NCBI RefSeq assembly: GCF_030704535.1
Contig: NC_081821.1
Location: 5,905,001-5,969,000, forward strand
Length of the DNA stretch: 64,000 nucleotides
Direction: 5' to 3'
Source of the DNA: Vitis vinifera
Lineage: Eukaryota > Streptophyta > Magnoliopsida > Vitales > Vitaceae
The notes under the pieces are model-generated. The model had not been told where the DNA came from. It made no database searches and saw only the letters and a list, made by a program, of their open reading frames with translations. Positions 1-64,000 of this stretch are shown here, in pieces (positions within the stretch are counted from its first letter, which is position 1; the number at the start of each line of letters is the position of its first letter). The translations under genes were made by a program, and so were the position numbers.

Positions 1-2557
1 CAAAATTGCAACCTTTAGACTGTAAGGTACTTCTTGTTGATTATTGATGTCACTGGACCTGCATTGACATGATGCACACCTTCACATGCACACATTATGA
101 TTTTGTACAATTACCGAAGAGTCCACCTGTTATGTACTTAAAATTTGTGCAGAGGAAGAGGTGTAGCACACCTTCTAGTTCCAGATTCTATTTTAAAGTT
201 GTCACTTTCTTTATTCACCTACTCTCTATGGCTCCCCCATACACTCATTATAGATAGCCTGAAAGGTAGCAGGTTGGAGAAGGCATTCTGCTCAAAATGA
301 TGGGTAAGTTGCCTTAGCTCAAGGCATGAATAGGGAATCTTGAGAGAGAGAGAGAGCTGGGATTAGGAAGTGAGAGTGGGATGATGAGTTGCCTTAGGCA
401 GAGGCATGAGTAGGGAAACTCGAGAGGGAGATAGAGTTGGCATTAGATAGTCAGACCATAAATATCAGCAATATAGGTACTCAGTTTAGGAGTTAAGCCA
501 AGGGGGAAAATTCTTTCCAAGGAATGGGTCTTAATGAGCTCTGTATAGATCACCTGGTATCTGTTAAGACTGTGGCTATCATGTAGGCCTGGTTAGATTG
601 AGTTAGATCATCCTGATGATCTATTCTATGGAATGTTTTAGAGGGCTGGATTGGGCTTGGGATGGTACCAAAGGGTTGGGTTTGGGCATATGTTGATTCA
701 GCTGAACCTAACCTAACCCTGAGTCTATAGTGAATTGAATATGGAGTATTTACTTGTGAACACTGGGTATTTTCTATTGCATTAAATAAAAGAAAGACGT
801 AAAAATAATAAAGGATAACAATTCCTTCAGAAAAAGGCTCACAGGTACAGAGCATATATCGGATGGACACAAGCAGTTTAACATTTAAAAATAGTTAGAC
901 TGGTCCAAGTAGCAATAAAACCCAAAACAGGATGCTCCAATACAAAAGGGTATGACTGTAGCTGGGAATGAATCTCTTTGCATAGTGTATTGATTTATCA
1001 ATACATTTCTTTAGAAGAATCCACAAGTACTTCTATTACCCAGGTGGAACTGAAAGCAGCCTGAAGTCAAAGATTATTTCTTTCTTTCAATGAATTGGGT
1101 TAGGTTATTGTGTTCTATGGGTTTAGTTTGATTTAGTAGATTGGGTTTTGGTGGACTGGCCTTTGCTCAGGTCAATCCTTATACCATGAGAGAGGTCTCC
1201 CATGCTGCAGAGGCTATTTCGTTCAGAATCCACAGAGCCAGCAAGCCAGACTGGGGACATGAGCAAGTCAGGTGTGGGTGAAATGCTGATCCATCCCAAA
1301 ATGGCAACTGTCTCCTCATTAGTGGAGCAGCTGGAGTTGCACTCCCCCTCAAATGGGTCAAGGCAGAAAGAATTGCTCTCATGTATCAAATGGCACTTAT
1401 TTGGCTTGATTGTATCCCCCTGCTTTAGCCATGAAGACTGCCATACCATCCATAAGACTGGGGGTGGGGAAGCAACATCTCACCACATTTTCAACGGTGG
1501 AAGCTGTTATATTGCTCCCTTCTACTGGCTGCAAGGTAGCTAGTTTTTCTACTATCTTCACCAAGTTTTCTCAGAGCTTCGTAGGACCAACCTCCATCCA
1601 AAAGAACTGTCAAGCACCATAGAAGTGACCCTTTGTTGGAGTGCCTAAGGGTTGTGCTTAGAAAATCTGGTGAGTTATGTCACTTGGCATCTTTTCATAT
1701 GGCATTCATAAGTTGGTCTGCATAGATCACATGGCAATAATTGGTGAGAACCACATGGTAATTGGTTTGGGTATCCAAACAGCTTATTCTGATGAAGGTA
1801 TCTACAGACACTGACTCGCACAAATAAATATATGTATTCAGTAGTGAATTCATAAAAATACACATCAATTCACCTCATATTTAGAGTTTGGGCAATTGCT
1901 GCATCTGGCAACTAGTATCTATGATGCAACATGATGCCTTGTCCGTGTTCATAAGATAGTGCTACAAGCACTAGCCGATCAAGTGTTGGGTCTAAGATCC
2001 TAATTCATCAATAATTTTGACTGGCTTGATATAGTCCAAATTTTCCCTCCCCCCTTCCTAGGAATTACATTATCTGTTTAAATCCATAGCATCCATGATC
2101 CTTATGCTAATCCTAATTCTGAAACCAAGTTTGCTCAAATTCAGAAATCATAATTAATATCCAGCATTGCTAACCACTTCTCCAAAAAATAAATTAAGAT
2201 AAATAAAAAGCTATATGAAATATTAACAAACTTTTCATCATTTTTCTGTATGAGGAATGAGAATTCTTTGACACCTATCTTTGATGCCATAATTTTCTGT
2301 ACTTTTAGTTGTGTATGTATAATTCATGGTTTTGTTGCACTTCACAGATTAAGCTCTTTTGTCAAACATGATAGCTTCTGAACTCCAATTGATTCTTGAT
2401 TGTTCCTCATTTGATAACGTTATTTTCTAGACTAAATGCAGAATTCAAATAACTTTTAGCAATGTGCAATTCTCACATCCCCATCTTGTCACTGTGATCG
2501 CACTTGCAATACATCCTCAGAACTATCTGTTTTACAATTTTCCCTAACATTATGCAG
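1..2557 (+). other. Upstream intron or flank of the SPL6 gene; no exon recognised
   Basis: The SBP zinc-finger exons expected before the SPL6 last exon are not visible here, so this is most likely intron (the family usually has an intron after the SBP domain) and the earlier exons lie left of the window. The only structure seen is an imperfect 80-bp tandem duplication at about 299-458 (shared core GTTGCCTTAG, each copy followed by a GA-rich run). The open frames at 550-870 and 1123-1543 have no recognisable protein content. Confidence 0.5.
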
Positions 2558-3429
2558 GCTATGCAGGTAATAGATTTCAGGGGACTACACTAACAACCGC
2601 ATCCTTTATATGTCAAGATATACTCCCCAGTGGTCTATTGCCACCAGAGAAATATGGGATGAGTGACTGGTGCAAGCGGATAAAAGTTGAAGATGGAACT
2701 GACTATAGTCCTCAATCAACCATTCCTATAACCAATGGGCACCCACATCCAAAGTCCCTATTCCCTACTTTTGAATTTGAAAAACAATATTCTTCCTTTC
2801 AAGACAATGGAGCTAATACAGGAAGTATTTTCAGTGAACACAATAGCCGATATCCACATGATCTTGCAGATGCAAATTCTGGCCCACATTCTTTTTTCCA
2901 AGACACCTCATTAGGAAATGAAGACTTGTCTGTTTTTGACGCAGGATCTACTGTTCAGGCCTTATCAGGGATTTCAGACTCTGGTCGTGCTCTCTCTCTT
3001 CTGTCATCTCAATCACAGAACTCTTCCAGCCATTCATCAGGAATTCCCATGATTCACCCCCTGATCATGCCTGGCTGTCATGCCCATTATAATATAGCTC
3101 AAGTCTCTGAGAAGTTCTTGGGAGTCAGCCCCCAGGTTTCAATGAGTAGGGTGCCAAATAAGTTTCTTTCATCTGGGATGAATTCTGCAGAAGGGAATCA
3201 CCTAGGTCCTATACTAATTTCTGATTGTAGTGAGCCAGTGAACTTTGAAGTGACAGATGGGATTTTCCAAGGATCAGATTTTGTAAACACTAAGGATTGT
3301 CTTCCTTGTGAAACTGGACCCACCATTGATTTGCTTCAATTGTCATCACAACTCCATCGAGTTGAGCATCAGAGGCAATCGATACATGTCAAGCAGGAAA
3401 ATGATACTTTCTGCCTCCGGATAACGTAA
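2558..3429 (+). CDS. SPL6: SQUAMOSA promoter-binding-like protein 6 (SPL6), last coding exon, 5'-partial gene
   Basis: This is the C-terminal exon of an SBP-box transcription factor of the SPL6 group, a plant nuclear DNA-binding regulator of phase change and immunity. The exon begins after a TATGCAG acceptor (AG at 2556-2557) with a split codon, then reads YAGNRFQGTTLTTASF and FICQDILPSGLL before PEKYGMSDWCKRIKVEDG, segments typical of this group. It encodes about 289 residues and stops at TAA 3427-3429 after FCLRIT. The codon run ALSLLSSQ carries the miR156 site listed separately. The SBP zinc-finger domain is not in the window. The stop is followed directly by a donor-like GTAAGC (ACGTAAGC), so an alternative spliced end is possible, but the ending LRIT fits the family. 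Family call is strong; the subgroup number is from memory of related proteins. Confidence 0.85.
2987..3006 (+). promoter_or_regulatory. miR156/157 target site in SPL6 coding sequence
   Basis: The 20 bases GTGCTCTCTCTCTTCTGTCA match the canonical miR156 recognition site of plant SPL genes, with the usual single mismatch to miR156a. It lies in the frame that encodes ALSLLSSQ. Known biology: miR156 cleaves or represses such mRNAs in the juvenile phase; here the site is read directly from sequence. Confidence 0.93.
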
Positions 3430-5458
3430 GCACATACCTTGAAAAATTTGCTTCCACATATTTCCATGTTTATCCAGAAACATTGGGGACTTTATTTTAT
3501 ATATATACATGTATTAGAAATTTTGAAATGTGAATGCATTGACAACTGTTTACTCTCATGAAATTACTTGCTATCACTTGGATGGAAAGGCAAGGTTTCC
3601 AGGCCTATCATATTGAGCTCAATATCATCTTACATGATTTTGGTCCGATATTGTTGTTTTGAAGCAAAACAACAGTGAGAGCTAATGGCAGAAAAATATA
3701 TAAGCACATCAGCCATATTGTTGAGTGCCATTGATGCTAAAATTATAAGCACATCGATTGTGAACCCACTTATGTGGTTCCATTGCCTTCTTTTTATTCC
3801 CTACTTGGTCACTTGTTTCTTTTGAATAGCAACGGTTGAATAAGGTTCTGTTGGGCTTAATTATTTATGGAATGTGGGTGGAAAAAAGGATTTTGGAGAG
3901 AAATTTAATACTGCATCTGTTATTCATGTTATATTATTTGTTTAGAGACCACAACTGTTGTCAGGCTCATGATGTTACATCCAATCCACCACCTCCACTG
4001 CTCTGATACCAGGCTCCCAAATGCTACTATTATTCTATGTACTACACCAGGCACCATCTCCACCATCAAAAGAGCAGCTGCATCCCTTGCCATCTCAACT
4101 ACCATGTAAACAATATTGAACCTCATTTTGTGTGGAAGATTATTGAACTTTTGCACTTGTATTGTAACAGGTGAAAGGTGCTAAGACACGGGGAGATTTG
4201 GGAAGTAGCATGGACTGAAGCACTTAGGAGCTGGTTAAAAGAAACTTGGCTTCTATGCTACTGTTTTTCCACCTGATGCTCATCCTCTATGATCCTATCT
4301 ATACAAGCAGGAAGTCATTCCTTTTCTGACAGTAAATAGCTAATGAATCCAGATTTGCAATCAGATTCACTTGTATACAAACTCATCAGTTTTTTAAGCA
4401 TCCTGCTCGGAAATGTACACCTCTATATGGTAAGAGACAAAGAGGGTTTATTCCGGTAGTCCTAATAATGTAAGTTGTAGTGTTTTGGTCTTGTGGGTAA
4501 ACATTCACACTGGTATACAATCTCATCCAAAAGCATGGATGCACAATCTCTTAACTAATTCTGCCTCCCAGGTGGGTGAAGCCCATGTGTTGTATTGTCA
4601 ACCTGGTAATATGACTAGCATGGCATTTTCCTCTTCTCCATTATCCTAGTTTTAGTTATTGTTCCTAAGCTGTGTAACGTGAAACCTAAATTGATAGTAG
4701 TATTTTCAAAGGCTGTAGATCAATGCCCTTTTGACTAGGTGTTGAGCATGATATTATGAACTAGGCAAGAGTGGACCAAACAGCATTTCCATTAGCCTTG
4801 TTGACTTGATGGGAAAGTTTTTGAGTCATCAGCTTGACCTCAATCATGAATACTGCTTGAGTAGACTTCTCATTTTCTTCTACATGCACCTTCTTAAATC
4901 TGTTTTAATAAAATTGACTTGGGTTAAGATCGAAGTAACTGTGCAAAACATATAACCTAATCTTTGAAATTTGAATCAATGCATTTTGCCCCGTGTTTAT
5001 CCCCTTTATAGTTCATCGAAGCAAAAAGTCACAAAATGCCAAAAGCCAATATCCATAAACAAACTGGACATTGCAGCTTTGAAAAGTCTGTTTAGGCAGT
5101 GGAGATCTCAAGAGGAATATTGATTTCCACAAGGCAAAAGTTCTTCATTATTTCTTCATTCTTTACCTTGACTGACAAGTTGGGGCTTCCCTTAGAATTC
5201 AATGCCAAAGAAGGAAGGAAGTCAACAAGACAAAAAAAAGAAACCTAACACTTAACAACCAAACAAATTTTCTTGGCCAGTCATCAAAATGCTCAATATA
5301 TGTATCAAAACAAAATCCATCATCTTTTATTGTCTCGACTATGACTAAGAAAAATAAATAAGCATACATATCCTTGCATCTGCAAAATAATTACTCTGAA
5401 GCTCTGACAAAAGGGAAGTCAAAGATACAAGAGGGCAATCACCATTGTTCAAAATTTT
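3430..5458. other. Space between SPL6 and the convergent RGP gene
   Basis: This should contain the 3' UTR of SPL6 (plus strand) and, near 5300-5458, that of the mutase gene (minus strand), since the two genes converge. No coding exon is supported. A possible 3'-UTR intron could run from the GTAAGC at 3426 to an AACAG near 4170, but that is a guess. Confidence 0.4.
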
Positions 5459-7977
5459 CTATTTTGCAGGACCATTGCGTACTTCAGCAGAAGCTCCAGA
5501 TGGGTTGAGCTCATCCCATGCCTCAATCCATGTGACCATGGCATCAGCCAGCTTGATAAAGTATTCATCAACTTTCCCTAGCTTTGCCCTAACTTGCTTG
5601 GAGAGTTCAATGTAGCATTTTTGAACAGTAGTGCATTCCTTCGGAAGAATAACAGACTGGAAAAATGGGATCAGCTCCTCCTGCCAGTAAATACCTTTGT
5701 ACTCCTTTTTAAGGTTCACAAAAGGGTTGCTTGCTTTGCTGTGCCAGATGTAGGGCAGACCTGTCTTGATTCCCAACCCCATGTGGTCACATATGATCTA
5801 CAAGGAAACAAGTCATATGCTCAGCAACAGAAACAACAACAAAAGGGACAAGGAACTTATTGATCTCTAGGGCAGATTTAGAGCAAGTGTGAATAGCTAA
5901 TTAATATGATGGCTAAAACTAGAGTAAGAAAGAGGTAACAATGGTTGGTTCAACATACCTTGGTGCACCAGCCAGCCCACATATCATCGTAGCGTCCAAT
6001 TGGCTGACCATCACCCATAAGTCCAAAGTACATAGCAGGGCCAATCAACTCTCGGTTGAAACCCAGATTCATACCACACATGGGGAAAAGAGTCCCCTTT
6101 GGTATTGTCATAACGGCATCTACATACCTGAAAGAGTATATGAGAAAAAAATTAGAAACAGGATTAACACAGCATACACCAATGTAGCCCAGTGAAGAAA
6201 AAGATAAAGGATGTACCTAGTATTTCTCTCCCGCGGCTTGACAAGCTGGGTGGGGGCATCATAATCTGGGATGTTAAGCCAGAGGCCATGAGAAACAGCT
6301 GTTGGGACACCCTCACGGAGACTAAATGGGTATCCACGGACAAAATCTGCACCATCACGGTAAGGATCATACAGGGTGTTGAAGAAAAATGGGGTGGATG
6401 GGGCCAGAAGGTTCTTTATGTGCTGCTCAAGTGCATTAATGTCTTTGCCAGATGGATCTTTAGCAACCTGGGGAAAAATAAAGAATTCACAACTTAAGAT
6501 TAATATAAAACACCTCTACCGCGTGATAAGTTCCAGGTAGCAATAATAATTGAATCAATAAACTACATGCAAAGCTTTCAAATCCTGACAAGAACAATTC
6601 ACAAGACAGATCAAGCCAAGCAGATAGAACATGCATTTAATCTTAGTATAGTAATATACAATGGCAATGCATCCTAAAAAGAATCAAATATCACACAAAT
6701 TTCAATGCATCACTGTAAAGCCCAATTAGATATGAAGAAATATGTGGGGATTGAATAACAGAAAAGATCTCTCTGTATGTGTCAATTAGCAGAGGTTTTC
6801 AACTTTCACTTCAACAAACAGATCAATTGACCCAAATATGAATTCAGGAAGAACCAACTCACCTGTCAAGTGTCCTTGCCATAGAGTGATTTCAAATTGC
6901 ATTAGAAACATCCTAAAGTCTATTATGGAAAATGTTATGGGAAGATAACAAAGCCATTATTATTTGGTTGCACAAAATTGGATTTGATTTCAAATTCCAG
7001 CTGTGGAATTTGGAAATCTGGCTTTTCAAATGGAACTGTTCCTTAAATTTCAAGCCTACAGATTTCAAATCCAATTGCAAATGCTCAGGTAGATGGAGCA
7101 ACCAAAAGTGTAAGTATCATGAAGCTTCCAATATCCCAAAAGGCAGAAGCCCTAATTTCACGCAGCCCAATCAAGAGGTTTATCTCCAACAATACCATAA
7201 CAGATCGACAAAAATCAATAATTCCTAAAGACTACAAATACATATAGCAAAAATTCGCAGTTTAAAATTCATAATCAGGATCAGATCCAAATTCGAAACT
7301 TTAAAGGCCAAAACCACAGAAATGGCAATAGAAATACAGATCAAAGTCATGTTAATACTAAGAAAAAATAGAAGAAACAGATCCAAATTCATCCATTTTT
7401 CCAAGACCCCAAATTGCCCAAACCACCAAATCAGATTTTCATCAGTCCATCTCAAGAAAACGAAGTACCCACAAATCAAGTCAAGTCAAACCCAAAATCA
7501 CGTCCCAACAGATCAACACAAAAACTAAATTTCAAAACCCGGAACACGTCAAGATCCAAAATCAAAAACCCAAATCCAGAACAAATTGTAGAACAAACAA
7601 AAAGAAAGTAAAAAAACAACCCAAAAGAGTAAAGCAGAAGAAAGGGGAAAAAAACTTACGAAGCAATCGTCATCAATAGTGTAGATGTACTTCTTCTTGG
7701 AAACCAAGTAACCGAAGCAGCGACAAGCAGAGTCCTTGAAGGAAATGCAAGAGGCCTTGGGACCCAGAATTCGGTTAATGTCGTTGCGGTTGTAGAGCTC
7801 GTAGTCAAAGCCATCAGGAACCCTGATGGTCTTTGAAGGATCACCATCTTGGACGATGATGAGATGGTATTGCTGGAAGAACGGCCTCCACATCTCCAAG
7901 AAATCCAAGTTTCTGATCGTGGGTATCACGATATCCAGCTCATCTTTCAGCAGAGGGGTTGCCGGGGTTCCCGCCAT
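5459..7977 (-). CDS. RGP: UDP-arabinopyranose mutase / reversibly glycosylated polypeptide, complete gene
   Basis: The enzyme interconverts UDP-arabinopyranose and UDP-arabinofuranose on the cytosolic face of the Golgi, supplying arabinofuranose for pectin, arabinogalactan and xylan. Four coding exons join in frame on the minus strand: 7977-7660, 6467-6217, 6127-5959 and 5797-5459, all with GT donors and AG acceptors, giving 358 residues (Arabidopsis RGP1 is 357). ATG is at 7975-7977 ([20 protein letters not shown]), stop TAG at 5459-5461. Visible hallmarks: the GT75 core [10 protein letters not shown], the acidic metal-binding cluster IDDDCF (residues 101-106), [12 protein letters not shown] (148-159) containing the arginines around the reversible glycosylation site, and [11 protein letters not shown]. 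The protein is soluble, with no signal peptide. It converges on SPL6. Intron 1 (about 1.2 kb) has no other content. Nothing appears broken. The family is certain; RGP1 versus RGP2 orthology is not resolved by eye. Confidence 0.96.
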
Positions 7978-8110
7978 CACAGATGCAGAGATAGAGAAAT
8001 CAAATTCCAGAAACGAAGACAGAGAGAGAAGGTTGGCTTCGCTTCTGTGCTGTGGAATGTGGAGCCTCTTCGCCTCTATTTGTACTCATATTTGGTGACC
8101 TCTTCTTTCA
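7978..8110 (-). promoter_or_regulatory. 5' UTR and proximal promoter of the RGP gene
   Basis: Upstream of the ATG the minus strand is purine/pyrimidine-biased leader (CTCTCTCT and CTTCG runs) and, near 8075-8090, a weak TATA-like TACAAATAGAGG. The transcription start is inferred, not seen. Confidence 0.35.
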
Positions 8111-9418
8111 CTTTTCAACGCTCCTCCGCCCTTTCAAAGAAATTTCTATTTACATTTCCCCCATAATGGAAAAAAAAAAAAAAAATCTCAGTTAATCTCA
8201 ATATTTATGTCTCGATATTCATATTTTACACCAGATTTTTTTTAAAAATAAATTAACTTATATACTCTAAAATAATAAATTCCACGTATACCCAAAAAAA
8301 ACTAAATACTATTTCCAATTTTCCATATGATAACAATTTTTCTAAAATCGAACGTTATTTTGAATTTTAATCATTTATAATTTTTCTTTAAAATTCATTT
8401 CATTATTTTAACATAATTTTAATAAAAACAATAAAAAATTAGAAGAATAAATTATTTCCCAAATTTTAAATTTGAAAACTGAGTGGAGGGCGGCTCGTAA
8501 TGGACTCACGTCTTTTCCTGCACCATTTTCTTCGAGCGAGTTAGGCTGCCTAAAATCAAAAAATAAAAAATAAAAAAATAAAAAAAGCAGCCAACGGTGT
8601 TGTGGAGCATGAGCTGGAGCCCGGGCGGGACCCAAAACCCCCTGAAATACTCCAATACCCAAAAAAAAACAGGAGAAGAGTCCGGCGGGGTCGGCAGGGG
8701 GAGTCGACGTGTAAGAAGGGGGTCCTGGTGGAGGGGTGGGGCGACTCCCTCAAAGTCGTCGGTGGTTTAGGTCTTTGTTCACTTTGTTGCCTTTTTCAAA
8801 ATTTCAAATTTGAATTGATCCGGACTGCACCAGCACCAGCTTTCATGGGTTCTACTCTTCATGGTCAACACGTTCCGTGTTTACATTGGTGAATCATTCT
8901 TGGGCACGTTCTTATTTGACCAATCTGTGATTACTATTTCTTTGAACAAATCCATGTGTCTTGCTAATTCTTCTAGTAAATGCCCGGCCGTTATGCGTCT
9001 TTAAAATATCTTCAAGTAGTATTAGTTAAGACATTTCGATGATAGATTATCGTCAAGCATCTTGGTTCTTAAGAATAGGTCATGTGTGCATTTTTATTGA
9101 GCAAAAAAGGTTCCATTGTCAAAATATTTGATCCTCGCACTAAAAAAATAATATAAAAGGTCAAGATGGATGAGTCGACTTTGAAACTAGAAAACACATC
9201 TCGATAACTTTTGACATAAAACAATTTTTAGGAATTTGTTCCAAAAACATATTATTTTTTAAAAATTATTTTAAAAATTATTTTAAAAATTTTCAGATCA
9301 TACATACGTATGTATGTAGTGTCTTTATAGACAACAAAGTCAAAAAATACTTGTTTTCATATTTGGAATTGCAACGACACATGCTACACTCCATCAATCC
9401 AACCTAGGAATGATAACG
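8111..9418. other. AT-rich spacer with a GC-rich island
   Basis: No gene recognised. The stretch at about 8590-8760 is locally GC-rich (GGCGGGGTCGGCAGGGGGAG) inside AT-rich DNA; open frames over it have no family resemblance. Confidence 0.4.
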
Positions 9419-9715
9419 GGACGGGTTCGGGACAGGTCGCCCCCATCCCAACCCTACCCCTGTTTAACTTTTTTTTTTTTAAAAAAAAAAAATTACTTTT
9501 AAATTTTTTAATTATATTAAAATAAATATATTTTATAAATAATAAAATTATTATATTTTTTGTAACTTATTTTATTAATTTTTTTATTATTATCTATATA
9601 TTAAAAATAGTAAAATAAAAGTTTAAATTAAATTAATTTTAAAATTTAAATTTAATTTTAATTTTAAAATTAGTTTTATATATAATCGGGGCTGGATGGG
9701 GCAATACCCGAACCT
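9418..9715. mobile_element. MITE-like element with GC-rich inverted ends
   Basis: The left end (GGGTTCGGGACAGGTCGCCC then CCATCC) and the right end (GGATGGGGCAATACCCGAAC) are near reverse complements over about 25 bp. The roughly 250 bp between them are almost pure A+T with oligo-T/oligo-A runs. No target duplication could be defined and no coding capacity is present. Similar GC-capped AT-rich repeats are common in eudicot genomes; superfamily unknown. Confidence 0.5.
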
Positions 9716-10031
9716 GCTCTCGGTTTTAAAAAAAGCCGTCCAAATACAAGTGCTCCTCAAGTCGGCCCAGTCCACTGGTCCATTTCAGCTGCTAAGTTCA
9801 TCCTCAGGAGAGCTTTTGGGCCTAATGGACAATTTGATTATGGGCTGCATTGGGCCTGACTCAAACCTTTAATATAAGATTTCTAAGCCAGATTCACATG
9901 GATGAGATTCTTGGGCTTTAAGCCCACGGCATATTCAAAACAAAACTTCAATACATGTTTTGGGCTCAAATGGGAGAATGGTCTTCCCTTCATTGGGCAA
10001 ATACAATGTCACACCATTGAATTTGCCATAA

Positions 10032-10081
<50 letters not shown>
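10032..10081. repeat. (AAT)n microsatellite with AATG tail units
   Basis: About 15 AAT units followed by TGATAATGATAATGA interruptions. Confidence 0.9.
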
Positions 10082-10083
<2 letters not shown>

Positions 10084-11102
10084 TGGTTCTTTAGCCAAAA
10101 TTTAAAGGAAAAAGAAAAAAAATCCTAGTTGAATATACTACTAAAACTAGCAAGTGGTTTGAACAAGACTTTTCGCAAGTGATAAGACAAAAATTAATTC
10201 AAATTTATGAAAATATTAGACGAAATTCTAAGAAATAATGAAACATATTGAAATTATTTTAAAAAAAATTATTTAGACATAAAAAAATTATTTTATTGAA
10301 TTTCATTATTTGAACAAATATTTCATTTCGATACCTAAAACACAAATTTAAAATTTAAATTTATAAAAAAATATCTATATTGAAAAGCTAATTTAAAGTA
10401 TTATATTTAATATTTTTTAATATATATTTAATATTTTAAAATTAAATAAATTTAAACTAAAATTACTTAAATTTTTATAAAATTTCTTTTCACCATTTAT
10501 ATTTATTTATTTGAAAAAAAATTCCTCTCGATGAAACATTAATTTCATTGAAATATTTTTATTATATTTAAAGTAAGAAATTGAATAATTCAACTCATAT
10601 TAAATATTTATTTTTAGAAGTTATTTTTAAAAGCCTAGTAAAAAAATTATTAAAATTATTGAAACTTATATTTACAATTTCCCTTTTCTAGGCACATAAT
10701 CAATTCTTGGTGGAAGGTTTAATGGAAATGACTCTCTGGTACCATCGAATCTATTGATATAGAATCCTCTAAGGAAGGTTGGATTTGCATTTGATTATAA
10801 TCCAACTTGAATTAATAAACATTTAATCTAAACTCGGACCAACTAGACCTTCAATTCAATGTGTTTAACCTAAGGCCAATCCATTCCTAGTTTTTCAAAC
10901 TCGGGTTAAATTTGGGTTAGACGAATAATCCGATTTCCATAAGTCAAAGTCAAGTTATGTGAAATTGAATCCAGCTATAATAATATTTTTTAACATTATA
11001 TTTTGTATATTTATAATAAATTTTAAATAAGAAATAATACATCATTTTGAGATTATAAACAAGTTATCTATCTTTATAAAAAAAATAAAATAATATACAA
11101 TA

Positions 11103-11232
11103 AAATGAAAAGTATGTTTAATTGTGATTTTAGAAAGTGTTTCTAATTTTTTTAACATTTAAATTTTTTTATCTTTTAAGTATAAAAAAAACTAAAAATA
11201 CTTCATAAAATCATTATCAAACACACTCTAAA
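11103..11232. mobile_element. Foldback MITE copy
   Basis: Begins GTTTAATTGTGATTTTAGAA and ends with the near inverse ATCATTATCAAACACACTC; the same palindromic module recurs three times at 21490-21850. Short, non-coding, AT-rich, consistent with a palindromic MITE. Confidence 0.5.
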
Positions 11233-12588
11233 TTTGACATAAGATATTTGAATAGGCTCGAAATCTTAAGTTACACTCTTACCATAAGATAAAGATTAAA
11301 AACGGTTTGATATGTAATTCTATTCCAAAGAAGATATAAGATGATAGCATGAATACTTTTTTGAAATTATCGATAAAATGTAATGGTGTGATGATCATTC
11401 CAATAAATTTCTTAATTCTTCATTTAGAATTACTTACTTTACCTATAAGTATATTAAAAATAAAATAACACATTTTAAATAATAGATAATGATAAAAGAC
11501 AAATAAAAAATAAAAAGCATATAAATAAATATAAATTAATAATTAAAAAATTATGAAGGATAATCTCTTTTGGAGATATTCATTTGTTGTTTTGTTAAAC
11601 ACCATTTCTTCTATTGTCATTCATTGTTTATTTCGTACACTCGTTAACATGCAATATGCTTGTTTTTATCTCACATTAAACTAAAAATTTAACAATCGAC
11701 CAATCAGGGAAGAAAGATTAATAAGTTATTGAATTTTTTTTCTAAACATAATAGAATTTGTATATCCTAAATATCATATCCATTACATAGAAAATACATA
11801 TCTTAAAATATAATTTTTAATTAGATATGATATCCTTAAATATTAAATTTAATAAATATGATGTTATAAAAGTAGTATATCCCCATGAAATATATTATAT
11901 TATGTTTATTATCTAGTTTTTAAAATAAATAAAAATAAAATGAAATATACTATATAAATAAACATTAAAAATACATATATTAATATTATTTTATAAATAC
12001 TTTTTGGTTATTTTTTAAATACAAATTTAATTTTATAATAACAAAATTTTATTTTTCAAAATAAAAGATTGATAAAAAAATTAATAAATTTATGACACAT
12101 AGTAGATATATATCTTACCTCGTAACTTGAAATTAATATATCTTAATAACCATATGATAGAATATGATATCTCATTTCTCTAATGTAAATCCAACCGATC
12201 AAACATAGATTAAGAATTTGATTTGAGAAACGGAATCTCTTCAACACAAAAATTTATTTTTCCTAATTTGCATTTTTTAATGTCCCTCCTAATCAAACAA
12301 CTATATGAACATATATTTATATTTTCACAAGATTATAAGAAAAGTATAATGTTTTTAAGTTATTGTAAAATCAAGTGTAATGGAGGGTGTCAAGGGCCCA
12401 AGGCAACACTCCACACAAGGGGTGGTGATTGAATCCCAAATTGAATCAAATCAAACAAACGAATCAAGACGTTGCCAGACACGGAAACAAAATGATGATT
12501 CCCATCTACCAAACGAGTCAAGTCACTGAGGAACTGAAAGGGACCACCGCCAGCTCACGAGTGGGTGAAAACCAGAAATACGGAACTG

Positions 12589-12665
12589 CGGAAACCATGG
12601 GCGAAGGTGGTTTCTGGTTTGGAGAAAGGGAAAAACCCAAGAGTGAAGTGGTGAATATAAAAAGG
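12589..12665 (+). promoter_or_regulatory. Promoter of MIR3633b: degenerate palindromes and TATA box
   Basis: The segment GAAACCATGGGCGAAGGTGG is homologous to the promoter module of the next microRNA unit, with one palindrome arm eroded. The TATA box (TATAAAAAGG) is at 12656-12665, about 95 bp before the hairpin. Confidence 0.6.
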
Positions 12666-12736
12666 GGAACGGGGGCACCACCGCCGCCTCGTGCTTTGAG
12701 CCAGACGCTTAGGGTTCATGAGAAATGGGAGTGGTC

Positions 12737-12852
12737 CTCCCGGAGGCCCATGGGAATGGGTGGCTGGGATCTAATGTTTCTTCACATCATGTAGATGTGT
12801 CAAAAAGCTGAGTTGGTTCCCATGCCATCCATTCCTATCGTTCCCGGGATTT
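12737..12852 (+). ncRNA. MIR3633b: MIR482-superfamily precursor, recognised as MIR3633b
   Basis: A foldback joins a 5' arm at 12753-12773 (GGAATGGGTGGCTGGGATCT...) to a 3' arm at 12817-12837 (TTCCCATGCCATCCATTC...). The arms pair over about 21 bp with few mismatches, and a basal TCCCGG/CCGGGA closes the stem. The 3' arm has the miR482/2118 pattern TTCC-CCATCCATTCC. Established for the superfamily: the 22-nt RNA is complementary to the P-loop coding sequence of NLR immune receptor mRNAs and triggers phased siRNAs; vvi-miR3633b is known from grape. It is the first of three tandem units, with its own TATA box upstream. The name is from memory; the family assignment and hairpin are read from sequence. 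Confidence 0.85.
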
Positions 12853-12965
12853 TCTCCCTTTTCTCCTTTTCCCATTTCAAAAAAATTATTTATTTGGTTA
12901 AATTCTTGATTTTGAATGACTCGTGGAAACTGGAAAGCTGGCATGGTGGGCCCAATGTTGTGAGT

Positions 12966-13031
12966 GGTTTTGAAAAACCATGGGCGAAACAAAGGTGGTT
13001 TTAGAAAACCACCTCGTCTGCTCCCATATAA
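12966..13031 (+). promoter_or_regulatory. Promoter of MIR3633a: two palindromes and TATA box
   Basis: Two palindromes, GGTTTTGAAAAACC (12966-12979) and GGTGGTTTTAGAAAACCACC (12994-13013), precede a TATA-like CATATAAC (13025-13032). The same paired arrangement occurs before MIR482. Confidence 0.6.
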
Positions 13032-13092
13032 CGAGTGAGAGAGAATGGGTGGTACTTTAGGTTTTGGCTGCAGGTTTGAAATGGGAGATGAA

Positions 13093-13220
13093 TATTTCGA
13101 AAGCAATAGGAATGGATGGTTAGGAGAGAACTCCTCTTATATATTTCTTCATCTTCTCCGCCGGAGATGTGGAAGTGCAGTTGGTTCCTATACCACCCAT
13201 TCCCTACGGTTTTCGAAATT
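13093..13220 (+). ncRNA. MIR3633a: MIR482-superfamily precursor, recognised as MIR3633a
   Basis: The 5' arm at 13109-13128 (GGAATGGATGGTTAGGAGAG) pairs with the 3' arm at 13185-13206 (TTCCTATACCACCCATTC...). The basal stem continues as TTTCGAAA on both sides (13095 and 13211 regions), giving a long, nearly continuous helix with a loop of about 50 nt that contains a second small stem (CTCCGCCGGAG). The arms match the grape miR3633a-5p and -3p sequences as I remember them. Expected function is targeting of NLR P-loop regions and production of phasiRNAs. It lies about 0.35 kb downstream of MIR3633b in the same orientation. Confidence 0.88.
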
Positions 13221-13797
13221 TTCTCCCTTTTCTCTTGGTGCTCGCTGTTCACAGCTTCCAATTTCTCTTTTCCTTTTTTTTTTTTTTTAATCTAATTTTT
13301 TCATTTGATTTTGTTAGGTGTTGAAGTTATGGAGATTTTTTTTAAATTTATTTTTTTGTTGTTTCTGAAAAGAATTTTGACATCTCTGATCTAATACGAA
13401 TGACGCAAGTGATTTTTTATTTTTATTTTCATGTCAAAGATATAAACTCCTATTAAAAAAAGGAAAAAAAAAAACCAATTTTAGATTGGTTTCATCCGTC
13501 GAACGCACACCCCTTCAGGCTTTGACACAAAATAAATAAATAAAATAAAATAAATAAATAAAGGTAAAACTGAAAATTTGAATAACAAGACTGTGGACAC
13601 GAGCATGCCCAACAAAAAAACAAAAGACTTCCTTCAAACCTTAACCTGGTACTTGGAACCAATAAAATATTTTTATATTTATTTAAATCATAATTATCAC
13701 AAGTTATAACATAACCAATAAAATATTAAATTAAAGCCGTTGATGATAAATGTTAAATAAGAGTAAGAATTGAAAACCTTTCTGGAAGGAGACATGG

Positions 13798-14000
13798 CAC
13801 GTGATGTGCATCACGTGATATTAGGTTTCAAAATTCTGGCATCACGTGTATTAGGTTTCAAAATTCAGACAAAAATGTGATTATAATATTCCACAATTTA
13901 CAAAAAAGCTCAGCTCACGATGAGTGAAAGGATAAAATCAGTGTATGGATGACAAAAAGAAAAAGAAAAAGACCAAATAAAAGTGAGGCCATGACACGTG
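13798..14000 (+). promoter_or_regulatory. Cluster of four G-boxes upstream of MIR482
   Basis: CACGTG occurs at 13798-13803, 13812-13817, 13843-13848 and 13995-14000. The second and third sit in a 31-bp tandem repeat sharing CACGTG and TTAGGTTTCAAAATTC. CACGTG is the core bound by bHLH (PIF, MYC) and bZIP (HY5, ABF) factors; the regulatory role here is inferred from density and position. Confidence 0.5.
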
Positions 14001-14021
14001 AAAAGCAATAGACCCTGAAGC

Positions 14022-14115
14022 GGTTTTGCAAAACCATGTGCTGTGATCCACACCGAAAGGCGGTTTTGTAAAACCACTACCACCAGGCCTGAAAACAAAG
14101 TTTTGTATATAAAAG
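14022..14115 (+). promoter_or_regulatory. Promoter of MIR482: paired palindromes and TATA box
   Basis: Perfect palindrome GGTTTTGCAAAACC (14022-14035) and near-palindrome GGTTTTGTAAAACC (14062-14075) stand 40 bp apart and are followed by TATATAAAAG (14106-14115), about 77 bp before the hairpin. Confidence 0.65.
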
Positions 14116-14191
14116 AGGGGATAAGCAAGCGGGATGATGGTGAGCTCAAGAGACGGATCGTGGGTCTGAAGTGTGAAGTCGTTTGTTTCCT

Positions 14192-14311
14192 GAGAATGTT
14201 TGGGAATTGGAGAGTAGGAAAGCTTAGCCATCTATTCCCTTCATGGTTTCCTCTCCATGGATTGGGGGTCTAGAGCTAGTCTTTCCTACTCCTCCCATTC
14301 CTATTGTTTTC
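14192..14311 (+). ncRNA. MIR482: MIR482 precursor
   Basis: The 3' arm at 14280-14301 starts TCTTTCCTACTCCTCCCATT and, as I remember the entry, is identical to grape miR482. The 5' arm GAGAATGTTTGGGAATTGG...AGTAGGAAAGC (from 14192) is colinear with the reverse complement of the 3' arm over 37 positions without gaps, a textbook plant miRNA stem. The loop spans about 45 nt. Role known for the family: a 22-nt miRNA against NLR resistance-gene P-loop sequence, initiating secondary phased siRNAs. It is the third unit of the cluster with its own TATA box; G-boxes lie further upstream. The host transcript has no visible open reading frame. Confidence 0.93.
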
Positions 14312-15019
14312 GGGGATTTCCGTTTCTCTTCTCTTAACAATTTTTTTTTCTTCTATTACTATTATTATTTGTTTTGATCATGACCCATATGTTTTCTTCT
14401 TCATTTCTGTTTTGTAGATCTCGTTCGGGTTTCTAAGAGATTTTTCTGGGCTCATAAACCAAGCAAGATCTACTTGACTGGACAGACCGGCTGTGATATC
14501 TTTGTTTCTGTGGACTCAGATCCTATGCCGGTTTTCAGATTGGGTTATGATTTTTATGTACATGTACGATGAGAAATTTAAGGAAGAATGGTGGATTCAT
14601 TAATAACAACGTATTGAAATTATCTTTGCTGTATGTGTAAATCTGTAGAGTCTTTTGTATAGTAATCGCGCTTTGGCAAAGAAGAAATTAATTAAAGAGG
14701 ATGAAGATGGATTTCGAACTAAAAGGCACCAGGATGGGATTGAAGATGCAGGCATATGGGATATGGGAGAAATGGGGAGCGCACTACAGCCACCCATATT
14801 TGAGGATGAAGAGGGCACTTGGTGGGGGACGCTACCCATTCAATGGCTGGTCACCCCTGCAACCTCACTGCCAAGTGAGGCGGCAGATCCCTATTCGACC
14901 ATCAAATTATTGTGCCCCATTAGTCGCCTTGAGGCATCTTTTCACCTCCATTCAATTGCCATATACACTCAAAAGAGTCATTTCAAACATTTTTGTCTTT
15001 GCCTATACTGAGTCGTTCT
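14312..15019 (+). other. Downstream of MIR482; possible pri-miRNA exons, no coding gene recognised
   Basis: A pyrimidine-rich tract ending TTTTGTAG at about 14417 looks like a splice acceptor, so the MIR482 primary transcript may be spliced. The 118- and 128-residue open frames at 14655-15087 overlap each other and resemble nothing I know. Confidence 0.3.
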
Positions 15020-15440
15020 TTTGTATCAAGGAGAGTTTAATTCCCTTTTCTGCACTATTCTCTGCACTCAAGATAACTATTCTTTGATGGATCAAGCATT
15101 GATGTTGGACCATAGATGCTTTGCACGAAGGATTAGAAGAAATAAATGAACCCCTCTCACAACTTGTGAAACCATGATAGGGCGAACCATGCAAGCTAGT
15201 TAGGAAAAATCTTGCAGAAATGTGGTTCATTAGAAGCTTCCAATATCATAGCCCGTCTAAAATGCAACATATGATCATGGGAGTGAGTGCTTTCATTAAA
15301 TAGATTGAACTTGGGCATGGAAAAGTCTCTTAGGTGCTTCTTGAGTTCTGATTTCCTAAGAGAATGGTGTTTGGATGAGACGAATGAAGTCAGCCATTAG
15401 ACACAATACCTGTATCTCTAATGGAGCAATGTGTGTCTTT
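15020..15440 (-). mobile_element. Ty3/gypsy gag fossil
   Basis: Read on the minus strand, this stretch resembles the retrotransposon gag (capsid) core: MPKFNLFNESTHSHDHMLHF, then FRRAMILEASNEPHFCKIFP and AWFALSWFHKL, the pattern of gypsy capsids. No LTRs or pol were found around it. The copy is short, old and broken with several lesions; it is a fossil fragment. Confidence 0.6.
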
Positions 15441-16486
15441 CAACTTGGATTACGTTGACTATGTTTTTTTGACAAGGCTTGCTTAGAGGCTCAATATTGG
15501 TGTTGCTCATCAATGATGGTGGTTGATCTTAAGAGTGAGTGGGGTGACCAAATTCTTAGCCAATGCTTTAACCATGATCAAAGATGTTCATTCTAAACAT
15601 GTAGTTGGTCCATAGTTTAGTGCAATGATTCATATTAGGCAAATTCCCATAAGCAAGGCTAATAGTTTTGAGCAATGACTTTCTAACAAAATCTCTCCCT
15701 CCATAGCTTTTGCTCTACAACCTCGCTAACAAATGACACAACTTGGCCCACTAATGAATGAGCTATTGACACGTGGGTTCATCCTTCTTGAGATGTGAAA
15801 ACTATTAGCAGATGTCTGCTTATAATCTTCAAATGATACCAACATCTTAACTTTCGTGCATACATGCCCTTGTAAAGTGTGGTACCCGCCCTAAACGGAG
15901 TCCAATAAAGCGATGGTTACTTTGTCTCAACCCCATCCGAAGCATGGGTACTAAGTGAATGATCAAAGGAGTGGGATTTTTAAAATGCTGTACATCCGAA
16001 AATAATTCCATTTCTACTACACTTTTGAACACTAGATGAGTGGAAAAAAATAGTATTTTATATTTGAAAAAAAGTGGAAACCATTTTCACCTAGCCCCTT
16101 TTTTTCTTTGCTTTCAAAAACGATGTTTTCAGAATCTGATCATCTAACGGAAAAAATTATCGATTTATGGTTCACTGATCAGATCGGCAGTCAAATCGGT
16201 GACATCATAAATATGTAATTTATATATTATTAAAATTAAAAATAATTATAAAAATTTTAAAATATATATGAATAAATTAAAATTTAATAATATTATTTTA
16301 TATCTTTAATATTATCAAATTAAATCATATTAATATTTTAAATTTTATTAAATGAAATATATATAATATTTAAATGTAAATATATTAAAAATAAAAATTT
16401 AAACTAATTTTATAGTTTTTAAAAATATTATAAAAAAAATTAAAATCCAATATATATTATTTTATTTGGCAAATTAGATAATAAAA
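15441..16486. other. Repeat-derived spacer
   Basis: No gene seen. The left part may continue the gypsy fossil on the minus strand; 16200-16470 is low-complexity A+T. Confidence 0.35.
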
Positions 16487-16567
16487 GGCGTGTAGCCGAG
16501 TGGTCCTAGGTTGGTTACAGTATCTGAGGTACAAGTTCAAATCCTTTGGGTGGTGTTAAATTTTTTT
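16487..16567 (+). repeat. tRNA-like sequence with Pol III boxes (tRNA pseudogene or SINE head)
   Basis: A good A box (TAGCCGAGTGG, 16493-16503) and B box (AGTTCAAATCC, 16534-16544) are spaced as in a tRNA, and a T7 run at 16561-16567 could terminate Pol III. The acceptor and T stems do not pair well, so this is not a functional tRNA. A tRNA-derived SINE head is the alternative; no SINE tail was seen. Confidence 0.5.
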
Positions 16568-16588
16568 CATTGATGAGGTTGGTTAGCA

Positions 16589-16639
16589 ATCCCACATCGG
16601 ATTCTGACAGGAATAAGGATGCAAAGATGCCTATAAAAG
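16589..16639 (+). promoter_or_regulatory. snRNA-type promoter: USE plus TATA box
   Basis: ATCCCACATCG (16589-16599) is a perfect upstream sequence element of plant snRNA genes, and TATAAAAG (16632-16639) follows after 32 bp, the spacing used by Pol II snRNA genes (Pol III types have about ten fewer). The same TCCCACATCGG motif also appears in some short LTR repeats, so a repeat origin is possible. Confidence 0.5.
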
Positions 16640-16659
16640 CTATCCTCATTGCGGGCCAA

Positions 16660-16790
16660 GGCGTCACCTCATGTGGTGGGGTGTGGGCTGTGTCATAATA
16701 AGACATGGCCCAAGCTTTTGCCAGAATTTTTCATAATATGGGAGCTTTCCATGCCTGCAAAATGGCCGGTGCTCCCATGCTAAAAACTTA
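16660..16790 (+). ncRNA. Candidate structured non-coding RNA downstream of the USE/TATA promoter
   Basis: Starting about 25-30 bp after the TATA box, the sequence has two hairpins: GGGCTGTGTC/GACATGGCCC (16685-16711, ten pairs with two G-U) and ATGGGAGC/GCTCCCAT (16738-16778) with an inner CCAT/ATGG. It does not match U1, U2, U4, U5, U6, U3, 7SL, MRP or telomerase RNA as I know them; there is no clear Sm site (only AATTTTTCA) and no telomere template. Function unknown; transcription is inferred only. Confidence 0.3.
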
Positions 16791-17540
16791 TTTTGTCCTC
16801 TGCCCGAAAACCCATTTTCTCGCACGTTGATCGGGAAGGAAGTGAAGTGCAGATCTGAGGCGCCATTCACCCCGGTTGTTTTCTGTAAGTTTTGTGGTTA
16901 TATTTGGTGGTCTGGTTGTGTTTGGTTGGGAAAGTTAAAAAAAATTAAGTTTCGTTTTTTTTTTTTCAATGAAACCGAGTAGACTAAGAGAGTTTTGATT
17001 TTTTTTGTGGTTCGGCTTGTTATGATTCTGTTTGGTTGCCAAGAAAGTTTCGGAAAGTTGAAAATTTTGTTTTCGTTTTTTTATCGGCCGGGCTCCGACA
17101 CAATATTCGTTACCGATTATCGGTCGAAGGAATTTTCGGTAATTTTTGGGAAATTTCCAGATGTTTCCTACCAGTCCAGCCCCCGCGCACAGGATACAAA
17201 ATCTGTCCATTTTTTTTTATGAAAAAAATAAGATGCTATTTGGTAATCTGATCATGATTTGCAGGGAAAGGTTGTGTGTTTCAGTCTGGCTCAAAAATCG
17301 TGGATTTAGGGTTCGTGAAATTTAAATCCAATGGCACAAAAGCAAAGAGACCCCTAGAACAGATCCAGAAAATACAGGGAGCAAAAAAAAAAACGGAAAC
17401 TTTTTTGGTGTTCCTTGGGGGGCATGGATTTTCTCGGAAATCAAACGAGGATGAATTTTCCCGGAAATCGAATGGGGGATGGATTTTCTTGGGAATCAAA
17501 CGGGGGTTGCAAAAAAAAATGAAAAATAATAACATGATTA
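16791..17540. other. Spacer between the USE element and the COBRA pseudogenes
   Basis: No gene recognised. It contains the three-copy 27-bp repeat listed separately. Confidence 0.4.
17425..17507. repeat. Three tandem copies of a 27-28 bp repeat
   Basis: Each copy reads about ATGGATTTTCTCGGAAATCA with AACGGGG following. The copies diverge at a few positions and keep one reading phase only approximately. Confidence 0.75.
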
Positions 17541-18381
17541 GATTAGTACCTGCGAGGATTGAGAGTGGCAGAGGAAAATAGGGCCTTTTCAGGGATTCTC
17601 TCTTCAGGAAACTAACCCAATCGAATATGGGTTAGATTTGGCTTGGGACATAATGGGATGGACATGGGCTAAGAAATAAGTAATCCGGTCAATGGTGGGA
17701 GCAGCCACTGACCAGGGATACTGTTTCTTGTTCCATGGAAACATCCCACACTGAGGATTAGTACCTGCGAGGATTGGGAGTGGCAGAGGAAAATAGGGCC
17801 TTTTCAGGGATTCTCTCTTCAGGAAACTAGCCCAATCGAATATGGGTTAGATTTGGCTTGGGACATAATGGGATGGACAATGGCTAAGAAATAAGTAATC
17901 TGGTCAATGGTGGGAGCAGCCACTGACCAGGGATACTGTTTCTTGTTCCAAGGAAACATCCCACACTGTTGCAGGAGGAATCCAACTGTTATTGACTTTC
18001 TCCATGGAGCCCCTTACACCCAACAGATTGCTTGTTGCTGCAAGGGTGGTGTTCTGGCATCACAGGGACATGATTCCAGAGTTGCAGTTTCAGCTTAGCG
18101 GTGGGCTTTCGGGCACTTCAAATGAAACAGTGAGACTGCCCAAGAATTTCACTTTGCTGGGTCCAGGGACAGGCTTCACATGCAGCCAAGCAACCATTGA
18201 AGCTCCTTCACTTTCCCTCTCCTCTGATGGCCGGCGAAAAACTTACTAAGTTAAGTATTTTTCCTTCCTAAGCTTAAATGCTAAATTCTAGTACCATTTC
18301 AACTCATATCTTCTTGCTTTCAATTTTTGTTTGCAATGACGGAGTGTGAAGTGCACCTACTCACAGCTGGTGGCCTTATGG
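17541..18381 (+). pseudogene. COBRA-like pseudogene 1 (truncated exon 3 with internal duplication)
   Basis: The translated remains (NIPHCCRRNPTVIDFLHGAP, YTQQIACCCKGGVL, LPKNFTLLGPGTGFTCSQAT) match exon 3 of the neighbouring intact COBRA-like gene at 23.4 kb, the closest relative by RRNPTVID. The signal peptide exon and exon 2 are absent. The first part is duplicated in tandem: 17541-17753 is repeated from 17756 (offset 215 bp). The frame is broken: the TGGGCTAAGAAA codons run into TAAGTAATC where the intact gene has AAAGAAGTAATC, giving a stop, and a shift follows near 18095. After the exon-3 donor region the copy keeps about 130 bp of intron and the first bases of exon 4, then stops at 18381 where the next copy's leader begins. 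Certain to be non-functional as a COBRA protein. Confidence 0.88.
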
Positions 18382-18410
18382 ATTCTCTCGTCTGGAGGGC
18401 AACTTCAGAA

Positions 18411-19957
18411 AAGGGCTTCTTGATGCCCGAGGAAAATAGGGCCTTTTTCATGAGGGTAAAATGGGATTCTTCACTGGTTTGCAACCTGGAACCAAATCCA
18501 ACGAGATTTTGGAGATTATGGATGGTGTAAATGATTGGGTTTGGGAAAATAATGAAACTAACCCAACTGAATATGGATTAGATTTGGCTTGGGACATAAT
18601 GGGATGGACATGGACTAAGAAAGAAGTAATCTGGTCAATGGTGGTAGCAGCCACTGACCAGGGATACTGTTTCTTGTTCCAAGGAAACATCCCACACTGT
18701 TGCAGGAGGAATCCAACTGTTATTGACTTGCTCCATGGAGCTCCTTACACCCAACAGATTGCTGGTTGCTGCAAGGGTGGTGTTCTGGCATTACAGGGAC
18801 ATGATCCCAGAGCTGCAGTCTGACTTAGCGTTGGGCTTTCGGGCACTTCAAACAAAACAATGAGACTGCCCAAGAATTTCACTTTGCTGGGTCCAGGGAC
18901 AGGCTACACATGCAGCCAAGCAACCATTGAAGCTCCTTCACTTTACCTCTCCTCTGATGGCCGGCGAAAAACCTACTGAGTAAGTTAAGTTTTTTTCCTT
19001 CCTAAGCGTAAATGCTAAATTCTAGTACCATTTCAACTCATATCTTCTTGCTTTCAATTTTCCTTTGCAATGACGGAGTGTGAAGTGCACATACTCACAG
19101 CTGGCGGCCTCTGCAAAACCAAGATGCTGCGTCTCCTTCTCGTCTTTTTGCAGCGATATCATCACTCCTTGTCCATCTTGTGCTTGTGCTTGCCAGAATG
19201 AGAACAACTGTGTCATGTAAGCCTCTTGTAAAGTTTCAATTCAAGGATTAGTTTGTCTTTGTGTGATACGAATACTATGGAGTGTAAATGCAGAAGTGGT
19301 TCAAAGATTACGAGTAAGGTGGAAATGAACACAACTATAGAGGACGCCGAGCTGAAGCTGAAATGCACACAGCATATGTGTCCAATCCGGGTGCACTGGC
19401 ATGTGAAGGCCAACTACGTACAAGGAGTATTGGCGTGTGAAGATTGCCATTACCAATTTCATCTACAAAATGAAGATTGCCCTTCTGCAGCATCCAAATC
19501 TCAACAATGTTGCCCAAGTTTACAGCTTTGTGTACAAGCCGCTAGTCCCATACAAATCCATTAGTAAGTGCTTATGACTCAATGTCCTTGATTTTGTTGT
19601 TGGTTGAAGCCAATCGAGCCTGATTCTAACTTGTATATATATGCAGATGACACTGGTATATTTTATGGCATAAAGTACTATAATGACATTTTAAGGGAAG
19701 CTGGACCCCAGAGGGGAACGTGCAGTCAGAGTTGATTTTTCGAAAGGACATGGGCATATTTACATTGAAGCAGGGGGGTGGGGTGTTTCCGCATAAAGTC
19801 TATTTCAAATGGGGATAAAGTCTATTTCAAATGGGGATGAGTGCATGATGCCAGCTCCAGATTCAAATCCACTCCTGCCAAACTCTGCTCGTGTCAATCC
19901 AATTTCTTATTCCACTCTGCCTGTGTCCGTGGTACTGATACTGCTACTCATCAGCTG
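18411..19957 (+). pseudogene. COBRA-like pseudogene 2 (exons 3-6, 5'-truncated)
   Basis: Remains of exons 3 to 6 follow in order: about 18580-18965, 19070-19217, 19283-19563 and 19647-19957. Recognisable pieces are KKEVIWSMVVAATDQG, GNIPHCCRRNPTVIDLLHG, RCCVSFSSFCSDI and the exon-6 block DTGIFYGIKYYNDILREAG. Exon 3 has an early stop (GCAGTCTGA, 18817-18822), exon 5 has suffered small insertions or deletions, and in exon 6 a 22-bp piece (AAAGTCTATTTCAAATGGGG plus AT) is duplicated in tandem near 19796-19838. Its leader (GAGGAAAATAGGGCC, 18429) is shared with both units of pseudogene 1, so the three units arose by serial unequal duplication. There is no signal peptide or exon 2. Confidence 0.88.
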
Positions 19958-19989
19958 ATCATACCACTTGATACGTTAACAAGCAAGAG

Positions 19990-20620
19990 GGGTTTTACTA
20001 CCGCCTCGGAACATTAGGTGAAATTGTGCATAAGCCTGTAAATAGAGGGGAACCAAATCTGTACTAGGTAGGAATGGTGAATCTGCAAAGAGAAGCAACT
20101 TGGAACACTCGTTTACAAGGCTTCCCATATGAATGCATCGAGTAAGAGAATATCCGTAGGGCCTGTTTGCTTCACCGAACCGAACTAGGCATCAAGAATT
20201 GGTCTCGTGTTCACATTCCGTTATCAAACACTGATTAGAAGAGGGATGAAAAGGGAATGGAGGTTTTTCATTTTCATTTTTCATTTTCTAACATACATAT
20301 AAAAAATTAAAGTTATTTCTCATAAAATTATTATAAAAAATTATAGTATTTATTTATTTACAAATTATATTTATTTTTAAGTTAATTCAAATTAAAATTT
20401 TGAAAGTGTGAAAAAATTGAACTTAAACGGGCCAGTATGGGAAATTCTTGTACCCCCCACTTCATTAATTTTAATTTTTTTGAGACCAGAATAAAAATGC
20501 CTAAATAATCAGGATGATATTGGGATAGTAATGACTCATCCTAGAAGTCTAGAAAAAGTATAAATTTAGATTTGTTACAAATTATTGTAGACAAAAGTTT
20601 ATTTAGACTTTTTTAGAATT
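19990..20620. other. Spacer after the COBRA pseudogenes
   Basis: No gene recognised; the second half is AT-rich repeat-like DNA. Confidence 0.4.
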
Positions 20621-21440
20621 GTTGTCTAGTTACCAAGGTAACCTTCACTAGATTACTAATTACAATTATAGCGCTACATGATTTGATCATTCATCAAATG
20701 GTGGATATAGAAACAACTTTTTAAAATGTAGATTTGAATGAGAAAAGATACAAGGACCAACCTAAATGATTTATAGTGTTTGAAAAGGAAAACAAGAATG
20801 TATTAAATTCTTTAATTTATTCCTAATGTAGCCTCCCAAACAATGGTATGAAATTTTATTTCTACATGATTGAAAATGACTATAAACCAAATGAGCGTGA
20901 CAGATATATCTATTATAAATCATAGGAACATTCACATGTTAGCTTATATGCGGATGATTTTTTGTTTTTTTGACTCAAATTTGCATATTATCAATAAAAA
21001 AAAAAAAAAAAAAAAAAAAGGCTTAACATTCATTTTAATATGAAAGATCTTGGTAAAACTAATTTTATTGTGGGTATAGAAATTACAAAGATATGTGATG
21101 ATATTTTTTTAAATCTTTTGCAATATATTGAAATTATTTTGAAGAAATATAATTGTATTGATTGCAATCATGTATTTACTCATTCTGATTATAGTATCCG
21201 ATTACTTCCCTATTAAGGGTGAAAATGATATGAAATCAATATGATTATCCTGGCATGATTGGTAACTTTCATTATGCAACTGATTGTAGTAGACGTGACA
21301 TTGTTTATTTATTGGCACAACCTAAACAAACTTTAGAGTACTCTTTAGTTTTTGAAGGAAGTTGTGGGTTCTTATTTATTGGGCTTGGAATTCCTTTATT
21401 ATTTATATATGATTCACCTTTTCATGTTCAGGCTTCAGTT
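20620..21440 (+). mobile_element. Ty1/copia reverse-transcriptase fossil
   Basis: Fragments of a copia RT/RNase H region are readable in order on the plus strand: PKQWYEKF-like, the AYMRMI and KDLGKTNFIVGIEI blocks, and later RDIVYLLAQP. No LTRs, gag or integrase are present. The fragment is old and heavily broken, and an oligo-A run lies inside it. Confidence 0.7.
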
Positions 21441-21489
21441 GGGAATTTTGGGAAAATAACTATTTGGGCAAATTATTATCGGTAGAAAC

Positions 21490-21850
21490 TAAGAGTTCAT
21501 TTGGTAGTGATTCTAGAAAACGTTTGTAATATTTTTAATACTTGAAAATTTTTATTATTTAAGTGTTAGAAATGTTAGAAATATTTTTTAGAATCACTCT
21601 CAAACACATTTTAAGAGTACGTTTAATAGTAATTTTAGGAAGTATTTTTAATATTTTTAATTTTTACAAGTTAAAAATTTTAAGTATTAAAAATACTAAA
21701 AACGCTTCCAAGAATCACTATCAAACATATTCTATGTTTCACAGTGATTCTAAGAAACGCTTTTAATATTTCTAATATTTGAAAATTTTCATCATTCAAA
21801 AATTAGAAATGCTAAAAATACTTTCTAGAATCACTCAAAAACGTATTCTA
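21490..21850. repeat. Three tandem palindromic (foldback) MITE modules
   Basis: Modules of about 110-130 bp start GATTCTAGAAAACG or similar, run through ATATTTTTAATACTTGAAAA, and end with the inverse TTTTTAGAATCACTCTCAAA. Each is itself an imperfect palindrome. A related single copy is at 11103-11232. Confidence 0.6.
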
Positions 21851-21859
21851 AACATACAT

Positions 21860-23432
21860 AGTGATATTACCATTGTTCTCTTATATGAGTGCATATTCTC
21901 CTTTTGCCCCTTCTTCGAGGTGAATGCATGTGACCATGGTTTCTAAAGGCATCTTCTTCTACTTGAGATGCATACTTTTATGAAGCTTCCTTTATAATGT
22001 TGGTAACTTGTTAATAATGTTAGCCACAATCAAATTATCTTACTACTAGGAGAAACTAAATATACTTTAGTAGTAATACCATTATTATCTTGTATGAGTG
22101 CATATTCGTCTTTTACTCGACGAGTATACTTCAGAAAAACATCAAAGAAAACTTTATGAAAGAAAAATACTAAAGATCCACCCACCAAAGCAAAGGTGTG
22201 AGCCAAAAAAATTCAAGTAAGGCTTTGACCGTATCATTTAAAAACTAATTGGTTTTTGGTAAAAAAAAAAAAAAAAGGTTAAATCATTTTATAATATTTG
22301 ATATCATACTCATGAGGAGACTTGTATTATTTCAAGATATTATATTAGATAATATAATAAATAAAATCAATATTTATATTTTACGAAACAACATCATTGA
22401 TTATTTTACAAGGATAATTATATATTTTAAGAATAAAAAAATGTTTAATGAATTATTTACACTTTAAAATTAATAAAAAAATATTTAATAAGTTGCCTTC
22501 ATATTTTTGTATTTTGTAAATGCATGTCTCAATTTAAAAATTCATGTACTAGATTGTGTTGAAAAAAATATTATTTAAATTAATTATTATTTTATTTTTA
22601 GTTTTATCATGTATAAACTCTTAACAAAGAGATTTTTAATTTTTTTCCAAATTTTTATGATGTACAAGCACTTGCCTCAGAATTGAACTGGTGGAATCAG
22701 GGCTGGTGTTCCTGCATTGTTGGCACAAGTTGCAGGCCAAATAATGCATTTACTCCAGGCACCAACCTTGGAGGATGAAAAATCCCTGTCCAAGTTAGTC
22801 AAATGTATGGCTTTCCATTAAAAAAACCCAAAAGTCAGAATCAATGATTCATGTAATGTTAGGCATATTTTTGTGCATTCTTGGAAATTAGTAGCCTGTT
22901 TTTCTTCTATATTAATCAGGCCTAATTTCATCCTGTGGAACTCATCATTCAAAATGATTCTCCAGTTGGACATTTATTTGCTTGTATGATTTGGCTCATC
23001 AATTCTCCCAGTAGCCAATAGAGAATCCCTGATGGGGTTGTACATGAAGATACAGAGTCTGTCTTTATCATGATCTTATATTTGTACAATTTGCAGGGGG
23101 GGTGATGTGCCAACTGCAGAGTAGGTGTTTGCTCTTTGCATATAAACCATATTAACTTAACAGCCTAATAGGGACTAGGGAGGACCTGATCAATGCTAAT
23201 TTTTTCTGTTGAAGCATTCTGGTCTCTGGCAACTGGTAAAGTGTCTTCATCAGTGGAGAGTTGACCTGTTCCACCTTGCTTCTCAAGATGTCCCAAAGAT
23301 GGAGATGGACTTTGTGGAAAAGGATTAGGTAACAGTCTTTTTTTAACACCGATTTTTCTACTTTTTGATCACATCTTTTATAGAAATACTTAGCCTATGA
23401 AATAGTCTTGAATTTTCCCTTGCTATCTCATT
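21860..23432. other. Spacer upstream of the intact COBRA-like gene
   Basis: AT-rich with no supported gene. The last few hundred bases should contain the promoter and 5' UTR of the next gene, but no convincing TATA box was picked out. Confidence 0.35.
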
Positions 23433-25221
23433 ATGCTTCTGAGAATGGAATTCAATAGAGTTGCATACTCAATTGTCTCAGCTGTCTTCTTTAGTATGGT
23501 CTTATCTCCTGCAGGTGAGGCACTAACTCAAGAAATCTAAATTAGGAACTTAATTTGACTTCCGTTCTTCTCATATGTTTTTCTTTGGGGGTTCTCTGTT
23601 TTGATTCCAGTGGCATATGATCCGCTGGATCCAAATGGGAACATAACGATCAAATGGGATGTTATGTCTTGGACCTCAGATGGTTATGTGGTGAGTACAC
23701 TCAATTTGGTGACGTTTTCCTTCCTTCTAGCAAGTGATCATCTAGCTCTCATCACATGCAAGCATCACAATTTGATTACTTCTCAGGCAGTGGTGACAAT
23801 GAGCAACTTCCAAATGTATCGGCACATCATGAGCCCTGGTTGGACCTTAGGATGGATATGGGCTAAGAAAGAAGTAATCTGGTCTATGGTGGGAGCGCAA
23901 GCTACTGAACAAGGAGACTGTTCAAAGTTCAAAGGGAACATCCCACACTGTTGTAAGAGGAATCCCACAGTGATCGACTTGCTGCCTGGAGTCCCTTACA
24001 ACCAACAAATTGCCAATTGTTGCAAGGGAGGCGTTGTAGCATCATGGGGCCAGGACTCGTCTGCTGCAGTCTCATCCTTTCAACTGAGTGTCGGGCTTTC
24101 TGGCACGTCAAATAAAACAGTAAGACTGCCCAAGAATTTTACTTTGCTTGGTCCAGGACCTGGCTACACTTGTGGCCAAGCAAAAACTGTGCCATCCTCC
24201 ATCTTCCTCTCTTCAGATGGCCGGAGAAAAACTCAGGCATTGAGTAAGTCTCATTCTCCAATATTTAACTAAATATTCGTCTCTAGTCCTTAGTCCTTAC
24301 CATTAATTTTTTTTTTTCTTCTGCTTCCGCAGTGACATGGAATGTTACATGTACTTACTCACAGATGGTGGTCTCCAAGTATCCAAGCTGCTGTGTCTCC
24401 TTCTCATCTTTTTACAACTCAACAATCACCCCTTGTACATCCTGTGCCTGTGGTTGCCAGAACAAAAACAACTGCATCATGTAAGCCTTCAATTCAGTAG
24501 CATAAATGTAAGAATATGTGCTTGTTTTTACTCATAAATGTTTCTTATTGGGGGGTACAATGCAGGAGTGATACAAAAATTGAGAGCGTGGTGGGACTAC
24601 ACACTCCAACAAAGGATAATATGCCGCTGCTGCAGTGTACTCAACACAATTGCCCAGTCCGGGTGCACTGGCATGTGAAGGTCAATTACAAGGAGTATTG
24701 GCGTGTGAAGATTACCATCACTAATTTTAACTACAGAATGAACTACACGCAGTGGACGCTGGTTGCTCAGCATCCCAATCTGAATAATATCACACAAGTT
24801 TTCAGCTTTGCTTACAAGCCACTCATTCCATACACGTCCATAAGTAAGTCCATACATTCCCATAACACAGCATTATGCTACATGCCATGTCCAACTGAAA
24901 TTATGAGGGCATAACTCCTGCTATTTTGATTGGGCAGATGACTCAGGTATGTTTTACGGCATAAAGTTCTATAATGATGTGCTAATGGAAGATGGGCCAG
25001 ATGGAAACGTCCAGTCTGAAATGATTCTTCAGAAGGACAAGAACACATTCACATTGAAGGAGGGTTGGGCTTTCCCTCAGAGAATTTACTTCAATGGTGA
25101 TGAATGCATGATGCCCCTTCCTGACTCGTACCCTTTGTTGGCGGGCTCTGCCCCTGCAAATCAAATTGCATTATCAACACTGGCTTCCCTAGTACTTTTG
25201 ATATTGCTAGCATTTCAGTGA
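23433..25221 (+). CDS. COBRA-like GPI-anchored protein, complete gene (tandem paralogue of the COBL4 type)
   Basis: COBRA family proteins sit on the outer face of the plasma membrane and guide cellulose microfibril deposition. Six exons join in frame: 23433-23514, 23611-23690, 23787-24243, 24333-24480, 24566-24843 and 24938-25221, giving 442 residues (438 if the second ATG, 23445, is used). Layout: signal peptide (VAYSIVSAVFFSMVLSPA), a cellulose-binding-like N-terminal domain (YDPLDPNGNITIKWDVMSW), a cysteine-rich centre with the family signature CCVS (SCCVSFSSFYN), the block VRVHWHVKVNYKEYWRVKI, then GMFYGIKFYND and GWAFPQRIYFNGDECMM, and a hydrophobic C-terminal tail (LSTLASLVLLILLAF) after small residues, fitting a GPI signal. 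Many NxT/S sites are present. All splice sites are GT-AG. It is more diverged than the COBL4-type gene at 32.8 kb and is the likely source of the pseudogenes upstream. A CACTA element lies 115 bp after the stop. Confidence 0.93.
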
Positions 25222-25357
25222 TCATTCTACTAGAGTTGGAAGGATTCAAAGAGGGAAATGTTTCCTGAGCTATTTCAGATATGACATTCTCAGTCATGTA
25301 ATCAGCATATATATATATACATATTGTTCAAGGAGACACTACAAAAAAATAGGTTTT

Positions 25358-25835
25358 TAGTGACGAATCTTTGGTCACGGCCACAAATATAGTGACCAAA
25401 GATATTATTTTGTCACGGCCAGGATAAAGTTGTGACTAAATGTGTTAATGTGGAAAAAAAATATGTTTAGTCACGGTGATTTTATCAACCGTCACCAAAA
25501 GTATTGATGAGAGGGTATTTTAGTCACGGATTTTTTTGAAACCGTGACTATTTGTAAATTTATGGAGGGAAATTTTGGCGCCAATAATTTTAGTCACGGT
25601 AATTTTATCATCCGTGACAAAAAGTGTAACGAAAAGATGTTTTAGTCACGGTTTTTTGTAAAACCGTGACCATATATATATATTGTGACTTTTAGTCACG
25701 CCATTGATTGACCGTGACTGTAGGGGAAGCTATAGTCACGAATTTCTCATGACCGTGACCAAATGCATAGAGGTTTATTTTAAATATTTTGAACCTATGG
25801 TCACGGGGTTCACATAATCGTGACCAAAAGTCTAT
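25358..25835. repeat. Left subterminal repeat array of the CACTA element
   Basis: About a dozen copies in both orientations of TAGTCACGG / CCGTGAC(C/T)A, spaced 20-60 bp. In En/Spm such motifs bind TNPA; the same motif fills the right end. Confidence 0.85.
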
Positions 25836-26749
25836 TATTTATTTTAAACATTTTTTGGGTTATCTATTATAAGTTTTTAGAAAATTATATATATATATAT
25901 ATCATAAATAGAAATTATCATTAATAGTAATAATAATAGTTCTTATTAATTATAAAAAGTTTAAAGTTATATTACTATATTTTTTTTAAGTTAAGAAACA
26001 AATTAGTGTGTTACCTATTTTTCTTTAGTTAAAATTATTTAATTTCCTTGTTATGATTAATGTTTTAATAAGAAGCAAAATAAAGTTTAATATGTTAGTT
26101 TAAAAATATGATGGTTCAATTTGATATTATTTGATAAAAAGTTTAAATGCAAGTGAGTTAGCAAATTAAAAACAATTTTGATTTTATATATGATAAATAA
26201 TTCTTATTATATTTAAAGTATCAATAGTCGTGATAAATAAATTTTACTACGAACAATTACTAGTAAAATTGTTTATAGTTTTATTTAATTTTCGATCATA
26301 AAATATTTTTTAATCTTTATGATTTTTGCAATACAGAAATAGTTTATAACTACAAAAATAACATTCTTTGTTTATGATTAAAAATAAAAGTTCTAAACTT
26401 TTATAATTCTTAAATTTGTAAAATTAACAAATTTATAAAGTTAAAATTCATGGAAAAATATTCTTAAACGCACCGTTCTTTGTTTATGTTTATTATATTT
26501 AGTACCAAATGGAAGTCTGAAATTATGTTGTCCAAATGTATGATGAAATTAAGCTACAAGCATATGAGATAAGGTAGAAATTAATATCATTAAATATGAA
26601 AAAATGATACCATATGATAAAATAATAATAGATTGGTATAAGATATAAAGAGACACGTGACTGAAAATAATGAAGACAGAGTAGGAGTAGAATGCACATG
26701 TAACATTTCCTAGCACCTAAGGCCCACAAAAATACTAATAAATTATAGT

Positions 26750-27170
26750 TTTATTTGTGAAGTATTTTGACATTTTCATAAACAGTTATACAAAAAACAG
26801 TTTTTTAAAACATTTTGAAAAATTTGTTAGCGGATGTATTTTAAAATAAAAGTCGATTTAGAAACCTATAATATTTTCAATATATTTTTTATGTTTTTAA
26901 ATATGTTTAAAAAATAACTTTTATATGTTATATTTTATTTTTGATTATTCTTTGTATTTATATAATTATTTTTGAAAATATCTTTTACTCTAATAAGTGA
27001 AAACAATTTAAGATAACTAAAAATATTAATATTTTTTTAAAATATCTTATTTTTTGTTTTTAAGAACAAAAAATTGTTTCCCCTCTATGGTTTACTTATT
27101 TATTTATTTATTATTAAGAATAAAAAATTGTTATAATTAAAAGCTCGTTAGCAAACACTGCCTATACCTT
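26750..27170. mobile_element. Nested MITE copy in the CACTA element
   Basis: This AT-rich stretch (AAAGTCGATTTAGAAACCTA ... TTTGTATTTATATAATTATT ... AACAAAAAATTGTTTC) is similar along its length to 40827-41186, where the ends are clearer. Confidence 0.45.
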
Positions 27171-27921
27171 TGAATTATTTTAGAAAAAGAACATTTTATA
27201 TATGATAAATAATAGGTTTTATAATAAGATAAGTTATTATTAGAAGATTTTATTAAATTTTATCATCATTAATATTAACATCACTAAGAGCAGTTATTTC
27301 TTTTTTAGTAAACTTAAATTTACTAAACATGTTTAACTATTAAAATTTTAAAATATAGAACTTGATAAATTTCTAATATAAAATTTTAAAATTTTAAAAC
27401 TTCATAAAACTTTGAAAATAACAATTTAAAAATATAAAACTTGATAATTTTCTCATACATAATTGTAAAATTTAAAATTTTAAAACTTGATAAAAAAATT
27501 TAAAATATAATACTTGATAAATTTCTAATATAAAATTTTTAAATTTTAAACTTGATAATTTTAAAAATTGAAAAACTTTATAAAACTTAATAAAAATTTT
27601 AAAACAACACTTTGAGTAAAACATTGAACTTTCAAAATTAATTTTAAATTTTAAAATAATTGTAAATTTAAAATTTTAAAATAATTGATAATAACCACGG
27701 CCAACATTTTAACTCTTAAAATGTTAAAATGAGATTTGATAATAACCATATATAAAGCCATGAATATAAAGTCTCACATACTTACCAATATAATATATCA
27801 CTTTCCAATATAATATTTAACTATGTGGGCCTTAACCATTGACTTTCCAATATCAAAGACACAGGCAACGTTTTTTTAACCCATTTAACCATTGAGTAAA
27901 AGCCTTCTCCCAAACATTTCC

Positions 27922-28135
27922 AATATAAAAGCCCCTCTCTTCTGCCAACAAAACTTAGTTTCTCTTCCTCTCCAAAACCCACGGCCATAAAACCCACAAA
28001 ATCTACCCACAGCCCCCATTGCTTGGAGGAAGCCATTTCCCGAAAAAGCTTATGGAAGCCATGCCGAAGAAGCCCCATGGAAGCTATGGTCCGTAAAGCC
28101 AAAGCCACCTCCAAGAAACTCCCGTAAAAATCGTT
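27922..28135 (+). promoter_or_regulatory. Probable promoter and 5' leader of the CACTA TNPA-like gene
   Basis: A TATA-like CAATATAAAAGCCCC (27921-27935) precedes a GC-richer, C/A-rich leader with only two very short open frames. This is the only promoter-like island between the left repeats and the coding exons. Confidence 0.4.
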
Positions 28136-29541
28136 TCTCTCTAGGTTTTGGTGAGTTTTGGGATTTTTTTTTTTTGAGTTTTTTTAATTGGTATTTTGGA
28201 AATGTTTGTGATTAGGTTTGAGATTCCATTGTTATTGGGTTTATTTTCATTTTATTGGGTTTATTTCCATTGTTATAGGGTTTTGGTGCTTTTGGAAAAA
28301 CCACACTTAATTACTTCCTAAGGTATAATTTCTCTCTAGTTTCTTTCTCTATTTTTTCTATGATTTAATTCTAATTTCATTGTTATTGGGTTTATTTCCA
28401 TTGTTACTGTGTAATGAAAGAATTTTTCTTTTGTTTGTTGCATTCTCTTCAATTGCCTATTTCCATTGGGTTTAATTATTGTGTTGAAAATTTGATTAGT
28501 TTCCAACAATGTTGTTTTTTCTTTGTTTTTGTAGCTTTGAGTTTGTGAACATGTTGATATGGATTAAAACCATATATTCCACACTCCACGTTTCTGTTGC
28601 TTTGTTTTTTTTGTCCTATTTATGAGTCTCACAAACAATAATATTTTACAAAATTTTAAATATTTTATTTGTATATCAAATAGTCATACAATTAAGACAC
28701 ATCACTTTTATGAATATTATTTTCCATGTAAGATAGATTTTTATACCATATGTCACACTTTAGTTAAGGATATGGTAATTTAAACAAATATTTTTTAAGA
28801 TAGTCCTAAAAATTATTTTAAATTTTATGATACCCATTAAGTGTATTAGGAAATTGCCTTTTCAATTAAATATTAAAATATTTTTTAAAAGACAATTTTA
28901 AATTAAAATTAAAATTATCTTCTTTTTTTTAAAGTAATTTTAAATTGCCTTTTCAATAATATTTTTTTAGCTTTGGGAACTCATATTACCAACTATCTAA
29001 AATCCATGATATTTTAAGAAGATAAAAAAAATAGAAAGTAGATAAAAAAAAATTATAATTTAAGAACTATTAATTATATAATAAGAGATACAAATAATTA
29101 TGGAAAAGTTTGTATACAAATAACTGTTTAAAAAAATAATTATATAAATATATAAAATAAAATATTATATATAAAATTTATTTTAAAAATATTTTAAATT
29201 TTTAAATATTCTTTTGTTTTATTAAACATAATTATTAAAACTCTTTTATAAAACTCTTTTTAAAAATAATTATCAAACATGCTATTAAAAATTTTGAATC
29301 ATAATTCTTTCTAAATAAATTCATTATACAATTAATAATATAGAATGAAACTTAAGTATGTAATAGCTCCCACCATAAGTCCCCTAAAATTTAATGATTT
29401 TCCATGTGGCATGACATCATGTCATAGTCAAATCATTTCCATCCTAAAATAAATAAAGAAATTTACAATAGTGGTGCAAACTAGATTGCAATGGTGGATT
29501 AATTAAAGTTAAAGTAAATCCCTCAATGCATCCAAACTTAC

Positions 29542-30805
29542 ATGATTAAAGAAATATGTAAGAGCTACATTCTTCAATGTTGTGGAAATTTGTTTAGAAG
29601 CTATAGAAATAAAATGAAGGCCAAGTATTATAACCCTTATAATACAGATGAGGAGAGATTGTGCCATCGACCTCCACACTTATCGGATGATGATTGGAGG
29701 TGGCTCATCCACTTTTGGGGTACACCTGAGGCCAAGGTAAAGATAATGATCTTTTCTTGATAATGTATCTTATGATACTCATATTCACATAAAATGATAT
29801 TTATTAGTTATATCTAACCTAATACTTCATGTATATAACTTTTATTATGTTTCTATTACCTATATAGGTAACTTGCTATTTTTTAATTGATGTAGGATAT
29901 CTCAGAAAAAAACAAGGCAAATAGGGCAAAACAAGTGATAAAGCATACATCGGGATCAAAAAGTTATGCTCAAATTCGATATGAACAGGTTGAAATTTAT
30001 TATTAATATGATTTGTTTGTACATAAATAATTCATCATAAATAACTCAATTGTTTTACTTATAAGAATAGGCACAAAAGAAGGAGGATCGAAGTGAGCCC
30101 AATAGAATTGAGATGTTTGCCCTGACACACACAAGAAAAGATGGGACGCCTGTTGATGATCATTCTAAGGAGATTATGGTAATGAAGTAAATAAATTTTA
30201 TATACTTGTATCTCAGTCATAGCCTCATACTAAATTATTTTAAAAGTCTAACAATTTTTTATTTTTTATAATTCCAGGATCAATTTCAACAATTACTATC
30301 TCAACCTGAGGGGACATCTTCTTCTACTTCTGCATCATCTGGAGCATCTACATCTGTATCATCTACATCTATAGCATCTACATCTGTAGCATCTACATAT
30401 GTAGATGAGATATATACTCAAGTCATGGGTCCAGAGAGGCATGGTCGTGTTCGAGGGTATGGATTTGGTCCTACTCCTACCTCAATCTTTGGTTCTACTA
30501 GTAGGAGACGATTAGGAGTTATTCTTTCAACACAACTTGAAAACGCCCAAGAGATGTTAATAGCTGCAGAACAAAAGTTTACAACTGCAACTGAAGAACT
30601 CTCAAATGTGAAAGATGAACTCTCACATGTGAAAGAAACATTTGAAGAGGTGTTGATAGAAGTTCAAAAGAAGACACGTGAAGAAGTGAAAGAAGAGTTT
30701 GAAGAAAAAATGATGGAAATGCAAAGAAAAATGCAAGCACAAATGCAAGCACAAATTCAAGAACAGATGATGCAAATGATGCAACAATTTCAGCAAAAGC
30801 AGTAG
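29542..30805 (+). CDS. TNPA-like transposon protein (plant Transposase_24 / Ptta-En/Spm type)
   Basis: Four exons can be joined in frame with GT-AG introns: 29542-29736, 29896-29988, 30071-30178 and 30278-30805, giving about 307 residues. Exon 1 has the family pattern YYNPYNTDEERLCHRPPHLS followed by DDWRWLIHFW; exons 2-3 have NKANRAKQVIKHTSGSKSYA and RIEMFALTHTRKDGTPVDD, both typical of the Ptta/En/Spm plant transposase domain. The C-terminal exon has a serine/threonine-rich linker (ASTSVSSTSIASTSVAST) and a long, Glu/Lys/Gln/Met-rich coiled coil from about residue 220 to the end. Known role in En/Spm: binding the subterminal repeats and helping excision. The first ATG used is the earliest in the open stretch; an upstream non-coding exon is likely. 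No stops interrupt it. Confidence 0.8.
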
Positions 30806-31209
30806 ACATTTGAAGATTTTGCTATATCTTTATATAATAGATTCTCTTAACTTTTTTTTTTAAGATTATGCTACTTATTTATATGATAGATTCTCCTAAC
30901 TTTTTTTGCTTTCTATGACTATTATGTGATGTTTGGTTGGTTGATTTGTTATATTATGTTAGAATGTGAAACTAAATTTAAATCTCTTTGTTTTTTGTTT
31001 GTTTGTTTTTTTTTTTGTTATATTATGTTTTTTTTTATTTAATGACTTATATTGATATATTAAGTTTTTAACTAGCTTGGAATAATTGATTGTAATATAT
31101 TGAAATTGGTTTAATTGTTTAATTGCATATACAGGTCTAAAATGGGTTTGTTTGGGTTTATAACAGGTTTGGGAAATTTTAATTCATAAAAAACCAATGT
31201 CCAAAATAT

Positions 31210-31810
31210 AACATATTTTAGTCACGGCCACTAAAAAATTGTGACCATAAGTGTGCTTTTAGTCACGCTTAAAATGAATCGTCACCAAAAGTTAGGGAGA
31301 GCGGTCATAATACACTTAATGTTTAGTCACGGTCACTTAATTATTGTGACCATATACCTATATTTAGTCACGATTAGGGGCATTGACCGTGACAAAAAGT
31401 TGGCATTTAGTCACGGTTAGGGGCATTGACCGTGACCAAAAGTTGGCATTTAGTCACGGTTAGGGGCATTGACCGTGACCAAAAGTTGACATTTGGTCAC
31501 GGTTAGAGGCATTGACCGTGACCAAAAGGTAACATTTGGTCACGGTTAGAGGCATTGACCGTGACCAAAAGTTGATATTTAGTCACGGTCATTTTATTAA
31601 CCGTGACTATAGACTTACATGTAGTCACGGTTAGGGTACTGACCGTGACCAAAGGTTAAACATATAGTCACGGTTTATTACCTGACCGTGACCAATACCT
31701 TTAGCTACGCCTCATACTGTGACGCTCGGTCACGGTTTCATAAGACCGCGACAATAGGTTTTGGTCACGGATATATACGATTTGGTGACGGTTGGCGACC
31801 GTCACCAAAA
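31210..31810. repeat. Right subterminal array of the CACTA element, with five exact-period 43-bp units
   Basis: The motifs match the left array. Between about 31360 and 31576 five units recur with a constant 43-bp period (ATTGACCGT at 31382, 31425, 31468, 31511 and 31554), each holding TAGTCACGGTTAGGGGCATT and CCGTGACCAAAAG, so every unit is also an inverted pair. Confidence 0.9.
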
Positions 31811-31831
31811 ATCCTATTTCTTGTAGTGAGA

Positions 31832-32848
31832 GGATATGTTCTATGTAAGATTGTCCATAACTATTGTAATGGCTTGTACTAGCTGTTACCGCATTGTTCC
31901 TTGATTGAGGTATTATCTAGCATACATCAACTAATAGCCTGTATTTTCTTTTCCTGACTATTGAGAGGTCTCTTTACATAGTTGGAAGATCTTTATCAGA
32001 TGGGGAGAGACTACTTGTCCCGGAAAAACTAGACCCAAGCTGCCAACCCACAAGTCTGTTCATGGATTTGGGTTGGCATGGCATACTGCACAAGGGCTAA
32101 TGGAAGTAGGTCGACCCACCATGCATATTCCTTTCACTGGTTGCACACAATCTGATTGTTCCGGATTTATTATGGGGATTTAATTCATTAACCCAATAAC
32201 AACCCAAATCCAATTGATCTATGAGACAATGAGTGAAGGTTATAAATGACATAAACCTAGAAAAATAGTACTTCCTCTCGTCATTTTAGGTGCATTAGCA
32301 AATCCAGTCAACTATCTTGCTGTTAGCTATGGAGGAATTACTCTAGAATCAGAGACACAAAATTGATCCGAATAAAAAGGAAACCTGATTTGATGAATGA
32401 AAAAGATGGAAATTGAGTCATTTCCGGTGTATTTTTGTTGGGATTTGGTGGTAGTTGACCTTGCATATCCATTAGAGATTGAATGATGATCGAATGGGCT
32501 CAAGCACACAGAGTTTTAAGTACCAGTCTTTGTCAGAGAGTAGTATGCATGATTTTAACATGTTCTCATGCTCACATGAACTTCATACCATCTGATCATC
32601 ACTGCCCAGGACATGACCCTTGAGCTGTTTTGTTCAAACGTCTAAGACGCTTCAAGATGCAGGAACTGAAGCAAAGAAAAATGAGAGAGACATGAAAATG
32701 TTACATGATGAAGTACCTAACGCCCATTAGGTGAGCCATCTCCATACACTCATTTTCTTTGTAGACTCCTATTCCCTTTTTATAACATACTGCTGCCTTC
32801 TTTGAGTGTCACCGGAGAGCTTTTGATCTCGGTGAACTTATTTTTGTC
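31832..32848 (+). other. Spacer and likely promoter of the COBL4-type gene
   Basis: The first part is the continuation of the 3' flank of the COBRA-like gene at 23.4 kb, interrupted by the CACTA insertion. The last 150 bp hold a T-rich leader and a weak TATA-like TTTTTATAAC near 32776. No other gene seen. Confidence 0.4.
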
Positions 32849-34970
32849 ATGGAATTCAACAATTCTGCAAACCCAGTTCACCATACTCCCTTCGAAGCTA
32901 AAGATCGTTGCCAATGGCAGGACTGTTACTCATTCAGGGAGTTGAAGCACATTTTCTCAGTTGTCATATTTTTCATGATGGTTTCTCATGCAAGTAAGGT
33001 TCCCAAACTTGGACATTAGATTTTCTTTTCTGGCAGTGGCTTACATTTTTCTATCTGTTTGTTCACTCTTTCTATTGCTTCTGTGATTTTAGTTGCCTAT
33101 GATCCACTGGATCCAACCGGAAACATAACAATAAAATGGGATGTTGTGTCTTGGACCCCAGATGGTTACGTGGTGAGTAAATCTCTGTTTTGATGGTCTG
33201 TATCATTATTTAGTATCAAACAACCAACTTATCCATTGCTCGCTGGATCTATACACCAATTAATTGTCAATATTCTGGAGCAAAGTCTAAAAGCAGGTAA
33301 AAAATCATCCAACAAGAGAACTTAGAATTATGCAACAACCTTCAGGCCCAATTATGAACTGTAAATTATAGTTTCTTTTCCCACCTCTTTCTTGGCAATT
33401 AACATGGCTTTCAAGAAGATCCCAAAACAATTCTTGAACAAATCACCAACGAATCAAACATCATTTAATCGAGTTCTTCCAGGCTCTGGTGACTATGAAC
33501 AACTTCCAAATGTACCGGCACATCATGACCCCTGGCTGGACCCTATCATGGTCATGGGCTAAGAAAGAAGTGATCTGGTCAATGGTGGGAGCCCAAACAA
33601 CAGAGCAAGGAGACTGTTCCAAGTTCAAAGCGAACATACCACACTGCTGTGAGAAAACCCCAACAGTTGTTGACTTGCTTCCTGGAGTTCCTTACAACCA
33701 ACAAATTGCCAATTGTTGCAAGGCTGGTGTGGTGGCCGCCTGGGGGCAGGATCCTGCAGGATCAGTCTCCTCCTTTCAGGTGAGCGTTGGGCAAGCTGGG
33801 ACTTCAAACAAAACAGTGAAACTTCCCAAGAATTTCACTTTGCTTGGTCCAGGACCAGGATACACTTGTGGCCCTGCCAAAATTGTCCCCTCCACCATCT
33901 ACTTGACTCCTGATCATAGACGAAAAACTCAAGCAATGAGTATGTCTCTTCTTCACTGATCTTTTCAGATACCTATCCTTTTATTCTTCTTTTATTGTTT
34001 TGAAGGTCTTCTGACTGAAAATGGAAATCATCTGTTTGATAATATTTTCCATTTGGCAGTGACTTGGAATGTTACCTGCACCTATTCTCAGTTTCTGGCG
34101 TCCAAAAACCCCACCTGTTGTGTTTCCTTCTCAAGTTTTTACAATGATACCATGACCCCATGCCCATCCTGCGCGTGTGGTTGCCGCAACAAGAACATGT
34201 GTATCTCGTAAGCCTCTCATTCAGTCTCATGCAGCACAGCACAATTGAAAATGCATATATATGCTTGTCGATCTGCTTTTCATTGAATATAATTGTGGAT
34301 ACGCAGAAGTGACTCAAAGAAACTGAAGGCGTTACACAATCCAAAGAGGAGCAATACACCATTGCTACAATGCACACATCATATGTGTCCCATACGGGTG
34401 CACTGGCATGTCAAGCTCAACTACAAGGATTATTGGCGAGTGAAGATCGCCATTACTAATTTTAACTATCGGATGAATTATACACAGTGGACACTTGTTG
34501 CACAGCATCCCAATCTCAACAATGTCACACAAGTATTTAGCTTTGATTACAAGCCTCTTGTCCCCTATGAATCCATAAGTGAGTGCAAACCTACTTCAAA
34601 TGCTTTTTCATCCAGAGCTGCAAAAACCCAGATTCAAACTCAATTTCTAATAAGATTTTCTAACTAGTTCACGGTATTTGCAGATGACACTGGTATGTTC
34701 TATGGCATGAAATTCTACAATGACCTACTAGTGGAAGCCGGACAGCATGGAAATGTCCAGTCTGAGGTGCTTCTTCAGAAGAACAAGGATACATTTACTT
34801 TCAAGCAGGGATGGGCATTCCCTCGAAAAGTTTATTTTAATGGTGATGAGTGCAAGCTGCCCCCGCCTGATACATATCCATTTTTACCAAACTCTGCCCA
34901 TGCAAATCCATTTGCCTTTTGGACAATGGCAGCTCCTCTGCTTTTGATGATACTGTACACCATTTGGTGA
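32849..34970 (+). CDS. COBL4: COBRA-like protein 4-type (COBL4), complete gene
   Basis: Predicted GPI-anchored extracellular protein; COBL4 (IRX6 in Arabidopsis, BC1 in rice) is needed for cellulose in secondary walls. Six GT-AG exons join in frame: 32849-32993, 33093-33172, 33483-33939, 34060-34207, 34307-34578 and 34684-34970, giving 462 residues. Exon lengths of 80, 457 and 148 nt equal those of the sister gene at 23.4 kb. Seen: YDPLDPTGNITIKWDVVSW, WAKKEVIWSMVGAQTTEQG, the CCVS signature (TCCVSFSSFYNDTMTPCPSC), HWHVKLNYKDYWRVKIAITN, GWAFPRKVYFNGDECKLPPP and a hydrophobic tail (FWTMAAPLLLMILYTIW). Odd: about 33 hydrophilic residues (MEFNNSANPVHHTPFEAKD...) precede the hydrophobic signal (IFSVVIFFMMVSHA), longer than the usual leader. 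Orthology to COBL4 rather than COBL1/2 is by motif comparison from memory and by neighbourhood to the RGP gene. Confidence 0.94.
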
Positions 34971-35878
34971 TACTTCTAAGAGAAGAGAGATAGCTTTTGG
35001 AAATCTTTGAGGCAGAAAATGCAGGGTGGTTTTGAAGGTACGGCACTTTCCTATGGCAGGTTTATGATATCACAATGTCCATAAGCTGTAGAAGAGATTT
35101 TCAATTGGATATTTCAATCATACAGATGTTACATGAGAGAGTTGAGCTTGCAGATAAATAAACTAAATCAAAGCTCCATATGAAATGTCCAAGAACTCTT
35201 GAAGTTTTTCATGGTACACCATTGACAAAATCAACCCTTCATTTCCTGTCCTTGTTTCTTTTAATTTGCAATTTGGATGTGGAAGTTCATTAGCTGCCCC
35301 TTCTTTTATGTAGTGCATGATCTGATTATGTGTTTGGAACTCGAGAATGAAAATGGAAATAAGATTAAGATTGTGAGACTACCACCTGCGTCAAATACTT
35401 AACTAACCCCATGCGACCGATAATCAAATGTTCTTGAAGGTTGGAGAACAAAACTCCAGCAACTCCAAAAGCCTGACTGGCAGAAATTATGGCAACAATG
35501 AATATCAAGTTAACAAAAACGCAATGGAATATATACTAAACCATATATCAACTGTCATTTGCTCGTGAATTTCCTTATTACAATGCTAAGAATATTTTCG
35601 TGGATATGCTACAAACAAAATTATCAAAGGTATAAATAAAAATACATAAACATACAACACAAAAACTAAATCTAAGCAAAATTAAACTCACCCCCAATGC
35701 ATAAAATAGATAACAAGGCAGAGTTTTTTAGTGACCTGCATTAACCTTGAAACACAGCACCAACACATTCAACCCCCCATTGGTGAGATTTCCACGACTT
35801 TTTGTATGATCTAAACCAGATTGAAGTTTGTGAAATTTCCAGAACAGGTAATTTCTTGGATTTTTCCTGTATAATTCA
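34971..35878. other. Convergent 3' flanks of COBL4 and COB
   Basis: Contains the two 3' UTRs and their termination regions; no coding gene and no repeat noticed. Confidence 0.5.
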
Positions 35879-37542
35879 CTAAGCATAAGCCAATACAATG
35901 ACAGAAACTGCCAAGATTGTCAAGATTGAGTAAAGGAGAGAGACAGTGGGTCGGGAGCTGGCATTTGGCAACCATGGGTAGGCATCTGGTGGAGGCATGA
36001 CGCAATTATCACCATTGAAATAAATTCTTCGAGGGAAAGCCCATCCCTTATCAAAAGTGAAAGTTGCTTTATCCTTTCGAAATAGTAGCTCTGACTGCAC
36101 ATTCCCAAGAGGACCAGCTTGAGAGAGCAAATCATTGTAAAACTTGACTCCCCATAACATGGCAGTGTCATCTGTATAACCAAAATTCATATTCACAAGA
36201 TGTTAGGATTAAGACGAACAGTTGCATGTTTTTTATTTAAAAAGCTGGCAGACAACAACTTTGCAAAACCAAATCTTGAGAAGATATGACGTACTTATGG
36301 CTGCATAAGGAGTTAATGACTTGTAATTAAAACTGAAAATCTGTGTGAGATTATCAAAGTTGGGATGTTGAACAACAAGATTCCATTGGGTGTAGTTCAT
36401 TCTGTAATTGAAATTTGTGATTGTGATCTTCACCCGCCAGTAATCCTTGTAGTTGAGCTTAACATGCCAATGGACACGGATTGGGCACATATGGCTGGTA
36501 CACTGGACGAGAGGCTGATAACTGGTTTTACCTGAGCCTTCAACGACTGAAGCTAAATATGGATTGTTTGGGCTGTAAAACAGCAACAAAAGAAAAGGAA
36601 AAAAAATCATGAGAAAATCATTACTGATTGCACTGACAACACTGAAAATGCAAATTTAGAAAAGAAAGAAAAATGGTGAAATAATGGCAGCAAAAAAGAC
36701 ACTCAATGTAACTTACTCTACACAGCTCCCTGGATGAGTTAGATTATTTTGACAGCCACAGGTGCAAGTTGGGCAGGATACTATAGTGTTATTATAGAAC
36801 GATGACAATGAGACACAACATGTAGGCGTCTTCTGAGCCAGGAATTGTGAATACGTGCAAGTAACATTCCAAGTCACTGCCATAGGACAGGAAGATTAGA
36901 TTAGTTAAATCTTGAGAACTCTTTAAATGCATATTAAGAACACAAATTATCCATTGTCAATGTGTCTTGCCATCCTGTTTCAGCCAGTGGTCCATTTAGA
37001 AGGACTACTCGATGAACATACTGGAATATATCTAATATTTGTTGACTAATGAATAAATACCGTAGCAGCTGCTCACCTGTTGGTCTATTTATACAAGTTG
37101 CTATATGAACATATTTGCATTTATCCATATTATTGGCTAATGAACAGGAGTATCATAGTGTCGGCTAAAAATCAATTGCACGACTACTTACGCAAAGTTC
37201 AAGGATTTCACCTGTTGGTCCATTAGATGAAGTGCTAAATGAACATACTGGCATATATGTACATCATTAGCTAATGAATGGGAACGTCGTAGAACTGGCC
37301 AAAAGCACTAGTGAGTTAACTTACTCAAAGCCTGAGTGACTCTCCTCTGATCCGCCGTGGTAAACTTGGTTGGTTTTACAATCTTGGCAGGCCCACAAGT
37401 ATATCCAGGCCCTGGAGCTCTCAACGTGAAGTTCTTTGGCAATTTGACAGTTTTGTTGGTAGTCCCAGCTGCACCCACACTGACCTGGAATGAGCTTGCT
37501 GCATTAGCTGGGTCCTGGACCCATGAGTTTATAACACCCCCT

Positions 37543-37580
<38 letters not shown>

Positions 37581-39134
37581 TGGCAGTAAATCCACAACTG
37601 TTGGATCCTTTTTACAGCAATGTGGTACATTCCCTTTGAATCTTGAACAATCCCCTTGTTCTGTTGTTTGTCCTCCCATCATACTCCAGATTACTTCCTT
37701 TTTGGCCCATGACCATCCAAGTGACCACCCTGGTGCTTGAATGTGGCGATATTGCTGGAAGTTGAACATTGTAACAACAGCCTGCCCAACATGAATAAAA
37801 AGATTAGATCATAACTAGAAAACAATTGAAATGTAAGTGGAATCCATTCATGGGCAAAGGCAAGTGGATGCTTGAACAAGGTTCACTATTGCAATCAAAA
37901 TATTTTGTAGTTTAATATTTTACTTACAACATAACCATCTGGAGTCCAGCTCATTACATCCCACTTGATGGTGATATTTCCCTCTGGATCAAGCGAATCG
38001 TAGGCTTCTGCAGAAACATCCACCAAAGAAAGATGAATACCTCAATTCTTAAGATTCTCATGACATTAAATTTCATAAAGGGAGAGTTCAATCTTTTCTT
38101 TTTTTGGTTAAATTACACCTCAATTTTCTTACTGTGATGTAAGAGTCAAAACAAACAAAATAAATATGCTTGAGTTGCATTGATACTAGATCTCTGATAT
38201 ACATGAAAATTCATGTATCGACCCTCCATAAAAACCATTTTTCTACTCTTTTACATCTCTGTACAGATCCAAGAAACAATTGAAAAATCTCCTTGGGTAA
38301 ATGAAGGAAATGGGAAATGCACCCTATTTGAAAATCTCTCCAACTCCTTTTTCTCTTCAAAGATTAGTAGTGAGGATTTACCAATGATCATGAAATAAGA
38401 AAAGGGCAATAAAAATACTAGTAAAAAGAAGTGAAAATAAGAGAGAAAAGCATGTATCTGTTTCTCTGTTTCAAGTATATATATGAAAATTTCACTTTCA
38501 ATTACAATGATCACAATTCCTTCTTCTCTTTCAATTACTATACCACAAAATGCATTCTTCCATGCAATCAGGAGATAATTGTCCAATTTTAACCACAAAC
38601 AAATAATATAAGCAATATAATTCCAATTTTAAAAAATAAAAATGAAAAAAATAAAAAAACCTCTTGCTTGCTATATGCAGCTCACTTAGAATAAAAGATC
38701 TCGGTTGTTTTATGTCTCAACTGAGAAATCCCCAAGCTAATTCCCCAGAACTAACTGAATTTTTGCCTTCCTATGCTTATTTCCATTCATTTATGAATCA
38801 GATCAAACTCTGAATCAATGAAACAGAGCTTCAACTCCAATCCTCACCAACCCCACAAATTTTCCACAACCCAATCCTGCTAACACCCTTCATTCCATCC
38901 ATTCCCATACCTATCTTTTATTTCTCCTACAAATTCCCCCGAAAAATGGGATGGTAGCATAGAAATAAGAAACACACTTCCAAAACACAATATTCGAAAA
39001 AAATGGTAAATGGTGGCATCTGGGTCATCACCTGTAGAAGTGAAAATGGAGCAAGAAAACAACAACACAAGCAAAATGGCGTAACTGCTGAGCTTGGTGA
39101 TGGATCTGGCAATGGATGTGAAGAAAAACTCCAT
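35879..39134 (-). CDS. COB: COBRA (COB) orthologue, GPI-anchored cell-expansion protein, complete gene
   Basis: Six exons join in frame on the minus strand: 39134-39032, 38007-37928, 37781-37325, 36876-36717, 36572-36295 and 36171-35879, giving 456 residues, the same length as Arabidopsis COB. Seen in order: signal peptide (SYAILLVLLFSCSIFTST), EAYDSLDPEGNITIKWDVMSW, MFNFQQYRHIQAPGWSLGW, NSWVQDPANAASSFQVSVGA, CCVS signature (TPTCCVSLSSFYNNTIV), ASVVEGSGKTSYQPLVQCTS, DTAMLWGVKFYNDLLSQAGP, GWAFPRRIYFNGDNCVMPPP and a hydrophobic GPI tail (LLYSILTILAVSVIVLAYA). FNFQ, NSWVQDP, AMLWG and DNCVMPPP separate the COB/COBL1/COBL2 clade from COBL4. COB orients cellulose microfibrils in expanding root cells. 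Introns 1 (1.0 kb) and 3 (0.45 kb) are plain. Convergent with COBL4. Nothing broken. Confidence 0.95.
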
Positions 39135-39330
39135 TCCTTGTTGCTGATTATGCTCTGAGCTGTAGTTGATATTCGAACTGAGAAAGAGAAAGATGAGAAG
39201 AGACAGTGGCAGTGGATGGTGGTAGCCTTCTTTCTCACATGGTAAGTGAGCTTTTCATAGCTAACGGGACTTTAAAAACCCACTATAATAATCTCTGCCT
39301 CCACTCCGCTCTCTATTTGCCTACAATTCA
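39135..39330 (-). promoter_or_regulatory. 5' UTR and promoter region of COB
   Basis: On the minus strand the leader before the ATG is pyrimidine-rich (CTTCTCATCTTTCTCTTTCTC), common for plant 5' UTRs. No clear TATA box could be chosen. Confidence 0.35.
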
Positions 39331-40826
39331 GTGTCCTCCACTCTCCAATTACAAATTTACCCTTATTCACTAGTGAAAATTACCACCTAGAACATTGAAA
39401 ATAATAATAATAAAAACCCGTAACATAAACAAACTCCTAAAATGAAATGTATTTAAAAATATTATCAATCACAATGTGTCATACGTATAATCAAGTCTCA
39501 TTGTTCAATATCTTAATTTTATTTTTCGCTAATTTAATTTTATTAATTATATCAGTCTTATTATTTTATAGTTTCATCTTAATTGTTTATATTATCATAC
39601 AATAACTTAAATTTCATTATGTACTTTCAATAGTCGAGATAATAACTTTAATGAATACCGATTTGATACCGTAACATTTTCTTAATATAATTACATTGAT
39701 TATTACAATCATAAGACATAATTTAAAGGAAAGTAATCATTTTAGGAATTCATGGGGGTAGAATTGTCTATTGGGAAAGAGTTGGAAAAAAAAAAAGTTG
39801 TCCAAACTATATGCAGTGCCAAAGAATTGGGAATACGCAATTGTTTGAAAGAGTGGTGAATGATGAATCCGTTGGGTTCTTTCTTTCACAGTTGGTTCAT
39901 TGCTTACTTGTCTTGGAAGGTTGGCACCTCCAACAAGGCAAACCAAGATTAGCCCTTTCACTGTTTGGTAATAAGTGGATTTATATAGGGGCATTTCTGG
40001 AATACATGCAAGATTTTTGGAACATAATCATCAAAAGCAAAAACAATTATGTAAATGGCAAAATGTGACTGTCGGTGGAGAGAGACAGCGAGAGGGGGAG
40101 GGAGAGCGTCCTCTCTATTTCCAGATTGTCGATTCTTGGACAGCCCACGGCCCAGGCCCACCAACTTTATTTATTTTTATTCTTTGGGAGATTTCTTCGG
40201 CTTGTAGCGGGCCCACCCTTTTATTTTATTTTGTTTTTATTATTTATTGTAACAACCACATATTAAGAAAATAGGTTTTTTTAATTAATTTATAATCACA
40301 ATTATGTGCAGCCGACATAAAATTAGTCTAGGTTTAATCTTGGGGGACCCACTTATTAATTGTTAATACGGTTGATTGTATTTCTTACGTGGACTCTTTT
40401 CTAATTAGTTTGGTGTAACTACTATTTAAGATTTTACGAAAATTAATTAATTAGAAGATTATGTTAAATAATTCATGAAAATCAAAACTTAATTTGGGAT
40501 TAAATTATGAAAATCATAATCAAAGGAGACCCTTGTCTTGCTTTATTGCTTGTCCTTGTCCATGATACTCACACGTTTGTTAGTGTCGGTGGTCCATGGA
40601 ACCTTCGTTTTTTTTTTTTTTCTTCCTTATTGTCCACAATTAAAGAAATTTTAATTATAATATTTTGAGGGTATAGAGGTCAATTAGTTGCAAAATGTGT
40701 GTTGGTTTTGATTATATGAAGATTCAACCGACATAAAAGATATTTGATTAAAAGTTTGTATTTATTTAAGAGTATGTTTGAGATTGATTCAAATACAATT
40801 AGTAGTGCATGCTGTAAAAAAAATTA
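39331..40826. other. Spacer upstream of COB
   Basis: No gene supported. Short open frames at 39811-40274 overlap on both strands and look random. Confidence 0.4.
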
Positions 40827-41186
40827 AGGATTTGTTTGATAATTGTTTTTAAAATAATTTTGAAAAATGGTTTTTGAAAACTATTTTATGATTTTTGTAG
40901 AATAAAAGTTTATTTAGAAACCTAAAATATTTATTAATATTCTTAAATATGTTTTAAAAATAATTTTTATATCTAGCATTTTATATATTTGTATAATTAT
41001 TTTTTAAAATAGCCCTTTAAAAAAAAATGAAAATAACAAGAAACAATTAAAAGACGTTCTTTAAAAACACTCCGTTTTTTATTCTTAAGAAAAAAAAATA
41101 ATTTGTGGTTGTCAAACGGGTTTTCTATATTTTTTGTTTCGAAGAACAAAAAAATGTTTTAAAAAATAGTTCTCAAATAAGTCCTA
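40827..41186. mobile_element. MITE with about 24-bp inverted ends (hAT-like)
   Basis: The ends AGGATTTGTTTGATAATTGT and the reverse complement of TAGTTCTCAAATAAGTCCT match at roughly 70%. The interior is AT-rich and non-coding, and resembles the copy nested in the CACTA element at 26750-27170. Confidence 0.55.
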
Positions 41187-42566
41187 AATATTTGACAAAA
41201 TTTTAAAGAATCTTTAAGGTGATTTTAAAACCACCCTTGATAAATACTATTTTTAAGAACAACCTTTTTAATGTTACATATTTCTAAAAAGATTAGGATA
41301 TATATGTATATGGCACAAATTAAGAGAATTTTTTTCTAAAATATTCATAAATGTGCCTTAAATCCATGAATTTGGACAATTATACCATTGTAAGTTTTTA
41401 TTAGTTCTAAAAAAAATATTATCTAGAATTAAGAAAAGATAAAGAAAGTGATAATTTTTTTTCAAATGTTCAATATTTATTTTTTCAAATTTTGTTGGAG
41501 ATATTGTGCACATTGCTTAAATCAACCTTAATTTGGAATAAAGAAATCATTATTGTATTTATAGGAGCTCAAAAGTTATTCTTCTTAATTCATGTCATTT
41601 TTTTTCATTTTTACCCTTCTTAATTCATCATTTCCCTTTTTCCAAACCATGGCAGCTCTACATGACCCACACTTCCAAGAAAGTATGTTCTGGTTATATA
41701 CCAAGTGGACAAAAGAATTGGAATTCATCTCCTCCACATCCTTAGGACCCTAACTTCATCTTCAAGATCACCCTTCATTATTCTCATTTCCAAGCTAGTT
41801 TAAGACTTCCTTTCACCTTTTCATATGATGATTCAACCCATTCTTCTAGTTTTTTCATGTCAAATCCGTTATAATATCATCTATCTACTATCATGCCCTC
41901 GGGGCATGACAGTCATTTTATACCTCAAACCCAAAGACTCAAAGTAGAAACGACACAAACATTTATATTGTAACTAAAAATTTATCAATTACCAAATTCA
42001 TGTTCAGAGTAGTAGGACAAAATTCTAAAATCTCCAAGTATCAACTTTAAAAAAACTAATATATCAATCAAAGTGTTGTTATCCAAATAACCCCAAACTC
42101 AAATAATTCAACAAGAAATAAGTTTTAACATCTAAATAATGTACAACATAAAGAGAGTTTAAACAAATGTCCTAATAAAGCCAAATTTCTCTCCTAAGAG
42201 TCACTTATCGCCCGAACTGAGGTTACCTGAAATATTATCAAAAAATGGGATGAACTCAAAGCCCAATAAGAAACATTAATATAGTTTCCTAGATAAAATA
42301 TTTTCAATCATGCTTGCAAATAGGAGATATAACATATATTTATTTTCATAAAAACTTTTGAGTTCAAAATACTAATACATTCAAACTTTTCAACAAAACT
42401 TTCTTATATCCATTTCAAAACAATTTCTTATCAAAACCAAATCGAATACATTCAAAATATCTTTACTCTGGTTATCGTATGACAAATGGTGTCCAATTAG
42501 GTGGGACTTCACAATTAAGTAACTAGTTTCAAATTTTCTCAATTTAAGGTGAATAAAACCAAATGT
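41187..42566. other. Repeat-rich spacer
   Basis: No gene. The palindrome CATGCCCTCGGGGCATG (41892-41908) is the only sharp landmark; read on the minus strand it begins TGTCATGCCCCGA, like some plant LTR starts. Confidence 0.35.
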
Positions 42567-42712
42567 CAACAATTATAACCCGTTGACTAGGGTCATAAGG
42601 TCAACTATTATAACCCGTTGACTAGGGTCATATAATATCAACTATTATAACCCGTTGATTAGGGCCATAGAAATGTTAACAATTATAACTCGTTGACTAG
42701 GTCATATAATCT
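42567..42712. repeat. Four tandem copies of a short repeat (unit about 36-42 bp)
   Basis: Units share TATAACCCGTTGACTAGGGT followed by CATA; the fourth is the most diverged. Confidence 0.85.
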
Positions 42713-43248
42713 ACAGTCAAACGCTTTATATCATTAATTCACACTTACAAAACAAAATATCATATATTCTCAATTTTTCATTTTTCATAAACAAATAAAA
42801 TTCTCAAATATACTTTCCATACAAAACAAATATTTAATCCATGTGTAAAGATAAAAATAATATTCTTACACATTTCAAAATACAATATAAAAAGAAAATT
42901 ATTATTTTGTTATAAAAATCTGAATTAATTCCCCTTACTTTGAAGAAGCACTCAAAAACTTGAAATATTTAGTTTGATGAATTTACTCATCACCTAACAT
43001 AATATCATACACAATTATCTAAATGTAAAAATTTGACAATCTTAAAAATAATTTATTTAGTGTTAGGGATCCTAATTAATTTCTTATGCTAATATTATTA
43101 CTACCCAATATTATTTTCAACTTACTAAAAAATAATAAATTAATTTATTGGGTTTCCAAATTATTGTAAAATTCATTTTTTTTCCTAATCTTACCCTCAC
43201 AATTTATTTCTTTATATACTTAAAGTAAATTAAAACCTATACAAGAAA

Positions 43249-43275
43249 CTATTATTATTATTATTATTATTATTA
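43249..43275. repeat. (ATT)n microsatellite
   Basis: About nine ATT units; further ATT/TTA runs lie at 43345-43430, 43530-43560 and 43680-43700. Confidence 0.85.
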
Positions 43276-43334
43276 TTTTTGTTATCATAAACCAATTGTC
43301 ATTTAACCACAATTCCACCCCCACACCCCATTAT

Positions 43335-43530
43335 ATAAATATATATATTATTATTATTTTCAAAGACTTTGCAACACCATTGCTCCAAGTCACCAACTAC
43401 ACTCATTATTATTATTATTATTATAATAACATTTTTTTTTCTTTTTTTTCTTCATTCCTCGACGTCCATATGCATTCTTGTTTTTTTTTTTTTTTTAAAA
43501 AAACCCTTTGTTACACGACACACATCTACA

Positions 43531-43561
<31 letters not shown>

Positions 43562-43860
43562 TTTCACCGTTCCATAAAATCACACTATTTTTATTATATA
43601 TATATATATGTTATTATATACATATTATTGTTTTCAAAGACCCTACAATGCTATTACTCCAAGCCACCAACTACACCTAATATTATTATTATAATAATAA
43701 TAACACTTTTTTTTTTCTTTTGTTTCTTCATTCCTCAATGTCCACACGCATTCTTGTTTTTTTTTTTTTTTAAACCCTCTGTTACACGACACACATCTAT
43801 ATTATTATTATTTTCACCATTTCATAAAATCACACTACTCTTATTTTATTTATTTATTAT
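43335..43860. repeat. Tandem duplication, two units of about 270 bp
   Basis: CAAAGACTTTGCAACACCAT at 43361 recurs as CAAAGACCCTACAATGCTAT at 43635 (offset 274). Both units continue through CACCAACTACAC, an (ATT)n run, a T-run, GTTACACGACACACATCTA and CATAAAATCACACTA in the same order. Confidence 0.85.
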
Positions 43861-44988
43861 TATTATTTTTAGATCTATTCATTTGAGTAATCAAAATCTC
43901 TTGATCTCCATTAATAAATCAAACTATGTTCATAAATTTTTAATCTTTTTGACCTATAAATGAATTAAACGAACTCTAATCAAAATTGAGATATTCCAAA
44001 AAATATCTAAAGTGTTCAAAACTAATTAACGAATATAAAATATTAATTTAAGGATTAAAAATCTTACTTGAAAAATTGATCTTCAAACCCTAAACTTCAA
44101 AATCTTCATCCCTATGCTCTCTGATTTTTTTGATCTCTGTGTAAAACGGTTTTCGAATAGAGAATGTAGGAAAAATCTAATTTATATCTAGGGGTTTTAA
44201 ATACGAAAATACTTTTTTACCTTTATTAAATTACTTTAATTAATTAATAATTTTTAAATCACAAATTTACTTCTAAATTGGGTTTGGGGCATTACATCTA
44301 CTTACTAGTTGCTTGATGTTGAATTATTGATTCAACCTTAACGTTAGATTAGGGAATATCCCTCTCGTTTATATTTTAAAGAAGATTGAAAAAGAGAGTA
44401 CCTAGTTGTTCTCCTCTTTGAAGATGTATTGCTCCCCCATTTTAAACTTCCTAGACTAGAATAAAGGTTAGGAGAATGGGTACATCAAGACCACAAAATG
44501 ATGAGAATTTGATTATCAAGATAAAGACAAATTGTAGGACATCTCTCGATTTTTTTACTAACTAGGTGGGTTTCTGATTAGTTTTCTCTATTATCCTAAA
44601 TACTAAGCCTAATTACATAGTAACTCTAACTAAGAAAAACCAAAGGAAAAATTACTATGACTTTTCTAGTACTCTACATATCATTATTTGAGATTAACTT
44701 AAGGATTCAAAACTAGGACAAGAAGATTGTTTTTTATATGATCTACTAAATTAAGAACGTATGAAAATTGAGTTGAATGAAATTTGAATTAGCTAAATAA
44801 ATCTAATTTAAAATATTGGAATGAATTGATTTTTTATTCAAATGTTTCAAGATTGGGGGTTCCACAATTCAACTTCAAGTTTAGGGTTTTAGGTGAAACA
44901 AGAGCATTTATTTTTTATTGATCTTGTGGTGATCAAAATACAAGGCTACATATAATCAATTTGAGTTATAAAACTTAGGATTGCATCC

Positions 44989-46192
44989 TGTTAGCCCAAG
45001 GGTTCTCCTAATCAAGTTTTGATGATAACAAACCATGGTTAAGTTATTAATTGACTTGATTTATATAGAATTCCAAATGTTAATTTGAAAATTCATCAAA
45101 GAACCTAATGGATGCAAGATCAAGACTTTTGGAAGACCTTTAATAATAGGAAACATATGTAAGATGAATGCATGAGTGCACTTAGGATTTACATATCATT
45201 TCATGCATCTTTGAAAAACTCGGTTTATCCTTTAAAGTTACATTTCCATTAAAATCTGAGATCTATCAAATGAACCTTAGGCAAAAAATTTCAAAATTGG
45301 CATATAATTTTACTTAAAGAACTTGTCTAAGTGTTAGAAGCAAAAAAACCAGAAAAAGATAGGTTTTAAGGGTAAAAAAATGGTGAATCAGTTAAGGCTC
45401 TATCCAAACCGGCTCAACCAGTCAGGGTATCAATCAACCGGTTCCTTCTTTTTGGTCGAGGTCTGGTCAAGAGGTGAAAAAAACACTCTCTCTTCCAATA
45501 GCCTTTTCTTCCCGGTCGAAGGATCTGCTTTCCCAATCGAGGTCCAGCCGAGGTCAGGTCGAGGTCTGGTCGAGGGTAACGGTCACCTACCAAACATTAA
45601 ATGCTCCAACGGCTAGTGAATCGGTCAACCCCTAACTCGACCGGTTGAGGCTACTCTTTGATTTTCCTGGCTCCTGAGGTTAAAAACCTATAAATAGAGA
45701 GCTTCACTTCATTTATGAATAAAAGAACACATGCGTTTATTTGTTTACCTACTTGTTAAAAACTTTCATTTATTTTTTTGGTGCATTAAATCTCCATTTG
45801 CATATCCTTTAGTGCACCTTTATGATTTATCCTAACCTTGAGTTGTATTTGAGCCTTTGTTGAGCTAAGTGGAGAGATTCATACTTGTTAATTGAGTGTT
45901 AAAGTCTTCAAGTGAGTTGAAACTTGAAGAGATTGTGTAAGAGTTCATTGGAGTTGGAATCTAAGTGTAAAGGTGATTAGAAGCTTGATTGTAGCTTCAA
46001 GTTAGTGAAATCCTCACTCGATTAAGAGCTTGAGGAGAGTGGACGTAGGCAAGAAAGTGTCGAACCACTATAAAATCCGAGTTTGATTTTTCTAACTCCA
46101 TCTCTTTATATTTGCTTCTCTTTGTTTAAATTTGTTGTATTTAAAAAGAATTTGTAAAAACCCAATTCACCCCCCCCCCCCTCCCCCCCTCT
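44989..46192 (+). mobile_element. Solo LTR fossil, probably Ty1/copia
   Basis: Starts TGTTAGCCCAAGGGTTCTCC then TTTTGATGATAACAAACCATG, a familiar start of eudicot copia LTRs. Inside are a TATA box (CTATAAATAGAGAG, about 45688) and an AATAAA signal at 45718, the U3/R arrangement. It ends near AACCCAATTCA before a C-rich run. No primer-binding site or internal region follows, so it is a solo LTR of about 1.2 kb. Age moderate to old. Confidence 0.6.
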
Positions 46193-48133
46193 TTCATGTT
46201 TTTCTCTTTTAAGATTGACATTTATTTACTCACATCCATTTCCAACTTTTAATATTTTATTCCATTTTGAATTATCTATTAGATAAATGGAGATGAAACC
46301 TAAGGTCTAGGTTTAAGATTTTAAGCCTTTTAACACTCTGTGTAGATATATGCCTCAAGGTAGATCATAATAGCAAAACCTTAAATAACTAGGGATCAAA
46401 AATCATAAAAAAAAAGTCCTTAATATCAAGGAATAGACGATTATACCATCCCATTAATGCAAACTAGCATTAAAGGGCATTTACTCTTCATACCAATGCC
46501 TTAACACTTACTTTATTCCATTATTAAGTTTAATTATTCTCATTGTTTCCTCTCAAATCCTAACCCTAGGTTTTCATACTTCATACCCCAAGAAAGCCCT
46601 TTAGTATCTCATGGGTGTGTTGTCACCTACACAATCCATTAAATAAAAATAACAAATCATTATTGAAAATTAAAGAATTCAAAAATAATGTATTGATTGA
46701 TAATAATGGAAAAGAAAAACAAATCAAGATCTCCTTTTTATATTTTTCTCCTTAACAAAAATTTGAACTCCTTTAAAAAACCCTAAAAGTTGAGTTTTTA
46801 TAGTTTGGATAAGAGCCCTACATGTGATATGTTCCTATTGTCTGCTTATTTAAAAAAAAAATTTACTTAAAAAACTAAAAATTAATAAAAATATAACTTT
46901 TGAATGTTTGAGCCCCATTTTGGGTTTGAGAAATGTCAAAATAAGTCAAACCTTTGAATTCGCAACTGATATTGAATTGGGCTGGCTCATGTCGAAATGG
47001 ATTGCGACATGCATTTCGACTTTGTGAGTTGTTGAATTACGACATGGATTTTGAAAAATTTTCATTCCTACAAAAAAGTAAGTCAAAATGGCTATGTAAT
47101 TTTGACATTGGGTGTTGCTTTTACACTATCTATTTCAAATGGCTATGACATTCATTTCAGCTTCAATTTATACATTGTTTAAAGCATTGGATTCATGACT
47201 TCTTAAGCTTCAAATTAGTTGTGGCTTACTAAAAGATGGCCACAAGAAGTCTTCAAAATTCACGTTAAGGTAAAAGTATGTGCAATTGCTAGGTTTTGAA
47301 CTCTAATTTCCATGTTGATCTTCAAACTATGGGCTCCAACCTTCTTTCTTGTATTTACATGTCCTCTATCTTTTTCCATAACCTTCATTTCTCATCTGTC
47401 ATGTTGTGCATTACTCTATTTGTATTTGTTGAAACTCTTATCAAGTTTTATACTTTTGGAGCTTCTTTTAGGTATATTTATCTCATTCTTTACCATGGTT
47501 GTAAACAACTTTTGTAACTCATATCCTTTAAATTTGAGATTTAGCTCAAGATATATGTTAGATCCATGACTAAGGTTTTAGCAACAATTCGAGTTTAATT
47601 AGATGAATTAAGTCTTTATATTGCATAATTCATTCTCTATCTGTGCCTTTTTGACACATTTTGTGGCTTTAATCAATTTCCCACCTGCAAAATTTCAAAT
47701 TCATACTCCTTAAATCACAATCTCATTAGACAAAATTGAATTGAACCTAACTTCTTCCGTCAACTTTGGATATGAATCTTTTCGACAATTTTGATGCTAA
47801 CCTTTTAACTTGATATTATTCATTCTACCTTCTTCTTCATGTGCAAAAGAGCATGACAAATTTTGTTATAATCAAGAGTGAGTAAATTAAAGTCTTAATG
47901 ACTACGTTAAAGAAATCAAGTTATGAAGAAAATCAAATTTTGTGAATAAGGTTTTGTCACTACTACTCCATATGTCGTTCCTTCCACCAACTCTAAGTCC
48001 TAGGAGCCTCCTCAATTCCTCAAGCAACTATTGCCCAAGTTTAAATTTAGCAAGCTAACACCACTTTGAATGGCCTCTTGAAGACACAAATTGAAATTTT
48101 CTTTTTATTGATTTTTATGAACAAACATCCTAG

Positions 48134-48168
<35 letters not shown>

Positions 48169-48820
48169 ATTTTATTTAAAAAATCAAGCTTTCGATAACC
48201 CTTTAAGGGCATTTAGAGAGGGATCTAGTCAACAAAGTTCAGACTTTTTCACCATTTTTTAGTTTTTTTAAGGTCTTCTCTTCGTAAAGCCATCTTTGGA
48301 CCAATCTCTTTTAACAAATAAGACAAGGATAGACTAAATAGTATTTTTTTTTGAAAACTTTCAACTTTTGATAACATTTAGTTGCCATTTAATCCCACCC
48401 AAGTACCATTATCAGAGGTTAATTGAGTTATCGAAATACTTATCATTTAGAATATGGGTAGAAACAAAATGTCAATCAAGCTTCCAAAATTTATCAAGAT
48501 TCTTGTACATCACAATTAGCTACGGGTAAGGTGACTACAAGAGAATCATTATGGGGAGATGTTACTTCATCAAATGGAATCTATTAAAAAATGAGGTGTC
48601 CAAAATGAGGTTTTCAGAGAATTGTAAGTTGAACTTTCACTCCCACTTGACTAAAGATTCTTTGTTATCATTCTCTTATGAATTGCTTAGAAAGCTTCTA
48701 GTACTTCCTTGTTTTAGGGAAATTTTCTTGCTTCTTAGTGAAAAATTTGAAAGTTGTCATTTCCTTAGATACATCTCCACAACATGTTTGAGACTCTTGC
48801 ACTCTTCCATTATATGCTTA
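46193..48820. other. Repeat-derived spacer
   Basis: No gene supported; short open frames here (for example 47296-47569) overlap each other without family resemblance. Confidence 0.4.
48136..48164. repeat. (CA)n microsatellite
   Basis: About 14 CA units. Confidence 0.9.
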
Positions 48821-49200
48821 TGTAACAACTCACACCCAACTATATAGATATTATCCGCTCTAAACCCAAAAGGGTCCTTACGACTTTAAAACGCATTTAC
48901 AATGTTAAGAGGAGTTTATACATATCTAGCCTTAAAAACTTTTTCTCATATGTTAAATATTACATCCTATGAATATAATGATATGCAAAATATTTACTTT
49001 TTTCTTGTTTCATGGAATCTTCTTTTTGTTGGAGCCACCAAAAGTTTGGAAGTTTTCCCAATTCCTAAAACTCATGGGGTCTCATCCCATTATAAACTTG
49101 GAACTTTGGGAACATGAACATGTAGGGATTTTACTTTCTAATATACTAGTAGCAGATGGGCTAGAAATCAAACCATGTACTATCTGAGTTACTACCTAAT
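48821..49200 (+). mobile_element. Short LTR-type (TRIM-like) repeat, fossil
   Basis: Starts TGTAACAACTCACACCCAAC and continues TATTATCCGCTCTAAACCCA, then CTTTAAAACGCATTTACAAT. This matches the widespread eudicot repeat beginning TGTAACAGCCCAAGCCC with AGATATTGTCC and TTTAAAACGCGTCT. It ends near GATGGGCTAGAAATCAAACC. Non-coding and diverged. Confidence 0.55.
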
Positions 49201-50367
49201 GAGATAATTTTCCTTTAATCGAATGTACATGCACCTTTAACTCATCGAGATGTATTTGCAAAGGTCCCTTATCTTTGACAAAACGAATTGTTCCATTTTG
49301 GATTGACTTGTCCTCCACATAGTGGGGTGAGTCATCTTGAAGTGGTTGCATAATTGCCAAAGGAGTGCCAGATGAGGCGAACATAGGGAATATAATTGTT
49401 GTCGTAACTCTTGATTATCCTAGGCCAGTGTTTAATTATGCTACAAAGAATGAATCATATATTCAAAATGCTCTTGTTGTTATTGCAATTAGTCCTCCAA
49501 GCATCTTAATGGATCCTTTGCTTCATTATGCTCCTTTGCTATCACCCTCAATATTTGCTCTTGTTGATGAGATATTTTGTTCCCACATATGACACCAAAA
49601 TGTAAGAGCTCAAAACTTATTCTTCTCATTCATGGATCTGATATTTAAACAAAATCTTCATAGGTAATTATGCGAATGTGCACATGTAGCCCCAAAACTA
49701 ACCTTTGAGGAACATGTGAGTCGGAAAAACTTGTCATTCCGTTCTTATTCATTTTGAGTTAGGGAACAAGGTGATAGAATCTAATTCCGAATATTTTGCA
49801 ATGTGACAACCAATTGATTTTCTTCATAGGGTGTTTCCACATTTTGTGGCCTTATAGTTTTCATTTAGTCTCCATTTTCTACACTTTTGTATCATAAACT
49901 TGATGATGGACAATCATTCAGTCAAATTCGAGCGGTCATTCCAATATCTATGAATATCATTAACTAATCATATTTGAAATAGCTATTAAAAAAAGATTTT
50001 TTTTTCTTTGACTTTTATCAATGTTTAAGCAAATTAAATACATTTGCTTTATTTATTTATTTTAAAAAAAGTCTAACAAAAAATGAAGACAAAATAGTTA
50101 TCACAACTTTCTTTTTGTTTTTTTTTTTTAAACTTGTATGAGAAAAATATTTCATAGTTAATATTTTTTTAAAATGATATTTTAACTTCATTTCAAGAAA
50201 AAGTTATTTGCGTCATTGAACCGGGACCTAGGCCCAAGTTCGTCCGGGCTTCAATGGGCCATGCTTCGCTCAACTCGCAAAGATTTAAGACTTTCGAACA
50301 GATCCAAGCCCAAATTTCCTCCCTCTCTCTGTCTTTCCCTCCCAAGTCCCACCTCAGCGATTCCCAG
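49201..50367. other. Spacer upstream of CSTF50
   Basis: No gene recognised in 49201-50200. The last 150 bp are GC-richer and should contain the CSTF50 promoter and leader. Confidence 0.4.
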
Positions 50368-53300
50368 ATGGATGAATTGCAAAGGAAAATGGAGCCAAAC
50401 TTGGAGCAGACACTGCAAGAGGGAAAGCTCTATCGCCAGATCAATGCCTTAATCGTTGCCTATCTTCGCGACTACAATCTCACTCAGGTTCACTGTCTGT
50501 TTTTGGAGAAAATCTCAGCTAACAAAATTAGAATAGTTTCCTTTTCTAAGCTCTAAAGTTTCATACAGTGCTTGCCGTAGTTAAGCAGAATTAGAGCCCT
50601 AGTTTATTCTTTTGCTTTCTCGGCTACCTAATAGGGTGTGGAAATTTTCTCCTGGTGCTCCGTTTGGTTGGGAGAACCTTGAGGGAAATGAATCTAAGTT
50701 CTGGTTTCCGGGAAAGTAATTAAGTGAGTTATTTGGTTCGTTCGGACTAGATAAGAACGTTCAAATTTATTTGTGGATGAATAATTTGGACTTCGAATAT
50801 TGGAACTGTGAAATTCAAGAATCGTGTTTTTTGTAGGCTGCAAGTGCGGTTGCTTCGGCGACAATGACGCCGTTGAATGTGGATACTCCTCCCTATAAGC
50901 TTATTGATTTGGTTGCTAAGGTTTGAATTTGGATTCTTAGGCCTTTTGTTGAAATTTGATTGTTGAGTTGGAAAAAGGAGAATTTTTCTGGTCTAAGATG
51001 TTAACAGGGCCTTGCAGTGGAGAAAGATGAGATGTTAAAAGGAGGGGTTCCTTCCGCTGCATTTCTTGATTCAGGTGCGGTCATGCCTGTGACATATGGT
51101 TCAATCCCAGCTCCTCGAACTGTGGCCGTTGATTTTGGGCAAGTAGTTTCTTAATGTTGCTTTCTTTCTAATTTACGTGCCTTTGTTTTTAGTGCTTCAT
51201 GTTTTGATTTTTCTTTCAAGTGCTTTGTTGGACAAAATTTGTTGCTAAAAATTAAGGATGTTGATTAATATTGTTACATTACATGTAGTTAGAATGTTAC
51301 GATATTGGTATAATATTAAATGAATTCAGACCAATAATATTAAATGAATTCAGGAGCGTGATTAATGAAGAGGTTGGGGTATTGGAAGGGAGATGGTCCA
51401 ATAGGGTGTGACATTTGGAAGCGATTTTGGAAAGCTTGGGATGTTTCTAACCAGTGTTGTCAAAGGCAAAAGGCAGTGCCAAGGCGATAGGACCCCTTTT
51501 AGCCTGAGGCAAAAGGCGAAAATTAAGGCAATCACCTAACTATAATAAGACAATAAAATAGTATATATATTTACCATTTTACCTATTCTATACTCAACCA
51601 ATATAAATATTCTTCAATATTCAATACTACTAAATTTTCATCCCCTATGATGCCTTATAAAATTAAGAAAATAGTAATAATCATTCAAAGTGTTAAATAT
51701 AATACCACAAATCATAAGAAAATCCATACTATTTAGATAATTCATCATGTCCATATGCATATTCTAATGTTCCAAACATCCAAAAATAAAAATAAGAAAC
51801 AAAATAAGATAATGAACGTCCTAAAGAAGCTTTAAGCATTATCGTTGTAGTCATCATTGAAATTAAAATTGTCATCACTTCCATCAAGACTAGATTGGTA
51901 TCCCTCCATCTCAGTATCATCCTCTTCAATGTCCTCTAAATTGCTTTCTTTCTCTTCAAAATCAGGTTGTGAAGTAGCAGCCACTAAATTCCCCTTTAAA
52001 CTTGTCTTTGATCTTGGTCGAAGTCTAGTGGAAATATTTGCATCTCCAACACCTGATGCACTTGCCACTACACCCCATGTCAAGCTATCATCCTCAAAAA
52101 CCAAGTCATCCTCCGCATGAATGGTGGTGTCTTCTTCACTTATTTTTCCAATCAACCACTCATTACTTTCATCAATATCTACTAATGAGATGTGGTCAAT
52201 GACGTTGCATCTATCATATTGTGCTTTAAGAGCTTGGTTGTATTTAACAAACACAAAGTCATTTAGCCGTTTTTGCTCTAGTTTGTTCCTCTTATTGGTA
52301 TGAATTTGCAAACATTTATTAGTAAATGTTACCACAAGCTACATTAGTTATAACAACTTAGGTTACTTAACTAATAAAAATTCTAATTTTATAAATTTAC
52401 ATATTATATAATCAACAAAGTATTAAATACTTACATGCTCAAACACACTCCAATTACATTCATAACCCGATGCACTACAAGTCAAGCTAAGAATCTTTTT
52501 GGCTAGTTGTCGTAAATTTGGGGTTGTGTTGCCATATAGTTTCCACCATTCAGCTATAATGTTTCAAATGCAAACTAAAAATTAGTAGACTACCAAGTAA
52601 TATTTTATCTAATAGCTAACAAAATAAGTTATTTAATATCTTATTTAGAAATATAAACTTTCTTAAAGTACTTTATAGTTTATACCTAGAGCTAGTGTCT
52701 TCCTTGATCTAATGGCTATTGGAATACCAAAGTGACCCTCTGCATTCTTATAAGTCAACAACTCACGAATGATCTTATCTTGCACATCAATGTCAAAAAC
52801 TAATCTATCTATACAAGAATATAATTCTGATGTTACTTCTTTATCAAACTCCACACGAGGGTTGTCATAGAAAAATTCTGGGTTTAAGAAGTGACCGCAA
52901 CCCACTAAAGAGCCCTTGAGAAGGAAGGGCCTCTCTCACTTTCCTCCCAGCCTCTTTTTAAAAGAGATTCCACCCCTTGCGGTTAGGCTTCCACATGAAT
53001 AGGCCCACTTCTAACCTCCCCAGGCCCAATTCTGTTCTGGTCCAAATGAACAGACCCACTTTTAAGCTTCTCAAGCCTAATAAATTGCCCACCTAGTCTG
53101 TTGACACCCCCTACTCCTTGACCCCTATTCACTAGGCTTCCTTCCCCAACAACTACCTCAGTGCCATTGACAGTCCCCCCTGCAGAGGATGCAAAAGAAA
53201 AGTCTGCTATACTCTTTGAAAAGCTTCCAAAGGATGACATGTTTTGTACCCCAACCTGCACCTTGAACTGAAACTCCTTTTCCAGCAAGCTTCCACTGTA

Positions 53301-56300
53301 CACAGCGTGTGGTCTTTCCCCAACTTCATCTTCATCCGCTAAAACACCCACCCCAAGATATCTTCCCACTGACACCACCTGAGAAAACCAAGGCAGGGTT
53401 TCCCACCACAGTTAAATGGAGAAACTCCCCGACCCAACCACAATCTGAATAGAGCTAGGTAAATCCCTACCAACCAACTTCACCAAAATTCTAGCCCATT
53501 GCAACTCTGTGAAGCCGTATTCTCATCCACTGCAATGAAACATCCACAACCATCTCTTATCAATTTAAACACCTCGCAGCTCCAAAGATGAAGAGGGAGA
53601 CCCACCACCCTCACCCAAGCCTCGTTAGCGATGGCTCCATTACAAAAGCACCCCACCTCCGGGTTCCATTTTTCCAAAAATAAAACGTTCTCCTTAACTC
53701 TCCTCTTGCTTCTAGCTAGGACTCGCTTAACCTCACTTAACAACTCAAACTCAAATAGCAGAAGTCCTCTTCCCAACACAGCTATGTTCAAACTCCCTTT
53801 GAGGAGCCAATTGTGATAAGCCCAACTCTTTAGAAAATCCAACTCAGGGAAAGGGATTGAGAAGTTTCCCCACCGGCCCACCAAATAGCGATCCAACTGT
53901 TCCAATCTTCCTTGCATCTCCCTCCTCCCCAACTCCAACCAGATTTTGTCTCCTAACCTACCCGTTTTCGATTTTGCAACATCCGCAAAAGTCCTTGGTT
54001 CCAACTCCTTTTCCTTCCTAAACACCTCAAGGGATTGAGAATCCTTTAAGCCTCCAGAGGGAACGACCCCAGTCTCTCTCAACTTCTCTGCCAAGATATT
54101 CCAGCTTCCAATCAACCCCTTCCTTTCTAGAAAAATTAGACAAAATCTTTTTGCCTCTAGATCATGAACAGAGCAAAGAAGAAATCTTCCCGCCTCGTTT
54201 GAGCGACGCTCCAGCCTATACTTCCTTCCCCCCTCCTCCCAAACGAGGGACCAACTTCTATTGTCACTCCTTCTACAGTAAGTCTCAACTCCATCCAACA
54301 AACTACTAAGGCTTGCATCCCCAAATCTGATCCAGGAAGGTAGCCCTCTGCATCTCTCCCAAATGCACCTTCTCAACTTCCCTCCTACATCGTCAACCAA
54401 AAGCTCAAAAGATTTGGATTCCACAGCAAACCATCTTCTTTCACCCGTGTGGCCTTCCTTCATCTCCATACCCTTCAAACCTCTATATTGAAGTACCAAT
54501 TCTCCAAGGAATCATAATCATATTCTATTGCTTTATCATTCTCCCCATTATTATTAATGTCCACCTATTCTTTTTCTTCATCCATCAATTGCAGTGATAT
54601 TTTTCCTCATCCATTAATAATAAGATAATGATTATATATGAGCTCAACCACTAGAGTGGCCAACAATTTTCCTATTTCTTCTATTAAATCATTCCTTTTC
54701 CCTTATCTTTAAAAGGTTAATTGGAAGTTAACTAAACCCTTATTTTGTAAAAGGTTTTAACTCAAGCCTAGACCTAAGCCAAAACTTAATTTATACCAAT
54801 AGTCCACAAAAGCATAAAACCATTAAAACTCTTGAATAATAAGGATTAAACCTCCTATAAAATATATATATCCAAAAGCACACAAAGGTCCAAAATCTAT
54901 TAAAATCCTTTGAATATTTGATGCTTAGGCCTCAACAAGGTGAGGCTTAAGCCTTAATTGCCCTGACTGAGGTTGTAGCTTCAAGGCTAATTTGGAGAGC
55001 CTCCCATTGAGGGTGGCCTCAAGGCATACGCCTCAATAACTTTTTAAAACACTAGCCTTCATTCACAATTAGTTTTAGGAAGGATGGGGAGGATTCTTTT
55101 CATTGGAAGGTGTTTACGAAGTGGTGCTTCTTAGAGAATCTTTTTCAAAAGTGCTCTCCCTGAACATCTATTCTATCTTCAATTCTTCACATTGTTGGTG
55201 GTTAAGGGCTATGATCGCTTGTGTAAGATGGGGTTTCTTGCTTGGGAAATGTGTTTTGTTGTGATTGGAGATTCTCTCCATTGCTTCTCTCTTGTGTAAA
55301 AGGAATAACTATGGTGAAATTGTTGCTGTTACCTGGCATACCTGCAATTCATAGCTCCTTCATTACAACATTGTTGAGTTTTTGTAGGCTTTGCTATTCT
55401 CTATTTTTAGCAGATAGTGGTCTTTTTTTATGTTTTTTCTTTCCTTCTGCGGGAGGATGCTTTAGCTTGTTGAAATGGTAGTTGTGCTTGAAAAAGCGCA
55501 AAGGAAAGTGTGGAGATGGCACTACTGAAGTATTTTTTTGGTGTTGCTGTGAGGAGCATAATAAGAGGAGTTATGAAGGGGCAAAGATGTCTATTGTTCA
55601 TCTTTGGGGGAGCTTGTCTTTTCTTGAGTTCATTGAGAGTTGTGTGTAGGGCTAACCTTGTACACTTGTTCCACTCTTTCTTTTTGTTGTATCCTTGTAT
55701 AGTTCCTTTGTACTAGGGTTTGCCCTCATAATGGCACTCTGTGTGTGTGTGTGTGTGTGATATGTAATTTTGGACAAGTTGATGAAACTTCCTAGAAGTT
55801 GGTTCTCCAATGTTTTGCAAAATCTGTTAACATCTTGATTCTCTATATGTTCCCTTACTGCTTGCTATTCATTTCTGCATATTTTCTCACTAAAGATGTC
55901 CTCCCACTTGCAGTTTGTTAATTGTCTTCAAATTGTATTCCCAAGTTGCATTTTTCATATTTTTCCTTTTTGGGTCATAATTCCAGGGTCCACGTCATTA
56001 TCTCATGTTTTGTGGTTGCTATGCTTGAGTTAACTTATTTGCATTAGGAAATATGGGCCACCCATATTCCCAAATATGATAAAGGTCAACTGCAATATCT
56101 GATTATGGAAATCCTAAAATGAAGTTGCTAATGCGTTTCTTTTGCCTACCAGTGCTGTGCATGATACAAAAGGCTCATCAAAGAGTTTTCCAAAGCATGA
56201 GACTCGGCATGTTTCAGAGCACAAGGTACTCATGTATAGGAAAATTCTTACATCATATGCTTTCTCTGCATTAGAATGCTAATTGCTTGCTTCTTGGCTT

Positions 56301-59300
56301 GTTAATAAAATTTTGTAGAACTTAGCCAGATGTGCAAGGTTTAGTCTTGATGGGAGGTTTGTGGCAACTGGGAGTGCAGACATGTCAATTAAGCTTTTTG
56401 AGGTATGATTATGTGCTTAGTTTCCATTCAAACTTGACTATATCTGAGTTCTAAACCACTATTCTCTTCTTCAGATTTCAAAAATTAAGCAAATGATGTT
56501 GCCGGATGCCAATACAAGGGATGGTCCAGTGCGACCTGTCATACGAACATTTTATGACCATATACAGGTAATCTTAACATCCTGAATTGGTGTTCATGAT
56601 GGGCAACCACAATTACCAATCCCTTGCCATAAAAATATTTATCTAAGCTGAAGCTGACCTAAAAATTATTATGCTGAGTTTCTTGTAACTACAGGGGAAT
56701 TGTTGTGGATCTTGGTTCACCTACCAGTTTAAGATTTAAGCCCTGTTTGGGAGAATTTCTTGAATGTAAAAAAGTAGCATTCAAGCAACCTTTAAGGATG
56801 TTCGAATTTTGAAATGTGAGCACCACATTACCAACGTAATTTATCAATGTTTTGAAAAAAACCAGAGAGATCCTTGGCCTGAAATATATTTTTATTTAAG
56901 AATGCAAAAATTATCCTTATTTTATAAAAATATTTTTAAGGCATAGTTCCTAAATTTAAAATTAATCGTGTAGTAGAAATAGTTACTTTTGCTTCTAGCT
57001 TTTCTATAATTAGAAGCAAAGGTTAAAATCTATCCCAAGAGACCCTTAATCATGGTGACATCAAAATTTTGGCTCTTAAGTTGTTTCTACAAGAGTGTTT
57101 CACTAAGTGTTTAAGTCTCTCATCCTGATGCTAGCCTCAAAGGTTAAAAGCTATCCCAAGGGACCCTTAATCATGGTGACATCAAAATTTTGGATCTTAA
57201 GTTGTTTCTACAAGAGCGTTTCACTAAATGTTTAAATCTCACGTCCTGGTGCTAGCCTTAAGGTTAGAGAAGGTAGCTTGGAGACTATAACCTTAGTACT
57301 AGGGAATTGAGACCTAAGCTTCATGCCCTCAAGGTAAGAGGTAGCCTAAAGACCTTAGCCCTGGCGCAGGAGGGTTGAGGCTTAAGCCTTACTTTGTTCA
57401 AACATCCAACTTTGAGGCCTACACTTTCCCTCATTTGGGCAAAACGCCTCAAGAACACCTTTGGCCTTTTAAAACATTTGTCTGTAACTTTATGGATTGG
57501 TTTGGTTGCATCTGGAAACAACCCAAGTTCCTTAATGTGAATGTTAAACTAATTGAAGTGTTTTTAAATGTAGAGGTTATTATAGTTGTCAAAGTGGAAA
57601 CCAAAACTGAAGGTTCTATGCACTTAGTTTTTTTAGAAATTTCCACTAAAGAATTGGAAAACATTCTATTAGAGTTTTGCTCAAATCTAAGCTCATATAT
57701 TGATGTCTTGATTGTGATAACCTTATTTTGTTAAAAGCATCTCTCTCTCTCTCTCTCTCTCTGTGCCCCCTCCCCCCTCTCTCTTTCTCTCTATCTCTGT
57801 GTGTGGCTGTGCGCATGTTTTCAAATTGCTTTTTTGGGTTTAGTTCAAAATGTGGTAATCTTATTTTCTCAACAACCTCTCTCCCCCCCCTCTTTGTCCT
57901 TCCCCATGGTTCAAAGTCACAATATTGGTTGTTGACTAAGGTGGTCTTGAAACACATTAGTCTCGGTGTCTTGGATCGATACTGGTTATATGCAATATAT
58001 GCTACTATAGAAGCTCAAATTTTTTTAAAAATTATCGGAAAAAAAAACAATTAAATAGACTAAAAGATTAATAAATTTAACTTTTATTGGATTTAATATT
58101 GTTTAAACACTCATAAAAGTATGTGTTCAAATCATTATTTAATATTGTAAATTCTTTTATTTCATAACTTCATGTTAAATTTAATTAATTATAATTTTTA
58201 GAAATTAATTATGACCTTTTGATATAATGTTGATACAAGTAATTGTTAATTTCTTAGTATTATTTTATCCTATAAATAAAAAAATTAAATCTGCATCCCT
58301 TATGTAATTGTATTAAATAAATTACAACTAATTTTATGTAAAATGTAATTAAATTAAAATTATGACATTTTAATTTTTATAATTAGTCAATTTTCTTTAA
58401 GTTGAACATGATCCATTTAACTATACTAATTAGCTAACCCTCAACCACTAGCCCAATATCCATTTCCTATTAAAACATTATCATGCCTATTTTTATATCT
58501 AATACAATATTTTGACATTAGAAATTGTAACTTGCTAAAGAAAAATTATTTTTTTATAACGAGTTTGTTTGAAAATAAGTATTTTAAACTTTTTGGAATA
58601 TTTGTCCAATTTTAAAAATGCAACCATTTTAAAGTAATATAATGTTTAAAAAAGAATTAACTTCATTTTTCCACTTAAAATAAGAAAATAAAAACTTATT
58701 AATTTTACTTTTATTTGAATTAACATAATAACCAAACCATAACAACCCAAAACCTGTTACCCATTTCTGCCTCACACATTCTCTGCAACTGGGTTGAATA
58801 AAAGTACCTTTCCTGATCCAAGAAAGTAAACTCCATTTCTAAATCAAATATTTTCCCTTCTTTCCAAGTTCCAGGCTCCTCCTCATTTGCATTGACCCAC
58901 ACCACTAACATGATGCGCCAACAACTCAACTGCCTGGAACTCCAACTCAACTAACATTTTCCCTTCTTTCCAAGTTCCAGGCTCCTCCTCATTTGTATTG
59001 ACCCACACCACTAACATGATGCACCAACAACTCAACTGCCTATGCTGATTTTACTTGCAGACCTGGACATCTAGGCTCTAGGTGATGTTTAAACCAACAA
59101 ATAGCATCAGAAAACCAGAGATGTAGCATTTCATCTTCAAGTATAAGTCATCTCTGATGCTTGTCTGTGACCACCAAATCATCTGTGAAGTAGACTGAGT
59201 CATTTCATTATTAATCAAAATACTGAACTTGGATATCCATATCATAATGGGTTTGGCCGAGGCAGATACGACTCATCCAAGTCACACTGGTCTTGGTTGA

Positions 59301-61045
59301 TACTTTTAACCTTGCCACTCCTCTCTTTCTATCTGTGTGTCTCCCCCCTCTCTCTTTATCCTTGTCTATGTGTGTGTGTGTGTGTGTGTGTTTAGATTGT
59401 ATTTTTGGCTTTAGTTCAAAATGGGGCAACCTTATTTTCTCAAAAGTTCCTCTCTCCCTCTCCGTCTTTCAACTCTTGTGTGTGTGTGTGTGTGTGAGTG
59501 CATGTGCATGTTTTCAAATTGCATTTTTGGCTTTAGTTCAAGTAAATTGATCAATGGATATGTTTCACTTAAAAACTGCTCAGTTTAGGAGTTGCTGGTA
59601 CTTTAATAACTATAGCTATCTTAGAAACTTAAAATATTTCATGCATATTGAAATACCTATATATATGATGTCTCCAAGAGTGCTAAACTCCATCAAACTT
59701 TTTGTTGTCTTTGGCTTGAAATTTAGTTATAAGTTATAACTATTCATGATCTGGATTTCTGTTTCTGGTCTAATGCTTTACTGATAGAACTGCAGCCAAT
59801 CAATGATCTGGATTTCCATCCTCAAAGTACTGTACTGATATCTGGGGCCAAGGATCACACCATAAAGTATGATGTTTACAATATAATTGTACTTATTTCA
59901 TTCACTTCCTTTCTTCATTATCTTGTATATTGTTATTTTTATTCCTTGTTAAATTCTACATTTTTATAATGCAAATTTTAGAACGAAGTTCCTTTTCCTT
60001 TTTTCAGTCTTCTTTTAGATCTATATGTTAAATCCTTGAAAATTATATATTCCTCTAGTAATAAAATGGGATTGGATTCATGGCTCATATTTATGGTATT
60101 GGTTATTGATTTGGCAAGTCCCAAGGCACATTGATCTCGGTACCTCAGATCGATATTAGATGATATGCATGATATGCTAATTAAAAAGCTCAAAAAATTC
60201 TAAAAATTTAATGAAAATTTTTTAGAGAAATAACTATAATTAGATGAACTCAATAAATTAATAAATAAATATTTATCACATTTAGCATTATCTAAATAGT
60301 TATAAAAGCACACATTTGAATTGATTTATGATGGTGTAAAGAATTAAAAAAGTTTAAAACATTACAATACTCATTTTTATGCCTATTATCAATTTTTGAT
60401 CATTGGTATATTGTGAAAATAAAAAATGAAAACGATAAGATGGTGATTAGTATGTAAAACTGTTTGAAAAAAAAATCAGTTTGAATTTTTTGTTCTTACT
60501 CTAGTATTAAGGCATCTTTTCTTAATTGATGAGGGGAATCTCTAAAATATTTAGACATTACTTATTTTTTTGCTTCCATTTTCAATAGATTCAAGTCATG
60601 GTGTTATGATTCCAAATCATCCCATGAGTTGGCAAGTCAAGTGATTCATATTTGAGTTGGGACTGAGTTATTGCTAAATCGCATGATACCAACTCATGTA
60701 TCAAACTCGTCATGGCTATGGTTGAGACGGATATAACTCGGCCGATTTGTACTAGTATTGGCCGAATGCTTTGAAAGATGATTGGATTTGCATCTTTTAT
60801 ATGATGTTTTCGTTTGCACTTTTCAGGTTCTTTGATTTTTCAAAAACAGTAGCAAAGAGGGCATTCAGGGTTATCCAGGTTTTCTTGTCTTCTTATCATA
60901 TTCAATCATGGTTCTTGACCTTAACAATGGAATGCATGATTCACCCATATTACATCCTTTCTACAAATTTTGTCTTTAATGATTCAGGATACTCACAATG
61001 TGCGGTCTGTATCTTTTCATCCTTCTGGGGATTTTCTTTTGGCAG
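50368..61045 (+). CDS. CSTF50: Cleavage stimulation factor subunit 50 (CSTF50), exons 1-9, 3'-partial
   Basis: WD40-repeat subunit of the nuclear CstF complex, which works with CPSF in mRNA 3'-end cleavage and polyadenylation. Nine exons are seen: 50368-50487, 50837-50920, 51008-51138, 56153-56225, 56319-56402, 56475-56567, 59796-59866, 60827-60878 and 60988-61045, in frame for about 255 residues. The N-terminal dimerisation region reads LYRQINALIVAYLRDYNLTQ then AASAVASATMTPLNVDTPPY; next comes KGSSKSFPKHETRHVSEHK and WD40 blades (CARFSLDGRFVATGSADMSI with KLFE; PINDLDFHPQSTVLISGAKD; NVRSVSFHPSGDFLLA). The remaining blades lie past the right edge: the next exon must start GT-ACN-GAT (GTDHP) and was not found before 64000. 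Intron 3 needs a GC donor (GG at 51137-51138, then GCAAGT) to keep frame. The start chosen is MDELQRKMEPNLEQ; an in-frame ATG at 50254 would add 38 residues. Confidence 0.93.
51832..52905 (-). pseudogene. hAT transposase C-terminal remnant
   Basis: Minus-strand pieces read in order: GCGHFLNPEFFYDNPRVEFD (52905 down to 52663), AEWWKLYGNTTPNLRQLAKK with SLTCSASGCEWNWSVFEH (about 52560-52440), and TNKRNKLEQKRLNDFVFVKY (52335 downward), then an acidic tail (EEDDTEMEGYQSSLDGSDDN). LNPEFFY and the W...GCEWNWS block are the hAT family dimerisation domain. Short introns appear to separate the pieces. The N-terminal zinc finger and catalytic core are missing or replaced by the LINE, so it cannot make a full transposase. 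Confidence 0.75.
52906..54560 (-). mobile_element. LINE fragment: ORF1 with DUF4283-type domain, no reverse transcriptase
   Basis: An uninterrupted 339-codon frame (54499-53480, minus) and a second of 131 codons (53378-52983) form an L1-type plant ORF1. Recognisable pieces are RRWFAVESKSFELLVDDVGG, SLVWEEGGRKYRLERRSNEA, RTFADVAKS, LVGRWGNFSIPFPELDFLKS, and the DUF4283 end ANEAWVRVVGLPLHLWSCEV with FKLIRDGCGCFIAVDENTAS. A stop near 53480 separates the two. Endonuclease and reverse transcriptase are absent; the sequence passes straight into hAT transposase at about 52905, so the copy lacks its 3' part, unusual for LINEs, which normally lose the 5' end. Confidence 0.75.
55080..55765 (+). mobile_element. 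Probable 3'-terminal LINE remnant ending in a (GT)n run
   Basis: Translated pieces (DSFHWKVFTKWCF; WCCCEEHNKRSYEGAKMSIV with HLWGSLSFLEF) resemble the C-terminal end of plant LINE reverse transcriptases, where WxxWxERNxRxFE is conserved. The frame is broken many times. A (GT)n tract follows at 55740-55760. Orientation is opposite to the ORF1 fragment, so it is a separate insertion. Confidence 0.4.
55739..55760. repeat. (GT)n microsatellite in CSTF50 intron 3
   Basis: About 11 GT units. Confidence 0.9.
57019..57260. repeat. 121-bp tandem duplication in CSTF50 intron 6
   Basis: AAGGTTAAAATCTATCCCAA at 57019 recurs at 57140; both copies continue through ATGGTGACATCAAAATTTTG and TCTACAAGAG(T/C)GTTTCACT with few differences. 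Confidence 0.9.
57737..57900. repeat. (CT)n tract and repeat unit a in CSTF50 intron 6
   Basis: A (CT)n/(TC)n run is followed by CATGTTTTCAAATTGCTTTT and TTAGTTCAAAATGTGGTAAT; the same unit occurs at 59365-59440 and 59475-59540. Confidence 0.75.
58851..59040. repeat. 106-bp tandem duplication in CSTF50 intron 6
   Basis: TTTTCCCTTCTTTCCAAGTT at 58851 recurs at 58957, both followed by CCTCCTCATTTG and CCCACACCACTAACATGATG. Confidence 0.9.
59365..59540. repeat. (GT)n-associated repeat units b and c in CSTF50 intron 6
   Basis: Two (GT)n runs, each followed by AAATTGCATTTTTGGCTTTA or near variants and GTTCAA; related to the unit at 57737-57900. Confidence 0.75.
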
Positions 61046-64000
61046 GTAAAATTTTCTTTACATTTATCAATTTTTAAGATTAGTGGTACCTATTTGAATT
61101 GGATATTTGTTTATTGTTTTATCTAAACACCATGACAATTGTGTGGATAATACACACACATGCTTGTTCAAAGAAATTAAACTTTTAATCATCATGCTAT
61201 TCACTTGGAACTTCAACTTGTATTAGGCTTATCACACATCTATACTAAAAGGCTAACTAATTGTGAGCTATATTTGGAGATTTCACTATCTCATAAGAGT
61301 TATGTTTTTAACATTCATTGAGCAGTGTTTGGGACTAAAAACTTTTTTAGAACTTTTTAAAGTGCTTGATTTATATTTTTTCAATACTCAATTTTTTATC
61401 CCCATCATTTTTTGTTCCAGTTAAATGAGAATTCTTTTAATCATCCAATTCAATCTAAGGCTGATTTTGTATTGTTGCAACTTTTAGGAAAATCACCTTT
61501 TAGCTATGCTGAAAGAAAAATCAGCTATGTCGAAATGCAATTGAGCGTTTGGCAAACTATGGTTTCAAAAGTGTCTTGACTTTCAAAAGTAACATTTAAG
61601 TGTTTGATAAACCAGATAGCTAAATTGTTGTGAATATGTGTGCTAACAAAAATAGGTGGGCTAAAAATCAATTATTAGTATTTATATTTTTATTTTATTT
61701 AAAAATACTCTTATTTTTCTCTTCTTACTAAATTCAAATAACATATTTATAATAATAGTTTTTTATTTTAAATTTTACAATCTGTGATATAAAATATAAA
61801 TCTCTCAGTAAATGAGGTTTTGGAGTAGAAGAGGATAAGAGAGGAAAAAAATTGTAAAGAAATTGTGAAAGGAAATTATTTAAAAATATAATACTGATTT
61901 TTGTAAAATCTCCCTTTGATCTACTTCTAGGAAATGCTACTAAAGTGGGTCTGATTCTCTTATAATAACTTTTTATTTACTTTACCAAGTAGATTAGTAG
62001 TAAAAAAGTGTTACAAAAAGAGTTTTTGAGGGGGGCTTAAAATAGATCCCAAATGGGCCCTAGGGTTATAATGTCCAATTGCATCCTTGGTAATCTAGTC
62101 GCTTCTAAATTTCTTTGCCCACATCATCTTTTGGTCCATCATCCTTTTGGCTCCTGTATGAACCAAATCACTCATCCATACTGTTGCATTTCTAAATCTT
62201 CGTTGCCCATGGCTGAACTGTCTTAAACAACTTCATTATCCTTTGGTGCCACCTCTAACTTCTTGGTGAATATACTGATTTCAGATTTTCATTTTGTGTA
62301 TTGTCATTCATCCATCTAATAATCATTTCCAAATCCCCTGGTTTTGTTAATTTGTTTCTTGATTGTCCAACATTCTATGCCGTAAATATGGCTGGTCTAG
62401 TAGCTGTGTTTGTCAAACTTTTCCCTAAAGTCAATGGCTGTTCTTTCTCCTTTAAGTTAAGAGCTGGTCTTAAGCTGTGTGATAAAATGTTTCCTTCAAG
62501 TCAGTCAGTATTTTCCTATCATATTATACTATAGATGCTCTTCTCCACTTCATTCAACCAATTGTAATTTTATTTGCAGGCTCTTTCTCCATGTCCACTT
62601 CCTTACAAATAATCAATCCAAGATGGAACTGTCACTTTTAGGTGTCTTCTGTTCATCATTTTTCTTCCCTAGACTCTTGCTTCTTCTCCTGGTTTTACTA
62701 ATATTCCATTTCGCATATTGTTGTAGCAATGCTGGTGGGGACTATATCCTTAAAACTTATGTTTGACTGAGGAAAAGAAAGGAAAATTTCCAGATAGGCC
62801 TAACTAGGAACCAATGGAGTAAACTTGCTTACCCGAAGGAAAAAATTGGATATTTAGATAATTGAGATTTGAGAATTTGATGAATTATATGCCAACACAT
62901 GCATGTGTCTCCAAGCTAGTATTTAGAACATCATGTTGGTATGAACCTACCTCACCTAGGTTCATCAAAAATATAATAATAAAGACATCAAGTAATAGTT
63001 ACAGGTAGTAAGTGGAAGCTAGAAAAGTTCAGCCTGACATGAAATCAAACAATCCTTCTAAGTCACAACCAAGTCCAAGAAGCCTTTAAACCTACCCAGC
63101 CTGATTGTTGACACAGTTAAGAGTCATTTTATGTATCTCCGTGATTTTGGGGAAGTGGAAGTGAAGTCTGTTCTCAAGTTATGAAGGATACTCAAGGGGG
63201 TAGCTTTTTCAGTACATTTTACAGGGCAGTGATTTTAGATTTAGAGCTGCAAATCAGCAGTTGGAGTTCTCAATGTAAGCACAACCTGAGATTAAAACTT
63301 TCCAACACAAAGCCTGACCCACCCAAACTTTTAACCCAATGTACTCAAATTACCTAAAGTTCCAAATTCAGTTTGTGTGGCATTGCTCAAGTTGATTGGA
63401 TCAAGTGGGTATGAACTAGGTTGGGTTAGGTTGACCGCCTGCTAAAGGTGTCAAATGTAGACACTTGGTCTAAGAAAATGCATATTTGCATTAAGCATGG
63501 ATAATGTTATTTCAGAGATAAAATCATTAAAATATGATATAATCCTTTTCCTTTGTTAAGGCAACAGCTGGCTCCTTGTTTTACTGGAAATTACAAAACA
63601 GATGGAATCGGATGAGAAACAGATCCCTGGATGAATCATGTACAGAAACATCAAATTAGAAAACAAAGGAAAGAAGGAAGCACCCTCAAGGTGACAATAA
63701 CAAAAATGATGAGATTCATGTGGAGAAAAGAAATGGTGAGATTGTGGTGTATAAGCTACAAGAAGATTGTAGCTTGTGAGGTTAAGGAGCTTTTGCAGTG
63801 GTGTTGTGGAGTGGCGGAGGCGGTGAAGGAATATGGGAAACTAGGAAGAGATTGGTGGAGGTAAGGAGATAAGAAGAGAGTGTTAGGGGTTCTATTTTGA
63901 GTGCAGTGGAAATGGTGGATGCATGTGGGAGACTAGGAAGAGAGGGTTAGAGGTTCTGTTTTGAGCTTTTCCTCCTTTTTTTTTTTTTTAAAAAAAAAAT
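61046..64000 (+). other. CSTF50 intron 9 to window edge; no exon found
   Basis: The continuation GTDHP was searched for by eye and not seen, so this is probably one long intron. Small open frames (62301-62766, 63631-63864) carry no family resemblance. The last 130 bp contain a short duplication (GACTAGGAAGAGAG/GGGTT). Confidence 0.4.

Follow-up and report, generated by a model that had tools for sequence, protein, structure and literature searches.

Three tandem MIR482/MIR3633 hairpins of grapevine with related upstream elements, probably transcribed from more than one promoter

MicroRNAs of the miR482/2118 superfamily keep entire families of immune receptors repressed in plants, and where their genes are clustered, the mode of transcription decides whether the members can be tuned separately. 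This question, one transcript or several, is raised by three hairpins in a window of 64,000 nucleotides of Vitis vinifera DNA (NC_081821.1, positions 5,905,001 to 5,969,000; all positions below are counted from the start of this window). An earlier reading, made from the sequence only, had assigned a promoter of its own to each hairpin. Our analysis makes it probable, at roughly seven in ten, that the array consists of three paralogous miR482/2118 microRNA genes built from a duplicated unit, with MIR482 and MIR3633b transcribed from their own TATA promoters, and MIR3633a from a weak-TATA start of its own, by read-through from MIR3633b about 240 nt upstream, or by both. The unit, roughly 0.3 kb of upstream element, core promoter and hairpin, would have been duplicated in tandem to yield the three paralogues.

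By sequence match, the array is the known series vvi-MIR3633b, vvi-MIR3633a and vvi-MIR482 on grapevine chr17, the locus tabulated in PMC5050227. Each of the six mature sequences printed there matches the window exactly and once, which supports the MIR482/MIR3633 family named in the sequence-only reading. They follow one another in the order and on the strand given by the published chr17 plus-strand coordinates (5,521,557, 5,521,913 and 5,523,009 for vvi-miR3633b, vvi-miR3633a and vvi-miR482, respectively), and at the same distances (356 and 1096 nt). The window therefore represents grapevine chr17 and its microRNA genes are already known: hairpins, positions and small RNAs were in print before this analysis, and the published hairpins do not differ from those of the window. 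Four miR482 RACE primers of PMC2831844 also match exactly, at 14299-14602. That study reports abundant miR482 precursors, both by Illumina and by poly(A)+ 454 sequencing, and states that it could not detect mature miR482 in its data sets of leaf or berry.

The hairpins of MIR3633b (12737-12852; 5p 12753-12772, 3p 12816-12837), MIR3633a (13090-13223; 5p 13109-13128, 3p 13185-13206) and MIR482 (14188-14318; 5p 14205-14225, 3p 14280-14301) are all located on the plus strand. Each folds better than all of 200 dinucleotide shuffles, with minimum free energies of -61.4 kcal/mol for MIR3633b (12722-12851, z -5.2), -47.0 kcal/mol for MIR3633a (13075-13216, z -3.4) and -63.3 kcal/mol for MIR482 (14188-14318, z -6.6), which confirms the three foldbacks of one orientation within 1.7 kb that had been noticed before. 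Folding is hardly poorer for the antisense strands (z -5.0, -3.7 and -3.9 in the same order, equalled by 0, 1 and 0 of 200 shuffles); the assignment to the plus strand therefore rests on published reads and not on folding. In the predicted folds, 19 of 20 (miR3633b), 17 of 20 (miR3633a) and 19 of 21 (miR482) 5p bases are paired, and 2-nt 3' overhangs are found at five of the six duplex ends, one of these, in miR482, read across a mismatch; the remaining end, that of miR3633b-5p (annotated with 20 nt), has a 1-nt overhang. By the usual criteria for plant MIRNA genes, all three are stable hairpins with extensively paired arms, and the duplexes show the characteristic overhangs at the ends just given. 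A search with Rfam models, which may lack one for miR482/2118, gives no match in the window at gathering score.

Chance foldbacks, or inverted repeats derived from NLR genes, could imitate such hairpins, and two features would fit: the likeness of the arms to NLR P-loop codons, and antisense strands of nearly the same folding quality. Against this origin stand the overhang geometry and the fold z-scores, and it is contradicted by published reads. The table of PMC5050227 includes an abundance value for every arm of the three hairpins (5p/3p: 10,270/5610 for miR3633b, 45,786/1469 for miR3633a, 139,166/42,801 for miR482), so the read stacks whose absence had been named as decisive against the array are on record, and PMC6366190 provides a second data set with four of the six strands. 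We have rejected this explanation as hardly conceivable. Just upstream of the MIR3633a hairpin, a 15-nt stretch at 13040-13054, AGAGAATGGGTGGTA, is complementary (93%) to part of miR3633a-3p; it is possibly left over from a second 5p arm, or may serve as another partner for pairing.

Each of the 3p strands has a length of 22 nt and is complementary to P-loop-like codons of the NLR type, the complements reading in one frame as GMGGVGK (miR482), GMGGIG (miR3633a) and GMDGMG (miR3633b); the P-loop character formerly ascribed to the 3' arms is thereby upheld. The usual P-loop motif is GxGGxGKT, to which GMDGMG fits less well. It is plausible that the three units are spread over different NLR P-loop codon variants. 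Strands of the miR482/2118 family are reported to cut NLR mRNAs and to start phased siRNAs (PMC4700956, PMC4457045). As established for the family, Pol II transcripts of the array would be processed by DCL1, and the 22-nt 3p strands of the resulting duplexes would guide cleavage of NLR mRNAs at their P-loop codons and start phased siRNAs; the three units together would cover the codon variants listed above. The one target of the array shown by cleavage mapping in the literature examined is not an NLR: GA3ox2, cut by miR3633a-5p in 9 of 17 clones (PMC9369392). Apart from the minus-strand matches of the arms to themselves, the six strands find no target site in the window with a score better than 5.0, and therefore no local target is claimed. 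The forward primer given for "miR3633a" qRT-PCR in PMC9369392 maps to 12927-12946, in the MIR3633b-MIR3633a spacer and outside the microRNA, some 160 nt before the mature strand; either it is a misprint, or the assay did not measure mature miR3633a.

A related element stands upstream of each hairpin. The composite AAACCATG-N0-40-AAGGYGGTTT, drawn post hoc from the three-way alignment after a version with a gap of 5-30 had missed the MIR3633b unit, matches at 12592, 12975 and 14031 only when both strands of the window are searched, and none of 20000 shuffles of 12551-12736 contains it. The MIR3633b copy, AAACCATGGGCGAAGGTGGTTTCTGGTTT (12592-12620, plus strand), also recovered in the alignments, keeps the inner half-sites, and its outer halves are without palindrome. 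In the copies belonging to MIR3633a and MIR482, each half is part of a full, perfect GGTTTTNNAAAACC dyad, and the dyads form pairs on the plus strand: GGTTTTGAAAAACC (12966-12979) and GGTTTTAGAAAACC (12997-13010) before MIR3633a, within 12963-13014, and GGTTTTGCAAAACC (14022-14035) and GGTTTTGTAAAACC (14062-14075) before MIR482, within 14019-14081. The two copies of a pair are 31-40 bp apart and located just upstream of the TATA box. These four are the only perfect GGTTTTNNAAAACC dyads of the whole window (shuffle mean 0.02, maximum 1, n=200); with one mismatch allowed, a fifth dyad of this type occurs at 40869.

Local alignments of the upstream regions score 40 between MIR3633a and MIR482 (reached by 0 of 2000 shuffles), 31 between MIR3633b and MIR3633a (3 of 2000) and 26 between MIR3633b and MIR482 (20 of 2000). 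As a natural control, the MIR3633b promoter was set against further 200-nt segments from the window, in 1236 comparisons, and scores up to 33. Because this exceeds the scores with its own neighbours, the alignment score of MIR3633b is by itself no proof of homology, and the homology suggested for this unit is based on order and position of the elements. With this qualification, the alignments and the composite bear out the homologous promoter modules that the sequence-only reading had described, and these modules support a duplication of promoter plus hairpin.

The core promoters are less uniform. MIR3633b possesses a TATA box TATAAAA at 12656-12662 (7/7 to TATAWAW; 6 of 2000 shuffles) and MIR482 a TATA box TATATAAAA at 14106-14114 (7/7; 25 of 2000 shuffles), both on the plus strand. 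MIR3633a has a weak TATA-like CATATAAC at 13025-13032 (plus strand), with 6/7 at best to TATAWAW and equalled by 270 of 2000 shuffles. An own TATA box for every unit, as formerly proposed, thus stands for 12656 and 14106, and at 13026 only the weak CATATAAC is found. The proposed distance of 75-100 bp between TATA box and hairpin likewise holds for the first and third unit (81 and 86 bp in the coordinates of that proposal) and fails for the second (67 bp). A model of three equal promoters was rejected for the weakness of the MIR3633a TATA. The idea of one promoter per unit is thus partly supported, by the upstream modules and by a strong TATA box at two of three units, and a separate start for each unit is putative.

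The spacers measure about 240 nt (MIR3633b-MIR3633a) and about 960 nt (MIR3633a-MIR482). The latter has a GC content of 0.26, versus 0.42-0.50 in the hairpins, and 13 AATAAA-like matches, partly in simple repeats, are present between 13452 and 13976, before MIR482; between 12831 and 13451 there are none. Four G-boxes CACGTG (13798, 13812, 13843 and 13995; plus strand, 13798-14000) lie upstream of MIR482, two of them inside a 30-bp tandem duplication (13808-13866). Shuffles of 13220-14187 contain 0.07 G-boxes on average, and 0 of 2000 reach four; the whole window holds seven, more than half of them upstream of MIR482.

These features bear on two arrangements with fewer transcripts. In the first, one polycistron from the MIR3633b promoter would carry all three hairpins, the downstream modules being relics of the duplication. 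It has parallels in other plants: the Salicaceae MIR482-MIR1448 pair, like the grapevine array a tandem duplication of MIR482 with diverged arms, is described as one transcript, 12 ESTs containing both precursors in the case of poplar (PMC3475693), and Aquilegia is reported to have two polycistronic clusters of miR2118/482. Furthermore, in the copper table of PMC6366190 the three 3p strands and miR3633a-5p fall together (log2 -1.34, -1.52, -2.10 and -2.04), a pattern that one transcript would produce, but a fall is also seen in several further miRNAs. However, the two Salicaceae hairpins are just 80 nt apart, whereas the three of grapevine are separated by about 0.24 and 0.96 kb and have promoter-like modules in the intervals. 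The second spacer is AT-rich with its many poly(A)-like matches, MIR482 has a strong TATA, perfect dyads and G-boxes of its own, and the 3p ratio of miR482 to miR3633b is about 551:1 in PMC6366190 versus 7.6:1 in PMC5050227, the methods of the two studies being different. A polycistron of three hairpins thus appears improbable, and independent transcription of MIR482 is likely.

The second arrangement concerns the first two hairpins, which may form a dicistron started from the TATA box at 12656, with MIR482 as a separate gene. The short first spacer, the MIR3633a TATA equalled by so many shuffles and the lack of AATAAA-like matches in 12831-13451 agree with it. On the other hand, MIR3633a has kept both perfect dyads, which are absent from MIR3633b, and the 3p ratio of MIR3633a to MIR3633b moves from 1126:23 (49:1) in the control library of PMC6366190 to 1469:5610 (0.26:1) in the berry data of PMC5050227, a 190-fold shift between laboratories with different methods. 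The relative output of the units is thus not fixed, which, across these differing methods, counts for separate control. PMC6366190 contradicts itself on this point, as miR3633b-3p is listed in its table and its discussion declares miR3633b undetected. In tobacco, PMC9369392 obtained GUS expression from roughly 1.5 kb of sequence preceding MIR3633a; this fragment does not isolate the MIR3633a unit, because its stated length would include MIR3633b and its promoter. We regard the dicistron as unlikely, though deserving of weight. In the preferred reading of three duplicated genes, MIR3633b presumably has its own start, and independent transcription of MIR3633a is uncertain.

With genes, positions and small RNAs catalogued, the paired dyads alone are fresh, as far as the accessible parts of the literature go. 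The common upstream element finds no mention in the portion of PMC5050227 available to us, nor is the paired-dyad element met in the other accessible literature on the array; a search with the dyad letters in a largely open-access collection gave unrelated papers. We take the common paired-dyad element as a small fresh detail, which may help to switch two of the units on. A further-reaching interpretation, possible and offered tentatively, sees in the GGTTTTNNAAAACC pair a dedicated enhancer that would bind two dimers of one transcription factor and was copied together with the hairpins, giving the NLR-silencing microRNAs one switch. The units would then have been tuned apart by loss of the outer half-sites (MIR3633b), by the weak TATA (MIR3633a) and by added G-boxes (MIR482). 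Should the paired dyads act as such a common switch, the degree to which NLRs are silenced in grapevine would depend on one transcription factor. The array would then offer a compact natural experiment on promoter divergence after gene duplication. Further MIR482/2118 candidates of grape are listed in PMC7278995, at chr1:3865584 and chr14:19755490. Tandem arrays of miR482 are known already from poplar and tomato; tomato miR482a/b/d/g on chromosome 6 comprise four tandem miR482/2118 genes within 8.2 kb, whose predicted targets differ among the members (PMC4700956).

The surroundings of the array contain no NB-ARC/NLR neighbour according to a Pfam search of 52 stop-to-stop ORFs of at least 100 aa in the window; this search yields COBRA-like, reversibly glycosylated polypeptide and transposon domains. 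An INTS1_RP2B-bd match antisense to MIR482 (E 0.0081, below its cutoff) was set aside as chance. Upstream of the array, the minus strand at 5462-8085 carries parts of a gene for a reversibly glycosylated polypeptide (Pfam RGP). COBRA-like stretches (Pfam COBRA/COB_C) are found at 17899-19561, 23559-25218 and 33438-34967 on the plus strand and at 35882-37808 on the minus strand, and these four constitute a local cluster of COBRA-like genes. The first of them consists of two COBRA-domain pieces in reversed order and may be rearranged; adjoining these pieces, a 215-bp unit forms two tandem repeats at 17541-17968, a duplication taken as recent because the repeats match at 97%. Two further tandem arrays, at 31362-31675 (43-bp unit, 7.3 copies) and 42562-42710 (37-bp unit, 4.1 copies), both possess GTTGAC/GTCAAC-type motifs. 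A Transposase_24 domain is present at 30272-30802, near the 43-bp array, and a DUF4283 domain, common in plant retroelements, at 53483-54511 on the minus strand.
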